This document shows positions 1 to 64,000 of a stretch of DNA of 64,000 bases, in pieces. The stretch is from Novipirellula aureliae (GTDB lineage: Bacteria > Planctomycetota > Planctomycetia > Pirellulales > Pirellulaceae). The translations under genes were made by a program, and so were the position numbers. The stretch spans positions 212,316-276,315 of the forward strand of contig NZ_SJPY01000009.1 in assembly GCF_007860185.1 (NCBI RefSeq). The letters run 5' to 3'. How positions within the stretch are numbered: position 1 is the stretch's first letter; every line of letters begins with the position of its first letter. A model generated the notes under the pieces. The model had not been told where the DNA came from and made no database searches. It saw only the letters and a program-made list of their open reading frames with translations.

Positions 1-284
1 ATCGCGGAGAACGACCAGTAATCTGGATCCGACCAATTGGTCGACCCGGTAGCCGGACTGATCGTGCCTTCCGCGAAGGCGACTAGGCTGCCGCCGAGAG
101 GTGGGTCCTGAGTCAATATGATTGCTGAAGCGTTGCCAATCGTATCATTCGGCTCAACCTCAAGCGAACCAACTAACAACAAACGAGCTTCGAGCGATTC
201 GAGTCTTGGCTTGCGGTTTCGAATCGTTCGAGATCGAGGTCCGCGACGCGGCTGTTGTTTACGACGTTTTCGAAAGGATTTCAT
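1..284 (-). CDS. LEPR-XLL-type secreted protein, 5' part only (runs off the left edge)
   Basis: Reading the minus strand from an ATG at 284 gives an open frame to the window edge, about 94 residues, so the gene is partial. Residues 1-27 are very basic, and residues 28-38 read LESLEARLLLV. This is the motif seen at the start of the three other large surface proteins here. It is followed directly by an EPNDT segment and then by SNWSDPDYWSF, a pattern I associate with the pre-peptidase/DVUA0089-like beta domains of secreted planctomycete proteins. The function is unknown; it is probably a cell-surface or exported protein. The call rests on the motif and the sensible translation, since no stop codon is in view. 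Confidence 0.72.
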   Translation of the reverse strand, partial: MKSFRKRRKQQPRRGPRSRTIRNRKPRLESLEARLLLVGSLEVEPNDTIGNASAIILTQDPPLGGSLVAFAEGTISPATGSTNWSDPDYWSFSA

Positions 285-1025
285 TGAAACGTGCCTGGTG
301 GAGAGGTGGACGTACGGACACAGGTGACAAATTGCCGCAAAAGGACTCCGACAACCCCCGATAGAGTTTCATGCGTGAAACTGGCTGCCATCGTCCGTAT
401 AAATTCTCGATATTTTGATAGTTGGGGGCTCTACCTTGCAAACACGGCAGCACCCCCGTCTGCCTTTTTAGGCGCACGTCTCCGGTCGAATCGGAAAAGA
501 AAACTTGAAAAACTTGAAAACCGCCAGGCCACGGCAGAACGCAGTCCCTGACGGCATCAGTGAACGATGTCTATCTGCGGTTGGTTTGGGTTGGCCGACT
601 GCAACGTTTTCACATTCGCGGGCATTTCTTCGCAGCCACCGCTGAAGTGAAGCGACGAATACGGGTCGACGCCGCTCGCCGTCGCGATTGCCAATACGTG
701 GCGGCTACTTCCAACGTTTCAACCTACTCGAAATACCTCAGTTGGTTGACGAGTCAAGGCAGACGACCGACCTGCTTCTCGATTTGGAAAGCGTCCGCCC
801 ATTGGCTCGGTTCAGTTTTTGATCCCCAGGCCGAAGACGCTTTCCGCTCGGATAGCCGAGAGGCAATTGACGCGAGACAATCTTAGTGCTTTGTCAGGGA
901 TAGAATTTGAGTTGGCAGTAGATCCCCCATGCAGAAGGATCTTTAACAAGATCCACTACCCTAAAAGCTAAGGTCGAAAAAGCACTCGTTGAGGCGATAA
1001 CGGATGCAGGTCCGTTGTCGATGCC
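285..1025. other. intergenic stretch with no convincing gene
   Basis: Several short plus-strand frames exist between 291 and 886, but none has a recognisable domain or plausible composition. The stretch separates the start of the left-edge gene from the 3' end of the next minus-strand gene. It may hold the left-edge gene's promoter and some decayed sequence. A copy of a palindromic repeat arm lies at 937-960. Confidence 0.5.
937..960. repeat. half-copy of a palindromic intergenic repeat
   Basis: These 24 bases are identical to 34341-34364, which hold the right arm of a near-perfect 20-bp inverted repeat. Only a weak trace of the left arm is visible here. It looks like one member of a dispersed hairpin family. 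Confidence 0.7.
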
Positions 1026-1061
1026 GGGTCTACGTCGTTTATAAAGAAAACGACTTGACCC
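1026..1061 (-). terminator. probable transcription terminator of the 1079-4876 gene
   Basis: The arms GGGTC/GACCC (1026-1030 and 1057-1061) and GTCGTTT/AAACGAC (1034-1040 and 1048-1054) form a two-part stem with a 7-base loop. It lies 18 bp beyond the stop of the minus-strand surface-protein gene. There is no strong T-run, so this is inferred from position and stem. Confidence 0.55.
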
Positions 1062-1078
1062 AGCCTACCTTCGCAACG

Positions 1079-4000
1079 TTAGCCTAAATCAGTTCCACCA
1101 AGTAACGCCATCACGAGATCGACCTCTTGTCCCTCCATCTCGTTGTCGGTTTGTGCCGCACTGGACGGAAGCGGATCGGATGGAAGCGGATCGGATGGAT
1201 CGGGATTCGAGAATACCATCACTTTCTTCTCTGGTGCAACGATTGCAAACTCGTCGGAGAATACATCAGAATCGGCGATAGATTCGTTGTCGATCCCATT
1301 TGCGGCCAGCGGAATTGATTCTGATTCGGCGACCGAACGACTGCCTTCGGATAAGAAATTGATTACCATCAAAGCATCCAGAGCCGTGATGATACCATCA
1401 CCGCTGACGTCATAAAACCGATTGGCAAATGAAAGCGACTCGCCCTGTGCCGACCGCGACTCGCTCAAACGGTTGACAATCATCAGTGCATCGTTCGCAG
1501 TCGTTTCACCGCTGGCGTCCACATCCGTCCTCTGAATAAGATTAGTGATCGGCGTTTGGAAGAGTGCGTCGTACCCAGCTGAACTTCGAATCGAAAATAG
1601 ACGTTCGGCGTCTGTTGCTTCAAAACGAATCGCATACAGCTTTCCGCCATCCAATGTTGCTGTGATCGATCCGGTACGATTGTCAGCCAAAACACCCAAA
1701 TCTGCGTCATACAAGTGTACCGTTGGCATTCCGTTGACCGAAGACCTGCCAATTGCTGTCACTGTCAATTCTGTATCTCGCTTGGCACCAAAAATATGGA
1801 CGACGGCTTTGTCACCAGCGGGGATCAATGCGGGCCCCGTAACAAGCCCCCGGCTGACAACGACCTGCTCGTCCGTTGGAACCGTGACATCATTGTCGTT
1901 GATCGTAATCGTTTGCTCGCTGGTGCTTCCGAGGTTTACGCCACTAGGCGTACCCATACTGACGATGATCGTCTCGGCGGGTTCGACATCGTCGTCATCG
2001 GTGATCGAAAGCGAAACACCAGCGGACGTGTCACCCACAGGAATCGTGATTTGGCTCGCGCCGCTGCTACTGTAATCGGTTCCATCATCCGCAGTCCCGC
2101 TGTAGCTCAGCGGGACGACGACTTCGGTGTCACTGGCGGCCGACAGCGTCACGCTGACGCTGATTGAACCGTCGCTTTCACTGGCGTTTTGCGTGGCACT
2201 GGCGAACTGGACCGTTGGCGTTGCGGTGGCATCGTCGTCAGTGATCGTGATCGTCTGCTCGGAGGTCGTTCCGAGATCCGCGCCGCTCGGCGTGCCCATG
2301 CTGACGATGATCGTCTCGGCGGGTTCGACTTCGTCGTCGTCCGTGATCGAAAGCGAAACACTAGCGGACGTGTCACCCGCAGGAATCGTGATTTGGCTCG
2401 CGCCGCTGCTACTGTAATCGGTTCCATCATCCGCGGTCCCGCTGTAGCTGAGCGGGACGACGACTTCGGTGTTACTGGCGGCCGACAGCATCACGCTGAC
2501 GTTAATTGAACCGTCGCTTTCACTGGCGTTTTGCGCGTCGGCGGTAAACTGGACCGTTGGTGTTGCAGTGACATCGTTGTCAGTGATCGTGATCGTTTGT
2601 TCGGAGGTCGTTCCGAGATCCGCGCCGCTCGGCGTGCCCATGCTGACGATGATCGTCTCGGCGGGTTCGACTTCGTCGTCGTCACTGATCGAAAGCGAAA
2701 CACTAGCGGACGTGTCACCGGCTGGAATCGTGATTTGGCTTGCACCGCTGCTGCTGTAGTCGGTTCCATCGTCCGCAGTCCCGCTGTAGCTGAGCGGGAC
2801 GACCACTTCGGTGTCACTGGCGGCCGACAGCATCACGCTGACGCTGATTGAACCGTCGCTTTCGCTGGCGTTTTGCGCGTCGGCGGTAAACTGGACCGTT
2901 GGTGTTGCGTTGACATCGTCGTCAGTGATCGTGATGGTTTGTTCGGTTACTGAGCCTAGAACCGCACCGCTGGGTGTCCCCATGCTGACAACAATCGTTT
3001 CAGAGGATTCAGCGACTTCGTCATCGATGATCGAAAGGGAAAGACTAGCGGACGTGTCGCCAGCTGGAATGCTGATTTCGCTTACACCGCCGCTACTGTA
3101 ATCCGTGCCATCATCAGCGGTGCCGCTGTAGCTGATTGGCACGACTATTGGAGTGTCGCTGGCCGCGGATAAGGTGAACTCGACGCTGACCGAGCCATCG
3201 ACTTCACGAACGAATTGACCATCGCTGGTAAAGAACACGGTCGGCGTCCCCTCGTCGTCGTTTAGAATCGTCCCAACAACGGTCGCTATTTGCGTCTGCG
3301 TGAGAACTTGAAGACCAGAATCTGCAGCCAGGAACACTCTGTCCACGGCGAGGTCTAATCCTCTTGGATTCGTGACCGCAAAGCTGCCGACGAGCACCAT
3401 CTCACTCGGATTAGAAACATTGTAAACCTTAAGCAGTCCGTCGGACTCGGTTGCGTAGAGCAGTCCGCCAAAACCACGGATCTCATCACCAAAATAACCA
3501 AATTCACCGGATAGGGAGAAGGAGACGTTTGTTCCAGAGTCGATTGATCCAAGCAAGACGATGTTCGATGGATCACTAACATCATAGGCTTTCACGCTGT
3601 CGGTCGCTCCGACGTAGAGGGTTGTGTCTCTTAGATCGATCGATTGTGCATTGAGCGTATTGTCCGAGTCGAGCATGGTGATCGAACTCGGATCGGCCAC
3701 ATCGAGTAGAATCAATCCGCCATCGGAGGCAGCGGCGTAAGCAACCGTTCCTTGCACGATCAATTGATTGATTTCGGGTGTCACCGTCCGACCAAGTTCA
3801 ACCAGCGCCGCTGGATCGGAGGCATCGTAGATTCGCATCGTGTGCGCTCCGTCATTACCTTCGGCGGTATAGAGCCGCCCGTCCAAGTAATAGACGTCAT
3901 AGACATCGGCCGTCGTTGGCAACGATCCCAGTGGCATCATCATCGCTGGGTTAGTGACATCCATGACGATCAGGCCATCTTCGCCGGCAGCGATGTAGGC

Positions 4001-4876
4001 CGTCGAAAAATCGACCACTTGAATCGCTTGGGTATCCCCCAAGCCGGTGAGCGAGCCGAGTGCGAGGGGATTACTGACATCAAAAATACTAAAGACGTGA
4101 ACACCATCGCCATCGGTGACATAAGCCGTCGTGTCTTGGACATTCACATCCGTGGCGGCAGAACTGAGGTTAGCGGTTGACGCTGTCGAAAATTCGGTGT
4201 CATACACCAGAGTTTGGTCGAATATCCACGGCCCTTCCTCACCGGGCTGCAGATTACTCAGCGTGACGGCGAACGTTTCATCGGGTTCGGGCGTCGCATC
4301 AGCGATGAAATCGACGCTAAAGGACTCCATATAATCGTTTGACTCGTCAAAGCTTAGAGTTGTACTAAAGCTCGTGTAATCAACACCGGCAACGGCCTGG
4401 CCTGCAATGTCCTCTGTCGCAACATCGACGCTACCGGCAAAGTAATCACTGTCGACCGTAACGCTCATCGCGCCGCCAAATACGAAATCTTCGATAGTGA
4501 GTGGGTCTTCCTTGTCTTGTCTCTCGGAGTTGACCGAGAGTATGTTCGGTCGGTACGTCGTGAAGTCGCTAGCGCCCAGGAAAAACCGCATTTGGTTTAA
4601 ATCCAAATGGGTGACAAAGCCATCGCCGCTGACATCGAAGAAGTAGGCATTGTCGTCGGAGGGACGCTCGTCTGGCAATCGGCCATTGGCATCACTGTAA
4701 TTATGATTCAACACTTCAGCAAAGATGGGAATTAAATCGCCAGAACTATACACAGCATCATTATTTACATCGAATCGATCGGTGGAGTTTTGCCAAACGG
4801 AGGCGGCCAACAGGTCGCGGCGTTCTAGCGTTTCAAGGCGGAAAAGTCGTCGGCGTTTTCGGCGTGGTGATCGCAT
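1079..4876 (-). CDS. surface protein with LVIVD beta-propeller, Calx-beta repeats and dockerin-like Ca2+ motifs
   Basis: A 1265-residue secreted or cell-surface protein. Residues 1-13 are basic and LETLERRDLLAA (14-25) is the LEPR-XLL-type motif. Two dockerin-like loops follow at about 30-100 (one reads DVSGDGFVT). Next comes the first part of a divergent Calx-beta domain (about 110-215). About 230-530 hold seven LVIVD-like propeller repeats (pattern LYVA..DGL.V.DVSNP). The closing Calx-beta strand (VVGTILNDDEG) comes only after the propeller. Four more Calx-beta domains of 114 residues span about 546-1001. Near the C-terminus are DVDASGETTANDALMIVN and DVSGDGIITALDALMVIN, a dockerin type I pair. 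Calx-beta and dockerin loops bind Ca2+; LVIVD propellers usually bind ligands or partners. A role in surface adhesion or assembly is inferred. Confidence 0.88.
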   Translation of the reverse strand: MRSPRRKRRRLFRLETLERRDLLAASVWQNSTDRFDVNNDAVYSSGDLIPIFAEVLNHNYSDANGRLPDERPSDDNAYFFDVSGDGFVTHLDLNQMRFFLGASDFTTYRPNILSVNSERQDKEDPLTIEDFVFGGAMSVTVDSDYFAGSVDVATEDIAGQAVAGVDYTSFSTTLSFDESNDYMESFSVDFIADATPEPDETFAVTLSNLQPGEEGPWIFDQTLVYDTEFSTASTANLSSAATDVNVQDTTAYVTDGDGVHVFSIFDVSNPLALGSLTGLGDTQAIQVVDFSTAYIAAGEDGLIVMDVTNPAMMMPLGSLPTTADVYDVYYLDGRLYTAEGNDGAHTMRIYDASDPAALVELGRTVTPEINQLIVQGTVAYAAASDGGLILLDVADPSSITMLDSDNTLNAQSIDLRDTTLYVGATDSVKAYDVSDPSNIVLLGSIDSGTNVSFSLSGEFGYFGDEIRGFGGLLYATESDGLLKVYNVSNPSEMVLVGSFAVTNPRGLDLAVDRVFLAADSGLQVLTQTQIATVVGTILNDDEGTPTVFFTSDGQFVREVDGSVSVEFTLSAASDTPIVVPISYSGTADDGTDYSSGGVSEISIPAGDTSASLSLSIIDDEVAESSETIVVSMGTPSGAVLGSVTEQTITITDDDVNATPTVQFTADAQNASESDGSISVSVMLSAASDTEVVVPLSYSGTADDGTDYSSSGASQITIPAGDTSASVSLSISDDDEVEPAETIIVSMGTPSGADLGTTSEQTITITDNDVTATPTVQFTADAQNASESDGSINVSVMLSAASNTEVVVPLSYSGTADDGTDYSSSGASQITIPAGDTSASVSLSITDDDEVEPAETIIVSMGTPSGADLGTTSEQTITITDDDATATPTVQFASATQNASESDGSISVSVTLSAASDTEVVVPLSYSGTADDGTDYSSSGASQITIPVGDTSAGVSLSITDDDDVEPAETIIVSMGTPSGVNLGSTSEQTITINDNDVTVPTDEQVVVSRGLVTGPALIPAGDKAVVHIFGAKRDTELTVTAIGRSSVNGMPTVHLYDADLGVLADNRTGSITATLDGGKLYAIRFEATDAERLFSIRSSAGYDALFQTPITNLIQRTDVDASGETTANDALMIVNRLSESRSAQGESLSFANRFYDVSGDGIITALDALMVINFLSEGSRSVAESESIPLAANGIDNESIADSDVFSDEFAIVAPEKKVMVFSNPDPSDPLPSDPLPSSAAQTDNEMEGQEVDLVMALLGGTDLG
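1885..3250 (-). repeat. tandem 342-bp repeats encoding Calx-beta domains
   Basis: Four successive units of 342 bp (114 codons) lie within the surface-protein gene. The middle units are nearly identical in DNA as well as protein, sharing long runs with only scattered substitutions. The unit nearest 3250 is the most diverged. This points to recent in-frame expansion. Boundaries are approximate. Confidence 0.85.
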
Positions 4877-5139
4877 CGTTCATGGCTCCAAGTTGTGAAT
4901 CGGGTGTCTAACCGACGCAGCGATCAGCGAATCGAGGACGCATCGCTGGTTCGGGCGTCTGGATTGAAAAGCTAACGAGTGAAGGGGCTCTACATGCTCT
5001 AGGCGTCTGCGACGGCGGTAACCGGAAACTAATAACCGAAAAAGCTTGCTGGCAGTGCAAAAGCCGTTAGGACGGGTCGATTGGGGATCTGCAGAGGAGA
5101 GGGGCTGCGGTATTCGTTCAAAACTCAAGGATTCCAGTC
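4877..5139. promoter_or_regulatory. divergent spacer upstream of the surface gene and the sigma-kinase relic
   Basis: This spacer separates the minus-strand surface gene from the plus-strand relic. Bases about 5003-5145 resemble about 9147-9295, the leader of the intact sigma gene. Both have a GGCGTCTGCG block, a run ending ACCGGAAA, and a shared ATTCCAGT block just before ATGCCCA. The conserved block probably carries the ancestral sigma-gene promoter or leader. No -35/-10 pair is assigned. Confidence 0.45.
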
Positions 5140-5430
5140 ATGCCCATTGCGAACACCGAGGCCAGGGCGGAGAAATTGAATGATGGCGGTGAAGCAATTG
5201 ATGTTTCGCTAATCGCACGCCTACTGCCTCAGTCAACAGCAATCGATTGGAAGTCGAACGCTGAACCCAATCAGTGGGTACGGGCGAAGAGCTTTCACGC
5301 CCTGATCTTGTTGATCTGGCTCGCGCAGGCGATCAGCATGCCTTTAGAAAAAGGCACGCCAGCTGGAAGCTTACGCCACTTTGGAAACTACCAAAACTTG
5401 CAATTTTTCTTAATTTGCTTTTCCGGTTGA
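5140..5430 (+). pseudogene. in-frame deletion relic joining an ECF sigma factor to the tail of a membrane kinase
   Basis: The 96-codon frame starts like the intact sigma factor at 9288: an MP..NTE start, then DVSLIARLLPQ.TAI against DVSLIARLIPQLTAI, then NQWVRA against NQWLRA. It then jumps directly to KSFHALILLIWLAQAI, which matches the last transmembrane segment of the neighbouring kinase (KSFHALVLLISLSEAI). Sigma regions 2-4 and the whole kinase domain are missing. The simplest reading is one large internal deletion in a second sigma-kinase pair. It happens to keep the frame, so a short chimeric peptide could still be made, but sigma or kinase activity is very unlikely. Confidence 0.82.
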
Positions 5431-6921
5431 CACCGACGCGGACGCCTAAGGCCAGTAGAGTCCGTCTTTTTATTTCAAATTTCGCACAGAACGAGCATCG
5501 TCGTCACCGACTACGTAGACAGCGCACGGGAAAAAGGGGGAAAGCCGAGATGTCGAATCAATTACGGGGCAATTACGGGCATTCCGGAATCGACGCAGAC
5601 TCCGTCAACGATTGTCCGAGCCAGGCTGGCGCTGATCCGCAACCATAACTCGCCCGCCCCGTGTTTCTATCGGCCTCGTGGCGAAACGTTTGAGGCTTGC
5701 TACCTCCTGGACAACACGCTGCTGGCGTCCCAGTCCGAGTCAGCATCGATTCAGATTGAATGCAACAGTTACTACACCGACCCTGTTAGCGATAGTGGTC
5801 AAACAATCGCCTGGTACACCTTTGACGACGCGGAACCTTCTAAAGAATTATCAGGAAATGTTGAGATCACTCTTTTCGAAGTAGCGCACGCCGAGGCCGT
5901 GAACTGACGATCACAGGACGCAATGATTTTGATGACGACATACAAATCGGCATTAGCGAGAACGATAGCGGAATTATCGTTGTAACGGTGAACGATCCTT
6001 CTGCCCAGCAAGTCCTGAGCAGCCGAGTCGCAGCGTTGTCGACCGACGACGAGCCGGTCGAAGTGCCATTTGAATTCTTTGTTGACAATATCGATCGCAT
6101 CACCTTCCATGGGCTCAGTGGCGATGATTCACTCGTGCTTTGGGATTCATGGGGCGAACAAGATAAGGCCATTCCGATCGTTGCCTTTGGCGGTTCGGGA
6201 AAGGACAGTCTTGAAGGAGTTGCCTGCCAACGAAGCGATTGTGCTCGCCTCCAGTGAACAGCAGGGGCCGTTGAGCTTGGGAATTGTCCCTGTTCAATGG
6301 GCGTTTAAGGTGAATCAAGCCATCGAGTTTGGCATTATCGCTGGACTGGACACACACGGCTTGGCGACGGGGCGATTGGAACGGCTTCGAAATGGGCTTT
6401 ATCTTAAAGAGATTTCCTTAAAGTCCACTGCAAAACTGAGTGCCGAAATTGGCTGGGATACCGAAGAGATTAAGGGCAAGCTTAAGAAACTCATTCCATC
6501 GTTAAAAACCATCGATGTCGTTGTTCGGGCCGAGATTGTCGGTACCGTTGGGATCGGCCAAGATTGGTTCTTCGGGCGTGATTCGAAGACATACTTTTTC
6601 GGTGGCAACGCATCGCGTCCCACGCTCAACGTCCAACCATTCTCGATCGGACGACTGGACTTGGAAGCAGAAGTGGGAGTCGAAGCGAGAGGCTGGGCAG
6701 GTGATCTTGTCGACGATCTCAATGATTTAGTGGATGTCGGTGAAGACGTCTACGTCGAGGTTGTCCAATTCGTTTACTATCTGTTAGGGTTTGTCACCGG
6801 AGAGAAAGTCAAGCGGGTTCGCAAGCCTGAAGTGGAGATTCCAAAAGAGTGGCATCACGAATGGGACAAGTCACTGATCGATATCACACGAGAGCTTCCA
6901 GCGATTCGAGTGGAGCTTTAA
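5431..6921 (+). pseudogene. frame-broken remnant of a large secreted protein
   Basis: Coding-like sequence continues across three frame segments. Frame 1 is open at 5431-5907 and contains for example GETFEACYLLDN and SGQTIAWYTFDD. A second frame runs about 5886-6215 (ELTITGRNDFDDDIQIGI, then FHGLSGDDSLVLWD). The first frame resumes from about 6215 to a TAA at 6919-6921 (EAIVLASSEQQGPL, then a C-terminus ending PAIRVEL). The middle part resembles the RTX-like, calcium-binding beta-roll ends of planctomycete surface proteins. At least two frameshifts, near 5890 and near 6215, interrupt it, and no start codon with a leader motif remains. It follows the decayed sigma-kinase pair as the giant gene at 11916 follows the intact pair, so it may be the decayed counterpart. 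The last 230 codons (6225-6921) could still be expressed. Confidence 0.62.
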
Positions 6922-7019
6922 GGTTACAATTTAGGTTCCGCGACCCAAACTCACACCGACTCAAACGGTGGAACATTTGATTGAAGTAAAAGAAATGACG
7001 CGGTCTGAAGTGACGCGAG

Positions 7020-7057
7020 CGACCGGCACTCGACGCTCGACGATTACTCGCCGGTCG
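7020..7057. terminator. possible hairpin between convergent genes
   Basis: Perfect 8-bp arms CGACCGGC (7020-7027) and GCCGGTCG (7050-7057) enclose 22 bases. They lie 55 bp beyond the stop of the minus-strand CAP gene and about 100 bp after the end of the plus-strand remnant. The loop is long and there is no T-run, so this is tentative. Confidence 0.3.
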
Positions 7058-7111
7058 TCTGTTCTTTTGACGGTTTCGTCGAGATGCAACTCAACGATCA
7101 CGAATTGACGT

Positions 7112-8848
7112 TTATTCGAGGGAACGTAGAGCCATGCTGTCGATCGAAAATCCGATGTCTGCCAACGAAGAGAATAAGTGATCTCGGACTCGTTCGTTAT
7201 CTCGGACACTTTCAACGCCGCTCGGCGGCGGACTTCCCGAGGAAACTGACGTTGAGTCACTCATCCAGGCGGTCGATCGAATCAAAACGGAAGGCGCGGT
7301 CAACGTCTCGCTGATACCGTTGATCCTGCGAAGGTTCTCGGACGGTTCGTCGCGATCTGATTTTTCAACCGTGCCATACTGCTCTGGTTCAGGGACCACA
7401 ACAACGGGATTTGAATCGTGGATGATCGCATTGATGACTTGTAATGCGTCGAGTGCCGTCACCTTAAAATCGCCGGAAACGTCATAGAAATTGAACAGGT
7501 TCACGTCAATGGATTGCTCATCACGCAACTCGCCATTGGGATTGTTGCTGTAGCGACGAAGCGATAGTTCATTGATAATCTTGAGCGCGTCGCTGGCCGT
7601 AACCGAAAGGTCGCCACTGACGTCAAAAGCGTTGACCGGATTCTGAAACGACGACGGACCGACCAGATCGATGATCGCTTGATCATGACGAAACTGCCGG
7701 ATGAGAGCCCCCTCGCTCAGTCGAGCCGATTCAAACTTCCAACCTGGCTCGAAGACAACCCTGTCTCCCGAATTCGCGAGCACCGTCAACGGGGTTAAGG
7801 GCAATAACGATCCAAGCCTGCCAGCATCAACGACGAGCGTATTGTCGCCCTTACCGCGAATATCAATCGTGACGAGCGCACTTAAGTCAACTTGCGGATC
7901 AGCCAGACGAATCAATTCGTCGGCACCCAGCAACACGAGACTCTCTTTGACCGGATCGACGGAAACAAATTCTTCCGTTCGCACATCAATTTTGATATTT
8001 TGGTCCGTGACCACGATCACACCAAGATCAATCGATTCTAAACGACTTGATGAATACGCGGTCAGTTGGTAGCTGCCAGAACCTACCCGCAGCGCATATC
8101 CGCCGGAACTTCCCGTCGTCGTCACGAACAGTGGCCCGTTGGACTGACGAGCCTCAATAATGATCCCTCCGCGACCTTCGCCCAGGCTGTAAAAATCGTC
8201 GGCAGTCTTAGAGTCTTCAAAGGCAACACCCGTGATCGAATACTCGTCTTGCACACCGCCTCCGAAGACTTGTGTGACCAAAATCCCTGTAGCAATCTGC
8301 CCGCTACTAAAAGTAATCGGCCCCCGTTCGAAGCCAAGTCCAACGTCACGATATCTAGGTAAAAGAAAGTTATAACGATGCCCTGGGCTTCCATAGAGAT
8401 CAAAATGAAGGAGCGTGGATGCACGAACTAGACTAATTCCGCTCCGCGCGGCCAAGTTTTCGCCCGCAAATCCCGATCCGTATCCAGCATTAAGAGCACG
8501 CTCAAAGGGCCGAAGTCCATCCGGGTTTTCATGGGCGAAAAAACCTCGCTCGATCATGTCTTGCGAGTGTGCGATTGCTACGTCGTTGAGTACGGTGATT
8601 GGCGCGAGCGGCTGTTTGGGATCCGACGTAATTGCGCCTGGATTAAGTCCCTCGTTGAGATCGATCTGCCTGCGTGCTGCCTCTGCTAATGGATCGGCAC
8701 GTGCCCGATTGATTAACTCCAGCATTTGTTGGTCGTAAATGGACATGGTGGCCGATGCCTGCTCAATGACATCCATATCCGCCACCATCAGTCGACGAAC
8801 TTCCAAGTTTTCGATTGCCAATCGTCGCTTCGGTCGTCGGAGGTTCAT
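7112..8848 (-). CDS. secreted CAP (SCP/PR-1) domain protein with dockerin
   Basis: I chose the ATG at 8848 (578 residues) rather than the one at 8887. From 8848 the protein starts with a basic stretch (NLRRPKRR) and then IENLEVRRLMVAD, the LEPR-XLL-type leader. Residues about 36-215 form a CAP domain with the expected signatures: HSQDM.ERGFFAHENPDG, AGYGSGFAGENLA and GSPGHRYNFL. A carboxypeptidase-regulatory-like beta domain follows at about 222-305. Two dockerin type I loops lie at about 410-475 (DVSGDLSVTASDALKIIN and DVSGDFKVTALDALQVIN). CAP proteins are extracellular with varied, often unclear, biochemical roles. Dockerins bind Ca2+ and cohesins, but no cohesin partner is visible. The gene diverges from the ECF sigma gene at 9288, which may control it. 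Confidence 0.88.
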   Translation of the reverse strand: MNLRRPKRRLAIENLEVRRLMVADMDVIEQASATMSIYDQQMLELINRARADPLAEAARRQIDLNEGLNPGAITSDPKQPLAPITVLNDVAIAHSQDMIERGFFAHENPDGLRPFERALNAGYGSGFAGENLAARSGISLVRASTLLHFDLYGSPGHRYNFLLPRYRDVGLGFERGPITFSSGQIATGILVTQVFGGGVQDEYSITGVAFEDSKTADDFYSLGEGRGGIIIEARQSNGPLFVTTTGSSGGYALRVGSGSYQLTAYSSSRLESIDLGVIVVTDQNIKIDVRTEEFVSVDPVKESLVLLGADELIRLADPQVDLSALVTIDIRGKGDNTLVVDAGRLGSLLPLTPLTVLANSGDRVVFEPGWKFESARLSEGALIRQFRHDQAIIDLVGPSSFQNPVNAFDVSGDLSVTASDALKIINELSLRRYSNNPNGELRDEQSIDVNLFNFYDVSGDFKVTALDALQVINAIIHDSNPVVVVPEPEQYGTVEKSDRDEPSENLRRINGISETLTAPSVLIRSTAWMSDSTSVSSGSPPPSGVESVRDNERVRDHLFSSLADIGFSIDSMALRSLE

Positions 8849-9287
8849 CGTTTCCAAATTTTGTACGCGGGTAAATCTGTGTACCAACCATTGCCGGAGT
8901 TGCGGAATGAACTCCGTTCTACGTCAGTTATCGCCGCATCTAATGTTATTTCGAAGCGACACCCGCGGCGAAGCCGCCTTAAGTTGATCCTATCACGATT
9001 AAATCAACAGGCCGCTAACCCTAAAACTCAATCCTGACAGACCACTAGTTCGATTTTACTACTGGCTTCCCCCCTGTCAATCTCACTGGGGTTAGGCTCG
9101 GGGTTCGCCAATGTCAACCGGTTTCTGGGTTAGAGACAGTTCCCGGGCGTCTGCGGTGGCGGTTACCGGAAAAAAATGTCAAAAAAACTTGCGGTCGATA
9201 CTGTCGGCCGCTAGGATGGGGGGTGTGCCTCTGGTGAGGGGGTTTGCCCCGTTTTGACACCCATCCAAAAAGCCCCGCATTCCAGTT
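8849..9287. promoter_or_regulatory. divergent spacer upstream of the CAP gene and the ECF sigma gene
   Basis: This 439-bp spacer has no gene. Its right part (about 9147-9287) is the leader shared with the decayed sigma copy at 5003-5139. Two divergent promoters are expected here. Because ECF factors often drive their own genes and a neighbour, this block is the best place for a cognate motif, but I cannot define one from two copies. Confidence 0.4.
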
Positions 9288-9935
9288 ATGCCCAATACGA
9301 AAACTGAGTCCAGTGCAGAAAGCGAGTCCAGTGCAGAAAGCGAGTCCAGTGCAGAGTGTTCGAGTGAGAACCGCGAAACGTTTGATGTGTCGCTGATCGC
9401 ACGGCTAATTCCTCAGTTGACAGCGATCGCTCGCAATTCAATCGCTCGAAGGTGGCAGTCGAAAGTGGGCGCGTCGGACATTGTCCAAAACACCTTTCTC
9501 GAGGCTGCCGATACACTTTCCTCTTTCTCTGGCTCATCCATTGCTGAGTTCAATCAGTGGCTGCGAGCGATCCTGGCTCACAATCTGCAAGACTCGCGTC
9601 GGAAGTTTGTGGTTGCCCAGATGCGGAGCGTGGAGCGAGAGCAGCCGATGGATCGATTCATCGGTCCGCTGTTAAAAACCAGCGAAAAGTCTCCTGTGGG
9701 TGTCGCAGTGTCTAACGAGTTCGATCGTGAACTGCATCGTGTGATCGGTACGCTTGATCAAATTGACCAGCAGATTCTGACGCTGCGGTACCAGCAGAAA
9801 CTAGCGTTTGGCGAAATAGGAACTCGAGTCAATATGAAAGAGGATACGGTGCGGAAGCGGTGGGGTCGCATCTTGAAGTTACTCCAACACAAACTGCGTC
9901 GTTTTGATTCGCAGGCTTGTTCCAGACGGGTTTGA
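9288..9935 (+). CDS. ECF-type RNA polymerase sigma factor, planctomycete kinase-linked type
   Basis: A 215-residue sigma factor. After a low-complexity N-terminus (residues about 7-25, ESSAES repeats) come region 2 (DVSLIARLIPQLTAIARNSI, then WQSKVGASDIVQNTFLEA, the usual ECF core-binding and -10 helix) and region 4 (IDQQILTLRYQQKLAFGEIG followed by MKEDTVRKRWGRILKLLQ, the -35 helix-turn-helix). It ends 1 bp before the start of a membrane Ser/Thr kinase. That arrangement fits the ECF groups of Planctomycetes that are linked to kinases rather than to classical anti-sigma factors. Control by phosphorylation is inferred. A decayed paralogue lies at 5140. Confidence 0.92.
   Translation: MPNTKTESSAESESSAESESSAECSSENRETFDVSLIARLIPQLTAIARNSIARRWQSKVGASDIVQNTFLEAADTLSSFSGSSIAEFNQWLRAILAHNLQDSRRKFVVAQMRSVEREQPMDRFIGPLLKTSEKSPVGVAVSNEFDRELHRVIGTLDQIDQQILTLRYQQKLAFGEIGTRVNMKEDTVRKRWGRILKLLQHKLRRFDSQACSRRV
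9306..9356 (+). repeat. 18-bp tandem repeat in the sigma gene's 5' end
   Basis: The unit GAGTCCAGTGCAGAAAGC occurs twice in full (9306, 9324) and a third time in part (9342), encoding ESSAES. Copy number could change by slippage without breaking the frame. The decayed copy at 5140 lacks it. Confidence 0.85.
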
Positions 9936-9936
9936 T

Positions 9937-11625
9937 ATGGATGCCCATGGTGATCTGGGAGCAGAGATTCCAGACGATCGCGTTGATCTGTCAGAATTGG
10001 ACGATGCGTTCCAACTGCTCGCCTCTGGGTCAAGTGGTGAGCAGGTGGAATCCATAGCCGAGTTGTTCGCTGCTTCCGGAACTGGCGGGGGTGACGATGA
10101 GGAGTCGATCCACAAAAACGCCGCTTTGCTGTTGCGACTTGCCAAGCATTATTCGGATCGGCCGCCCGAAGTTCCGATTGCCGCCGACGGTCATGTCATT
10201 CCGAAGCAGATTGGTCGCTTTTCCATTCTTCGAGAGATTGGCAGTGGCGGTTTTGGTGTGATCTATCTTGCTCGTGACGAAGCGATCGGTCGCGATGTCG
10301 CGATCAAACTTCCGCGACGCGATCTGATCCAGGACGCGGTTCGCCGAAAACAGATGATTCATGAGGCCCGCACAGCAGGTTCACTTGAACACCCTGGCAT
10401 CATCCCCATCTACGAGAGTGGATGTGAGGGGGAGACCGTTTATCTGGTTTCCTCCTACTGCGAAGGTCCCGACCTGGCGACTTGGCTTGGTTCTCAAACG
10501 GAGCGACCGAGCGTGATCGAAATTGCCTCGTTTGTCAGTCGGTTGGCCGATGCGGTGGCCTATGCCCACGGTAAGGGGGTGATCCATCGCGACATCAAAC
10601 CCAGCAATGTGTTGCTGGCGCTCGATGTAGTGGGTCCGGATGTAGTGGGTCCGTCGGAAAGTAGATCGCTGGAAGCCACAGCCACATCGAAAAGTGAGCC
10701 CCCGCAATCCGTGCCGTTGTCAGCCTACCGACCGCGATTGACCGATTTTGGATTGGCCAAATTTTCTGACGAACCGATTGTTGACACGCGCAGCAGTCTG
10801 ATCATTGGCACACCGTTGTACATGGCCCCCGAGCAGTTGCTGCCCGATTTGGGGCCGATCACTTTTCAGACGGACATTTATTCAATCGGGGTCTTATTGG
10901 TCGAGCTGATCGATGGGAAACCGCCGCTAAGTGGAAAGACCTACGTTGAGATCTTGTCATTCTTTCAAGATGAGCCGCGCAAATCGATTGTCTATTCAGA
11001 CATTCCATCTGACTTGCGAACGATCATAGACAAATGTCTTAGCAGGACACCCGAAAATCGTTATGCATCCGCAGACGCCTTGTCGGTGGACTTAGCCGCT
11101 TTCGCCGCAGGAGAAACGATATCCGCTCGCAAAATGACATGGATCACTCGAGCACGGGTGTGGTGTCGCGATGCTCGGCGCACGCGCGAAGCTTGTGTCT
11201 CTACCGTTGCAGCAATGTCCGCTCTGATTGTCTGGGTCTTGTACTCTATCTCCCTGGTCATGGGGCCATGGTTTCCTGGTGACGATCCATGGACACCAGC
11301 GATTCAAGCACTTGCGATCATCGCTTGCATTAATCTGCCGGTACTGGTTTTGGCTGTCTTGGGGCTTCGCAGAAAGATCTGGGCGATGAAGGTCGCGATG
11401 TTATTGTTGTTAACCGGAGGCGTTTTTGTACCGCTCTTGATCATTGGCGATTTTGTCGGTTTGCTTGATCCCATTTACGGCCCGTTCCCCTATTTCAAGA
11501 AGAGTTTTCACGCTTTGGTCTTGTTGATCAGCCTTTCGGAGGCGATCTACCTATCCATTGGCATTTATGCGAATCGATGGAATTGGAAACGCCACCGTCC
11601 AGCAAAGATGGCGACAGCAAGGTAG
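9937..11625 (+). CDS. membrane Ser/Thr protein kinase paired with the ECF sigma factor
   Basis: I chose the ATG at 9937, one base after the sigma stop, over a TTG at 9904 that overlaps the sigma gene. This gives 562 residues. The Hanks-type kinase domain (about 96-365) is complete: GSGGFG from residue 102, VAIK (about 121-124), HRDIKPSN (about 217-224), DFGLA (about 270) and APEQ. The C-terminus (about 425-550) has four hydrophobic segments, so the kinase is membrane anchored by its C-terminal half with a cytoplasmic catalytic domain. It probably transmits an envelope signal to the sigma factor encoded just upstream. A 15-bp duplication (10624-10638 and 10639-10653) lies in a linker between HRDIKPSN and DFG that is longer than usual. 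Confidence 0.93.
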   Translation: MDAHGDLGAEIPDDRVDLSELDDAFQLLASGSSGEQVESIAELFAASGTGGGDDEESIHKNAALLLRLAKHYSDRPPEVPIAADGHVIPKQIGRFSILREIGSGGFGVIYLARDEAIGRDVAIKLPRRDLIQDAVRRKQMIHEARTAGSLEHPGIIPIYESGCEGETVYLVSSYCEGPDLATWLGSQTERPSVIEIASFVSRLADAVAYAHGKGVIHRDIKPSNVLLALDVVGPDVVGPSESRSLEATATSKSEPPQSVPLSAYRPRLTDFGLAKFSDEPIVDTRSSLIIGTPLYMAPEQLLPDLGPITFQTDIYSIGVLLVELIDGKPPLSGKTYVEILSFFQDEPRKSIVYSDIPSDLRTIIDKCLSRTPENRYASADALSVDLAAFAAGETISARKMTWITRARVWCRDARRTREACVSTVAAMSALIVWVLYSISLVMGPWFPGDDPWTPAIQALAIIACINLPVLVLAVLGLRRKIWAMKVAMLLLLTGGVFVPLLIIGDFVGLLDPIYGPFPYFKKSFHALVLLISLSEAIYLSIGIYANRWNWKRHRPAKMATAR

Positions 11626-11915
11626 GAATGTCCCGGTAGGAATGTGCCGGTAGGGTTCTAGATTCCAAAGACATTTTCAATCATTTGCAGATCGGATCGC
11701 ATCAGCGTTTCGAGCAACAGACGCCGCTCCCTCAATTTATAGGACAGCCTCTAGAGAGCCATAAAAGAAAAAGGTTGGACACTCACGCGACAATTTTCGC
11801 ATGAAATCATAGCTGGCATCATTTTCTTGTCCGGTTTGTTCCCGCAAGAACGCCCAATCAATAGACGGGATACTTTACTCACGTTAATCCCTTTTCTTCC
11901 GAATCGGCAATTTCC
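11626..11915. other. 290-bp gap, probable promoter of the giant gene
   Basis: No gene is visible. The start (11618-11655) has three imperfect copies of a GGTAGGAATGT-like unit. Otherwise the stretch is AT-richer than its surroundings, as expected for a promoter region before the gene at 11916. Confidence 0.4.
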
Positions 11916-14900
11916 ATGACATTTTCAGGCATTCGCAGGCTCGACAAGTTCCTTGCTTCCCGCAAATCGCAGCGTTTTGCGCTTCAACGCCGCAAAACCT
12001 CGCTGCGCCGCCAAAAACGGCTGGCGATCGTCGAACGACTGGAAGAACGGCACTTGCTGGCGGCCGTCACTTTGGATTTGAATGGCAGTGATGATGGTGG
12101 AATCGACTTCGCGGCCACGTATGCGGAGGGCAGCAGTGCAGCGTTGCTGCAGGATGGAGACCTGACAGCGGCGGCTGGAACAGTGGTGACCAGGCAGCCA
12201 GGGAGCGAATTTCAGGTCAACACCGAGACAGTGAGCAATCAAACGATCGGTATCAGTGGCCGGGGGCGATATGTGGCCAGCGATGCCAACGGAAACCACA
12301 CCGTCGTCTGGATCAGCTTCGGGCAAGACGGCAACAGCAACGGGATCTTTGGTCAACGCTACGACACCGTCGGAGTAGCCGCTGGCGGCGAATTCCAGGT
12401 GAACACAACGACCAGTGGCAATCAGTCCAATCCGTCGCTGACCATGGATGATGCCGGGAACTTCCTGGTGGTGTGGGAAGGAAACGGCCCAGGCGACAGC
12501 ACCGGAGTGTTCGGTCAGCGATTCAATCCAGATGGAACAAAGGCAGGTGGTGAGTTCCTGATTCCAACGGCTGCCACTGGAAATGCGTCGAGGCCGGTCG
12601 CTTCGATGAATGGCGACGGGGACTTCGTGGTGGTGTGGTCGAACACCGAAGTTTACGGTCAGCGATTTCTGGCGGATGGTAGCCGAGTTGGTTCAGAGTT
12701 TCTGGTCAATCCCACTCAGACCGGTGGACAGGCATCGGTGGCGATGGACGATGCCGGGGGATTCTTTGTCGCCTGGTCTACTTACGGTATTTCGAATGAG
12801 ATATTTGGGCGTCGATACGCATCTAACGGCACCGCTGTGACGGACGAATTTCAGGTCAATACGTTCACAGAAAAAAATCAGGACTATGTCGCCGTCGATA
12901 TCGACGACGCCGGTAATTCCGTCGTCACGTGGAACAGCCAGGATCAGGACGACTATTTTGGCAGCCTGCGCGATGGCATTTACGGGCAACGGTTTGATCC
13001 CATTGGACTGCCAGTGGGCGGTGAGTTTCGGATCACGACTAACGACTCGCGGGACAAACGTTACTCGTCGCTAGCGATGGACAGCGTCGGCAATTTTGTT
13101 GTGACGTGGAGCAGCTATTTTCAGGATGGCAGCTATTACGGTGTCTACGGGCAGCGGTTCTATGCTGACGGAACCATGGCCGGTGACGAATTTCTGATCA
13201 ACGAGACCACCGATGATGATCAGCAAAATCCTTCCGTCGATTTACTCGACAATGGTGATTTCTTAACGGTCTGGCTAAACGAACCAGCACCTGGTGAACG
13301 AGAAGTATTCGGGCGATATTTTCGCTCCGCCTCCGGATTGATCGATAAGGCGACCGTCTCGATCACCAATCCATTGGACGGCACGGACGAAGTACTAACG
13401 GTCGACACGTCGGGCACCGCCATTGCCGCTGAATACCGGAACGGATTATTGACGTTGAGCGGTGTGGATAGTGAAGCCAACTACCAGCAGGTGCTACGAA
13501 CAGTTCGTTACGAAAACACATCAGAGGATCCCGACACGACGGATCGGCAGGTGGAATTCGTCGTGCGGGTCGCCGAATTCGACAGCGCGGTCGCTACGTC
13601 GACTCTGACGGTCGCTGCGGTCAACGACTTTCCTGAAGTTGCCGTCAGCGGAAGTACAGCGGTGACGATCGGTGAAGGGCAACTGGCCTCGATTAGCGGC
13701 ACCTTTTCGGACGTCGACAGTGACGATGTCGTGCTGACCGCTTCCATCGGTGACGTCCTCGCCAACAACGACGGCACCTGGGACTGGACATTCGCGACCA
13801 GCAATGATCCCGCCGAAAACGGTACCGTCACGATTACCGCCACGGATACCGAAGGCGACGCCACAACAGCGACGTTCGACCTAACTGTGAGCCCGCTACC
13901 GTTTGATTTTCGTATTGACCGCTGGGAGGAACACCGCGCCCATGAACCGGATACGCCGTTTGGCAATGAGGTCATCACGTTGGGCGACGTCAACGGCGAC
14001 GGCGCCACGGATCGAGCGATCTTTACCAGCTACGGAACGTCTGGTACTTACGTTCTTCTGATGAACCCCGATGGCTCGGTGCAAAGTCGTAGTTGGGTAG
14101 ATTACCGTTCGAGTGGAACGCTGGCGTCGGCGGGAGATATCGACGGCGACGGCATTGAAGAGCTTGCGGTGGGCGTCGGGACGGCTAATGCAGGCGGGTC
14201 AGTGACACTGATTTTCCTTAACTCCGACGGATCCGTTCGCGAGACAAGTAGGATTGAAGGCGGATCCGGCTTTGGCAATTCGGTGGCTGCGATTGGCGAT
14301 CTGGACAACGACGGTGTCAACGACATTGCCGTGGGAGCCACGCGAGCGGACGGCCAGGCGGGAGCCGTCTATGTGCAATTCATGAACGCCGACGGAACTG
14401 TTGCCTCGTCAACAACAATCGGCGACAACATCGGCGGCGGCCCCAGTCTGCAGTCGTTCTCTCGCATGGGCTCTTCACTGACCAACATGGGCGACCTCAA
14501 CGGTGACGGTGTGACGGATCTGGCGGTCGGTGCCTACTATCACGGCCAAGGCAACGTTGCCTCACGCAGCGGAGCCGTCTTTATGCTGATGATGAATCCC
14601 GACGGCACTGCCCTAAGCACCACGCGTCTGACTCGCGAGACCGGCATTCCCGTGGACCGCGACGCAGGATTTGGACTTGACGTCGTTGCGATCGGGGACC
14701 TCGACGGCAATGGAGTCAATGATTTAGCAGTGGGTGCGCTGGGGTCCGGGACACAGTCGGGTTCCGTCTTTCTTGTTCTGTTGAATTCGGACGGTACGTC
14801 GAAGGGGATTCGGAAGTTTCATGAAGGTGCGTTCGGTGCGCCAACCGAGGCGGATGGCACAACGCCGATCCCGTACTTCTATGGTCGCGCATTGACGAAC

Positions 14901-17900
14901 ATGGGTGATCTGGACGGCAACGGTATTGACGATCTGTGGGTTTCATCAACGCGAACGTCCACGACTCATCTACTCTACTTAACCAACGGTGTTGTGCGTG
15001 CGGATTCCAGCAGCGTGACCATTACGGAAGGCCAGACGGCCAGCAACTCCGGCACGTTTGTTGATCCCGGCGACGGTTCGGGCACGTTGTCGGCGTCGGT
15101 GGGCACGGTCACTGCATCCGGGGCCGGTGTGTGGAGTTGGTCTTTGCCGACGACGGACGGACCTCTTGCCGCACCGTACGTCGACATCTTTCTGACGAAC
15201 GACGGAGGTGACGTTGATTCCGTACGTTTTCGCCTGGACGTGCAAAATGTGGCTCCCACCATCACGGACCTTCAATTCGACACATCTGCCATTGATGAAG
15301 GCGGTTCGGTGGTGCTGACCGGACAGTTCTCTGATCCCGGCACCGATGACACTCACACCGTGACGATCGACTGGGGTGATGGTTCCCGGGACGTGATCGC
15401 TGACGTTACGACAAATTCCTTCAGCCTGCACCACACGTACCTGGATGACCCCTATTCCGGTTCGGCGGAAGCTTCGTATCAGGTGTTGGTGACCGTTGTC
15501 GACGACGACGGTGGCGAGGCAACAACGGTCGATGCTGCAGCCGGTCAGACGCAGCGAGTCTCCGTTGCCTCGGACGGCAGCGAAGCTGAACTCGCTGCGG
15601 GAACCTTTGCGATTTCCGGTGATGGTCGCTACGTCACGTTTGCTTCGTCTGCCACGAACTTGGTCCCCAACGACACCAATAGTAAACGCGATGTCTTTGT
15701 TCATGATCGTGTAACGGGTCTGACAAAACCAATCTCCGTCGCCTCAGACGGAAGTGAAGCCAACGACCATTCAGGCCAAAGTGTGTTGAGCGGTAATGGT
15801 CGGTATGTCGTGTTCGAGTCGAGAGCGTCCAATCTGGTTCCGGGTGACACCAACGGCACCACTGACATCTTTGTCCACGATCTGCAGACCGGAGAAACAC
15901 GTCGGGTCTCGGTCGCCTCCGACGGTACACAGGCGAATGGCTTTTCGTCCTTGCCTGCTATTTCAGCAAACGGTCAGTACGTCACATTCGAGTCGCATGC
16001 CTACAACCTTGTGCCCGGTGACACAAACATTCAAAGGGACATTTTTGTACACAACCTGCAGACGGGAATTACGGAGTTAGCCAGTGTGGCGTCGGACGGA
16101 ACGCAGGGCAATAGGGGGGGGCAACGTCCTTCGATCTCTGCGGACGGTCGCTACGTGTCATTTGATACAGATGCGACCAATCTGGTCGACGGCGATACGA
16201 ATGGCGAATTCGACGTCTTCGTCCGTGATCGTCTAACGGGAACAACAACGCGAGCGTCCGTCAGTTCAACGGGTGCCCAATCGGATCGCGACGCTTTGCG
16301 CAGTCAGATATCCGGCGACGGACGACACGTGGTGTTCTACTCCAACGCAACGACACTTGTCGCCAACACGTTTTCCAGGACTCAGGTCTTTCTCCATGAC
16401 CTGATAACAGGGCACACAGAACTGGTGTCGGTAAATGATTCCGGTGACCCGGCCGATGAAAATTCCGGCTATCCCCAGCCGACGGTTTCTCACGACGGTC
16501 GCTTCGTTGCTTTCGTGTCCGACGGCAAGAATCTGGTCGAAGGAGATACCAACAATCGACCGGATGTCTTCGTTCGTGACCGCATCGATGGTACCACAGA
16601 ACGTATCTCCGTAACGAACGATGGTGCGCAATCAACAGGCCGACCAACCGGTGCAGCCATTGCCGCCAATGGACTGGTGGTTGCGTTTTCTTCGGACGCC
16701 ACCGATCTGGTTGCCGGCGACACGAACGGGGTGGCAGACATCTTTGTGCGAGGACTTGGCGAACCTGGCCTCGCCTCGCCCGAGTTGCTGGTCCGCAATC
16801 TTGATCCCGTGCTGGCAGACTCCGGCGACGTCCAGCTCGCCTTTCAAAACCCTGTCCTGACCCGAGAAATCAGCTTCAGTGATGTTGGAGTCAACGATAC
16901 CCATACTGTGATCGTCGACTATGGCGATGGCAGTGATCCACAGACAATTGCTGTGTCGCCCGTCGGAGCACGGTCGTTCGACTTGAATCATACGTTTACC
17001 GCAATCGGCACCTTTACGGTCACGGTCACTCTCAGGGATGACGACGCAGGCGAAGCGATTGACAGTTTTGATGTGACGGTGCGACTGAACACTCCCCCAA
17101 CTGCGAATGCCGGAGGTCCCTATGTCGTCAACGAAGGAAGTGCGATACCGCTGAGTGCCAGCCTCACGTCAGATCCGGATCAAGACACGCAGTCGCTTAA
17201 GGTTCAATGGAATCTAGACGGAGACGAGGAGTTCGGGGAAAGTGGACTGGATGCTACGCGTGGTGACGAAATTGGGCTTCAACCTGAGTTCTCGGCGGCA
17301 CTCAGCGACGACTCCGATTCGATTGTGGTCCAGTTGCGAGTCGAAGACGAATGGGGAGCGGTCGATTTTGATTCTGTCGGCATCACCGTGGTCAACGTGG
17401 CTCCAACGTTGCAATTCGATTCGACAATCACTGTATTGAGTGGCGACAGCTTCACGCTTGACGGATCGTTTTTCGACCCGGGGCCCGATACTTGGACGGC
17501 CACCGTCAATTACTCGGACGGATCCGGCAATCAAACGCTGACGCTCAGTGGCAACGAGTTCCAATTGGCCCATACCTACAGCACCGCTGGTGTCTACTCC
17601 GCTGTCGTCACGATTGACGACGGAGATGGTGGAGTTACCAACAAGACTTTGACGGTGATCGTCGAGACTCCTCCTGTGCCAGATTTGGCAGATTTGACAT
17701 TGATCTCCTCCAATGTGCTCTTCCATCCGATCAATCCCGGTGTCGGCACTTCGGTTAACTTTGAAATTGATGTGACCAATAACGGGGAAATCCCGGCCGA
17801 CAACATCACCGTCAGCGTTCAAGTTTATGATTATGATGTCGATACCGACACTGGAGCGTACGTAGAAATCGATCGCGGCGTGATCACCTCACTCGCTGAG

Positions 17901-20852
17901 AATTCCGGTACCCGAATTGGCCTTACCTGGCATGGCACGGACGGCCAGCCAACACTACCGAACGAAGACACGTACCTGTTGGTGCGCGTCGTGCTTGATC
18001 CCGACTTGACCGTTGAAGAATCGGACGAATCGAACAACGAGGCGATTCAAGTCTTGCAAATCGGTAGCCCCGATTTCGGTTCGGCCGGTCTATTCGCCAC
18101 CGCGTCGGATCGCACGACAACTCGTGAGGCTTACGTGGCGGTCGGCGGTCAAGCGTTTTACAACTTCGGATCGATTCCTGGCGACAAAGACTTTCCTATT
18201 CAAAATGCGAGTGTGACGCTGCGAGTCTACGATTCAAGTAACAATCTGGTGAAGTCCTCTGGAACTCGTACGGGAATCGGTGGAGGCTTTTCGTATTTTA
18301 TTCACGCACCAGATAGAGATGGCGTCTACACACTTGAGTACGAGATTATCGAGGGAACGTTGAGTACGGTGGTTACTGCAACACTCAACGTTTCCGGTGA
18401 AACGCCCAACGCGCCACCACGTCCGAGTGGGCCCGGCGGGCCGGGCTACGTATTCTCGCCTTCGATTCAGTTAATGGATCCGGTGACTGAAGAACCGCAG
18501 CCGACGTTTCCGCCTGACAATCCGCAAATCGGCATACCCGTCACCATCATCGGTAGCTTTGACTATGAACTGGATCAACGTCTAGATGTGCCTGTGACAT
18601 TCAACGACCTCTTTCCGGTCGCGGGGCAGATGAGAACGTTTGAAATCGGCAGCGAAGTGCTCATTATCCCAGAGGGCGGTCTCGACGACCCCGCTTTGCT
18701 AGCCATGAATTGGGTGCCGACAGCGGAAGGGCTTCACATTATTCAAGTGATCGCTGAGCCGGAGTTCGCTTTCCGGGCACGTACTCATGTAACGCGAGCC
18801 GTTATGGTTGGCGACCTGGACACAACCTCGCTGACCCTCGAGTACGGGACGTCGATCGTGCCCGAGCCGGTGCCCGCGTTCGCACCGCTGATGTCCGCCT
18901 CTCGCGGTTTCGCCTCCGCTTTCGCCTTCTCTGCGCCAATGGCGATGGCGACCAGCGACGCGCCCGAGCCCGGTGACACGCTCGCGTTTACATTGAATTA
19001 CGAGAACACGGGTACGACCACCATCACCGGTGGATTCCTAATGGATGTTTTTGATGAAACATTGATGGGGACACCCGTAAACATCAGTCACGGCGGCATC
19101 GCCGATGGCAACGTCCTCCGTTGGGAACTCGGTGACATCGAGCCCGGTGCCTCTGGCACGGTGACTTACGAAGTCACGATTAACTCCGGAGCGGAATTCC
19201 CACCGGGGGCAGCTTTTGTTCAGAACACCGCGGTTCTGAACGCCGACCAAGCTGTCGCGGCGAGCACGAGCGAGATCACAGTTCGTAACAACGCCCCGGT
19301 GATCACTGGCCTGAACGTCGATCCGATGCTTGACGAGAACGGTGTCGTGACACTGTCGGGTACCTTTAGCGACGCCAGTATAGCGGATACACACACCGTT
19401 CAAGTCGAATGGGGTGATGGGAAAATCGAGACGCTGACGATCGATCCCGGCGAGCGATCGTTTACGATTCCACATCCGTACGGAGTGGATCATGCACCGC
19501 GGACAACCACTTATGACATCAATCTGAGCGTTACCGACGCAACCAGTCAGCAGGATACGGATAGCGTCAGCACCCAGGTGCCCGAGAATCAAATCTCGCC
19601 AGATGCGAAGTCGGACGACTATAACGTCAACCAAGCGGAAACGCTTTTAGTGGGAATTGATGACGGTGTACTAGCCAACGATTGGCCATCCACAACCGAT
19701 CCACTCGAGTCATTGCTAGTGACTGCGCCGGAGCATGCCAGCAGTTTTGTTTGGAACGCTGATGGTACTTTCACGTATACCCCAGAAGCCGATTTCCTAG
19801 GCACCGACAAGTTTTCCTACGTGGCCCAATCCAGTGGCAGACCAAGTGCAGCGACGACCGTCAGTATCAATGTCCACAATCTTGCCGCGACGATTGAGTC
19901 GGCGGTGATTACGGGCGCAGATGAGCAAGCCGTTGCGGGTGAAACACTAACACTCAACGGTACGTTCCTGGATTCCGGAACCGTCTTGGCTCATACCGGC
20001 ACGGTTGATTGGGGCGACGGCAGCGAATCAGAGCCGCTGACGGTCAGCTTCGAATTGGGCAGTGGTTCGTTCGCGGCGAATCATGCCTACGCAAATCCAG
20101 GATCCTATACTGCTACCGTCACAATCATTGATGGCGAGCTCGAAACGACGACGTCGATTGAGACGACCGTGATCGAGGTGGTCAATAGCGAGCCCGGCGT
20201 AACGCTCAACGAGGGGCAGTTGCGGATCATTGGTACGGACGAGAGAGACATCGTTTCGGTCTCACGCCGCGGATCACTCGTCTATGTCGCGGCCAGCTTC
20301 CTGCCTTCGGCTTATTGGTGGAGCCTCGGATCGGTTTCCTTCCCACTCTCGGATGTGCAAAAGGTCCATGCGGAGTTGGGCGCAGGCAACGATGTCTTCA
20401 GCATGTCGGCGTGGTTAGTGATGCCGACGATCATTGATGGCGGTGACGGCAATGATTTCCTCTACGCTGGTGGAGGCCCAAGTCTCGTGCTCGGTGGCGC
20501 AGGCAACGATCTACTTCGCGGTGGCCGCGACCGGAGCCTATTGGTCGGTGGAACTGGCCGAGACAACTTGATTGGCGGTCAAGAAGACGACGTTTTGATC
20601 GGCGGTGAGATTCAAGGAAACGATGGAAGCCTAAGTGGCGACGCGCTGCACGATCAAATCATGTCCGCTTGGAACAGCGACAATTCCTATGCAGACCGAA
20701 CCGATGCCGTGACCGCCTTGATCGACGATGTTGACGACAACGAGCGAGATTTATTGTTCGGGTTGTCAGGCCGCGACCTGTACTTTGACGGACTCGGCGA
20801 TCGGCTGTTGGGCGTCAGGAGATCTGGGTCTCAAGCGGAAAGCAGACGGTAA
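11916..20852 (+). CDS. giant secreted protein with three putative beta-propellers, PKD/Ig-like domains and an RTX end
   Basis: A 2978-residue surface protein. The basic N-terminus ends in VERLEERHLLAA (39-50), the LEPR-XLL-type motif. Visible order: seven roughly 50-residue repeats ending GIFGQRY/GVYGQRF (about 100-472); cadherin/VCBS-like segments (about 475-660); six FG-GAP blades with Ca2+ loops such as DLNGDGVTD and DLDNDGVND (about 680-1025); a VCBS-like and a PKD domain with DWGDGS; seven TolB/PD40-like repeats with TNLV.GDTNG and D.FVHD..TG (about 1209-1615); more PKD domains; a CARDB domain (about 1922-2050); a DUF11-like domain (about 2347-2457); a cadherin-like domain (about 2565-2655); another PKD domain; and RTX nonapeptide repeats GGDGNDFL/GGAGNDLL (about 2839-2902). 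It is probably a Ca2+-stabilised adhesin or surface scaffold; the target is unknown. Confidence 0.92.
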   Translation: MTFSGIRRLDKFLASRKSQRFALQRRKTSLRRQKRLAIVERLEERHLLAAVTLDLNGSDDGGIDFAATYAEGSSAALLQDGDLTAAAGTVVTRQPGSEFQVNTETVSNQTIGISGRGRYVASDANGNHTVVWISFGQDGNSNGIFGQRYDTVGVAAGGEFQVNTTTSGNQSNPSLTMDDAGNFLVVWEGNGPGDSTGVFGQRFNPDGTKAGGEFLIPTAATGNASRPVASMNGDGDFVVVWSNTEVYGQRFLADGSRVGSEFLVNPTQTGGQASVAMDDAGGFFVAWSTYGISNEIFGRRYASNGTAVTDEFQVNTFTEKNQDYVAVDIDDAGNSVVTWNSQDQDDYFGSLRDGIYGQRFDPIGLPVGGEFRITTNDSRDKRYSSLAMDSVGNFVVTWSSYFQDGSYYGVYGQRFYADGTMAGDEFLINETTDDDQQNPSVDLLDNGDFLTVWLNEPAPGEREVFGRYFRSASGLIDKATVSITNPLDGTDEVLTVDTSGTAIAAEYRNGLLTLSGVDSEANYQQVLRTVRYENTSEDPDTTDRQVEFVVRVAEFDSAVATSTLTVAAVNDFPEVAVSGSTAVTIGEGQLASISGTFSDVDSDDVVLTASIGDVLANNDGTWDWTFATSNDPAENGTVTITATDTEGDATTATFDLTVSPLPFDFRIDRWEEHRAHEPDTPFGNEVITLGDVNGDGATDRAIFTSYGTSGTYVLLMNPDGSVQSRSWVDYRSSGTLASAGDIDGDGIEELAVGVGTANAGGSVTLIFLNSDGSVRETSRIEGGSGFGNSVAAIGDLDNDGVNDIAVGATRADGQAGAVYVQFMNADGTVASSTTIGDNIGGGPSLQSFSRMGSSLTNMGDLNGDGVTDLAVGAYYHGQGNVASRSGAVFMLMMNPDGTALSTTRLTRETGIPVDRDAGFGLDVVAIGDLDGNGVNDLAVGALGSGTQSGSVFLVLLNSDGTSKGIRKFHEGAFGAPTEADGTTPIPYFYGRALTNMGDLDGNGIDDLWVSSTRTSTTHLLYLTNGVVRADSSSVTITEGQTASNSGTFVDPGDGSGTLSASVGTVTASGAGVWSWSLPTTDGPLAAPYVDIFLTNDGGDVDSVRFRLDVQNVAPTITDLQFDTSAIDEGGSVVLTGQFSDPGTDDTHTVTIDWGDGSRDVIADVTTNSFSLHHTYLDDPYSGSAEASYQVLVTVVDDDGGEATTVDAAAGQTQRVSVASDGSEAELAAGTFAISGDGRYVTFASSATNLVPNDTNSKRDVFVHDRVTGLTKPISVASDGSEANDHSGQSVLSGNGRYVVFESRASNLVPGDTNGTTDIFVHDLQTGETRRVSVASDGTQANGFSSLPAISANGQYVTFESHAYNLVPGDTNIQRDIFVHNLQTGITELASVASDGTQGNRGGQRPSISADGRYVSFDTDATNLVDGDTNGEFDVFVRDRLTGTTTRASVSSTGAQSDRDALRSQISGDGRHVVFYSNATTLVANTFSRTQVFLHDLITGHTELVSVNDSGDPADENSGYPQPTVSHDGRFVAFVSDGKNLVEGDTNNRPDVFVRDRIDGTTERISVTNDGAQSTGRPTGAAIAANGLVVAFSSDATDLVAGDTNGVADIFVRGLGEPGLASPELLVRNLDPVLADSGDVQLAFQNPVLTREISFSDVGVNDTHTVIVDYGDGSDPQTIAVSPVGARSFDLNHTFTAIGTFTVTVTLRDDDAGEAIDSFDVTVRLNTPPTANAGGPYVVNEGSAIPLSASLTSDPDQDTQSLKVQWNLDGDEEFGESGLDATRGDEIGLQPEFSAALSDDSDSIVVQLRVEDEWGAVDFDSVGITVVNVAPTLQFDSTITVLSGDSFTLDGSFFDPGPDTWTATVNYSDGSGNQTLTLSGNEFQLAHTYSTAGVYSAVVTIDDGDGGVTNKTLTVIVETPPVPDLADLTLISSNVLFHPINPGVGTSVNFEIDVTNNGEIPADNITVSVQVYDYDVDTDTGAYVEIDRGVITSLAENSGTRIGLTWHGTDGQPTLPNEDTYLLVRVVLDPDLTVEESDESNNEAIQVLQIGSPDFGSAGLFATASDRTTTREAYVAVGGQAFYNFGSIPGDKDFPIQNASVTLRVYDSSNNLVKSSGTRTGIGGGFSYFIHAPDRDGVYTLEYEIIEGTLSTVVTATLNVSGETPNAPPRPSGPGGPGYVFSPSIQLMDPVTEEPQPTFPPDNPQIGIPVTIIGSFDYELDQRLDVPVTFNDLFPVAGQMRTFEIGSEVLIIPEGGLDDPALLAMNWVPTAEGLHIIQVIAEPEFAFRARTHVTRAVMVGDLDTTSLTLEYGTSIVPEPVPAFAPLMSASRGFASAFAFSAPMAMATSDAPEPGDTLAFTLNYENTGTTTITGGFLMDVFDETLMGTPVNISHGGIADGNVLRWELGDIEPGASGTVTYEVTINSGAEFPPGAAFVQNTAVLNADQAVAASTSEITVRNNAPVITGLNVDPMLDENGVVTLSGTFSDASIADTHTVQVEWGDGKIETLTIDPGERSFTIPHPYGVDHAPRTTTYDINLSVTDATSQQDTDSVSTQVPENQISPDAKSDDYNVNQAETLLVGIDDGVLANDWPSTTDPLESLLVTAPEHASSFVWNADGTFTYTPEADFLGTDKFSYVAQSSGRPSAATTVSINVHNLAATIESAVITGADEQAVAGETLTLNGTFLDSGTVLAHTGTVDWGDGSESEPLTVSFELGSGSFAANHAYANPGSYTATVTIIDGELETTTSIETTVIEVVNSEPGVTLNEGQLRIIGTDERDIVSVSRRGSLVYVAASFLPSAYWWSLGSVSFPLSDVQKVHAELGAGNDVFSMSAWLVMPTIIDGGDGNDFLYAGGGPSLVLGGAGNDLLRGGRDRSLLVGGTGRDNLIGGQEDDVLIGGEIQGNDGSLSGDALHDQIMSAWNSDNSYADRTDAVTALIDDVDDNERDLLFGLSGRDLYFDGLGDRLLGVRRSGSQAESRR

Positions 20853-20864
20853 AAAAGGATCAAA

Positions 20865-20928
20865 TGAGCGGCAAGACGCTAGCCGCCGGTTGCCAATGAA
20901 ATACCGGCGGCTAGCGCCTTGCCGCTCA
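20865..20928. repeat. large palindromic hairpin element after the giant gene
   Basis: The 26-bp arms at 20865-20890 and 20903-20928 are inverted repeats with a single mismatch, around a 12-base loop. It starts 12 bp after the giant gene's stop. The GC-rich stem could stop transcription or protect the mRNA end. Its symmetry and length also suit a mobile REP-like palindrome. Confidence 0.88.
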
Positions 20929-20981
20929 CCTCGTTCGTGCTGTCCTACTAACACGTAATTCCTCAATCTAAAGTTAATCCA

Positions 20982-21791
20982 ATGATTCGTTTCTTACGCC
21001 TTGCTACGATCAGTCTTGTAGTCCTGGCATCCGCTAACCAAGCACGCGCCGCTGCCATCACCGCTTTCGGTTTAATCGACTCGATCATCACGATCGATAG
21101 GGTGGTCGACGGCAGCGGGAACGCGGTGTCGGCAACGGGTCTCGTGATCCAAAGCGATGCCACCAATCCTTTTCCCCCTCATTTCGAGGATTTTAGTACC
21201 GGTGATGGATATTCCTTTTCGTTCGCAGACGCCAACGGAGGGACAAATCCCGAGTCGCTCGGCAGCGGAGACAGTATTACCATCAGCAATTCAATCGAAT
21301 TTGGACTAGGTGGTTCTGGGTTGAGCCAAACCTTAGCGATCTCCTCGGTATCGCTATTTCTCTCCAACGAAACTTCTAATGAAGTAACCGCTAATTTCTT
21401 GCTAGCTTATTCGTTTGAGCTCGACCTTAGTCCTTGGACGGATCCAGAAACATTTGCGACCGCCTACGGTAGTTTGCTAATTCTTCATGGCGAGGATGAA
21501 AACGTATTGTTCCTCGAGCCGTCGTTTGAAGAGCCCGCGGGTGGCAGCTATTCGGCGATTAACCCAATGCCAACCAGTTTCGCAATCACGTTAGCCGCTG
21601 GCCAAGAAACGACCCTGGAGATGTCTTCATTTCTCGGCGGGGAAGCTTCGGCAACGGCGGTACCCGAACCAACAACGTCGTTCTTCCTTGGTAGTCTCTG
21701 TCTCGTCTTGGGATGGGGAACAAGGGCCAGGAAGAAACAGAAGACGAGTTTGCGTTTTGGCCGCTTTGATGAATCCGAAGGACGAAAGTAG
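20982..21791 (+). CDS. PEP-CTERM sorting-domain protein
   Basis: A 269-residue exported protein. It has an N-terminal signal peptide (ISLVVLASANQARA, about 10-24), a beta-rich middle with no recognised domain, and near the C-terminus the PEP-CTERM signal: AVPEPTTS, a hydrophobic segment (FFLGSLCLVLGWG), then basic RARKKQ. Such proteins are processed by an exosortase and often go with exopolysaccharide production. No exosortase gene lies in this window. The tail after the basic cluster is about 15 residues longer than usual (ending DESEGRK). Its position after the giant surface protein fits a surface-protein island, but it has its own upstream gap. Confidence 0.86.
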   Translation: MIRFLRLATISLVVLASANQARAAAITAFGLIDSIITIDRVVDGSGNAVSATGLVIQSDATNPFPPHFEDFSTGDGYSFSFADANGGTNPESLGSGDSITISNSIEFGLGGSGLSQTLAISSVSLFLSNETSNEVTANFLLAYSFELDLSPWTDPETFATAYGSLLILHGEDENVLFLEPSFEEPAGGSYSAINPMPTSFAITLAAGQETTLEMSSFLGGEASATAVPEPTTSFFLGSLCLVLGWGTRARKKQKTSLRFGRFDESEGRK

Positions 21792-21900
21792 AACACCGTC
21801 ACGTTGCTTGACCATGGGGCGGCCTCGCGGTCGGAATCGATTCGAATCGGTGAATACGAAAGGTGGGGTAAGTTTCCTGATTACCTTAAAAAAGATCGCA

Positions 21901-21917
21901 AGCTGGAAGCTTACGCC
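21901..21917. repeat. 17-bp repeat shared with 5361-5377
   Basis: AGCTGGAAGCTTACGCC occurs here, upstream of the dehydrogenase gene, and inside the sigma-kinase relic at 5361-5377. It is probably part of a small dispersed repeat; its presence at 5361 may mark where the deletion or a later insertion took place. Confidence 0.6.
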
Positions 21918-21952
21918 TCTACGCCCTATACCAATTTTGTTAGAATCGTGGC

Positions 21953-22873
21953 ATGAATATTGAACCTAACAAAACACGGATTGGTTGGATCGGCACGGGG
22001 GTGATGGGGAAATCGATGTGCGGTCATTTGCTGCAATCGGGTTTCTCGGTCACCGTTTACAATCGTACACGATCGAAAGCGGAGTCGCTGGTCCGCAGCG
22101 GTGCTCGCTGGGTCGATTCGCCGAGACAGGTTGCGGAGGAATCGGATGTGGTTTTTACCATCGTCAGCTACCCCGAAGATGTCCGCAAAATCTATCTGTG
22201 CAAGAATAGTGGCATGTTGGCGGGGGCGAAGGAAAAAGCCATTCTTGTCGACATGACGACGAGCGAACCATCCCTGGCGATCGAAATCTATAACAAGGCT
22301 CAGCAGCTTGGCGTTTCGACGCTCGATGCACCGGTTTCTGGCGGTGACAGCGGAGCGAGAAACCAAACCCTTTCGATCATGGTTGGCGGTGCGAAAGAGA
22401 CCTTTGAAACCGTCAAGCCATGTTTCGAGCAGATGGGGAAAACGATTGTCCATCAAGGCGGTGCTGGCGCAGGCCAACATACTAAAATGGTTAACCAGAC
22501 GCTAATAGCGTCGGGGATGGTCGGCGTCTGCGAAGCATTGATTTATGCGACCCGTGCGGGCCTCGATTTAGAGACCGTGTTAGCATCGGTCGGCTCGGGT
22601 GCAGCCGGTAGTTGGTCGCTATCGAATCTGGGGCCGCGAATGATCGCGGGCGACTTTGAACCTGGGTTCTACGTCGAGCATTTCATCAAAGATATGGGAA
22701 TCGTCTTAAGCGAAAGTCGCCGCATGGGATTGTCGATGCCCGGTTTGGCACTCGCCGACCAATTGTATCAATCGGTCAAGGCGAAAGGGATGCACAAAAA
22801 AGGAACGCAAGCACTTGTGCTTGCGTTGGCAGAACTTTCCGCGGTCGATTGGCCAAACACTGAGTCGCCGTAG
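21953..22873 (+). CDS. NAD(P)-dependent beta-hydroxyacid dehydrogenase (3-hydroxyisobutyrate dehydrogenase family)
   Basis: A 306-residue cytoplasmic oxidoreductase with a Rossmann nucleotide-binding loop at the N-terminus ([13 protein letters not shown]). The family substrate motif [11 protein letters not shown] lies at about residue 123, and the catalytic-lysine region [11 protein letters not shown] at about 175. The C-terminal all-helical domain is full length. Relatives include 3-hydroxyisobutyrate dehydrogenase, tartronate semialdehyde reductase (GarR) and glyoxylate/succinic semialdehyde reductases. The sequence does not let me choose between these substrates, and the neighbours give no pathway. 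The NR after the Rossmann fold (YNRTRSKAE) suggests a preference for NADP(H). Confidence 0.88.
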
Positions 22874-22890
22874 CGGAAGTCGTCAAAAGG

Positions 22891-24045
22891 CTAGGTACCC
22901 GAAGGTGATGCGACGGGTCCTGCGTCGTTATCATCGTCGCCATCGACAGCGAGTGGGATCGCTATTCCCGCAGCCGCGGCCCCCAACAGTCCTATGCCAC
23001 CGCCACCGCTACCGCCAAAGCCACCACCGGCACCGCCATTAACGACGCCGCCACCGCCAAAACTGGCACCGCCCATTCCGCCGCTTGAAAAACCTGTCGA
23101 TGTCAAAGTGGGGGCAGGAGTCTGAAAGAGACCTGCGTCAGGACTGATGGAACCAAATGGGTCAACAACGCCTGGGATCATGCTAGGTGGTACAAGGGTG
23201 ACTGGCAAAGTCGTCGTCAAATCAGCACTGGCGTAGGAGACAAATTTGTGACCGAGAGCACTTTCGCTAGCGAGTCCAGATTCTTCAACGACTTCGAATG
23301 CGAAGGTTGCGTAACCCGCCGATCCGGCTGCTACGATTCCATGGACCCCTGTGCGAACACCTTTGAAGTGGAACTCTCCGAACTCGTTGGTATACGACTT
23401 GCCTACCGCAATGCCGTTTTGCATCAAGATGACTTCGGTATCGGCAAGTGAAATATTAGAGTGATCATCACTTAAAATGGAAACCAATTGTCCCTCGAGG
23501 ATGCCGCCTTCGCGAAGTTTCACCCGATAACCAAACTGGGACGCTTCGGGTTCAATCTCCGTCATCACTTGGCCGAGTTGTGCGGCTTGCTTCTTCGACA
23601 ATTGGCCGACAAAGGTCTCCATCCAAGGAGCCAATTTCTTTGTATTGACAACTGCCATTGGCATTCGCATCATGCTTGGGGCTTGTTGCGGAGCATCGGT
23701 ATCGTGAACGGAAAGAATGGTCGACGCGTACACATTCCCGCTAGAGGCGACTACGGCGTAGGGGCCAGCAGCGATGTCGGTCAATTCGACGACGCCATCA
23801 GCGTCCGCCGTGTATTTTTTGGCCACCCCGTTGCGATCGACCAAGGTAACGTTCGCTCCCGCTAAGACGTCGCGGTTTTGACCAATTGGCAAATCGAGGT
23901 GCAATTGGACGCTGCCGCTGCTCGTCACCGAGACATGATTGTCAGCGGGTAGGGCGTGAGTTGATCGAGCGATCGCGTTTTGTCCGAGTACAGAAAGGAG
24001 TACCGCAGCGATGGCGGATACCGTTTTTTTCGTTCGTTGAGGCAT
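22891..24045 (-). CDS. secreted protein with carboxypeptidase-regulatory-like domains and a Gly-rich C-terminus
   Basis: I chose the ATG at 24045 (384 residues) because a clean signal peptide follows (QRTKKTVSAIAAVLLSVLGQNAIA). The ATG at 24084 would add 13 residues before it. Two segments look like carboxypeptidase-regulatory (CarboxypepD_reg) beta sandwiches: about 50-105 (LAGANVTLVDRNGVAKKY) and about 190-250 (LADTEVILMQNGIAVGKSY, then NEFGEFHFKGV). The last 60 residues are nearly all Gly, Ser and Ala before an acidic end (DGDDDNDAGP), with a hydrophobic IGLLGAAAAGIAIPLAV stretch that could insert in a membrane. It converges with the dehydrogenase gene, 17 bp apart. The function is unknown; it is probably periplasmic or surface associated. 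Confidence 0.78.
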   Translation of the reverse strand: MPQRTKKTVSAIAAVLLSVLGQNAIARSTHALPADNHVSVTSSGSVQLHLDLPIGQNRDVLAGANVTLVDRNGVAKKYTADADGVVELTDIAAGPYAVVASSGNVYASTILSVHDTDAPQQAPSMMRMPMAVVNTKKLAPWMETFVGQLSKKQAAQLGQVMTEIEPEASQFGYRVKLREGGILEGQLVSILSDDHSNISLADTEVILMQNGIAVGKSYTNEFGEFHFKGVRTGVHGIVAAGSAGYATFAFEVVEESGLASESALGHKFVSYASADLTTTLPVTLVPPSMIPGVVDPFGSISPDAGLFQTPAPTLTSTGFSSGGMGGASFGGGGVVNGGAGGGFGGSGGGGIGLLGAAAAGIAIPLAVDGDDDNDAGPVASPSGT

Positions 24046-24652
24046 CTTGGGTAGGCTTCCTGTGTCGAGTCGCTGAGTTGGCAAACAAAGCGAGCGTTAA
24101 AGTGGTGCTTGGAAGGTGGGTTCGTTGGTCGCGTACGCGTCGTACGAATTAACGTCACTGTGATTAAAGTCACTGCGAAAACGTACGACGTTTTTTAACG
24201 AATGCAAGGAAAATGGGTCTTTTCCAATGGTTTCCTTGCAAAAGCTCCTTCCAAACGCCTCTGTCGATCGGCTAACGAAGCGGCATTCTATTTGATATCA
24301 ATATCGAAATTCGGGGGGGGGCGTCTGTAGTCCAAGCTAGCAAGAGCGGGGGAATCGACGATTTTTTTGTTGAATGATCGGCATGACTGATACAAGCCGA
24401 ACGGAAGCGGGAAAAACACCCTCTGCGAAATTCACTCCGTTTTTCTTAAGTCCACGCCCTTCCGGACGAGTCCGGATCTGTCACAAAAGATGGCGGGAGT
24501 CCAGTCATTATGGGAATAGGATGGCCCGTGGATTGGTTAAATCACTGGATCCAGTCCATATCCACACCGTTCGGGGCTCCTCGATAAACGCTCCTATTGG
24601 CCGAAAGACATGGCCGAATGTCTTGGCGACTTTCGCTACGGTATTGGGATGT
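24046..24652. other. intergenic stretch of about 600 bp without a supported gene
   Basis: This holds the upstream region of the minus-strand Gly-rich protein and the downstream region of the small minus-strand gene at 24653. A run of nine G residues lies near 24313-24321. A plus-strand frame (24374-24883) crosses into the antisense of the small gene and has no protein-like composition. Confidence 0.5.
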
Positions 24653-24958
24653 TTAGTCACCGCTTTGCTTTGCCGACAAAATGGCGTGATAGCGCCGACG
24701 GTAGAGCAGACGTTGCCACCAACTCGCGTGCCGCAGGAGAGAATCCTTGGGATTTACTTGATGGGTTTTTCCACGTCGGGTACCGAGTTGGATGTCGCCG
24801 TTATCAAGTACCTTTTCCACGATCCAATACTTGTCCACGACATAGTGGTACAAATCACCCTTGGATGCGGGGTGGACGTTTGACGCTCGTTGGCCAGGCG
24901 ATTTACTGTTTTTTTGCTTGCGATAAATCACCCAATCGCCTGTCTTCCAGTTACTCAT
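24653..24958 (-). CDS. small conserved-looking hypothetical protein
   Basis: A 101-residue protein with even composition: an N-terminal MSNWKTGDWVIYRKQK, then a beta-rich centre (YHYVVDKYWIVEKVLDNGDIQLGTRRGK) and a basic helix (WWQRLLYRRRY). The start resembles the SH3-like beta barrels of small planctomycete proteins that begin with W..GD.V.YRK, but I cannot assign a family. No signal peptide or membrane segment is present. It diverges from the Na/Pi cotransporter gene, about 100 bp away. The function is unknown. Confidence 0.68.
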   Translation of the reverse strand: MSNWKTGDWVIYRKQKNSKSPGQRASNVHPASKGDLYHYVVDKYWIVEKVLDNGDIQLGTRRGKTHQVNPKDSLLRHASWWQRLLYRRRYHAILSAKQSGD

Positions 24959-25056
24959 TCCGCATTCCTATGGTTGTTCCCACTGACTTCACCGGTACAT
25001 TGATAGCTACAAAAACTTAATCAAATCTTAATGATCAATTTCTGCAGGTTGCCAAA

Positions 25057-26739
25057 TTGGATTTCTCTGTTGTTACCGAGCTTATTTTCGGCCTTGTGGG
25101 CGGTTTAGGTATGTTCCTGCTCGGCATGAAAAACATGTCCGAGGGTATGCAAGCGGTCGCCGGCAGCAGCCTGCGTCGCCTGATCGCTGCGGTGACCTCT
25201 AACCGCATTCTAGCGATGATTGTTGGGATTGTCGTTACCTGTCTGGTTCAATCGAGTTCGATCACGACGGTGATGGTCGTTGGGTTCGTCAATAGCGGGG
25301 TGATGAATTTAGCCCAAGCGATTGGCGTCATCATGGGTGCCAATGTTGGGACCACGATTACGGGATGGATTTTAGTGCTAGAGGTCGGCAAGTATGGGCT
25401 ACCTATTTTGGGGGCATCCGCATTTGTCTACTTGTTTTCACGTGGGGACCGATGGCGATATTTGGCAATGACCGTGATGGGCGTCGGGATGGTTTTTTTT
25501 GGGCTTGAGTTGATGAAGAACGCCTGTGCGATCATCAAACAACTGCCTCAATTCGAGGCTTGGTTCCATGCGTTTCAAGCGGACACCTATTTTGGGGTTC
25601 TAAAATGTGCGATGGTTGGTTGCGTCATCACGACAATGGTCCAATCATCATCGGCAACGTTGGGGATTACGATCTCGTTGGCGACTCAGGGAGTCATCAG
25701 CTACGAAACCGCCGCCGCGTTGGTTTTAGGCGAGAATATTGGCACGACCATTACGGCGTTATTGGCATCTCTAGGTGCGACGACCAACGCGCGGCGGGCC
25801 GCCTATTTTCACGTCATTTTCAATATGATCGGCGTCATTTGGATCACGGCTGTTTTCTCCTGGTACATCCAGCTTGTCCAATGGTTGATGGGGGGCAATG
25901 TGCAAACCTCGGTCATGGTCAATGGGGTGGAGACTTTCCCCAAGATCACCGCGGCGATCGCGACGACGCACAGCTTGTTTAACATCGTTAACTCCTTAGC
26001 ATTCCTGGCGTTCGTTCCGATCTTTGTGCGGTTCTTGACCTGGTTGGTTCCAGCGAAAGATTTTAAAGAAAAACCCCACTTGACCGACTTGGATATTCGC
26101 ATGCTCGATACCCCTCTGTTGGCTATTGAGCAATCGGGAAAAGAGATCCAGCGGATGGCGGACGGATGCGAGAAAATGATCGATTGGTTGGCGACGTTGG
26201 TCCAGCAAGACAAGCCTGATAAAGAACTCGCCGATAAGCTGAAACGACGTGAGCAGATTCTCGATGCGATTCAGGACGAGATCGCCGTCTACGTCACCAA
26301 CCTGTTGTCAGGGAATATCCCTCACACCGTTGCGGATGAAGCGAGACGACAACTTCGCATGACCGACGAGTTTGAATCGATTAGCGACTATGTCTATGAT
26401 CTCGACAAATTCGATCGCAAACTCCGTCGTGATGGCTTTCGGTTTACCGAGTCCCAGCGGGCGGACCTCGTGGAACTCAATCGATTTGTCAAAGCCTATC
26501 TCTCCGAAGTCAATGAAGCACTGCGTACCGGCAACGAAAACGTTCTGGTGATGACCGACGCAGCGTCGAAGCGGGTTCGTATTCAGATCAAATCGCTTCG
26601 TCGGAAGCACCTCGAGGATCTCTCCAATGGAAATATTCCTCCATTGGTCAGTGTTGCCTATTTGGCATCGCTCAACGCGTTCGCTCGCGTTCGTGATCAT
26701 ACACGAAATGTCTCGGAAGCAATCTCTGGTGAAAAGTAA
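25057..26739 (+). CDS. Na+/phosphate cotransporter family protein with PhoU-like tail
   Basis: A 560-residue inner-membrane protein. The N-terminal 340 residues hold two inverted halves, each with the QSSS signature of the NptA/PNaS family (QSSSITTVM at about 65 and QSSSATLGI at about 197), and GANVGTTITG/GENIGTTITA after each. Residues about 360-560 form a cytoplasmic PhoU-like helical bundle. The start is a TTG at 25057, since no in-frame ATG precedes the first membrane segment; an AGG about 9 bases upstream may serve as ribosome site. It probably imports phosphate with Na+, with the PhoU-like part regulating it. It is not next to pho genes. Confidence 0.9.
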   Translation: MDFSVVTELIFGLVGGLGMFLLGMKNMSEGMQAVAGSSLRRLIAAVTSNRILAMIVGIVVTCLVQSSSITTVMVVGFVNSGVMNLAQAIGVIMGANVGTTITGWILVLEVGKYGLPILGASAFVYLFSRGDRWRYLAMTVMGVGMVFFGLELMKNACAIIKQLPQFEAWFHAFQADTYFGVLKCAMVGCVITTMVQSSSATLGITISLATQGVISYETAAALVLGENIGTTITALLASLGATTNARRAAYFHVIFNMIGVIWITAVFSWYIQLVQWLMGGNVQTSVMVNGVETFPKITAAIATTHSLFNIVNSLAFLAFVPIFVRFLTWLVPAKDFKEKPHLTDLDIRMLDTPLLAIEQSGKEIQRMADGCEKMIDWLATLVQQDKPDKELADKLKRREQILDAIQDEIAVYVTNLLSGNIPHTVADEARRQLRMTDEFESISDYVYDLDKFDRKLRRDGFRFTESQRADLVELNRFVKAYLSEVNEALRTGNENVLVMTDAASKRVRIQIKSLRRKHLEDLSNGNIPPLVSVAYLASLNAFARVRDHTRNVSEAISGEK

Positions 26740-26971
26740 CATCGCTGCCTATCGCTTCCAGGCTGTCACGATTTGGAAACCAGGCGACATCGCGGCTTCG
26801 ACCGCTGCGATAGTCGCCAAGACTTTTGGCTCTCGGCCCCCTTTTTGACTGTTGCCGAAACGGTTGCCGAGTTTCGCGGTAAAACGTCACTTTCTGTTTG
26901 GTACATTCGACGTCCCACGCGGAAGGGCGCACCACCGGTTCCCAAACAAAAGGATGGGAGCTTGCTTCCGC

Positions 26972-27409
26972 TCAATTCTCGCCATGATGGCGAGCGACCG
27001 CCTCTAGCAGGGGGTCGATGGTTTGACTCTGGATCCGATGCGGCGGGTTCCAATCAAACCACTGCGATGATTGATGCTCGGTCAACGTCAACGCTGGCTT
27101 CGATGCCAAGTATCCCAAGAAATATCGAACCGTTTTCAGGAATGTTTGACCGCCCCTGCTTTGGTATGTCACCGGATAGCTAATTTCGTACTGGAACGAT
27201 TGATCAATCGCAATCTCATTTGTACCGATCCCCGTCTCCTCTTCCGTCTCGCGAAGCGCGGTTTCCAAAAACGATTCTCCCGGTTCGCAATGTCCCTTGG
27301 GTAAGTCCCAACGATCGGAATGACGCAGCAGCAAAAATTGTTGCTGGGGAGCTCTTAGCATCAGCAGAATACCTGCGGCGCGGACGGTTCCATCAGATTG
27401 AATCATCAT
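26972..27409 (-). CDS. Nudix hydrolase, Ap4A/diadenosine-polyphosphatase-like
   Basis: The Nudix box is complete (GHCEPGESFLETALRETEEETGI, residues G to I; the RE..EE.G core binds Mg2+). I place the start at the tandem ATGs 27409/27406, giving about 145 residues, because homologous sequence begins at AAGILLM. The ATG at 27475 would add 22 residues of unlike composition and reach to within 1 bp of the divergent adenosyltransferase gene. The small size, RHSDRWDLPKGH block and lack of extra domains fit bis(5'-nucleosyl)-tetraphosphatase-type enzymes, but the substrate is not proven. Confidence 0.87.
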   Translation of the reverse strand: MMIQSDGTVRAAGILLMLRAPQQQFLLLRHSDRWDLPKGHCEPGESFLETALRETEEETGIGTNEIAIDQSFQYEISYPVTYQSRGGQTFLKTVRYFLGYLASKPALTLTEHQSSQWFDWNPPHRIQSQTIDPLLEAVARHHGEN

Positions 27410-27476
27410 GTACTTTCTCTTTTCCCTCGCACCTTCATTCCAATGTGCGTTTTCTAATATTTGAATAGTTACCAAA

Positions 27477-28028
27477 ATGAAAATTTATACGCGTAGTGGC
27501 GATTCGGGCAGCACCGGCTTGTTCGGCGGACCAAGGGTTCCCAAAGATGACGATCGAATCGAATCCTACGGAACCGTTGATGAACTAAACGCGTGTTTAG
27601 GTGTCGTTCGAGCTTCAGGAGTTTCCAAGGCGATCGATGGGCAGTTGCAACAGATTCAAAACGAGTTGTTCTCGATCGGAGCCGAACTGGCGACGCCCGA
27701 CGCTGACCGACATGATATGAGGATTATCGATAATGCCCATATTGCTAGACTTGAGCAGTGGATTGACGAACACGAGCAGTCCCTCACGCCACTCAAAACG
27801 TTTATCTTGCCTGCGGGAGCACTGGCGTCTGTCCAATTGCATTTAGCTCGATCCGTGTGCCGACGTGCGGAACGGCGAGTCGTGACCCTAGCGAGCCATG
27901 ACGATGTTCAGATGAGTGAGTCGTTAACGATTTACTTAAACCGTCTGAGCGATCTGCTGTTCGTGCTTTCGCGAGTTGCAAACCAGGAGGCGGGGGTTGA
28001 CGAAGTGCCTTGGCAGCGGCCGACTTAA
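27477..28028 (+). CDS. cob(I)alamin adenosyltransferase, PduO type
   Basis: A 183-residue cytoplasmic enzyme that transfers adenosyl from ATP to cob(I)alamin, making coenzyme B12. The N-terminal ATP loop is TRSGDSGSTGLFGG, followed by RIESYGTVDELNACLG. The conserved CRRAERRVV helix and the C-terminal YLNRLSDLLFVLSRVAN complete the PduO/MMAB signature. Length is normal for the family. It is transcribed divergently from the Nudix gene. No B12-dependent enzyme lies next to it, so its client is not shown here. Confidence 0.93.
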   Translation: MKIYTRSGDSGSTGLFGGPRVPKDDDRIESYGTVDELNACLGVVRASGVSKAIDGQLQQIQNELFSIGAELATPDADRHDMRIIDNAHIARLEQWIDEHEQSLTPLKTFILPAGALASVQLHLARSVCRRAERRVVTLASHDDVQMSESLTIYLNRLSDLLFVLSRVANQEAGVDEVPWQRPT

Positions 28029-28105
28029 TCCGGCGCTGCCGCGCTGCCGCTCAGCTCACCGCTATTGATCGCGTGGACGGATTGGCCCGGTCCATCCTTT
28101 CAAGC

Positions 28106-28212
28106 TCTAGCCCGGATAATACGCAGACTGTTTTTCGAGCAATGAACGTAAACGCTTGAAGGCGTAGACGTTAGCAAAACAATTTGCAAGCCCATGAATC
28201 ATCCGGGCTAGA
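28106..28212. repeat. 107-bp element bounded by perfect 12-bp inverted repeats
   Basis: TCTAGCCCGGAT (28106-28117) is exactly inverted as ATCCGGGCTAGA (28201-28212). Inside is a second imperfect palindrome (AACGTAAACGC against GGCGTAGACGTT). It lies between the ends of two convergent genes. It has the look of a small non-autonomous mobile palindrome; a bidirectional terminator is the other option. Confidence 0.78.
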
Positions 28213-28316
28213 CCAAAGACGCGCTCCGCCCGCTCGCAGAGCGGAGCGAAAAATGCAGAGGCATGACATTGCGACGCAGAGTGGTTAGGTGGCAATAGAA
28301 TGAACGCCACTCGACT

Positions 28317-30851
28317 TTACATGCCCACGATCGCGGCAGTCGCATCAGGGGGGACTCCGATACTAGGGCCTGCGGCTTCCAATGCCTCCAAGACTGCAGA
28401 TTGGCTGACCAAATCTCGCAAAATGATTGGCTGGTTCGGCCGTGAACCGGGATAGATCGCTAGTACCGGAATCGAACGGCTTTCGAGTTCCTCCAGCTTC
28501 TGTTTGATCTCATCATTGCGGTTCGTCCAATCGGCAAGCATTGGAACGGCATCGAGTTCTTCGATCATGACGCGTGTCGCTTCGGTATTGAGAGCAACCT
28601 TGTAATTGACGATGCAGTTGACACACCATTTGGCGGTGAAATCGATGATCACGGTTCGCCCTTCCGCTTGGTATTTCTCGAGCAGTTCCTCGTCGTAATC
28701 GACCCAGGCAATCGACTCGACCCCCGATTCTTCTGCGGGCGGGGTCTCCCCGAGATAGCTAAAGGCCATGAAACCGATCACCGTGGCGATCGATATACCT
28801 CCTGCCCATGCGATCAAACGTTTCTCTAGGTCAGCCCAATTGGGGACTTTACCGATGATCCAACAGCCGAACCAAACCGCAATCAACGTTACAAACAGCG
28901 GCAATTTGTCAGCGTCGTCAAAAATGCTGAAAAAGAAAGCGACGGTTGCCAAAAACAGAAACGCCAAAAATTCCTTTAGCGTCTCCATCCAATCACCCGG
29001 TTTGGGTAACCAGGCTACCAAAACAGGCCAAATCCCGATCATCACGTAGGGAATCGCCATCCCCAGACCGATCGTCATCATGACCATCATGTTTTGTAAG
29101 GGCGACAACGAAATCGTTAAGCCGAAGATGACTCCCAATAACGGCCCGCTACAAGGTGTCGATAGGACTGTTGCGAAGGCTCCCTTGAAGAATGCGCCGG
29201 ACAACCCTTCACGCTGCTGTAGCTCCTGGCTCTTCTTTCCAGCCATCATGCCGGGAACCGGGATCTCCCAAACTCCGAGATAGCTTAGTGCCATCGCGAA
29301 CATCAGCAACGTCAAACCTAAACGGAAGGGAAAGTACGTGAACTGTTCGCCCCAGGAAAACGACAAGATCACGAGCAGAAACGTTAACACTCCAAACACA
29401 GCCAGAATGCCGGCAGCATAGAAAAAGTTCAATAGGAACGCGCGGCGACGGTCGGCACCCGCCTGCTGAACGAAACTCATCACCTTCAAGCCAACGACTG
29501 GCAGAACGCACGGCATGAAATTCAATATCACTCCGCCCAGAAAGGACAACAGCAAAACGAAGGCAAACGATCTCTTCGGCGACGATTTGCCGCTGTCAAG
29601 AACGATGGGGGTTACTGCTTTTGACCCTGCGGTATTCACTGAATCATCCGTACCAGCATCCTCCGCGGATGGACCACTTGATTCGCCTCGTTTTGTATCG
29701 ACCTCCCCGATCTCGTCGACCCATTTTGTCACCGCGGCAGCATCGAGTACGTCGGATCGCTCGCCAACCTTCATTTCGACCACCGCTGAGAGTGGGGCGC
29801 TACCCGATCCACTTCCGACCGTGAACGTCGTCATAAACTCCAATGCTTTAGGCTGCAGACAACTGGTGTCGGTACATGCCGTGTAAGCGATTCCACCTTT
29901 TAAAACGTATTCGCCCGCTGCGGCCGATCCAGGAATTTGGACCGGAATCGTCCATTTCGCGTCCCCTTTGTGATAGAACACCTCCGGCATCAAATCGCTA
30001 GAGACCGGCTGCGTGCTGGCAATCGGCTTCCCTAGCTGTAAACCCGATTTTTCGGTGAAGACAAAATTGGTGGAAAAGTCTGCGTCGTTCACCGCTGCTT
30101 GGTAGACGTGGTAGGTGGCATTCGGCTTGGCGTTGAATACCAAATAGGCCAGATCTCCTGGATTGGGGTTCGCAGGAATCAGCTCCGCCGACCATTCAAC
30201 CGGATAATCCGAATCACGAAAGGGAGGAGCTGGCTTTGCATTCGCACCGGTGACGGAATCGCTTGCCAATTTGACAAAATTAGCGGTCACGGTTTCCTCG
30301 ATCGGAATGCAAGCGCCATCGTCTTTGCAGATTTGAGCATCGACAGCTACCACGATCGAATCATGGAAACCTTTCGCAGCACGGATCGGTGCCGACCAAA
30401 CGACGGTGCCCGAGTGTTCTTCGATTGTGACGCCGACAAAAATGTCGGATACGCTCGTCTTTGCCGGTTTATCCGGCGAAAAATCGCCAACCAATCTCGC
30501 GGACTCAGGCGATTGGATCGTCAAACGTGTGGGTAACGGACCGCCCTCGGGTTGCGTCACCGAGTAAATGTGCCAACCCTCGGGAACCTTCGCTTCGACT
30601 TGAAGCTTTCCTTGGCCATTTGAATCGACGAAGTACGCGGCTTTCCACTTCGTGTTTTCATTCGCTGCTCCTCCGAAACCACCAAGTGAAAAGTCCGAAA
30701 ACACCTCCGACGGGTCGTCGCCGAATTGCCCTTGAACACTTGAAGGAGCCAATGCCGAAACCATGAAGGCGACCGCTACCGCCAACAGAGTTGCGCAGGG
30801 GTGTGTAAGACAGCTGCTCGGATGCCGAGTTCTTTTCAGTGACGGTTGCAT
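28317..30851 (-). CDS. dsbD: DsbD-like thiol:disulfide interchange protein
   Basis: An 844-residue inner-membrane reductant carrier. A signal peptide (to about residue 41) leads to an unusually long periplasmic part (about 45-430) with two DsbD-N-like beta modules: one holds ICKDDGACIP, the other ACTDTSCLQP, each a cysteine pair. The membrane domain (about 435-700) carries the paired cysteines in NFMPCVLPVVG (about 445) and STPCSGPLLG (about 565). The C-terminal thioredoxin domain has AKWCVNC (about 740). Electrons normally pass from cytoplasmic thioredoxin through the membrane domain to periplasmic proteins. Two N-terminal modules instead of one is notable. It is the last gene of the minus-strand run before the convergent repeat. 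Confidence 0.9.
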   Translation of the reverse strand: MQPSLKRTRHPSSCLTHPCATLLAVAVAFMVSALAPSSVQGQFGDDPSEVFSDFSLGGFGGAANENTKWKAAYFVDSNGQGKLQVEAKVPEGWHIYSVTQPEGGPLPTRLTIQSPESARLVGDFSPDKPAKTSVSDIFVGVTIEEHSGTVVWSAPIRAAKGFHDSIVVAVDAQICKDDGACIPIEETVTANFVKLASDSVTGANAKPAPPFRDSDYPVEWSAELIPANPNPGDLAYLVFNAKPNATYHVYQAAVNDADFSTNFVFTEKSGLQLGKPIASTQPVSSDLMPEVFYHKGDAKWTIPVQIPGSAAAGEYVLKGGIAYTACTDTSCLQPKALEFMTTFTVGSGSGSAPLSAVVEMKVGERSDVLDAAAVTKWVDEIGEVDTKRGESSGPSAEDAGTDDSVNTAGSKAVTPIVLDSGKSSPKRSFAFVLLLSFLGGVILNFMPCVLPVVGLKVMSFVQQAGADRRRAFLLNFFYAAGILAVFGVLTFLLVILSFSWGEQFTYFPFRLGLTLLMFAMALSYLGVWEIPVPGMMAGKKSQELQQREGLSGAFFKGAFATVLSTPCSGPLLGVIFGLTISLSPLQNMMVMMTIGLGMAIPYVMIGIWPVLVAWLPKPGDWMETLKEFLAFLFLATVAFFFSIFDDADKLPLFVTLIAVWFGCWIIGKVPNWADLEKRLIAWAGGISIATVIGFMAFSYLGETPPAEESGVESIAWVDYDEELLEKYQAEGRTVIIDFTAKWCVNCIVNYKVALNTEATRVMIEELDAVPMLADWTNRNDEIKQKLEELESRSIPVLAIYPGSRPNQPIILRDLVSQSAVLEALEAAGPSIGVPPDATAAIVGM

Positions 30852-30951
30852 ATTTTACGGTTGCGTCGTGATGGTGGAGAGGTAGAAGCCAAACTTTATC
30901 TTATACGTTGAAATGGTCTTTGGAACGAGAGGACCACCCGGCAGCCGAGTT

Positions 30952-32013
30952 TTATTCAAGGAATTCGACTGTTTTTAGACATTCATTTATTCGGGCTGCC
31001 ACTCGATTGGGCTCAACGGGAAACGAACGGCGCTGTAACGCGACCCAAATTACCCAGTTTGCGAGGCTGATCCATGCAGACGCCAGTGTCAAATGGCGGG
31101 CCAGCGATTCTTCGTGTTCGCCGAGGCCCCATTCTTGCCGGTAACCCGCAAACGCAGAATTCCACAGTTCCGATAACTGGATTCCACTTGATACAAAGCT
31201 CGTTGTCCAGCGGGACAGGTCGGTTGCTGGCGAATCGACCCGAATCGCATCGAAATCGATGATTCCGCTGACGCCAGAAATCCCGTCGTGGTCAAAAAAA
31301 ATGTGTTCTCGATGCACGTCGCGTATGACGTGCTGGTTCGATAACCGCATATTCGCAAAGGGCCGAAGTGATTCCGAGATCGATTTCGTGATGCTTTGCC
31401 ATCGTTTGGCCAGAAAATCGATGGCGGTGAGCAGACTTTGGGTCAGTTCTGAATCGATTTTTGCGGACAAGCTATCCGAAAAGACGTTTGCTCGCCCCTC
31501 GCAAATCAATTGATCGAGAAGCTTCGAAATCTCGTCGGCTCGTTTTAGCCGAACGCCAACGGCAGCAGCAGGTTGCTGATGAATCCCAAGCGAGTGTGAC
31601 GCACGATGAACGTTTGCAATCGCCGCAGCGCCTTTCGATAATCCATCGAGTAGCACTCGGTGGTTGGTGGTCATTTTGATTGGCGAGCCCGAAACCCAGG
31701 TCACCAATTCCCAGCCCCGAAGCCCATCCCAAACCACTGTGTCATTCGCGTTGAGCACGGGGCAAACGCGAGGAACCAATTGACAGTCGTTGTGGTAGAC
31801 TGCGGACAGAAAGCGGTGAATCGAGTTGATCCGGTCGATGGTGGTTCCAACGCTGTAGCGTTTTAGAGCAAACGTCTTTCCAATGGAGTCCGTGACACGG
31901 AAGACATCTGCGCCGCTGAAACCGGGGGGCATCGTTTCGATCGACGAAACGATCGAATTTGCAGTTGGCCCAAACCAACTTTTTAGAATTTCAGCCGGCA
32001 CGCTACGCTGCAT
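30952..32013 (-). CDS. aminoglycoside/homoserine-kinase-like phosphotransferase with altered catalytic loop
   Basis: A 353-residue protein of the APH/choline-kinase fold. It has an N-lobe with FALKRYS (nucleotide-binding Lys), a catalytic loop reading VIRDVHREHIFFD (about 235-247) and a metal site IIDFDAIR.DSPATDLSR. In the usual HGDLHxGN loop the Asp and second His are kept, while the first His becomes Ile/Arg and the Asn becomes His. Its start overlaps the end of lpxI by 11 bp, so it is translationally coupled to lpxD-lpxI. This suggests a small-molecule or lipid-linked kinase role, but the substrate is unknown. Confidence 0.75.
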   Translation of the reverse strand: MQRSVPAEILKSWFGPTANSIVSSIETMPPGFSGADVFRVTDSIGKTFALKRYSVGTTIDRINSIHRFLSAVYHNDCQLVPRVCPVLNANDTVVWDGLRGWELVTWVSGSPIKMTTNHRVLLDGLSKGAAAIANVHRASHSLGIHQQPAAAVGVRLKRADEISKLLDQLICEGRANVFSDSLSAKIDSELTQSLLTAIDFLAKRWQSITKSISESLRPFANMRLSNQHVIRDVHREHIFFDHDGISGVSGIIDFDAIRVDSPATDLSRWTTSFVSSGIQLSELWNSAFAGYRQEWGLGEHEESLARHLTLASAWISLANWVIWVALQRRSFPVEPNRVAARINECLKTVEFLE

Positions 32014-32908
32014 CGCTCGCGACCGATTGAAAATCGGATTCTCTCATGGCGACGATCGTGATCCCGGCACGTTTGGCTTCTTCAATCGTCTTATCGCGGT
32101 CGACTAGAATCGTCTTATCTGCTTCGATTACGATCGTTGATCCACCGGCTTGTTTCACTTTTTGGACCGTTTGCGCTCCGATCGTCGGCACATCAAAACG
32201 CATGTCTTGGTCCGGTTTACTGACTTTCACCAGGGTCCAACCGCCACGTTTGCACAACTGCCCAGATCGTTCGATACAAGCATCGGTGCCCTCGATCGCT
32301 TCGACGGCAATCACCGCACCATCTTTGATCGTAATCGATTGCCCGATATCCATGCCGCCCATTTGTCGGGCGACATGCCATCCCATTTGAACGTCTTTTT
32401 GTTGGCTAGAACTGAGGCGACGTCCAACAAGTAAGCCATGCTTCACAAGTAACTCCGGTGCAAAATCGGTCGGGGCACAAACTTGCAACCCACGCTGGTT
32501 GTACGTATCGGTGACCGCCAACAGCAAGCGGTCATCGCGAGCGTCACGACTGCGACCAAATAGCAATGGCCCAAACGTTCGTAGACACTGGATATCGGGT
32601 AGATGCTTTAGCCAAAGTGAACCGCTAAACAGGAGATCGGACTTAAACAGCTTGCCCGCCATCGTCACCTGTTTCACTCCATGACGTCGAAAGTAACGGA
32701 TATGCCCTCCCACTTTGCCGACGCCTGACCAGGCCACACGATCGCAAATCGCTTCGAGTGATTCGCAAGCATGCCCTTTGATTGCGATACAGCAAACACG
32801 ACCACCTTGGCGAGTGACTTCGCGGGCCACTTCGATCGGAAAGCTCCCCCAACCGGCGATGAGTCCGATGGGTGCGTTATCAGTTCGTTCCAATGGCATT
32901 CCCGACAT
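32003..32908 (-). CDS. lpxI: UDP-2,3-diacylglucosamine pyrophosphatase LpxI
   Basis: A 301-residue member of the LpxI (DUF1009) family, which hydrolyses UDP-2,3-diacylglucosamine to lipid X in lipid A synthesis, replacing LpxH. Seen: the N-terminal IGLIAGWGSFP loop, AMAGK-like segment VTMAGKLFKSDL, DRLLLAVTD, and the C-terminal catalytic block PDQDMRFDVPTIG. The start ATG directly abuts the stop of lpxD without a spacer, and its end overlaps the following phosphotransferase gene, so the three form one operon. Cytoplasmic, membrane peripheral. Confidence 0.94.
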   Translation of the reverse strand: MSGMPLERTDNAPIGLIAGWGSFPIEVAREVTRQGGRVCCIAIKGHACESLEAICDRVAWSGVGKVGGHIRYFRRHGVKQVTMAGKLFKSDLLFSGSLWLKHLPDIQCLRTFGPLLFGRSRDARDDRLLLAVTDTYNQRGLQVCAPTDFAPELLVKHGLLVGRRLSSSQQKDVQMGWHVARQMGGMDIGQSITIKDGAVIAVEAIEGTDACIERSGQLCKRGGWTLVKVSKPDQDMRFDVPTIGAQTVQKVKQAGGSTIVIEADKTILVDRDKTIEEAKRAGITIVAMRESDFQSVASDAA

Positions 32909-33976
32909 TTAGGCAGCCTTTGTCTTGGTCGCTGCGGCCGACTTAGGATTCTGTTTGACGATTTGGTCGACATCGCGACGTAACGTTTTGAGTTCGCGCC
33001 GTAGTTCGGGCAATTTTCGCTCGACAGCCATGATTTGCATCTGCTCTCGCTGCGGCGTTGCTGGAGATCCAAGATAGACTTGGTCGCCCGCGCAGTCGTT
33101 CATCACACCTGCTTGTGCACCGATGATCGTGCGATCACCAAGATTGACATGATCTTTCAGGCCAACCTGGCCAGCCAAAACGACGTAGTCGCCGGTCGTG
33201 CAGCTGCCTGCGATGCCAACTTGGCTGCACAACAAATTGTGGCGCCCAATTCGACAATTGTGACCAATCATCACTTGGTTGTCGATCTTCGTGCCTTCGC
33301 CAATGCGAGTTCTTCCGTAGGTGGCGCGGTCAACCATCACGCCAGCCCCCAATTCGACGTCGGAGTCGATTTGCACAAAACCCAATTGAGCGGTCGGAAT
33401 GTGCCGGCCATTTTCTTGACGATAGCCGAACCCGTTTGCTCCGAGGATGACGCCCGCGTGCAGGACGCATCGGTCACCGATTTGCGTGTGTTGATAGAGT
33501 GTCACGTTTGGGTAGAGAACGCAGTCGCATCCGATCACACATCCAGGCATGATCACGACGCCTGGCATAATCCGAGTCCGCTCACCAATCGTCACACCAC
33601 GCCCGACGATTGCCGAGGGATGCACGTGAGCCGACTTGGCCACATTCGCTTCCAAATCCACTCCAATGCTAGGTAATTCGCATGAGAGCGGTGGCCTAAA
33701 ATGGGAGACGATTTTTGAAAAGGCTTCATGTGTATTGGCAACAACGATTTGAGCCATCGGGATCGATTCGAGCCGAACCGAAGTCACGACGGCGACCGCA
33801 TCGGAATGAGCCAATTGTTGGGCTCGCCGAGGATCGTCAAGCATCGTAATTTGGCCGTCCGATTCGTCACCAAGCGGAAACGCCCCGCTGCAGAGCGAAT
33901 CCGGGTTGCCCACCGATTCGCCGTTGATAAGTTCACCGTCCACCATCGTTACGATGCTGTGAAGCCTTACATTCAT
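32909..33976 (-). CDS. lpxD: UDP-3-O-acylglucosamine N-acyltransferase LpxD
   Basis: I chose the ATG at 33976 (355 residues), because the N-terminal domain of the family begins at NVRLHSIV; the start at 34000 adds 8 residues. An N-terminal uridine-binding domain (1-100) is followed by a left-handed beta helix of hexapeptide repeats (about 105-300) and a C-terminal helix. The catalytic block KIDNQVMIGHN places the general-base His at residue 239. GANGFGY is also present. The enzyme adds the N-linked acyl chain in lipid A synthesis. First gene of the lpxD-lpxI-kinase operon. Together with lpxI it shows that this organism makes lipid A. Confidence 0.95.
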   Translation of the reverse strand: MNVRLHSIVTMVDGELINGESVGNPDSLCSGAFPLGDESDGQITMLDDPRRAQQLAHSDAVAVVTSVRLESIPMAQIVVANTHEAFSKIVSHFRPPLSCELPSIGVDLEANVAKSAHVHPSAIVGRGVTIGERTRIMPGVVIMPGCVIGCDCVLYPNVTLYQHTQIGDRCVLHAGVILGANGFGYRQENGRHIPTAQLGFVQIDSDVELGAGVMVDRATYGRTRIGEGTKIDNQVMIGHNCRIGRHNLLCSQVGIAGSCTTGDYVVLAGQVGLKDHVNLGDRTIIGAQAGVMNDCAGDQVYLGSPATPQREQMQIMAVERKLPELRRELKTLRRDVDQIVKQNPKSAAATKTKAA

Positions 33977-34126
33977 TCCGTCATCCTTGCAACGCGCCAA
34001 ACACTATAAATTTTATTGATTTCGTCATGCTGTTGAAACCTGCTGGTTCAGGTATATCGCTCTGATGAGATTGAGAGCAAGATCGATTCCGAAACATTTG
34101 CTCTCAAAATGTGCCGCTCGCGTTGC

Positions 34127-34242
34127 GGGCTGTCGATTTAATCGTTTAACGCTTAGCCGAAGGCGTCAGCTTTTCCGTAAGCGGTCGCCTATGGCTTGTC
34201 GTTAAACAATAAGTCGAGTCAAACCGATTAGATCGACAGCCC
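34127..34242. repeat. structured inverted-repeat element upstream of lpxD
   Basis: The outer 18-bp arms 34127-34144 and 34225-34242 are inverted with one mismatch. A second pair, GTTTAACG (34144-34151) and CGTTAAAC (34200-34207), nests inside. The whole would fold as a long interrupted hairpin. It lies 150 bp upstream of lpxD, so it could be a dispersed repeat or a leader structure. Confidence 0.75.
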
Positions 34243-34310
34243 GGTTGGTCTTGCCGGGCAAAGGCGGTCTTGGCGGGCAAAGGCCGGCAGGCCGATTGGG
34301 AGTGGCGGTC

Positions 34311-34360
34311 GTGGATCTTGCTAAAGATCCCCGGAAATTTGGATCTTTAACAAGATCCAC
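34311..34360. repeat. palindromic repeat (complete copy), possible terminator of the kinase gene
   Basis: Arms of 20 bp at 34311-34330 and 34341-34360 match as inverted repeats with one mismatch, around a 10-base loop. The right arm plus 4 bases recurs exactly at 937-960. It sits 9 bp beyond the stop of the minus-strand kinase gene, a good place for a terminator. Confidence 0.85.
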
Positions 34361-34369
34361 TACCTCTTT

Positions 34370-35200
34370 TTAGGCTGCTCGCCGCAGTCGCTGTTTCGGC
34401 TCGATGTGGCAGCCTAATGATTCGATTTCAAGCCTTAGTAAATCTCGGCAAATTTGACTTGCCGTCGGTCGTTCAGAGGGCGTTTCGCTGACCATCGCTT
34501 CAACCAATTCTGCGACAGGCGACAGTTGACATTCACTAACCACTTCGACCCTCGTCATCCACTGCCAAAGTATCCGGCCAAGAGAGAAAATGTCGGAAGC
34601 AGGTAGCGTGAGCGATTCGCCAGATATGTTTTCCGGTGCCGCGTAATCGGGGGTGCCGCGAAACAGACGATTCGGTGGCGAGTGGACTCGGTCGGCAAAG
34701 CCAAGATCAATCAATGTTGCGTGCCCCGTCGGACCAACGATCACGTTTGCCGGTTTCACGTCTCCGTGAACCCAGCCGCCTGCATGCAGCGCCTCGAGTG
34801 CTTGTGCGACTTGCCGCACAAGCCAAAGGCCGACGGGCAAAGGTTTCGGCGGTCCCTCTTCCCAACACCGCTGCATCGTTTTGCCCTCTAGCAAAGGCAT
34901 CACCAAATATGGATGTGTCACACTGTCGGAGGCGTCCAATACGGCGATCAAATTTGGATGGTGGATGCCTGCGGCACAGGCGTTGAAATGCCGAATTTGG
35001 CGTAGCCCTTCGATTGGATTCGAGCCAATCGGGCGGCGCAGAACGTAATCCCAACGAGGATTGCCATTCGCATCGGCGGGCTGAGCGAGACAATGCATTG
35101 CCGATGTGCTGGTGTGGACCGGTTCTCCCAATCGCCAAATTCCCAGAATGGAGCCAACGTCGCTTCTTGTTGCTTTGCTTTGAGAAGATACTTCTGGCAC
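34370..35200 (-). CDS. small soluble Ser/Thr kinase-like protein with altered motifs
   Basis: A 276-residue Hanks-type kinase domain with almost nothing else and no membrane segment. The catalytic loop HGDVKPANV (about 146-154) has the catalytic Asp, Lys and Asn, and TPDYAAPE marks the activation-segment end. The position of the VAIK lysine reads YVLRRP, an Arg in place of Lys, and the DFG motif reads DLGFA (Asp kept). It may be an active kinase using a different ATP contact or a pseudokinase. It is flanked by a hairpin repeat and by the GntR gene, which is transcribed divergently about 370 bp away. The substrate is unknown. Confidence 0.78.
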   Translation of the reverse strand: MPEVSSQSKATRSDVGSILGIWRLGEPVHTSTSAMHCLAQPADANGNPRWDYVLRRPIGSNPIEGLRQIRHFNACAAGIHHPNLIAVLDASDSVTHPYLVMPLLEGKTMQRCWEEGPPKPLPVGLWLVRQVAQALEALHAGGWVHGDVKPANVIVGPTGHATLIDLGFADRVHSPPNRLFRGTPDYAAPENISGESLTLPASDIFSLGRILWQWMTRVEVVSECQLSPVAELVEAMVSETPSERPTASQICRDLLRLEIESLGCHIEPKQRLRRAA

Positions 35201-35540
35201 TTGAGGTATTCCTGAGATGAGTGGAGCGATGCGATGCCTGCTAGTGCAGGATATCGACCAACCAATCCGTCCCTATCAAACCACTCGGTCTCAACCATTA
35301 GAAACCGCCAAAACTACCTAGCGTGACATCATGGGGACGCTCCTCCTCCGGCCTAGCTCTGCTGAGGAGCAACGAGGGCTATTTTTGAACGTCAGATTGC
35401 CGATGCACCGAAGCATACTGTTTGCCCTGCGGTTCCTGAAAAAACTACCCTTCGGTTCTTGGGATTGCTGAATCTACTCACTAATTCTTCTGAAAAGCCT
35501 CTAAAAAAGGGGAAAGACACTTGATCAATCTATTGTAGTG
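35201..35540. promoter_or_regulatory. divergent spacer between the kinase and the GntR operon
   Basis: No gene is visible in this 340-bp stretch. It must contain the kinase promoter on the minus strand and the operon promoter on the plus strand. The operator-like dyad lies at its right end. Confidence 0.4.
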
Positions 35541-35562
35541 TTGTATTACTGTAGTGATACAA
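35541..35562. promoter_or_regulatory. probable operator of the GntR/ABC operon
   Basis: TTGTAT (35541-35546) and ATACAA (35557-35562) form a perfect 6-bp dyad with 10 bases between, centred 21 bp before the GntR start codon. Short-effector-domain GntR regulators of the YtrA type commonly bind such AT-rich dyads and repress their own operon. Confidence 0.6.
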
Positions 35563-35572
35563 CGAGGTAAAG

Positions 35573-35965
35573 ATGCAGATTCACATTTCGAGCGATTCGA
35601 CGCCGATCTATCAGCAGATCGTGGACCAAATTCGCTTTCGTATAGTATCGGGCGTCCTGAACGCTGGCGACGAGCTGCCCACCATTCGTGGGTTGGCAGA
35701 GACTCTTTGTGTGAATCCCAACACCGTCGCTCGTGCTTATCGCGAACTCGAACACGAGGGCTTGGTCGAGAAACGACGAACCACCGGCACCTTCGTTTCC
35801 GAAGCTGTTTCGCAACAGACGATGGCCCAGCGACGACGACTGATTGCTCCCCATCTCGACAAACTGCTTATTCTGTCTCGCCAACTCGGCCTGGATCTTG
35901 ATGAACTGATCGTCCAGTTGCGAAAGCAAGATGCCAAACTCTCTCGTTCGGAAAACCAATCGTGA
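35573..35965 (+). CDS. GntR-family regulator, YtrA type
   Basis: A 130-residue regulator. Residues about 8-75 form the GntR winged helix (PIYQQIVDQIRFRIVSG, LPTIRGLAETL, NPNTVARAYRELEHEGLV, TGTFV). Only a short helical C-terminus follows, as in the YtrA subfamily, which has no large ligand domain and generally controls a linked ABC transporter. The last 4 bases overlap the GTG start of the ATPase gene. An operator-like dyad lies just upstream, so autorepression is likely. Confidence 0.93.
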   Translation: MQIHISSDSTPIYQQIVDQIRFRIVSGVLNAGDELPTIRGLAETLCVNPNTVARAYRELEHEGLVEKRRTTGTFVSEAVSQQTMAQRRRLIAPHLDKLLILSRQLGLDLDELIVQLRKQDAKLSRSENQS

Positions 35966-36912
35966 CGCCAATCAACGCACTCGACCATGTAGCGGTCGAA
36001 GTTCAAAACCTGAGTCGATCGTTTCGAGGAAATGTCGCCTTGGACGGTGTCGACCTGAGTATTCCGGTCGGCTCAATCTTCGGATTGGTCGGGCTCAATG
36101 GTGCGGGGAAGACGACGCTGATTCGGCATTTGATCGGTTCCCTCACGGCTCAAGTGGGCTCCGTTCGCGTGCTTGGCAAGGACCCGGTTGGCAACTGTGT
36201 CGACGTCCTTGCCAGAATCGGTTACTTGACCGAAGAGGATTCGCTTCCACAGTGGATGCGAGTGGGCGAGTTGATCGACTTCAGTCGAGCTGTCTACCGC
36301 GATTGGGATGACGATTATGCGGTGAAGCTACTTGATTCGTTTGGACTATCGAGAAACGACCGCCTAAGCTCCTTGTCGAAGGGACTTCGGGCGCGTGCGG
36401 GTCTCTTGGTGGCGATTGCCCACCGGCCGGAATTGTTGATTTTGGACGAACCGAGCAGCGGGCTTGATCCGCTCGCTCGCCGTGATATTCTTGAAGCGAT
36501 CATTCGCACGGTCAGCGATGATGGGCGCACCGTTTTGTTCTCGAGCCATTTGCTCGAGGAAGTCGATCGTGTTTGCGATACCGTTGCCTTAATGAGCACG
36601 GGCAAGATCATTGAAACCACAACGAATGATGAACTGCAAGAACGCTACGAAGAAATCGTTTGCCAAGTCGAAGATGGCTCAAAGCCGAGTGTCGATGGAG
36701 TGTTCGGTTGGCAAGGAAGCGAGAACGAATGGACGGGTGTCGTTGACCGCCGGAATCTAAGCACGGCCGGTCTACAATTACCGGCATCCGTCAAGCTAAT
36801 CTCCAAGCGTGCGATCACGCTCGATCGTTGGTTTGCAGCCCGAGCCGGTCAGGAGGCGTCCAGTCGCAACGAAATGACGGACAACGGCGAAAAGGGGCGG
36901 TCCAATGTTTAG
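35962..36912 (+). CDS. ABC transporter ATP-binding protein
   Basis: A 316-residue ATPase starting at a GTG that overlaps the GntR stop. Walker A is GLNGAGKTT (about 44-52), Walker B is LLILDEP (about 157-163), and the signature reads SLSKGLRARAGL (about 137) rather than LSGGQ, as in other YtrB-like drug or antibiotic-sensing exporters. A C-terminal extension of about 90 residues follows the ATPase core. It pairs with the permease encoded next, overlapping by 8 bp. Substrate unknown; cell-envelope stress export is the usual role of GntR-YtrA-linked systems. Confidence 0.92.
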   Translation: MTPINALDHVAVEVQNLSRSFRGNVALDGVDLSIPVGSIFGLVGLNGAGKTTLIRHLIGSLTAQVGSVRVLGKDPVGNCVDVLARIGYLTEEDSLPQWMRVGELIDFSRAVYRDWDDDYAVKLLDSFGLSRNDRLSSLSKGLRARAGLLVAIAHRPELLILDEPSSGLDPLARRDILEAIIRTVSDDGRTVLFSSHLLEEVDRVCDTVALMSTGKIIETTTNDELQERYEEIVCQVEDGSKPSVDGVFGWQGSENEWTGVVDRRNLSTAGLQLPASVKLISKRAITLDRWFAARAGQEASSRNEMTDNGEKGRSNV

Positions 36913-38605
36913 CAACGATGCACTTCTCGGTTACATCGCGGCCAAGCATCAATCGCGGATCCGATTGTTTTTATCCGTGATTTTTGTTGCTGTCTTGTAC
37001 TTTTTTCTGATGCCCGAGAGGTTCACGGGTCCGACCACGAGTCGAGTTGCCGGATTTGCGTTAACGATCTGTTTTCTGCCCGCGATTCTTTGGGGAGTTT
37101 TCGCGTTGGGAGTCGTTGATTGGAAAGCTCTCGAAACGGCAAAAAGCGGTTACGATCATTTCTTGTTGCGGATGCCGATTTCGAACTGGAGGTTAACCCT
37201 GGTTCCAATCGCAGTGAAAACAGCATGGATTAGTATTGTTTGGTTGACCTTTTCAGCGGTTCTTACTCACTCGGGAACTCGAATGTGGTTGGTGGCACCC
37301 ATTTTAAGTTTCTCCGCTGCAAGCGTTTGGATGACCGCAATCGTTTGGCGTCCGTACCGATCGGCATGGCGTCGCATGTGGGTGCTGGGGTCGGCGGGGT
37401 TGGTTCTGTATTTGGCGGTCGCGTTGATCAGTGGCGGTGGTGAGGCGCGGCTTCCGTTTCTTGCTGAATTCGGCATTGCGATCGTATGTTTGGTCGTCTT
37501 CGTTCTTGGTGTCGTGTTTGCGCATCGGTCGATCCGACTGGCTAGGTGTCACGTGTCGGGGATTATCAGCATTGATCCAGAGGGCCGCGCTGAAAAGACA
37601 TGGAAGCGAGTTATTGGGCAGAGTGACGTTGTCTGTCCGGTTCACCAACACGCAAGCGTTAGTCGTGCGATGGTTTGGCATGATTGGCAGCGGTCGCGTG
37701 GCTATCGGATTAAGGCGATTTTGTTTATCGCGTTGCCAAGTTCCCTTCTCCTGCTATTGACACCGGGGACACACAGCGTTGTTGGAACGAGCGGACTGAG
37801 TGTTTGTTTCATGCTCTTCGCGTCGATATTGTCGATGATGAAAATGATGGAACCGTTGTCAGCGGAAAGTCTGCCGACATTGCCGCCGTATCTAGCCGCT
37901 AGCCCAATCGCCGCATCGACGTTGGCTTGGACACGGCTGTTTTCCGTCGTGACGCTTGCATCATTGTTCACTCTCAGTTCAATCCTCGTTTTTGCGATCA
38001 CGATGCTCTGGCCTGAAAACCGACACGAGTGGTTCCAGTGGGCGCGTCAGTTGACTGGATCCGATACCATCGCTGGGACTCCGCTGACCGTTGGTCTGCG
38101 GGCGACCATTGCAGTTCAATTGTCGTGGAGTCTATTGGCCATCGGCTTTGTCGCAGGCCATCTTTGGATCGCGATGGCGGGGCGTAGTTGGATCATGATG
38201 ACAGCGATTATCGGCTATACCATTCTTTTCTTCACCACCCAATTTGCTCTTCTATGGTGGTTTCTTTCACATCTCGACGTTGAAGTTGTTGAATTGACAA
38301 CCCAGTGGTTCTGGGAGTATTGGCCGATCGTGGTCAGCATGCTCTTGGGGGGAAAGATGCTGGCCGTCTGTGCTGCAGTGATGGCGATGCGGCAAAAAGA
38401 AATTCTCAATTGGTCGCAGCTAGGTCAGGTGACGCTGGTGTGGTTATTGCTTGTTGTCGTACTGGCGTCGATCCTGTTCTTTTTGTGCCCCGACTCTCGG
38501 TATCACTTTTGGATGTGCTGCGGATTCGTGGCAGTGATCATCCCGCTCAGTCGCATCCTCATTCTGCCGCTTGCAGTCGCGACGAACCGTCATCGGACCG
38601 CCTGA
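36905..38605 (+). CDS. ABC-2-type membrane permease
   Basis: A 566-residue integral membrane protein with about twelve hydrophobic segments spread over two halves and a cytoplasmic middle portion (about 195-255). There are no other recognisable motifs. It overlaps the ATPase gene by 8 bp, so it is the membrane part of that transporter. Length suggests that one polypeptide supplies a large part of the channel. Third and last gene of the GntR operon; the sulfatase 80 bp on has its own signal peptide and is probably independent. Confidence 0.85.
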   Translation: MFSNDALLGYIAAKHQSRIRLFLSVIFVAVLYFFLMPERFTGPTTSRVAGFALTICFLPAILWGVFALGVVDWKALETAKSGYDHFLLRMPISNWRLTLVPIAVKTAWISIVWLTFSAVLTHSGTRMWLVAPILSFSAASVWMTAIVWRPYRSAWRRMWVLGSAGLVLYLAVALISGGGEARLPFLAEFGIAIVCLVVFVLGVVFAHRSIRLARCHVSGIISIDPEGRAEKTWKRVIGQSDVVCPVHQHASVSRAMVWHDWQRSRGYRIKAILFIALPSSLLLLLTPGTHSVVGTSGLSVCFMLFASILSMMKMMEPLSAESLPTLPPYLAASPIAASTLAWTRLFSVVTLASLFTLSSILVFAITMLWPENRHEWFQWARQLTGSDTIAGTPLTVGLRATIAVQLSWSLLAIGFVAGHLWIAMAGRSWIMMTAIIGYTILFFTTQFALLWWFLSHLDVEVVELTTQWFWEYWPIVVSMLLGGKMLAVCAAVMAMRQKEILNWSQLGQVTLVWLLLVVVLASILFFLCPDSRYHFWMCCGFVAVIIPLSRILILPLAVATNRHRTA

Positions 38606-38684
38606 GCTTGCGGATGGTTGCGTCTCAGCTATGCTGTTTGGTAAATCCGAACGCTTCGCGTTGGAGCAAAATCGTTCTTGGAAC

Positions 38685-40241
38685 ATGAGTTTTCAGATGA
38701 ATCGACTACTACCGCTTGCCGTATTGTTTTTTTGTTGCTCTGCGTTTCCGGCTGTTCGGGCTGACACGCCGCCGAATATCGTCGTCATTTTAGCCGATGA
38801 TCTCGGCTATGGTGATCTCCAGTGCTATAACGAGCAATCGCGGATTCCGACGCCCAACCTAAATAAGCTAGCGTCGCAAGGAATGCGTTTCACCGACGCC
38901 CACAGTCCCTGCACGGTGTGCACGCCGACAAGGTACAGTTTGATGACCGGTCAGATGGCGTTTCGCACTCCCCTCGGTGGACGCGTATTCTCCGGTGCGG
39001 GCGGCCCTTCACTCATCGAGCCTGGGCAGTTGACTCTGCCGCAGATGTTGCGAGATCAAGGTTATGCCACAGCCTGTTTTGGCAAGTGGCACATCGGGTT
39101 GACGTTTTATGATGCGGAAGGCCAGCCGATTCATGATGGTGGCCCTACCGGAGTCGAGCGAATTGATTACTCACGCGATATTGATGGCGGACCGATCGAT
39201 TGCGGGTTCGATCTGTTTTTCGGTACCGCGTGTTGTCCTACCACCGATTGGCTGTACGCTTACATCGACGGCAAACGGATACCGAATCCGCCAACCGGGC
39301 GGCTCGATAAATCAGACTTGCCCCAACACCCCTATGCGGTCGACAACCGCCCTGGCTTCGTTGCGCCCGATTTTGATTTGGAGGAAGTCGATTTGGTGTT
39401 CTTGGAAAAGAGCAAGGCGTTCCTGAAACAGCATGTTTCAACGAAGCCTGACCAACCGTTCTTTCTATTCCACTCCGCCCAGGGGGTGCACCTACCATCC
39501 TTTCCAGCGGACGCGTTCAAGGGGAAGACCGATTCGGGACCGCACGGCGACTTCATTTTTGAACTCGATTATGTCGTTGGCGAATTGATGGAAACGCTGC
39601 AGTCACTCTCGATTGCTGACAACACGATCGTGATTTTTACCAGTGACAATGGCCCCGAAGTACCGACGGTTTATCACATGCGTCATGACTACGGTCACGA
39701 CGGGGCGAGACCGTGGCGAGGCGTCAAACGCGATAACTGGGAAGGCGGCCACCGCGTGCCGTTTATCGTTCGATGGCCTGGGCAAGTCGCTGCTGGGGCG
39801 ACTTCAAGTGAGTTAACGTCACTGACCGATGTGATGGCAACGGTTGCTGAGATCAACGATACGGTGTTGCCAAATGATTCCGCCGAAGACAGCTTTTCTA
39901 TCTTGCCTGCGTTGCTTGAATCAGAGCGAGACAAGCCCATTCGGCCTTATCTGTTGCAACAGGGGTTTGGTGGAAAAAAATACCTCGCCATTCGTCGTGG
40001 CCGTTGGAAGTACCTGGCCCATAAAGGTTCAGGCGGAAACAACTACGCCACCCACCCACAGCTGATCGAGTACGCATTGCCAGATACTGCCCCTGATGCC
40101 GAGGGACAATTGTTTGACTTGCAGTCGGATCCAGGTGAGACCAAGAACCTGGCGGCATCCCACCCCGAGATTGCGGAAGGGTTGCGGTCGTTGCTGCAGG
40201 AATCGATTTCAAGTGGCCGCAGCGCCCCGGTTCGACCCTAG
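38685..40241 (+). CDS. secreted arylsulfatase-family sulfatase
   Basis: I chose the ATG at 38685 (518 residues) because a signal peptide follows (MNRLLPLAVLFFCCSAFPAVRA). The frame stays open upstream to 38571, but that part overlaps the permease gene. The metal site NIVVILADDLGYGD opens the mature domain. The C-T-P-T-R motif at Cys79 is the CxPxR signature converted to formylglycine in type I sulfatases, and GKWHIG follows at about 140. The enzyme removes sulfate esters from sulfated polysaccharides or small aryl sulfates; substrate not determinable. Planctomycetes carry many such genes for algal glycans. No maturation enzyme lies nearby. Confidence 0.93.
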   Translation: MSFQMNRLLPLAVLFFCCSAFPAVRADTPPNIVVILADDLGYGDLQCYNEQSRIPTPNLNKLASQGMRFTDAHSPCTVCTPTRYSLMTGQMAFRTPLGGRVFSGAGGPSLIEPGQLTLPQMLRDQGYATACFGKWHIGLTFYDAEGQPIHDGGPTGVERIDYSRDIDGGPIDCGFDLFFGTACCPTTDWLYAYIDGKRIPNPPTGRLDKSDLPQHPYAVDNRPGFVAPDFDLEEVDLVFLEKSKAFLKQHVSTKPDQPFFLFHSAQGVHLPSFPADAFKGKTDSGPHGDFIFELDYVVGELMETLQSLSIADNTIVIFTSDNGPEVPTVYHMRHDYGHDGARPWRGVKRDNWEGGHRVPFIVRWPGQVAAGATSSELTSLTDVMATVAEINDTVLPNDSAEDSFSILPALLESERDKPIRPYLLQQGFGGKKYLAIRRGRWKYLAHKGSGGNNYATHPQLIEYALPDTAPDAEGQLFDLQSDPGETKNLAASHPEIAEGLRSLLQESISSGRSAPVRP

Positions 40242-40366
40242 AGTTTTTTTTGCAGAATGCCGTAGGCTGCGTGTTTCGTGGCTGTCGCTTCCAGCGGCAG
40301 TGCTCTTTTCAATGGTGGCTGGAAGCCCCAGCCATAGCAAAATCAAAAGGCTTTAAGGGCGACCCG

Positions 40367-41818
40367 TCAGACAATTTCCTTGTCGGTTGCGGCGACTGCT
40401 TGGAGCAACTGATCGGACCAATCGCTTCGTTCAGGCATCGTCTTGTGGAGCATGTCGCGGAGTGCGGGATGGACGAACAAACGCACTCGTTTGACTTGAT
40501 TGTCAAATTGTTGCTGAGCCAATGCGCGTGCGACTGGGGAGACGTCCGCGAGTTGCATGGCTGTGCCCTTTCGGCGAATCACATCGACGTTGATGTCGAC
40601 TTCGAGTTTGACGGGCGGCGCATCGATCAAAATATCGGTCGGCGCGATCGATTGCCCGCAACGTTCGCTAAGTTGGTCGGCTAAAATTTCGCCACACCGA
40701 ACCAACCACCAATAGGGTTTTCTGGCGATCTTGCGATGGATCCTCCCTCGATCAGACGAAGCAGTGGTTTCGTTATCGCCGATGTTGTTAGGGAGACTCG
40801 AATCCGTCATCGCATCAAACTCGGCCACTCGTTTGTAAAGTTTACGAACGGGACCAAAAATGCCATCGACCAATGCTGATGTTGGAAAGGCTTTGCTGTA
40901 TTCTCTCGAAAGCCACTCGGTCCATTGACTATCGGTTAGCTTAAAAGAATCTTGCAAGTTGGGACGATCGGAACTCGATCGGGTCCAAAGCGAAAAGACG
41001 GCTCGTTGCAGCATCGCGGTTGCCGAGCGGACAGTCGGATGCCAATAGACTTCGCTGAACATGACGTAACGGGCAAAGACCATCATCTCTGCAGCGGTGC
41101 GACCTTTTTCGCCGATCGACAACGTTTGCCGGTCGGGATGAATCGTCATCGAATGGACCAGTCGTCCAACGTCAAAGTTGCGGCCATAGGGTACACCCGC
41201 ATGAAGGCTGTCGCGTTGTAAGTAGTCGATCTTGTCGATGTCGACTGGGCCGCTGAGACAACTTCGGAGGAAACGTACTGCGCGGGACGACTCAGCCATT
41301 GGTAGTTGATCGGTCGGCGTTTCTCGGTCACCACGGGCGGAACCGAGTAGCTCGTCGATCAGTGCGACATCACAGTCCCAATCCTGGTCAATACAATCGA
41401 TTAGCTCGGAGTTCTTGATCCACTCGATGACTCGCGATTCATGTTTGTCGAGTCCTCTCAGTTGCATATCTTCGATCGGGTGACAAAACGGCCAATGTCC
41501 GACGTCATGCAACAGTGCCGCCAACACAAACGCATCCGCCATAGCGGGCGTGATCATTGGGCGGGCGACCGCGTCATCGGCGAAGCGGGCGAGCACACGT
41601 AGGGCGTTGAGATAGACGCCAAGTGAATGTTCGAACCGACTATGGGTCGCTCCGGGGTAGACGAGCGAAACCATGCCGAGTTGGCTGATCGATGCAAGTC
41701 GACGCATCGGCGCTGAGTCAATAATCCGGCGGACACGATTGGACAAAGGAACTCCGTCCGCAGGCGGAATGCGGATCAAGGAGGATGCTTGATGAAGCTG
41801 TTTGAGTTCAGGGATCAT
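40367..41818 (-). CDS. HD-domain phosphohydrolase, dGTPase-like
   Basis: A 483-residue cytoplasmic protein. The HD metal site is complete: RFEHSLGVY (about 61), LLHDVGHWPFCHPIE (about 105, the HD pair), and DIDKIDYLQRDS (about 190), matching the arrangement of the SAMHD1/dGTPase-related HD superfamily. The C-terminal 150 residues are variable. Such proteins hydrolyse (d)NTPs or other phosphoesters; the exact substrate is unknown. It ends about 125 bp after the sulfatase stop, converging with it, and lies 13 bp downstream of the zinc-ribbon membrane protein gene, so the two may be cotranscribed. Confidence 0.88.
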   Translation of the reverse strand: MIPELKQLHQASSLIRIPPADGVPLSNRVRRIIDSAPMRRLASISQLGMVSLVYPGATHSRFEHSLGVYLNALRVLARFADDAVARPMITPAMADAFVLAALLHDVGHWPFCHPIEDMQLRGLDKHESRVIEWIKNSELIDCIDQDWDCDVALIDELLGSARGDRETPTDQLPMAESSRAVRFLRSCLSGPVDIDKIDYLQRDSLHAGVPYGRNFDVGRLVHSMTIHPDRQTLSIGEKGRTAAEMMVFARYVMFSEVYWHPTVRSATAMLQRAVFSLWTRSSSDRPNLQDSFKLTDSQWTEWLSREYSKAFPTSALVDGIFGPVRKLYKRVAEFDAMTDSSLPNNIGDNETTASSDRGRIHRKIARKPYWWLVRCGEILADQLSERCGQSIAPTDILIDAPPVKLEVDINVDVIRRKGTAMQLADVSPVARALAQQQFDNQVKRVRLFVHPALRDMLHKTMPERSDWSDQLLQAVAATDKEIV

Positions 41819-41831
41819 CTTCGCTCGAATC

Positions 41832-42542
41832 CTAAGGGCTGATAGGGATTGGCATTCCGGCTAAGGTCACGCCGCTGACGATCGCTAATAACACGACCGA
41901 TAAAAGGTAAAGGCCTGCCAGCAGGACGCCACCAAAAACTTCCAACTCGAACGTCGCCACGGCGATGACCGAACCGATCCCCAGCATGATGCAAAAGAAA
42001 ATACCAAACGTCGTGTACGACATTTCGGCGGCATGCTCGAGATCGAGCAGGTAGGCGGGGACGAAGGCATAGACAATCCAGACGAGGGCTAACAGCACGG
42101 ATGCCAGCAGCACGCGGTTGCGAAGCTCGGCACCGCGGTAGGGTTCAAGTTCTTGGTCGTAGGTGAAGGAATAGCCAGCCCAAACGAGAGGGGGAGCGAG
42201 GAGGATGATGCCAAGGATTTGAGCCCACAGCGGCGTACCCGCTTCACCCCCCGAAAGCCGAAAGAAGAGTGCGATGGCGAAAACGCCCACGATTGCCGAG
42301 ATTGTCGCAATCAGCCCCTTGCGAGTCACCTTGGTTTCGGTTCGTTTAATTGGTTTGAGAACGCTTTGACCGCTGCGATCCTTCGGTGAGTCGTCAGGCT
42401 GCTCGTGAATGACGACCTGCTCGTCTTTGTCGGGTACCGTTATGGTGTTCTTACAACTGGGGCAGGGGCCCTTCTTACCAGCGAATTTGTCGCTGACTTG
42501 GAACCGCTTAAAACACTTTGGACAGGTAACTTGAATCGGCAT
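41832..42542 (-). CDS. membrane protein with N-terminal zinc ribbon
   Basis: A 236-residue protein. Residues 1-40 hold a zinc ribbon (CPKC at 8-11, CPSC about 20 residues later) of the MJ0042-like kind common in planctomycetes. A charged linker follows, then about four or five hydrophobic segments from residue 78 to the end. The start codon overlaps by 2 bases the divergent ATG assigned to trmL. The function is unknown. The HD phosphohydrolase gene follows 13 bp after its stop. Confidence 0.78.
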   Translation of the reverse strand: MPIQVTCPKCFKRFQVSDKFAGKKGPCPSCKNTITVPDKDEQVVIHEQPDDSPKDRSGQSVLKPIKRTETKVTRKGLIATISAIVGVFAIALFFRLSGGEAGTPLWAQILGIILLAPPLVWAGYSFTYDQELEPYRGAELRNRVLLASVLLALVWIVYAFVPAYLLDLEHAAEMSYTTFGIFFCIMLGIGSVIAVATFELEVFGGVLLAGLYLLSVVLLAIVSGVTLAGMPIPISP

Positions 42543-43086
42543 GACTGAGAAACAACAGGATCGGGTACAGCGAGAAAAAGGGGAACGGAGTCGTTCGGAC
42601 GGCCAAAGTATAGCGAATGATCCGACGGCACATGTGGTGTTATACCAGCCGGAGATCGCTCAAAACACTGGGAACATTGGACGCACTTGTGTTGCGGTTG
42701 GTGCAAAGCTTTGGATCGTTCGCCCAGCCGCTTTCAGGCTTGACGATAAACGACTTCGCCGCGCCGGACTAGATTATTGGCAACATTTAATGCTCGAAGA
42801 TGCGATTAATTGGGACGATCTAACACACAAACTAAAACCGAGACGTTTTTTTTACTTTTCGCGGTTTGCAAAACAATCGATTTGGGATGCCTCGTTCGAG
42901 CGAGAGGATGTGTTCGTTTTTGGCAGCGAGTCGTCTGGACTTCCCGATTCGATCCTCGATTGCGACAACCCGCAATCATTGAGAATTCCGATGCGTCCTG
43001 AAGTGCGAAGTTTGAACTTGGGCAATACCGCAGCAATCGTCCTGTACGAGCATCAACGGCAAATGAGAATGCAAATGGAACAATGA
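42541..43086 (+). CDS. trmL: tRNA (cytidine(34)-2'-O)-methyltransferase TrmL
   Basis: A SPOUT-fold RNA methyltransferase that 2'-O-methylates the wobble base of tRNA-Leu. VLYQPEIAQNTGNIGRTC opens the core. FVFGSESSGLP and the knot block IPM...RSLNLGNTAAIVLYE follow. The frame is 181 residues, about 30 longer at the N-terminus than usual (family members begin near HVVLYQPEI). The true start may be a GTG near 42628, which would also leave room for promoters between this gene and the divergent membrane-protein gene. Confidence 0.92.
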   Translation: MTEKQQDRVQREKGERSRSDGQSIANDPTAHVVLYQPEIAQNTGNIGRTCVAVGAKLWIVRPAAFRLDDKRLRRAGLDYWQHLMLEDAINWDDLTHKLKPRRFFYFSRFAKQSIWDASFEREDVFVFGSESSGLPDSILDCDNPQSLRIPMRPEVRSLNLGNTAAIVLYEHQRQMRMQMEQ

Positions 43087-43088
43087 AC

Positions 43089-43116
43089 ATTGCAAATAGA
43101 GAATTGCAAATAGAGA
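43089..43116. repeat. 14-bp direct repeat in the trmL-carA gap
   Basis: ATTGCAAATAGAGA occurs twice in tandem, followed by a partial third copy. The AT-rich gap (43087-43276) is probably the promoter and leader of carA. No terminator is obvious. Confidence 0.7.
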
Positions 43117-43276
43117 ATTGTCTTTGAAAAGCTTTGTGATTTATTTTGCAATCGGCAATGTCCATTTTGCATTTTGCAAAAATTCCCCACTGAAGAGTGC
43201 CTCGCCAGAATGGTGGTTTTTCTCTACAATGCGACTCGAACGACCCAACTCGACCTTTCAACCCTTTTTTTGACCT

Positions 43277-44398
43277 ATGCCACAAACTGCGAAACTTGCT
43301 CTCGAGGACGGCACCGTATACGAAGGATACGCAATCGGAGCGTCCGGCGAATTGGCGGGTGAAGTCGTCTTCAACACCGCGATGACAGGCTACCAAGAAA
43401 TTTTGACGGACCCCAGCTATCACGGCCAAATCGTGACGATGACCTATCCGGAAATCGGCAATTACGGCGTCAATTCGCTTGATGTCGAGCACGAATCTCC
43501 TTCGCTTAGCGGCTTTATCGTCCGCGAAGAAAGCCGAATTTTTAGCAATTATCGGGCTGACGGGGGGCTACAGGATTATCTGAAAACGCACAATTTGATC
43601 GGTTTGGCCGGTATCGACACCCGCGCACTCGTTCGCCGTATTCGTATTCACGGTGCAATGCGTGGGATTTTATCAACCGAGGATCTCGATGACCAAAGCT
43701 TGATCGCCAAGGCGAAGAGCTCAGCCGGACTTGTGGGGCGCGACTTGGTTCGCGAGGTGATGGCGAAGGAGGTTTGCGCCTGGGAGGGCCAACTCGACGA
43801 TTGGACCGCTCATCAAATTGGCGACGCAAAAGGTGCCGACACGGGCAAACATATCGTGTGTATGGATTTCGGTATGAAATGGAATATCCCGAGGCATTTT
43901 GCATCGCGTGGGAATCGTGTAACAATCGTTCCTGGGGATACAGCGGCGGACGAAATCCGGAAATTGGAACCAAATGGGGTCTTCCTGTCCAACGGCCCCG
44001 GCGATCCTGAACCACTCGATTACGCTCATCAGACGATCAGGGATTTGATCGGCAAGGTTCCGGTTTTTGGTATCTGTTTAGGCCATCAATTGTTGGCGCT
44101 TGCCTGCGGCGGCAAGACTTTTAAGTTGAAATTTGGCCATCGTGGTGTGAATCATCCGATCATGGATACCACGACAAGCAAAGTGGAAATCACGACGCAG
44201 AATCATGGTTTTGCTGTCGATGAAGAATCGCTGCCCGATTGTTTGGAAGTGACTCACCGAAACTTGAATGACGACACGGTCGCAGGAATTCGGCATCGCG
44301 AGCATACGGCGTTTGGTGTTCAGTATCACCCCGAAGCCGCTTCGGGTCCGCATGACAGCCATTATTTGTTCGAGCGTTTTCAAGCACAATTGAGCTAG
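43277..44398 (+). CDS. carA: carbamoyl-phosphate synthase small subunit
   Basis: A 373-residue glutaminase subunit that supplies ammonia to CarB for carbamoyl phosphate (arginine and pyrimidine synthesis). The N-terminal CPSase domain has LEDGTVYEGYAIG and FNTAMTGYQEILTDPSY. The C-terminal class I glutamine amidotransferase has the nucleophile Cys in GICLGHQLLALA (about 265) and the HPEA dyad partner near the end (QYHPEAASGPHD). Full length. CarB is not in the window, which is common in planctomycetes where carA and carB are apart. Confidence 0.97.
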   Translation: MPQTAKLALEDGTVYEGYAIGASGELAGEVVFNTAMTGYQEILTDPSYHGQIVTMTYPEIGNYGVNSLDVEHESPSLSGFIVREESRIFSNYRADGGLQDYLKTHNLIGLAGIDTRALVRRIRIHGAMRGILSTEDLDDQSLIAKAKSSAGLVGRDLVREVMAKEVCAWEGQLDDWTAHQIGDAKGADTGKHIVCMDFGMKWNIPRHFASRGNRVTIVPGDTAADEIRKLEPNGVFLSNGPGDPEPLDYAHQTIRDLIGKVPVFGICLGHQLLALACGGKTFKLKFGHRGVNHPIMDTTTSKVEITTQNHGFAVDEESLPDCLEVTHRNLNDDTVAGIRHREHTAFGVQYHPEAASGPHDSHYLFERFQAQLS

Positions 44399-44508
44399 GG
44401 CTTTGTCGCCGCTTGATTTTTAGGCTTGGCAAAAGATCTGTCGATTTCGGCTACAATTTGTTTCGTGGTGCTTGGTCCATTGACGCAGTTCTTTCTCCGA
44501 AATTCGAT

Positions 44509-45666
44509 ATGAGCGAAAATCCTACCGTCGAGTCCTTCGCCGACGATCCGTTAAAAGCGTATCTGCCAAAATCGAATCCGCTGGCAATGCTGACCTCGGA
44601 GATGCCCGTAGCGGAACAATCCGCCAACACGGCTGCGGACGCGATCGAACCGCCCACCTCATTTGCTAAGCCATGTTCGCCGGTTCAAGCTCGACCGAAA
44701 GGGCCAGGACGTAGAACTGTATCGAGACGCCGTCGATCACCGGTTGGTATTTTTATTTTCGCCGGAGTGGCGGTAGCCTTCGTCACCATTCTCTGCAGCT
44801 TGGCGTGGATGTTTCTGTACCGATCATCGCCGGTTGCAAGTGCAATCCCTGCCGCCTCAAAACGGGATGACTCGAACGAGAGCCGGACTTTGTCGCCTGA
44901 ATTCGATCCCGTCTTCCATTCGCCGTCGAAATCGGAGCCGGACATCACGAGTGATGTCGTAACGGATGCTGGGAATCAGCCTTTTCCTTCCGAGCTTGCT
45001 TCGGAACCAATCGTGGTGGAGCAACCGGATGTCCCGATGCTGCCTCCCGGGAGTGCTAAGGAGGAAGAGTCCGTCCTAGAGAACCCGATGATGCCAACCG
45101 AAGCACATCAAAGCACTTTGACGCCTGATATGATTGCGGCAATGGAGATCGCGATTGGTCGGACGTCCGCATCGATACGAAATGCCGATTGGCAGCAGAT
45201 GAGTTCATTGGCGAAAACTTGTGTCGAGATGCCTGGAACGGATCACCAACTACGTATTGCCGAGTCGCTCTATCAGATTTCTGATTTGGCAAATCATTAC
45301 CGTGACGGCATTCGCCGCGGAATCGAAACCCTGAAAGCTGGAAGCGATTTTGAAATCGATTTCGGAGTTCGCGTGATCGTGGTCGAGGCAACACCACAGC
45401 GTTTGGTGGTACGTTTGAACGCCAAGACACACCGTTATCTATTTGACGAGATTCCGCTATTATTAGCACACCGACTAAGTACCTTTTCGATGTCCGAAAA
45501 ATCGCCCACGACGATCGCTGCAAAAGCTGCTTTTGAAGCAATTTCAAAAAATGCTACCCCCGAACATCGGCAGAGATCGATCAGAGTTTTGGAGTCGATC
45601 AACGAGCAGGTTCCGGATTTCGAGCCGAAACTTGTCGCCGAAGGGCTACAGCGATTGTATGAGTAG
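44509..45666 (+). CDS. hypothetical single-pass membrane protein
   Basis: I chose the ATG at 44509 (385 residues); the frame is open from 44413, but that segment has no protein-like features and lies right after carA. Proline/serine-rich, charged N-terminus, one membrane segment (GIFIFAGVAVAFVTILCSLAWMFLY, about 80-104), then an acidic periplasmic-like linker (to about 205) and a mostly helical C-terminal region with TLTPDMIAAMEIAIGRT. No known domain recognised. It precedes the SGNH/MBOAT pair by about 60 bp and may belong to the same envelope-modification unit; inferred only from position. Confidence 0.68.
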   Translation: MSENPTVESFADDPLKAYLPKSNPLAMLTSEMPVAEQSANTAADAIEPPTSFAKPCSPVQARPKGPGRRTVSRRRRSPVGIFIFAGVAVAFVTILCSLAWMFLYRSSPVASAIPAASKRDDSNESRTLSPEFDPVFHSPSKSEPDITSDVVTDAGNQPFPSELASEPIVVEQPDVPMLPPGSAKEEESVLENPMMPTEAHQSTLTPDMIAAMEIAIGRTSASIRNADWQQMSSLAKTCVEMPGTDHQLRIAESLYQISDLANHYRDGIRRGIETLKAGSDFEIDFGVRVIVVEATPQRLVVRLNAKTHRYLFDEIPLLLAHRLSTFSMSEKSPTTIAAKAAFEAISKNATPEHRQRSIRVLESINEQVPDFEPKLVAEGLQRLYE

Positions 45667-45729
45667 AGCGAAACAACACGCCTAGTAGAAGTGGTCGGTA
45701 GAGGGTGATTGGTAGAGGAAGATCGTCTC

Positions 45730-46779
45730 ATGAAGCAACGTCTATTTCGAAATTGGGTTTTGGGTGGGTTAGTCGGTACGTTCTTGATTGCGGCCACGTC
45801 GCCGTTGTTTGTTCGCAGTTACTTGTTGTTTGAGATCGACTCCATTCGTAAAGTGCCCGTTCTGGTGCGAGGCGAACACTACCGCTGGCGCCGTGAGGGC
45901 TATGCAACGACTCGAATCGGTGCGATGGGAATGCCAGGCGGGCCGATGGTCATTCCCCAAAGAACTTCAGATGCTGAATTGCGAATTGCTCTTTGGGGTG
46001 ATTCGCAAGCAGAAGGAGTCTGTGTTGCGGATTCAAAAAAGCTGCACCGCCAAATACAACAGCTTGCCGAGCAGGCGGGTATGCAGTTAACGGTTTTGCC
46101 GTTGGGGCGTAGCGGAGATGATTTAAGTGATTGGCTGTCCCAAATTCCTCGTGTCGATTCAAAACTTGATATCGACATGCATCTTATTCTGATCGCCGAG
46201 TTATCCGATTTGGCAGTGCCGGTTCCGGAGGAGGAGTCCGTGCCAGATGTCGAGTTGGCTCTGCCTACGAACCGCAGTCGGATTGCAGAAGCCTGTCCTG
46301 CTTTCTTCATCGAAGCGATCCGGCGGACAATTCGCAACCCTGACGACACGCCAAGGACGTTGCGGTTCGGTGTCGGCCCCGTTGCAGACACTTTGCCTCA
46401 CTCCGAGTCAAGACAGGTTGGTCCGAAAAGCGGTTGGAAAACCATTGCGAAATCGATCGAGGCAACAACCGACGAACGCGTATTGATTGTTTATGCTCCC
46501 AATATTCCGATTGGTTTTTCGGTAGGTGGCGACGTCGCTGAGGAGGCCCTCTCCATACAAACTCTAAAGAATGAATTGGAAGCGAACGGTATCGGTTTTG
46601 TCGATACACGAGGCTCACTGCTCCGATCGGCTGCTACCAATCGATGGCCACACGGATTTCACAACGGACAATTCGGGGTCGGGCATCTAAACGATGTCGG
46701 CTACGAAAGAATCGCGGCGGACGTCGTCGATTTTTTTCGTGCCAAGGGTGCCCCAACGTTTTCGAGGATTGCCGATTAG
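45730..46779 (+). CDS. SGNH/AlgX-like putative acyl-transfer partner of MBOAT
   Basis: I chose the second ATG (45730, 349 residues), which puts the membrane anchor (VLGGLVGTFLIAATSPLFV) at the very start. LWGDSQAEG carries the block I GDS motif with Ser92, and the C-terminal GHLNDVGYERIA supplies the His and Asn expected of SGNH folds. Such proteins work outside the membrane in O-acetylation of polysaccharides (AlgJ/AlgX role). The stop is directly followed by the MBOAT start codon, which supports a joint role. It could also be a deacetylase. Confidence 0.75.
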   Translation: MKQRLFRNWVLGGLVGTFLIAATSPLFVRSYLLFEIDSIRKVPVLVRGEHYRWRREGYATTRIGAMGMPGGPMVIPQRTSDAELRIALWGDSQAEGVCVADSKKLHRQIQQLAEQAGMQLTVLPLGRSGDDLSDWLSQIPRVDSKLDIDMHLILIAELSDLAVPVPEEESVPDVELALPTNRSRIAEACPAFFIEAIRRTIRNPDDTPRTLRFGVGPVADTLPHSESRQVGPKSGWKTIAKSIEATTDERVLIVYAPNIPIGFSVGGDVAEEALSIQTLKNELEANGIGFVDTRGSLLRSAATNRWPHGFHNGQFGVGHLNDVGYERIAADVVDFFRAKGAPTFSRIAD

Positions 46780-48162
46780 ATGCAATTCTCTCAACTTGAA
46801 TTTCTGATATTTTTCGCAATTGTGTTTGTAGCGGTCTGGAGCACGAAACAGCTTGCGATTCGCAATGGGCTGTTGTTAGTCGCCAGCTATTACTTTTATG
46901 CCTACTGGGATTATCGATTTTGTGGACTTCTATTGCTCTCGACTTTAGTCGATTTCTTTGTTGCAAAAAAGATTGACGCAGCGGAAGAACGATCGACTCG
47001 GCTGCGGTGGCTTTGGGTTAGCGTCTCGGTCAATTTGGGCGTGCTTGGAACGTTTAAGTATTTCAACTTTTTTATTGACTCTATTGCGCCGTTGTTGGAG
47101 TCGGTGGGTTGGGGCGCGCAGACTTTAAACGTCATTTTGCCGGTCGGAATTTCTTTCTACACTTTTCAAACGCTCAGCTATACGATCGATGTTTATCGGC
47201 AGAAGCTCAAGCCGACGGAGAAACTGCTGAACTTTGCTCTGTACGTCGCGTTCTTTCCGCAGTTGGTCGCTGGGCCGATCGTCCGAGCCCGCGAATTGTT
47301 ACCGCAGTTGGCCTCGGTGCCCCGCTGGTCTTACCGACGATGCTATGGTGGATTTCAACTCTTTCTAATCGGAGCCGTCAAGAAGTTGCTATTGGCTGAC
47401 CGGCTCGGTGAGATGGTCGACGTCGTGTTCGCCGATCCTCAATACTACGCGGGCACAACGGTTTGGGTTGCTGCGTTTGCTTATGCGGGGCAGATCTATT
47501 ATGACTTCTCAGGCTACACCGACATGGCGATTGGAGTAGCAAAAATATTGGGCTATCGCTTCCCGAAGAATTTTCGCCATCCGTATTTGGCAATATCCTT
47601 TGCCGATTTCTGGCATCGTTGGCACATGACGTTATCGCGTTGGCTTCGTGATTACTTGTACATATCGCTTGGAGGCAGTCGCGGGTCAACGTGGATGACC
47701 TATCGCAATTTGATGCTGACAATGGTTCTCGGAGGACTATGGCATGGAGCAGCCTGGACGTTCGTGTTGTGGGGAGCCGTTCATGGGGTTGCGCTTTGTA
47801 TGGAAAGGGCACTGCTTGCCCGAACCTCCCTAGCCATCCCGATTTTCTTTAGGTGGTTGATGACGATGACGGTCGTTCTGTTCGCGTGGGTGGTTTTCCG
47901 ATCTCCGGACATGGCGACTTGCCAATTGATGCTTTCGCAAATGCTGTTTTTGCCGCCGGGGATCCCCTGGTATCCCCCTCTTGTCATAGGGGTACTAACG
48001 TGTATGGCCGCTGAACATTTAGCGTGGCGCACGAAATTACGCCCGGCAATGCGTCTCCGAGCGGACACTTGGTATTCCCCTCCGATTACCGTTGTCTTGT
48101 TATGGTCACTCGTGATTTATTCTCCGGTCGGTTTCAAACCATTTGTCTACTTTCAGTTTTAA
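46780..48162 (+). CDS. MBOAT-family O-acyltransferase, AlgI-like
   Basis: A 460-residue membrane protein with about ten membrane segments. Family motifs: LPVGISFYTFQTLSYTIDVYR, FFPQLVAGPIVRA, YYDFSGYTDMAIG, FWHRWHMTLSRWLRDYLYI and GGLWHGAAW, whose His322 is the expected catalytic residue. Transfers acyl (usually acetyl) groups from the cytoplasm to an extracytoplasmic acceptor, here probably the exopolysaccharide made by the operon starting 550 bp later. The gene begins immediately after the SGNH-like gene, so the two are translated together. Confidence 0.92.
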   Translation: MQFSQLEFLIFFAIVFVAVWSTKQLAIRNGLLLVASYYFYAYWDYRFCGLLLLSTLVDFFVAKKIDAAEERSTRLRWLWVSVSVNLGVLGTFKYFNFFIDSIAPLLESVGWGAQTLNVILPVGISFYTFQTLSYTIDVYRQKLKPTEKLLNFALYVAFFPQLVAGPIVRARELLPQLASVPRWSYRRCYGGFQLFLIGAVKKLLLADRLGEMVDVVFADPQYYAGTTVWVAAFAYAGQIYYDFSGYTDMAIGVAKILGYRFPKNFRHPYLAISFADFWHRWHMTLSRWLRDYLYISLGGSRGSTWMTYRNLMLTMVLGGLWHGAAWTFVLWGAVHGVALCMERALLARTSLAIPIFFRWLMTMTVVLFAWVVFRSPDMATCQLMLSQMLFLPPGIPWYPPLVIGVLTCMAAEHLAWRTKLRPAMRLRADTWYSPPITVVLLWSLVIYSPVGFKPFVYFQF

Positions 48163-48714
48163 AGAAGTCAGGTTGTGTTTTGTTTTATCCGCTTGCCCGG
48201 TGGTCCACACCACTAGGTTTACTTGTTGACGTGGGTGTGACCGGTGCCCCCCCAGTGACGGCAGTGTCAAATGCGGAGCCCGTTGGGTAAGCGTTTAAGC
48301 GGTTAAGAATGCGCTCGTAGGTACGTACGTACTCGAAACCGTTTGCCCGATTGTGTTGCATGGCGGGAGTCTGGGAACGAGTGAAATATCCAATTTTGTT
48401 CAACGGCAGCAATTTTTTTTGGAATCCAATCCACCGCAGGACAAGTTTTTTGGAATGTAGGCTGTGGCTGAATTCCCGTCCACAAATCGGAAGAAAGTGT
48501 GTGTCTAGTTACCTTAGATGCTTTTCCATTTTATTGCGGTTCGGTATCAGCTCGCAATGCACGCCTATTGCTATAACGAGCAAGCTCAATACAACCAGAA
48601 AGGTTTGCATATTCTTCCCTCCCTACTACACTTATCCAAACTTCGACGAGTGAAATCGACTTGCTATTTGCTTATTGCTCAAACTGTTTTTTGAATTGCC
48701 GGGATACCAGCTAA
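48163..48714. promoter_or_regulatory. 552-bp gap before the exopolysaccharide operon
   Basis: No gene is supported. It probably contains the operon's promoter and a long leader. A 12-bp palindrome GTACGTACGTAC lies at 48321-48332, and a GGTGGTCCACACC palindrome just after the MBOAT gene (about 48199-48211) might take part in termination. I looked for a JUMPstart/ops element and saw none. Confidence 0.4.
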
Positions 48715-49554
48715 GTGAATGCCCCAACCAAACATCCGTTATCTAAGGTTCGACGCTTGAAGTTGCGTCGTCAGACAACATCGCGAGCTAGTGGGAGTTT
48801 GGATCCCATGGTTTCGTTAAAGCGATATCCCGCTTCGGTAACCGGAGCCAAAACCAGGACTCAAGCTGGGGCAGCGGACACAGAAGTCTACTGTTCTGAT
48901 CGAGCGGACGAGTTCGTTCAAATTAAGCGGCGTTACACGCCTGCTTGGAAGCGGACGATCGACATCGTCGGTATTGTCGTAGTCTTGCCTCTGCTGGCTC
49001 CGCTGTTTGTGTTAGTAGCGGCCTATATCAAGCTGGTATCGCGAGGTCCCGTGTTGTTCGTTCAATCGCGGGTTGGGTTTGGTGGCGAAATGTTTCGGAT
49101 TTTCAAATTCCGAACGATGCATGTGCCGAAAGTGAGCCGCGATGAAAAGCACCGTGGTTATGTCGCTAGTTTATCGCGGGCAGACGGAACAAACGAAACC
49201 GGAACGCTGAAAAAGCCAGATTACAAAAATGAATTGATCCCTGGTGGCGAGAGGATCCGCAAACTTTCAATCGATGAACTGCCGCAACTCTTCAATGTAT
49301 TGCTTGGCAACATGAGTTTGGTGGGGCCTCGTCCAGATGTACTCAAGCTAAACGATTACCAAACTTGGCAACTGCGGCGCTTCGAGGTGGTTCCAGGGAT
49401 GACCGGACTGTGGCAGGTCAGCGGGAAAAACCGATTGAGTTTCGATCAGATGATCGATTTAGACATTCAATATATTGAGACAAGATCCATTGCGACGGAT
49501 TTGCGGATCATTTGTCGAACCTTTTCTGTGTTGCTATTCGAACGTAACGAGTAA
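48715..49554 (+). CDS. initiating sugar-1-phosphate transferase (WcaJ/WbaP-like)
   Basis: A 279-residue polyprenyl-phosphate sugar phosphotransferase that starts repeat-unit assembly on undecaprenyl phosphate. The basic N-terminus (about 1-73) is followed by a reentrant membrane helix (IVVVLPLLAPLFVLVAAYI), then the catalytic block VLFVQSRVG.GGEMFRIFKFRTM, and the family end blocks SIDELPQLFNVLLGNMSLVGPRPD and GMTGLWQVSGKN. The start is a GTG at 48715; an ATG at 48808 is possible and keeps the whole domain. First gene of the operon. It is the short form, without the four extra helices. Confidence 0.92.
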   Translation: MNAPTKHPLSKVRRLKLRRQTTSRASGSLDPMVSLKRYPASVTGAKTRTQAGAADTEVYCSDRADEFVQIKRRYTPAWKRTIDIVGIVVVLPLLAPLFVLVAAYIKLVSRGPVLFVQSRVGFGGEMFRIFKFRTMHVPKVSRDEKHRGYVASLSRADGTNETGTLKKPDYKNELIPGGERIRKLSIDELPQLFNVLLGNMSLVGPRPDVLKLNDYQTWQLRRFEVVPGMTGLWQVSGKNRLSFDQMIDLDIQYIETRSIATDLRIICRTFSVLLFERNE

Positions 49555-49598
49555 ACAAATTTCTCGACTTACTTCCTTGTACAAATGAAAAAAATTCC

Positions 49599-50681
49599 AT
49601 GATTCGCGTTGGTATTGTTGGTGTTGGTTATTGGGGTCCAAATTTAGTCCGCTGTTTTTCTGAACTTGATAACTGCAGGGTCACGGCAGTTTGTGATCGC
49701 AGTGGCGATCAATTGTTGCGGATCAAAGAACGATTTCCCAGCGTTCAACCATTTGATGACGTCGATGCGATGTTTAAATCGGGTGTTATTGATGCCGTCG
49801 TGATCGCGACTCCAACCGCAACGCACTTCGAATTATCGATGAAGGCGTTCGCTAATGATTTACACGTGTTTGTCGAGAAGCCGTTGGCGAAGACATCGGC
49901 GGAATGCCGAACGCTAATCAAAACCGCTGGTGAACGAAACCGGGTATTATTTGTTGGTCACGTCTTTTTGCATTCATCGCCCGTGATGAAGCTTCGCGAC
50001 TTGATTGAAACGGGTGAACTCGGCTCGATCAATTACATCAGCAGTCGTCGTTTAAATTTGGGGCCTGTCCGAAAAGACGTCAGCGCTCTCTACGATTTGG
50101 CACCTCACGATATTTCGATGATGCTGCACCTGCTCGGTCAAAAACCGATCTCGGTAACATGTAGCGGTTTCGATCGACTCAACCCCGGAATCCACGATGT
50201 CTGCAACCTAACGATGATGTTCGAGGGAAATCGGATGGGGATGGTCCACGTTAGTTGGTTGGACCCGCGAAAAGAGAGGGTTTTGACTGTTGTCGGCGAT
50301 AAACGAATGGCCGTCTACGATGACTTGGAACAAGAGAAGATCAAGGTGTTTGATAAGGGAATCGATCGGCCCAAAAACGCCACGGGCGACTACGCTGATT
50401 TTCAATTGGCGTACCGCTATGGCGGAAGTTACAGTCCCTACATCAAAGAGAACGAACCGCTAAAAGCCGAATGTGCTGAATTCATTCGCTGCATCGACGA
50501 AGGCGATGTGCCCTTGACCGATGGTGTCAATGGATTGGACGTGGTTGAAGTCTTAGAGGCTGCCGATGTATCGATGCGGAGCGATGGGCTCCGAGTTGAA
50601 TTGGCATCCTTGCAACAAGGCTTGGATGATGCTGCCACTGATTCGGATTCTGCAAACGTCTCCAAGACGGCAATGGTATAG
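49599..50681 (+). CDS. Gfo/Idh/MocA oxidoreductase, WlbA-like
   Basis: A 360-residue NAD-dependent sugar-nucleotide dehydrogenase. N-terminal Rossmann fold (VGIVGVGYWGPNLVR) and the EKPLAKT motif at about 93 are typical; the C-terminal domain has DLAPHDISMMLHLLG (His as probable acid/base). Followed by a WlbB-like acetyltransferase and a WlbC-like aminotransferase, the order in loci making UDP-2,3-diacetamido sugars. WlbA there oxidises C3 of UDP-GlcNAcA. The specific substrate is inferred from this context. Confidence 0.88.
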   Translation: MIRVGIVGVGYWGPNLVRCFSELDNCRVTAVCDRSGDQLLRIKERFPSVQPFDDVDAMFKSGVIDAVVIATPTATHFELSMKAFANDLHVFVEKPLAKTSAECRTLIKTAGERNRVLFVGHVFLHSSPVMKLRDLIETGELGSINYISSRRLNLGPVRKDVSALYDLAPHDISMMLHLLGQKPISVTCSGFDRLNPGIHDVCNLTMMFEGNRMGMVHVSWLDPRKERVLTVVGDKRMAVYDDLEQEKIKVFDKGIDRPKNATGDYADFQLAYRYGGSYSPYIKENEPLKAECAEFIRCIDEGDVPLTDGVNGLDVVEVLEAADVSMRSDGLRVELASLQQGLDDAATDSDSANVSKTAMV

Positions 50682-50691
50682 TGAGTAGCCA

Positions 50692-51258
50692 ATGATTCAT
50701 TCCCACGCGATTGTTGATGACGAGAGTCAAATTGGCGAGGACACCTACATTTGGGCGTTCGCTCATGTGATGAAAAACGCTCGAATTGGGCGGTGTTGCA
50801 ACATCGGCGACCACGCCTTTGTGGAATCGGGTGCGATCATTGGCAACAACGTGACGCTCAAAAATAATGTTTTGATTTGGGAAGGGATCACGATCGAGGA
50901 CGATGTCTTTGTGGGGCCAGGGGTCATTTTTACCAACGACCGCTACCCTCGGAGCGGTCGCATGGAAGCGGCAAAACAGCGTTACTCGGATAAAGCGAAT
51001 TGGTTGGTCAAAACAATTGTTCGCCGTGGTAGCTCCATTGGAGGTGGTTCGATTCTGTGCCCTGGAATCGAATTGGGAAGGTTTTCGATGGTCGCAGCTG
51101 GGGCTTTGGTGACAAAAAATGTCGAGCCACACAGTTTAGTGATTGGATCCCCCGCTCGGCATGTACACTATGTTTGCAGTTGTGGCCAGAAACTTGGCGG
51201 GCATTTTACCGAAGCAAACTGCGACGCCTGTGGCGAGACCGGAGCATCGCGACTTTAA
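50692..51258 (+). CDS. hexapeptide-repeat N-acetyltransferase, WlbB-like
   Basis: A 188-residue left-handed beta-helix acetyltransferase. Hexapeptide repeats run from about residue 10 to 145 (IGEDTYIWAFAHV, IGRCCNIGDHAFV, IGNNVTLKNNVLI, SSIGGGSILCPGI). The C-terminus has a zinc-ribbon-like end (CSCG about 15 residues before CDACG). It acetylates a sugar amine using acetyl-CoA; neighbours suggest the 3-amino group of a UDP-amino-uronic acid. It lies 10 bp after the WlbA-like gene; the 40-bp hairpin repeats follow its stop. Confidence 0.9.
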   Translation: MIHSHAIVDDESQIGEDTYIWAFAHVMKNARIGRCCNIGDHAFVESGAIIGNNVTLKNNVLIWEGITIEDDVFVGPGVIFTNDRYPRSGRMEAAKQRYSDKANWLVKTIVRRGSSIGGGSILCPGIELGRFSMVAAGALVTKNVEPHSLVIGSPARHVHYVCSCGQKLGGHFTEANCDACGETGASRL

Positions 51259-51265
51259 CCATATC

Positions 51266-51505
51266 GGCGTCTCTCCGAGACGTCGAATGCAACGCTGACC
51301 GTAGCGGCGTCTCTCCGAGACGTCGACTGCAACACTGACCGTAGCGGCGTCTCTCCGAGACGTCGACTGCGACACTGACCGTATCGGCGTCTCTCCGAGA
51401 CGTCGAATGCAACGCGATCGAATACGTCGGGAATTCTTGCGAATTCCACCACAACACAGCGTCTCGGAGAGACGCCACTGAAAAATCGCGTCTCGGAGAG
51501 ACGCG
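51266..51505. repeat. hairpin repeat array inside the polysaccharide operon
   Basis: Four direct copies of a 40-bp unit begin at 51266, 51306, 51346 and 51386, each with the self-complementary core CGTCTCTCCGAGACG. Two copies in inverted orientation follow (51459-51476 and from 51488). Between the groups is another palindrome, GGAATTC (51430-51436) and GAATTCC (51441-51447). Forward and reverse groups could pair into one large stem. It separates the WlbB-like and WlbC-like genes. Confidence 0.92.
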
Positions 51506-51530
51506 GCTACTTACACTAACTGAATAGATC

Positions 51531-52679
51531 ATGCATCAAGATAACTCCACTTCGCTGATTCCTCTTGTTGACTTGCAAACTCAATCACGTCTTCTTAAAG
51601 AGGACATTCTTCGCCGCATGGGCGATGTGATCGACGGAGCCCGGTACATTCTCGGCCAAGAGGTTCAAGAATTTGAAGAGCGGTTTGCAGCCTATTGCCA
51701 AGTCGATCATTGTATCGGCATGGCGAACGGTACCGAAGCGATTCACATGGCCCTCCGCGCCCTCGATATTGGAGCAGGCGACGAGGTCATTACTGCAGGC
51801 AATTCGTTTGCAGCAACCGCTTTGGCGATAGCTCACGCGGGAGCCGAGGCGGTATTCATTGATATCGATTCAACCGATTTCAATATTGATATCGAATTGA
51901 TCGAGGATGCGATTACGGAAAAAACGAAGGCAATTATCCCCGTCCATTTATTTGGCCAGCCTGCTCGGATGAAAGAGATTCGGGAGATCGCGGATCGGCA
52001 CGGATTGAAAATCATTGAGGATTCGGCTCAAGGCCATGGTGCGGAAATCGATGGCAAACGTTGTGGTTCGTTTGGTGATATTGGCTGTTTTAGCTTCTAT
52101 CCTGGCAAGAATCTCGGTGCCTTCGGTGACGGTGGTGCAACGGTCACCAATGATCCGGCATTGGCCGACAAGCTGCGTTTGCTTCGCAATTACGGGCAAA
52201 AAGAGAAAAACCGACACGATGTGCTGGCTTTCAACAGCCGGCTTGATACGATTCAAGCGTGTGTTCTGCTCTCGAAAATGGACCATGTTGAAAAATGGAC
52301 CGAGCAACGTCAGCAAGTGGCAGCGTGGTACCGAGAGGATTTGGCCGACGTCGAATTGATGTTGCCGGAAGAACGTCATGATGTCCGTCATGTCTACCAT
52401 TTGTTTGTCGTTCGTACGCCCCATCGCGATGAATTGATGGCTTCGTTGGCTGCGAAGAATATTGCGGCGGGTATCCATTACCCTAATCCACTAAGCCGAG
52501 CGGCTCCGTTTGTGGACTCGCGTACATATCCCATGGGTTTGCCAGTGTGTCAAACCGTTGCGGAGGAAATTGTTTCGCTACCGATGTACCCTGAAATGAC
52601 ACGAGACCAGGTGTCGCGTGTCAGCGAAGCGATCAGCTCCTTTGTGAAAGAAAAGGAAAACGCAAGTGAACTTGTCTGA
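51531..52679 (+). CDS. DegT/DnrJ/EryC1-family sugar aminotransferase, WlbC-like
   Basis: A 382-residue PLP enzyme. FSFYPGKNLGAFGDGG carries the PLP-binding Lys193; NGTEAIHMALRAL, EDSAQGHGA and FNSRLDTIQACVL are further family blocks. It aminates a nucleotide-linked keto sugar using glutamate; after WlbA- and WlbB-like genes it most likely forms the 3-amino group on a UDP-GlcNAcA-derived sugar. Its last 14 bases overlap the GTG start of the co-polymerase gene. Confidence 0.93.
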   Translation: MHQDNSTSLIPLVDLQTQSRLLKEDILRRMGDVIDGARYILGQEVQEFEERFAAYCQVDHCIGMANGTEAIHMALRALDIGAGDEVITAGNSFAATALAIAHAGAEAVFIDIDSTDFNIDIELIEDAITEKTKAIIPVHLFGQPARMKEIREIADRHGLKIIEDSAQGHGAEIDGKRCGSFGDIGCFSFYPGKNLGAFGDGGATVTNDPALADKLRLLRNYGQKEKNRHDVLAFNSRLDTIQACVLLSKMDHVEKWTEQRQQVAAWYREDLADVELMLPEERHDVRHVYHLFVVRTPHRDELMASLAAKNIAAGIHYPNPLSRAAPFVDSRTYPMGLPVCQTVAEEIVSLPMYPEMTRDQVSRVSEAISSFVKEKENASELV

Positions 52680-55059
52680 CCAAACCTTGTTGCGAAATGA
52701 AACGTCTCGAGACGAAGCAAGCGGTTCTGATCGTGCTTTGATCGAAGCGAGCCCGTTTCATACGTTAGCCGAATCGAAGCCCGTGGTTTCGCCCCTCTGG
52801 GCGAATTCGCGTGCCAGCCAAAACGCATCGCTTGAATCCTACTTAGAGATTCCTTTTCGTCACAAGCGGCTAATCATTGGCTCAATGCTGATGAGTTTGT
52901 TGTTGGGATGGATGGCGATTGCGTTGTGGCCGCGCAGTTATTCGTCCGAGTCAAAATTGATTGTACGAGTTGGTCGAGAAAGCGTTTCGCTCGACCCCAC
53001 GGCGACGACGAGTTCGACATTAATGTTGCAGAAGACGCAGGAAGAAGAGATTGTTTCGGCATTAGAAATTTTGAGCAGTCGTCAAATGGCAGAGTCCGTA
53101 GTCGACAAATTGACCCCTGCTGCGATTATCGAAGGTGCATTGCCACGAAACGCCCAACAAACGGCGGCAGCGAAAACACACGCACCAGCGTTAGGAGACA
53201 AGATCGATAGGGTCGTTGACCCGGCCAAGCAAGCGTTGATGGATGGATTGCTAGCCGCTGGAATTCGCGATGAGTACGGGGACCGCGAACGTGCGGTTCG
53301 GAAACTCCAATCCTCGGTCAGTATCTTCTCGCCCCGAAAGTCGACCGTGATTGTGATTGAAGCCGAAGCAAAGACACCTCAAATGGCGCAAGCGATTGTT
53401 CGAGAGTTGACGGAGTCTTTCATGGATGAACATATTAAGACGTCGCACACTGCCGGTTCCTATGAATTTTTTAAGGCCGAAGCGGCTAAAGTCAAGGAAC
53501 AATTGAATGCACTCGTTGCTGCGCGTAGCCAATTCATGCAAGACAATAAAATTATATCGATTCAAGCGAATCGTGATTTGTTGCAAGAACGGATTTCGGG
53601 GCTGGATCGTGACTTGGTTGTCGCTTCTGGGCAACTGGAGCAAGCTGTTTCGATGGTGAATGATTTGAAGTCAAAGTTGGACATCACCGATGACGAGATT
53701 ATTTCATCCAAGTTGGTAGGAACGAATCCAACGTGGAGTGGGATGCGCCAGAAGGTTCATGACTTGGAACTTGCCGAACAGGATTGGGCGTCGCGAAGTC
53801 GTTCGAATCATCCTCAACTCATCCAAATACGTGAACAATTACGTTCCGCTCGCGATGAACTTGCAAAGACAAAAAGTGAGCGAGTTGATGAAAACACCAC
53901 CCCGAATCCGCTGAAGATGCAATTGAGAGAGGAGCTGCAGCAGCAAACCACGTCAGCTGCCGGACTTAGCGCACTGATGCATCAGAAGTTGGCACAGCGA
54001 GCTGAGTTGGAAGAGCGTATTGACCAATTGCTCGACGGCGAACGGAGGTTAACCGAATCAGATCGCGATATTCATTTGCTCGATAGCACATTGAGAATGC
54101 TACGCGAAAAGTTGGAAGAGGCTCGCGTGATCGAGCAGCTCAATGCAAAGAAGATCTCTAATATTCACATCTTTCAACCCGCGTCGTTCGTTGAACGCCC
54201 GGTCAGTCCGAAAAAACCTTTGTTTGCAATTGGGTTCATTGGTTTGGGGGTGGCATCGGGACTCGGTTTGGCGTTTCTCCGAGAGGGAACGTCGCAAAAG
54301 ATCCGGACCAGTTTCGATGTCGAAAACCAGCTCGGCGTTCCCGTTGTTGCTAACATTCCACAGACGCGTCGTTTGTCTTCGCCTGGGTTGACAAACGATC
54401 GCGTTTACCAAAAGAGATGCCAAGAATTAATAGCCGAGGTATTAATGGGGCGTTCTTCCTCTACGCGTCCTTGCGAAGGTCCCGAAGCATTGATGCTTGG
54501 CGTGATCGGCGTTGACGTCGGTGTAGGGGCCAGTACGTTAGCGGTTCATTTGGCAAGAACCAGTAGTGTCGACTACGGTATTAAGACCATGCTTGTCGAT
54601 GCGGATGCCCAGCAACGAACGACGTCGGATATTTTCGGGCTAAACGGTTCACCCGGATTGGTTGAACTTGTTGGTGGTCAAGCCTCGCATGATGAATGTC
54701 TACAACGAGCGGACGGATATCCGATCGACTTGGTCGCGTCGGCTGCGGATTCATGTACCGAAACCCTACGCGGTACGCCGTCGGATATTATCCAGGCGTT
54801 GCATGCTTATCGACATGAGTGCAAATTGATGGTTATCGATTTGCCTGCTGCGAACCAGCCCGATCAAGTGGTCACCTTGGTTCAGCATCTTGACTGCGTT
54901 TTGGTCGTCGTCGAGTCCGAACAAACGGAAATCGAAGCGGCGGAACGATTGTTAAGAAGATTGGCAGACAGCCCAACACAGATCGTTGGCGTCGTGCTGA
55001 ATAAAACGCAGCATTACCTTCCAAAAGTAATTCGGAGGTTCACCGCCTCATCCGTCTAG
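52666..55059 (+). CDS. Wzc/GumC-like polysaccharide co-polymerase with degenerate kinase domain
   Basis: A 797-residue inner-membrane protein starting at a GTG. First membrane helix at about 66-86 (LIIGSMLMSLLLGWMAIALWP), a Wzz-type periplasmic domain with long coiled coil (about 90-515), a PxxPxxP-like stretch and second helix (about 517-541), then a cytoplasmic BY-kinase-like domain (about 600-797). In that domain Walker A reads GVDVGVGASTLA, with Ala where the essential Lys should be; Walker A' (MLVDADAQ) and Walker B (LMVIDLPA) remain. There is no C-terminal tyrosine cluster. It probably controls chain length and export; autokinase activity is doubtful. Confidence 0.9.
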   Translation: MNLSDQTLLRNETSRDEASGSDRALIEASPFHTLAESKPVVSPLWANSRASQNASLESYLEIPFRHKRLIIGSMLMSLLLGWMAIALWPRSYSSESKLIVRVGRESVSLDPTATTSSTLMLQKTQEEEIVSALEILSSRQMAESVVDKLTPAAIIEGALPRNAQQTAAAKTHAPALGDKIDRVVDPAKQALMDGLLAAGIRDEYGDRERAVRKLQSSVSIFSPRKSTVIVIEAEAKTPQMAQAIVRELTESFMDEHIKTSHTAGSYEFFKAEAAKVKEQLNALVAARSQFMQDNKIISIQANRDLLQERISGLDRDLVVASGQLEQAVSMVNDLKSKLDITDDEIISSKLVGTNPTWSGMRQKVHDLELAEQDWASRSRSNHPQLIQIREQLRSARDELAKTKSERVDENTTPNPLKMQLREELQQQTTSAAGLSALMHQKLAQRAELEERIDQLLDGERRLTESDRDIHLLDSTLRMLREKLEEARVIEQLNAKKISNIHIFQPASFVERPVSPKKPLFAIGFIGLGVASGLGLAFLREGTSQKIRTSFDVENQLGVPVVANIPQTRRLSSPGLTNDRVYQKRCQELIAEVLMGRSSSTRPCEGPEALMLGVIGVDVGVGASTLAVHLARTSSVDYGIKTMLVDADAQQRTTSDIFGLNGSPGLVELVGGQASHDECLQRADGYPIDLVASAADSCTETLRGTPSDIIQALHAYRHECKLMVIDLPAANQPDQVVTLVQHLDCVLVVVESEQTEIEAAERLLRRLADSPTQIVGVVLNKTQHYLPKVIRRFTASSV

Positions 55060-55085
55060 GTCCGAGGTCGTGGGAAACTTATTCG

Positions 55086-56468
55086 ATGGTTAATGCAGTT
55101 GTGAACGCCCCGATACAAACATGTTTGGTGAGTCAAAGGAACGTTTCGCAATCGATGGCGAATTCGCTTTCGTGGCCTGAACGTTTGGCTTTGTTGGTTG
55201 CGATCATCGAGATTCCGTTACAGCTCGATAAGTTTTTCTTTTTTCACGAGAGCGACTCGTTACTTGGGGCGGTTGGTGGGCTGAGTATATCACTGACTAC
55301 TCTGTCGCTGATCTTTTTGTATGGTGTTTGGGCTGCCAATACTGCTCTACATCGGTCCCGTTTGGCATACAGGTGCATCTTCGGATACCCGATGATCGTG
55401 TATCTGACAATCGTGCTTGCCAGTGCGATGTGGGCGACAAAACCTGCATTATCCCTATTCGATTTTGCAGTTTTGGTGCATGCCTATTTGCTGTTTTTTT
55501 ACGTTGCCAACCGTTTGCAAACGCACAGCGATGTTCAATTTATCCTGTTTGGATTTGCCTTGACAATGGCGATTCAAAGTGGATTGATTTTCTACGCTGG
55601 ATTTCTTGGCATTGAAACCGAGCGATACGATCTTGGGCCCATCACGCTAACCGTAAACGAAGGGCAGCGTCACGGGGGGACAATGCACTCACCGGTTTTG
55701 GCGGGCAGTACGCTCGCGATGCTGTGGTTGCCAGTTCTGGCGTCGTTGACTGTATTGAAGGAAAAGCGGTCTTGGTGTTTCGCTTTTGTAGCGGTCGTCA
55801 TGGGGGTCGTTGCAATTTTCTTGACCCAAACGCGGGGTGCGATTTTGACTTCGGTGGTGGGCATGTCAATCATTGGCGGAGGAATGCTGATGCGAGGTTG
55901 GCTACCTAAGTGGACGATTGTGCTTGCTGGGGTTTTAGTCATTGTTAGTATTTATCCTGCCATCATTGTCTACGAGAAACGAGTTCAATTCGGTGACGGA
56001 GATTCGGCCAGAGCACGAAAGCACTTGTCGGCCATCGCACTCGAACTGATTTCACAGCATCCGATGCTAGGCCATGGCTCAGGAAATTGTCATTTGGCGG
56101 GTCAAAATATTGCAGATCGCGGCGAGTTCCGGGGCGAATGGTACTACACCGTCCATAGTAAATACTTGTTGGTCTGGATCGAAACAGGTGTCTTTGGATT
56201 TATCGCCTTTTTAGCGGTGATTGGTAATGCGCTGCGTCAATCGATGGCGGCTTGGCTAACAAAGGATGGCGCATTGGCTGTCATTGGTCTGGCGTTTTTC
56301 GCATCCATTTCGGGGCACATGCTGCATTTGGCGGTTGATATTTTCAACTCGCGGACACAAGTCCAGATTCTGTGGTTGCTGTTTGGAATGTCCGCTGCCG
56401 TTTACAAGCTATCGAATCACGAACGTTTCGCTCGCCGCGCTCCGACGATGCTTCGGAGGGCCGGATGA
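55086..56468 (+). CDS. Wzy/O-antigen-ligase-like polymerase
   Basis: A 460-residue membrane protein with about twelve hydrophobic segments. A long periplasmic loop (about 300-350) contains the family block HPMLGHGSGNC...HSKYLLVWIETGVFGF, and an earlier loop holds TQTRGAI. These fit the Wzy_C/O-antigen ligase family, which joins repeat units on undecaprenyl diphosphate. With an adjacent Wzx flippase and Wzc-like protein it is most likely the polymerase of a Wzx/Wzy pathway. The start may be at 55155 instead. Its stop overlaps the flippase start (ATGA). Confidence 0.87.
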   Translation: MVNAVVNAPIQTCLVSQRNVSQSMANSLSWPERLALLVAIIEIPLQLDKFFFFHESDSLLGAVGGLSISLTTLSLIFLYGVWAANTALHRSRLAYRCIFGYPMIVYLTIVLASAMWATKPALSLFDFAVLVHAYLLFFYVANRLQTHSDVQFILFGFALTMAIQSGLIFYAGFLGIETERYDLGPITLTVNEGQRHGGTMHSPVLAGSTLAMLWLPVLASLTVLKEKRSWCFAFVAVVMGVVAIFLTQTRGAILTSVVGMSIIGGGMLMRGWLPKWTIVLAGVLVIVSIYPAIIVYEKRVQFGDGDSARARKHLSAIALELISQHPMLGHGSGNCHLAGQNIADRGEFRGEWYYTVHSKYLLVWIETGVFGFIAFLAVIGNALRQSMAAWLTKDGALAVIGLAFFASISGHMLHLAVDIFNSRTQVQILWLLFGMSAAVYKLSNHERFARRAPTMLRRAG

Positions 56469-58009
56469 GGGCAGGTTCGAAAAACAGTTCAAAACCAAGA
56501 GGGACCGTATTCAAGACCAGTAAAAATGCGGTCATGTTGTTGGCGGGTACGATGATTCGTATGATCGCTGCGTTTGCGTTTATCGTCTACTGTGCCGACC
56601 AACTCGGTGTTGAAGGTTTCGGCAAATACACCGTTGCGGTTCATTACTTTGAATTGTTTTTGAGTTTGACAGCTACAGCTGTTGGAATTCTTCTCACACG
56701 TGATATTGCTCGTTGGCCTCGCCATAGCGACCAATTGTTGACGTCAGGTATTTTGCTGACATCGATGCTTAGTGTTTTTGGTTCGGTTGCCATATGGATG
56801 CTTGGGTATTTGTTTGGCTACGATCTTGACACCCGACAAGCCATGTTGATCGCTTCGGCAGCATTGATTCCCGCTTCGATATGTGTCGTTTTTGAAGCGG
56901 TGTTTGTGACACACGGCCGAGCCGAGTTGATGGCGGGCGGCGTGACGCTTGAGAGTTTTTTGCGAATTGGCATTAGTCTTTGGCTGTTGGCCCAGGGTTT
57001 CGGCTTGATTGCATTGTTGTGGGCATTCTTAGTCGTTCGCTGTTTCCTATTATTGGTGTATCTATGGGGGATGCAGCGTATTGGAGCACTGGGGTGGACC
57101 TTTTCGCGGCATCGTCATTTCCGCTTGATCTCACGTTGGAGAATGTTTGCGGCCGAGAATTGGATGGCATCGATTTACACCAATTTGGACATTATCGTCT
57201 TGTCATGGATATCAGGCGAAGCCGCAGCGGGGATCTATAGTGCCGCTCGAAAAGTGGTGCGTCTCGGAGCGGTTGTCGCCAAGAGTTACACCACGGCGAT
57301 CTTCCCAGTCATGAGCCGCATGTATACGGAATCACGCGATTCGTTTTCTCGGTTGTACACTCATTCTATTCGCGTCTTGACGTTGTTGGCGCTGCCAGCG
57401 GTTGCGGTCGTCTCGGTGATTCCTGAGCGAGTGATCGGGTTGCTATTTAGCAGCGAGTTTGACGAAGCGGCGACCGTCCTTCGAGTACTGATCTGGGTCC
57501 TGCTGATCGATTTTTTGAATCCATTCCTCAGCTATACGCTGTTTGCTCAAGGACGCCAAGATCGTTCGATGCGAGTTGCAGCGATCAGTTTAGCTGTCAA
57601 TTCGGTCGCCACCTACTTCCTCGTCGTTCGCTATGGTGCGGTCGGTGCCGCTTTGGGCACCTTGATCAGTGGTTCGGTGGCAATGTGTTGTTACTTTGTC
57701 GCGACGATGGAAAAACGAGAAATACGCAACACATTTTTGGAGACAACAAGAATTCTAATCGCTTGTGCGGTATTAGCACTTGTTATTTCAATGGTCCGCA
57801 ATTCATTTTGGGCTGTCATTGTACTCACCAGCCTACTCGTTTATCCGATCCTGCTGATCTTCGCGGGTGCGGTTCGTTTTGAGGATTTCACATTTTTCAA
57901 AAACACGTTTAATGCGATTTCGCTGAAAATGCGAACGCCAGCTTTAGAATCGGGGAACTATACTGCCCCAAGCTCCGGAGAGTCTGAAGAGCGGTCTTCG
58001 AGTCATTAA
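56465..58009 (+). CDS. Wzx-like polysaccharide flippase
   Basis: A 514-residue membrane protein of the MOP exporter superfamily, with about 12-14 membrane segments and the N-terminal FGKYTVAVHYFELF segment of polysaccharide biosynthesis proteins. I chose the ATG at 56465 overlapping the polymerase stop by 4 bases; the frame stays open to 56372, but that is antisense-like reading over the polymerase end. It moves undecaprenyl-linked repeat units across the inner membrane. The C-terminal 25 residues are polar and may be cytoplasmic. Confidence 0.9.
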   Translation: MRAGSKNSSKPRGTVFKTSKNAVMLLAGTMIRMIAAFAFIVYCADQLGVEGFGKYTVAVHYFELFLSLTATAVGILLTRDIARWPRHSDQLLTSGILLTSMLSVFGSVAIWMLGYLFGYDLDTRQAMLIASAALIPASICVVFEAVFVTHGRAELMAGGVTLESFLRIGISLWLLAQGFGLIALLWAFLVVRCFLLLVYLWGMQRIGALGWTFSRHRHFRLISRWRMFAAENWMASIYTNLDIIVLSWISGEAAAGIYSAARKVVRLGAVVAKSYTTAIFPVMSRMYTESRDSFSRLYTHSIRVLTLLALPAVAVVSVIPERVIGLLFSSEFDEAATVLRVLIWVLLIDFLNPFLSYTLFAQGRQDRSMRVAAISLAVNSVATYFLVVRYGAVGAALGTLISGSVAMCCYFVATMEKREIRNTFLETTRILIACAVLALVISMVRNSFWAVIVLTSLLVYPILLIFAGAVRFEDFTFFKNTFNAISLKMRTPALESGNYTAPSSGESEERSSSH

Positions 58010-58079
58010 CTTTATTTCCATCGCTCACGAGCACTCGAGCGGATTTTTTGCCAAGCGTCTACTTAGGAAAATACTAATC

Positions 58080-60305
58080 ATGTCGGATCGTAATCACCTT
58101 CGCATCGGAATGATAGGTTGTGGGGCCATCGCGGAGCTTTATCACTTGCCCGCACTCGAGAATCTCGCTTCGGCAGTTGGCAATACCGTGCTAGTTGATC
58201 CGAATGCTGCACGATTGGCTGAGATGGGGAAACGATTCTCGGTTGCCGATGCGGTAGAGGATTATCGAACCTTGGAAGGAAAAATAGACGGCGTCATCGT
58301 CGCGACGCCACCCGCGAGTCACTTCGAAATATGCAAGTGGTTTTTGGAGCGTGGAATTGATGTATTGTGTGAAAAACCGTTAACGGAATCAGGCAGTCAG
58401 GCCAAAGAATTGGTTGACATCGCTGAGCAGAACGGAGCGAAATTGGCGGTAAATCAAACGCGTCGATTCTTTCCCACCTATCAAAAAATTCGCGAACTGA
58501 TCAAAGATGGTATTCTTGGTGAGCTGAAGTCGATCACCTACCACGATGGGAATGATTTTGATTGGCCCGCAGCGACGCCGCACCATTTTGCTCGTGGGGC
58601 AAAGGGTGCATGGTCCGATACCGGTGTGCATCTGTTGGACACAGTCTGCTATTGGCTGGGCGAAACACCGACGTTGGTCGAGTCTTTGAATGATTCCGAA
58701 ATTGGTCCTGAAGCGATGGCAACCGTCCGGCTAAAGCACGGTCAATGTCGCGTCGAAATCAAAGTTAGCCGTTTAGGTAAATTGATGAATGGCTTTCGCA
58801 TCGTCGGATCATTGGGGACAATTGAAGCGGTTGCGGAAGAGTTTTCGGAAGTCCGAGTCAAGTTCCACAACGGTCGTAACAAAGTCTACTCTTGCGGTTC
58901 GCGAAAAGTAAAGTATGTCGATTTTGCCAAACCTTTGCTAGATAATTTTGCTGATGTCGTCGCTCGCAAAGCGGAGCCGACGGTCAGTGGTCGAAGCACG
59001 ATTGGGACCATTTCGTTACTTGAGCAAGCCTATGACGAAAGCAAGACTTACGCGATGCCTTGGAAGAGTCCCGTGAAAGATATCGGTGAGTTGCCGAGCG
59101 GTGCACAGACGCAGCAAACCATGCGGGTTTTGGTGACCGGAGCGACCGGTTTTCTAGGCGGACGAGTCGTCGAAATGATGATGGAAATGGATGGTTTGCA
59201 TCCGGTTGCTTCGGTTCGTCGATGGTCGCGAGCATCTCGGGCGGCACGTATCGGCGCAGAGGTTGCCATCTGTGATATCGAAGATGCCAATCAGGTCGAT
59301 AAGGCAGTACAAGGAATCGATGCAATTGTCCACTGTGCGAAAACGGATGACCGAGAGTCGATCGTTGGCGGAACTCGGAACTTGCTTGAAGCTGCGGTGA
59401 AGCATGGAGTCAAGCGTTTCGTTTATCTCAGTACGGGAGAGGTTTATGGTCCTGATGTGAAGGGTGAAATTGTCGAAACGACACCGACGGAGCTAACCGA
59501 CCGTTTGTATGGAGACGCTAAGATCGAAGCGGAAGCGGTTTGCCGAGAATTTCATGACCGTGGATTGAAGCCGACCATCCTGCGGCCTTCGGTTATCTAT
59601 GGCCCGTTTAGCAGTTCATGGACCAGTAACATCGCGACACGTTTGCAATCGGGCAAATGGGGCTCGTTCGATCAATTGGGTGATGGCAAAGCGAATTTGG
59701 TTTATGTTGACGATTTAGTGCAAGCGATCGTCCGCTCGCTTCGCTGTGATGCGGCTCAGGGCGAGGCGTTTAACGTCAACGGGCCCGATACGTTAACCTG
59801 GAATGATTACTTCGAACGCTTTAATGCAGCCTTAGGGTTTCCGCCTTTACAAAAATTCTCGGCGGCAAAGTCTCGAATGCGTACACAAATGATGGATGCC
59901 GTTCGTTTGGTCACGTCAACCGTCGTTGCCCGCTACCAGGATCGCTTGATGGAAGTATACCTTCAAGGGGGACCGATGAGTCGGTTGATGAAGAAGGTCA
60001 AAGGTGAACTGAGTTCGGTTCCAAGCGGTGCCGAATTAAATGGGCTTTTTTCTCGTGACGTTGTATACTGTGATGAAAAAGCTCATTCAATGCTCGGTTA
60101 CCGGCCGAAATATTCAATCGACGAAGGGATTGCACAAAGCGTTCTTTGGCTGCGCCATCATGAGGTCATCAGGCAGGGAGACGATCGATCTGAGACCTAC
60201 GGAAGAGCAACGAGTGAGAATTTCGATTTGCCCAATCCAAATTCCGACGAGACTTTCGAAGGTATGCCCGGGACGTCGCGAGTCTCTGAAGATGCATTGT
60301 CATGA
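58080..60305 (+). CDS. fusion of a Gfo/Idh/MocA oxidoreductase and an SDR epimerase/dehydratase
   Basis: A 741-residue two-domain enzyme. Residues 1-340 form a Gfo/Idh/MocA dehydrogenase (IGMIGCGAIAELYHLP; CEKPLTES at about 100; DTGVHLLDTVCYWLG). Residues 348-690 form an extended SDR: VTGATGFLGG, LSTGEVYG and Y477GDAK481 (the YxxxK active pair). Met348 stands exactly at the SDR start, but no good ribosome site precedes it, so the fused form is likely the main product. The enzyme probably carries out two consecutive oxidoreduction/epimerisation steps on a nucleotide sugar for the polysaccharide. The stop overlaps the next gene by 4 bases. Confidence 0.9.
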   Translation: MSDRNHLRIGMIGCGAIAELYHLPALENLASAVGNTVLVDPNAARLAEMGKRFSVADAVEDYRTLEGKIDGVIVATPPASHFEICKWFLERGIDVLCEKPLTESGSQAKELVDIAEQNGAKLAVNQTRRFFPTYQKIRELIKDGILGELKSITYHDGNDFDWPAATPHHFARGAKGAWSDTGVHLLDTVCYWLGETPTLVESLNDSEIGPEAMATVRLKHGQCRVEIKVSRLGKLMNGFRIVGSLGTIEAVAEEFSEVRVKFHNGRNKVYSCGSRKVKYVDFAKPLLDNFADVVARKAEPTVSGRSTIGTISLLEQAYDESKTYAMPWKSPVKDIGELPSGAQTQQTMRVLVTGATGFLGGRVVEMMMEMDGLHPVASVRRWSRASRAARIGAEVAICDIEDANQVDKAVQGIDAIVHCAKTDDRESIVGGTRNLLEAAVKHGVKRFVYLSTGEVYGPDVKGEIVETTPTELTDRLYGDAKIEAEAVCREFHDRGLKPTILRPSVIYGPFSSSWTSNIATRLQSGKWGSFDQLGDGKANLVYVDDLVQAIVRSLRCDAAQGEAFNVNGPDTLTWNDYFERFNAALGFPPLQKFSAAKSRMRTQMMDAVRLVTSTVVARYQDRLMEVYLQGGPMSRLMKKVKGELSSVPSGAELNGLFSRDVVYCDEKAHSMLGYRPKYSIDEGIAQSVLWLRHHEVIRQGDDRSETYGRATSENFDLPNPNSDETFEGMPGTSRVSEDALS

Positions 60306-61411
60306 AAATAGCGGTCATTTCCTACTACTTTCCTGAGTACTGCATTCGTCAAGCCAATGTCATGAGTCGCGATCATGACGTGGTCTTGGTGATGCCCAGC
60401 GATATTGCCAAGGAGCATCTGCATCTTATCGATCCTGCCGTGTTCCACGAATCGTTTGAACGTCCCCGTTTTCGGCAACCGCTACGACAATGCCGAACGA
60501 TCCGCCAGATCCTACGTAATGTGCGATCGTTTCATCCCGACGTCGTTCACTTTCAACATGGTCACTTGTTTTTTAACCTGGCTTTGCTTTTGTTGAAAAG
60601 GTATCCGTTGGTGGTAACGATTCACGATCCACGCCAACATGCTGGGGATCGTGACTCCAGAAAGACACCACAGTGGGTGATGGATTTCGGGTTCAAAAGG
60701 GCAGATCGAGTGATCGTTCATGGCAACGAACTAAAACCGATCGTGGAAAAAGAGCTTGGAATCAGAAAGGACTCGATTCACGTTATTCCGCATGTGGCAA
60801 TTGGCGACCGGAAGCTACCGGCAGATATTCAAGACGATGGAAGAACGTTGTTGTTCTTTGGCCGAATTTGGGAATACAAAGGTTTAGAGTATCTGATTCG
60901 GGCGGAACCAAAGATTTCCAACCAATTTCCAAACGTCCGAATTGTGATCGGCGGGCGTGGCGAGGATTTCGATCGTTATCGACAAATGATGTGCAATCCC
61001 GATCGATTCGAAGTTCACAACGGATGGATTACCGAAGATCAGCGGGCGGCAATGTTTGCATCGTCAAGTGTCGTTGTGTTGCCCTACATCGAAGCAACCC
61101 AAAGCGGGGTGATTCCGGTCGCCTACAACTACGCAAAACCGGTCGTTGCGACCAACGTCGGCGGGCTACCCGAGATGGTCGAACACGGCAAAACCGGTTT
61201 ACTTGTTCCGCCAAAAGACCACGATGCGTTAGCCGATGCGATCATTGAACTACTGAGTGACAACGAAAAACGAATTGAGATGGGCCGTGCAGGGAAAGCA
61301 AAGCTCGATAGAGAGTGTTCTGCGGAAGTGGTCACACGGCAGACGATCGAGGTTTACCGTGCGGCTATCCAAGACCGCACAGTCGCGATCAATAAGGCCG
61401 CACCCAAATAG
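60302..61411 (+). CDS. GT4-family glycosyltransferase
   Basis: A 369-residue GT-B glycosyltransferase. The C-terminal half has the GT4 pattern: LLFFGRIWEYKGLEYLI (donor loop), VLPYIEATQSGVIPVAYNYAKPVVATNVGGLPEMV (catalytic E.....G region) and GLLVPPKD. HFQHGHL in the N-terminal half is the acceptor region. No membrane segment: a cytoplasmic enzyme adding one sugar to the lipid-linked repeat unit. Start ATG overlaps the previous stop. Confidence 0.93.
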   Translation: MKIAVISYYFPEYCIRQANVMSRDHDVVLVMPSDIAKEHLHLIDPAVFHESFERPRFRQPLRQCRTIRQILRNVRSFHPDVVHFQHGHLFFNLALLLLKRYPLVVTIHDPRQHAGDRDSRKTPQWVMDFGFKRADRVIVHGNELKPIVEKELGIRKDSIHVIPHVAIGDRKLPADIQDDGRTLLFFGRIWEYKGLEYLIRAEPKISNQFPNVRIVIGGRGEDFDRYRQMMCNPDRFEVHNGWITEDQRAAMFASSSVVVLPYIEATQSGVIPVAYNYAKPVVATNVGGLPEMVEHGKTGLLVPPKDHDALADAIIELLSDNEKRIEMGRAGKAKLDRECSAEVVTRQTIEVYRAAIQDRTVAINKAAPK

Positions 61412-61430
61412 CGATAAAGGAATCTGATTC

Positions 61431-62324
61431 ATGCGTGCGATTGTCGGTTTATGTGTGGCTGTTCTGTTGTCGTGTACTTGGGTAAGCAGATCGATAGCTG
61501 AGCAGACTTCGACTTGGATTACGCAATTGCCTGAGGAAACGAAAGCGTCCATTATCTGGTACGCTGATCATGAAACGGGTGACTTATCACAATGGGATCC
61601 TCCCAACTGCAAGTATCCAGGTGCCGGTATCTTCAACACAGGTGGCGAAGAAGCGATCGCTGAAGCGACAGATAGGGTCGCCCATTCAGGATTGTTTTCA
61701 GTCCAAGCGACGATCCGTGGTGCTATTCGGGCTCAACATGGAAAGCGAGCGGTGCGTTTGATGCGTTGGACCGATCGGCCATGGGACCAAGGGGGTTCGC
61801 ATCTACCAAAATCCGCTTACTACAGCACGTGGATGTTTTTGCCAAAACCATACAATTCGAAAAAGTATGATCCGTGGGATCCCGGTGATGGTGGATGGTG
61901 GAATGTGTTTCAGTTCAAAGCGGAGGACGAGAATGATGTCAGTCAACCGACCTGGGTACTTAACATTGGGCACGATGATCGAAACGGGCAATTGAGCGTC
62001 GGACTTTACAGTCCCATCAATTCCCCGCGTTCAATATTACAGACCAATCCAAAAAGTTTGCCCATTGGCCACTGGTTCCACGTCGAAGTGTTTTTTCTTG
62101 TCGACAGTAAAAATGACGGGGAGATCACCGTTTGGCAGGATGGAGTGAAGATTCTTCATGCCGATCAGGTAAAGACAGCGATTTGTAGCAAGAACGAACA
62201 TGCGGTTTGGGGGATCGGCAATTACACTGACCATATTACTGGCGGGAAAACGGAGGGATCCTGTTCGATCTATTTTGATGATGCGGCAATAAGCACTCAG
62301 CGGGTTTCGCAAACGATTCACTAA
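61431..62324 (+). CDS. secreted polysaccharide-lyase-like protein
   Basis: A 297-residue exported protein: signal peptide about 1-24 (IVGLCVAVLLSCTWVSRSIA), then a single beta-jelly-roll-like domain with aromatic-rich blocks WYADHETGDLSQW, YYSTWMFLPKP, GGWWNVFQFK and GHWFHVEVFF, ending with the usual DDAAIS strand. This resembles the heparin-lyase-like Polysacc_lyase family (PF14099). In a synthesis operon it may trim or release the polymer, as AlgL does for alginate; catalytic residues are not certain, so a binding role is possible. Confidence 0.7.
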   Translation: MRAIVGLCVAVLLSCTWVSRSIAEQTSTWITQLPEETKASIIWYADHETGDLSQWDPPNCKYPGAGIFNTGGEEAIAEATDRVAHSGLFSVQATIRGAIRAQHGKRAVRLMRWTDRPWDQGGSHLPKSAYYSTWMFLPKPYNSKKYDPWDPGDGGWWNVFQFKAEDENDVSQPTWVLNIGHDDRNGQLSVGLYSPINSPRSILQTNPKSLPIGHWFHVEVFFLVDSKNDGEITVWQDGVKILHADQVKTAICSKNEHAVWGIGNYTDHITGGKTEGSCSIYFDDAAISTQRVSQTIH

Positions 62325-62350
62325 CAGCAGTTATTCATTATACAAATCTC

Positions 62351-63691
62351 ATGAACGAATTGTCCGACGCTTCGAAGCTCGATTTGCCGTCCGCTACACT
62401 GCCGGCTACTCCAATGCGGGTGGCGTATATCTTGCATCGATTTCCGTGCATCTCGGAAACGTTTATCGCTAACGAGATATATTGGTTGCAAGAGCAAGAC
62501 GTTGAAGTTTCGATCTTTTCGCTGATGTCACCTAAGGATGGACCGGTCCATGATGTCGCCAAGAAATTGTTGCCGCTTACGCATTACACGCCGTGGATGT
62601 CGTGGGCGATTCTGTGGTCTCAAATCTACTTTTTACTTAGGTTACCGATTCGCTATTTGAGTGCTTTTGTAACAGTGATACGGCAAACGTTTCGCGAACC
62701 TAAGTTGGCACTATTGGCGGTGGCCTTGTTTCCCAAAAACGTCCATTTGGCACGGGAGATGAAACGGCTGAAGATCGATCATATTCATGCGCATTTCGTT
62801 TGGCTTGGTGGCATCAGTGCGTCGGTCGTTCGAGAGCTTGTGGGCATCTCGTTTAGCCTACATCCTCACGCGTTTGGGTTGTTCCAGCGAAACCAGAAAG
62901 ACGCCAAGTACGAATTGGAATTGGCGGACTTTATTTGCACCATTGCGACTTACCACCGCCGCAAGATCGTGGAGTTATGTCCGAAGGTAAACGTTGAGAA
63001 TGTGCACATTGTGAATCTGGGCATCGATACGGAACGAATGATCCCGCGATGCGAAGCACGCGCAATAGGTGATCAACCTTTGCGGATTTTGACAGTCGGT
63101 CGACCGATCGAAAAGAAGGGACACGAATACTTAATTGAAGCCTGCTCTCATTTGGTTTCTCGAGGTATACCATTTCAATGTGAAATGATGGTCGGCCGAG
63201 GAAAGGAGGCGGAGTCGTTGCAGGAAGTGGTCGATCGGTTCGAGTTGCAAGATCGGGTGAAGTTAATCGATTTTCGCGATCAGCAAGAAGTTCTTAAAGA
63301 GTATCACAAGAGCGATATTTTCGCGTTGGCCTGCGTGATGGCGAAGGACGGTGATCGTGACGGCATGCCGGTAGTGCTGATCGAAGCGATGGCGTGTGGG
63401 TTGCCGGTCGTCACGTGTCCTGTATCGGGCATCCCCGACTTGGTTCGCGATGGCGAAAACGGGTTGCTGGTAAAATCTCGCGATGCGGTGAGCTTCGCCG
63501 ATGCGCTAGAGCGTTTGATTGGCGACGCCAATCTCCGAGAACAACTGGGGGACGCAGCCCGTGAAACGATCGTCGATGAGTTTGATATACGGAAAACAAC
63601 AACCCGTTTAGCAAGCGTGTTTAGGCAGTATTCACAACCAACCCAGCAAAGTGTTCCCAAGCAAACCGCGGCGGAGCCTGTACGCATATGA
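62351..63691 (+). CDS. GT4-family glycosyltransferase
   Basis: A 446-residue GT-B enzyme. Acceptor-side block HIHAHFVWLGGISA, a donor loop LTVGRPIEKKGHEYLIEAC, and PVVLIEAMACGLPVVTCPVSGIPDLVRDGENGLLV, the ExxxxG signature of GT4. A segment rich in aromatic and aliphatic residues (about 80-105) may associate with the membrane. It adds a second sugar of the repeat unit or a late sugar. Its stop overlaps the next start by 4 bases. Confidence 0.92.
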   Translation: MNELSDASKLDLPSATLPATPMRVAYILHRFPCISETFIANEIYWLQEQDVEVSIFSLMSPKDGPVHDVAKKLLPLTHYTPWMSWAILWSQIYFLLRLPIRYLSAFVTVIRQTFREPKLALLAVALFPKNVHLAREMKRLKIDHIHAHFVWLGGISASVVRELVGISFSLHPHAFGLFQRNQKDAKYELELADFICTIATYHRRKIVELCPKVNVENVHIVNLGIDTERMIPRCEARAIGDQPLRILTVGRPIEKKGHEYLIEACSHLVSRGIPFQCEMMVGRGKEAESLQEVVDRFELQDRVKLIDFRDQQEVLKEYHKSDIFALACVMAKDGDRDGMPVVLIEAMACGLPVVTCPVSGIPDLVRDGENGLLVKSRDAVSFADALERLIGDANLREQLGDAARETIVDEFDIRKTTTRLASVFRQYSQPTQQSVPKQTAAEPVRI

Positions 63692-64000
63692 GCCACATTG
63701 GAATTCAGTCTTTCGACCAAACGGAGGATTGGGACGCGTTTGTCGCCGCTCACCCCAAAGGTTCGATCTTTCACACTGCGGCTATGTGCCGTACGATGCA
63801 GGCAACGAAAGGCTATGAGGTACTGGCGATAGCGGCATGTGTCGGCGATGGCGATGTTCAAGCGATACTGGTCGCGATACGTATTTCCACAATTCGCTCG
63901 CTCGGGAGATTGGCGGCTCGCTCAATCATGTTCGCCGAACCGATCTGTAGTGATGACGAGATCGGTGAAAAATGTTTGAATCGATTGTTGGAGCACCACG
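63688..64000 (+). CDS. FemAB/GNAT-like transferase, N-terminal part only
   Basis: The ATG at 63688 overlaps the glycosyltransferase stop (ATGA), and the frame stays open to the window end, 104 residues. DWDAFVAAHPKGSIFHTAAMCRTM resembles the start of FemAB-like proteins found in PEP-CTERM/exosortase polysaccharide loci; the following strands (VLAIAACV, AILVAIR) fit a GNAT-fold half. Partial, so the function is tentative: aminoacyl or acyl transfer to polysaccharide or peptidoglycan precursor. Confidence 0.68.
   Translation, partial: MSHIGIQSFDQTEDWDAFVAAHPKGSIFHTAAMCRTMQATKGYEVLAIAACVGDGDVQAILVAIRISTIRSLGRLAARSIMFAEPICSDDEIGEKCLNRLLEHH

Follow-up and report, generated by a model that had tools for sequence, protein, structure and literature searches.

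The window analysed here, 64,000 nucleotides of Novipirellula aureliae DNA, contains a frame of 96 codons that begins like an ECF sigma factor and runs on into the last hydrophobic segment of a transmembrane kinase. How did such a frame arise, and does it still work? The stretch 5002-5632, here called the relic, is very probably the eroded rest of a second operon resembling that of genome G008 (another genus of the same family), and would be a pseudogene that no longer works.

The chimeric frame and the intact pair

An intact pair lies downstream, and 9288-11625 is predicted to encode an ECF sigma factor with regions 2 and 4 beside a transmembrane Hanks-type kinase. The gene at 9288 is ECF-type (Sigma70_r4, E-value: 4e-7), with region 2 scoring just under the Pfam cut-off (21.9 bits against 24) and TIGR02937 (sigma70-ECF) passing its cut-off (61.3 against 42.9). 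The best NCBIfam match is TIGR02984 (Sig-70_plancto1; E-value: 1.2e-35), but its 122.8 bits fall below the curated cut-off of 183.75 and the protein is not filed as a member. The sigma and kinase frames as listed overlap. A search of the own genome with the sigma factor returned the query itself (100%) and ten others at 24-40% identity, with no other close full-length paralogue. Values of dN/dS between the window and G008 (sigma: 0.25, kinase: 0.22) show that the intact pair is under constraint. One source on ECF groups paired with a Ser/Thr kinase and phosphorylation names ECF43, ECF59, ECF61, ECF62, ECF217 and ECF283 (PMC8999054). The intact locus, with an ECF-type sigma gene followed directly by a transmembrane kinase gene, may be likened to such groups by gene content alone; the relic differs in having lost the domains that would act.

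Comparison of 4877-7112 with 7113-64000 (blastn, E-value < 1e-3) gave five same-strand matches. Four are to the sigma-kinase locus: the leader (5002-5049 with 9146-9192; 79%, E-value: 2e-4), the start-codon region (5131-5171 with 9279-9319; 80%, E-value: 2e-4), the sigma 5' part (5144-5262 with 9328-9446; 71%, E-value: 8e-10) and the kinase end (5286-5334 with 11499-11547; 82%, E-value: 4e-7). The fifth (5348-5380 with 21888-21920) is a repeat. The alignment of the relic to the kinase 3' end, proposed earlier as a check, matched at 40 of 49 positions, whereas the best of 200 shuffles reached 28. Because of this excess and the blastn matches, the chimera is taken as real rather than a chance match. 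Together they confirm the core of the sequence-only reading, that the predicted frame joins a sigma-like start, in frame, to the last hydrophobic segment of the kinase. The kinase frame is preserved across the junction 5285/5286.

Other parts of that reading had to be narrowed. It had described a near copy of the sigma factor; the start region is similar, but a second deletion is hidden inside the sigma part. It had also described the sigma and kinase domains as wholly missing with the frame kept; the core is indeed deleted and the frame kept, but about 11 codons of sigma region 2 remain (SNAEPNQWVRA against SIAEFNQWLRA). The leader, said to be conserved with 9147-9287, is so over about 48 nucleotides and the bases around the ATG, but not over the rest of that interval. 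The C-terminal end of the frame, about 31 of its 96 codons, belongs to neither gene and includes a REP-like repeat. The frame (5140-5427) matches 0 Pfam families, and no Pfam or NCBIfam family at an E-value of 0.001; it lacks the catalytic and DNA-binding domains, whereas the intact pair has Pkinase and Sigma70_r4 (Pfam). Sigma activity would not be expected of the relic because it lacks region 4 and almost the whole of region 2, nor kinase activity because the entire catalytic domain is gone.

Table 1. Features of the relic and of the intact locus (positions in the window).
Feature	Position	Strand	Basis
Leader core common to intact operons (GGCG...GGTAACCGGAAA...CTTGC)	5002-5049	+	E-value 2e-4 against 9146-9192; G008 alignment
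Chimeric frame, 96 codons, ATG start	5140-5430	+	ORF list
Sigma-factor 5' end, codons 1-35	5140-5245	+	blastn; G008 alignment
Remaining piece of sigma region 2 (SNAEPNQWVR)	5254-5285	+	G008 alignment; about 99 nt net lost before the piece
Kinase 3' piece, last hydrophobic segment (SFHALILLIWLAQAI), 3' of a 1915-nt gap	5286-5334	+	blastn, gapped alignment, shuffles
REP-like repeat (AGCTGGAAGCTTACGCCACTTT) in 3' part of the frame	5348-5382	+	blastn, repeat searches
3' flank X, as 3' of the kinase in G008	5414-5632	+	blastn, gapped alignment
Intact ECF sigma factor	9288-9935	+	Pfam, NCBIfam, own-genome search
Intact serine/threonine kinase, C-terminal hydrophobic segments; start codon as listed	9904-11625	+	Pkinase E-value 7e-43, hydropathy
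Giant secreted-type protein adjoining the pair (as in G008; divergent in G163)	11916-20852	+	ORF list, relatives' loci

The repeat in the tail of the frame belongs to a wider set. A DNA search of 241 family genomes with 4980-5650, scoring the best two or fewer candidates per genome, gave matches at E-values of 0.001 or below in 23: the own genome (G000), G008, G168 (one match of 38 bases) and 20 others, in which every match falls at about 5347-5389. The contexts of the repeat in those genomes have CGCAAGCTGGAAGCTTACGCCACTTT in common, at times as inverted pairs. A 17-base core of the repeat occurs at 16 places in the own genome with one mismatch at most (reversed control: 2), at 2 in G001 (control: 0), at 7 in G002 (control: 1) and at none in G008; a 19-base pattern with 2 mismatches occurs at 5 places in the own genome (control: 2). 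The stretch 5348-5382 is REP-like and is repeated in its own genome above control. The system for comparison is that of REP sequences with REP-associated tyrosine transposases (RAYT), as presented in one source (PMC3733652). Like REP sequences, 5348-5382 is a short unit found in many family genomes, sometimes in inverted pairs; unlike REP/RAYT systems, it has no transposase linked to it, and the hairpin predicted by folding is weak. Y1_Tnp has 13 matches in the own genome, of which some are fragmentary. Other short repeats, at 934-959 and 34308-34363, recur in both orientations in the part of the contig that precedes the window.

Upstream of the sigma genes, a TTG hexamer is followed after 17 bases by TAGGAT (the window pair and genome G163) or CAGAAT (G008); the relic counterpart is TTGCTG, 16 bases and TAGGAC. 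These TTG-N17-TAGGAT-like elements may be promoters, judging from the sigma-70 consensus that we take as the basis for calling them promoter-like. A consensus promoter scan found 0 sites in both 4880-5700 (relic) and 9100-9920 (leader of the intact pair) and thus does not separate the two. The promoter-like element before the sigma gene is preceded, at about 24 bases, by a conserved box, GGCG...GGTAACCGGAAA (GGAAACCGGAAA in G163); the box is present in the window at 9146-9175, 5002-5030 and 5421-5448, and also in G008 and G163. Inverted copies lie 3' of the kinase in G008 and 3' of the relic, where X starts with an inverted leader-core copy (about 5421-5448). The box is possibly an operator.

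Collinearity with the G008 operon

Thirty genomes, the own included, were searched with the DNA of the pair, and the only other whole pair was that of G008 (C1:6292128-6294598; 86% identity). With the best ten or fewer candidates scored in each of the other 28 genomes, 16 had short kinase-domain matches (27-74 bases) and 12 had none. The order in G008 is leader, sigma, kinase, X and finally a giant gene, similar at its start to the gene at 11916. X, in which no known gene was found, is 78% identical between G008 and 5414-5632 (E-value: 6e-44). In an alignment permitting long gaps, the relic is collinear with the G008 operon from the leader through the 3' flank: 43/57 positions match in the leader block (4993-5049), 91/117 in the sigma-start block (5129-5245), 26/32 in the region 2 piece, 41/49 at the kinase end and 130/162 at the start of X, while the short blocks between long ones carry little information. 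At least three gaps interrupt the relic, of about 99 nucleotides net, of 1915 nucleotides at 5285/5286, and of about 212 nucleotides replaced by 58; the first two preserve the downstream frame. These gaps and the REP-like repeat do not agree with the single in-frame deletion scar described at first.

Past X, the open frames in 5633-6921 (5865-6254 and 6070-6921) overlap out of phase with each other and resemble a single coding region that has been broken. A decayed giant gene was sought there: three frames had no Pfam match up to an E-value of 1, 6070-6918 had no relative among the other 240 of the 241 genomes, and past X nothing matched the 50 kb surrounding the G008 pair at an E-value of 0.001. 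The only matches of 5633-6921 were weak and short (E-values: 0.01-0.02).

Alternatively, the 9288 pair could have been duplicated locally in tandem, and one in-frame deletion could then have turned the copy into the relic. Relic and pair are on one strand, separated by 4.1 kb, and have leader, sigma start and kinase end in common. That origin would need one deletion, however, and the relic shows more. Furthermore, X accompanies both the relic and the G008 operon but was not convincingly found 3' of the window's own kinase by alignment against 300 single-base shuffles, the relic's X scoring 31.5 against the post-kinase stretch (reached in 26/300 shuffles). The G008 downstream stretch scored 44 against the window (reached in 3/300); this alignment covers the last 60 or so bases of X and, after them, the region that precedes the giant gene, and possibly reflects a weak kinship of the G008 downstream stretch to the window's post-kinase stretch. 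Over 232 gap-free columns, the relic differs less from G008 (0.198) than from the neighbour pair (0.237), the two intact pairs differing by 0.134, and it was nearer G008 in 95.1% of bootstraps. Because of the X flank, the lack of a convincing X after the own pair and this greater nearness to G008, the relic probably did not arise by simple copying of the 9288 pair, and local duplication is unlikely. By a small margin, the comparison favours a remnant of a G008-like operon over a recent copy of 9288. Of the former duplicated pair proposed earlier, the relic of a second sigma-kinase pair stands, while simple local duplication is weakened by the 3' flank and the distances.

State of the frame and other explanations

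Counts at codon positions 1, 2 and 3 are 9/4/10 for changes found only in the relic, 2/1/7 for those only in the window pair and 1/1/1 for those only in G008 (47 codons). Between the relic and G008 the counts are 13/10/15 (59 codons; third-position excess p = 0.26). With 59 or 47 codons and low power, these counts fit relaxed constraint in the relic. The dN/dS of the relic against G008 is 0.66 (59 codons) or 0.43 (the 47 codons common to all three); against the window pair it is 0.28, equal to that of G008 against the window pair (0.28), and this comparison, also of 47 codons and low power, does not show relaxation. The values below 1 in the relic partly reflect constraint on the intact partner and the period before decay. 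Weak constraint may nevertheless still act on the relic. The open frame needs no selection, since the homologous codons stayed free of stops in 32% of 20,000 trials with 38 random substitutions. Both internal junctions are in frame, an outcome of probability 1 in 9, and no stop intervenes as the frame continues into the REP-like tail; jointly with the 32%, this comes to a few per cent and would make the openness mildly unusual, as judged post hoc.

The predicted relic protein was searched for in the 241 genomes at E-values of 0.01 or below, a weak search for a short protein in which the window's intact sigma factor reached only 0.001. Matches were found in four genomes: the own (itself and the neighbour sigma), G008 (its sigma) and two that were marginal (E-values: 0.003 and 0.006) and contain a stop. 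The frame itself was not seen in the other 240 genomes by this weak short-protein search. An independent conserved small gene, an outcome that would contradict the sequence-only reading, was thus not seen in the 241 family genomes and is unsupported by DNA (best two or fewer candidates each) and protein searches, both of limited reach.

Could the fused frame be a small membrane protein that still works, for instance by binding to the intact kinase with the retained last helix? The frame is open, with its own ATG, conserved bases 5' of the start and junctions in frame, the peptide has one hydrophobic stretch (17-residue mean: 1.75) and its dN/dS is below 1. However, there is no third-position bias against G008, the frame was seen in none of the other 240 genomes by the weak protein search, the promoter-like -10 is altered, the tail is formed partly by the REP-like repeat, and the hydrophobic stretch is short and contains Q and P. 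A working protein is therefore improbable, and the narrower proposal, that a peptide with the kinase's last helix is made and tunes the intact neighbour kinase, is slightly more so; if true, it would be a regulator derived from the remains of its own paralogue.

A MITE-like mobile element, a 450-bp unit between inverted leader-core copies, is suggested by an inverted match between 4985-5037 and the beginning of X in G008 (79.6%, E-value: 9e-4), which was no longer listed at that threshold once the subject covered 50 kb. Multiple copies bearing terminal inverted repeats were not found: the leader core (three mismatches at most) has two occurrences in the own genome, one in the relic and one in the pair, and a search of that genome with 4880-7111 gave only itself and the kinase end of the pair among the best 10 of 39 candidates. 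Moreover, the same inverted pair flanks the intact operon in G008, and such an element is very improbable here. The draft state of the assembly (40 contigs) might also suggest an artefact joining two parts of the pair, but the relic pieces, at about 24% divergence from the pair, are not misplaced copies of it, and the site is internal to a contig of 299,866 bases, which leaves an artefact barely conceivable.

Proposed transfer and decay, and the sigma-kinase module

Seven matches of 44400-64000 to G008 are 65-74% identical, against 86% for the pair and 78% for X. In G001 and G002, of the same genus as the window, matches to the pair are of 56 bases or fewer and in the kinase domain (best ten or fewer candidates). 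The kinase C-terminus was found in 9 of the 241 family genomes at an E-value of 1e-5, the own included, and not in G001 or G002; a pattern scan for it in contigs of named relatives confirmed 0 of 52 matches. Because the pair is 86% identical in G008 while other matching genes are 65-74%, and two genomes of the same genus gave no pair, horizontal transfer of the operon is likely and would be the simplest reading. In G008, the block syntenic with the window maps to 2.02 Mb and the pair to 6.29 Mb; the 50 kb around that pair have no DNA match to the window at an E-value of 0.001 beyond the operon, X and the giant gene. A fragment of a Tn5-type transposase (Dimer_Tnp_Tn5, E-value: 8e-16; DDE_Tnp_1, E-value: 2e-4) ends some 110 bases before the G008 leader (L027 11709-12344) and is a possible carrier of the module.

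It had been proposed to look for the intact pair at the orthologous place in sister genomes. When 30 window ORFs were compared, in G001, G002 and G008, with the 60 kb that lie upstream of the syntenic block (E-value: 1e-10), the only matches were with 48715-49554 (G008 and G002) and one at 28% identity in G001. No orthologous place of the relic was found in these three genomes by that search, and the G008 operon lies elsewhere in its chromosome.

The giant gene adjoining the pair has an LE(E/D)RHLL motif near its N-terminus in the window, G008 and G163, where the pairs are closest to one another among the genomes searched. It lies downstream of the pair in the window and G008 and is divergent in G163 (C2, L070). 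Between G008 and G163 the giant genes are 77% identical over 4.3 kb and the pairs only 66%, and from these identities parts of the module seem to have been shuffled. Beside the more distant pair of G059, a giant gene of this type was not seen within the 12 kb examined.

The history proposed for the relic is as follows. A second operon, consisting of leader, ECF sigma factor, transmembrane Ser/Thr kinase and flank X, would have been acquired by horizontal transfer, as the intact pair presumably was. It would then have become redundant, and the sigma and kinase domains would have been lost through stepwise deletion, the open frame being a by-product. In ordinary bacterial pseudogenes formed by internal deletion, the ends of the locus remain, the core is gone and substitutions are relaxed. 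The relic is similar in its surviving ends and lost core, and its substitution pattern may be relaxed as well, but it differs in that its frame stays open and joins two adjoining genes. It was not met in the literature, in a search too loosely aimed to call it unpublished.

As a pseudogene the relic would be ordinary in kind, and it is its history that is useful. It also calls for caution, since deletions can leave a frame open that annotation then records as a small membrane protein. Two copies of the operon in one genome would represent different stages, one eroded and one constrained. The relic would thus be a trace of turnover in a module of sigma factor, kinase and giant protein that seems to move between planctomycete-like genera.
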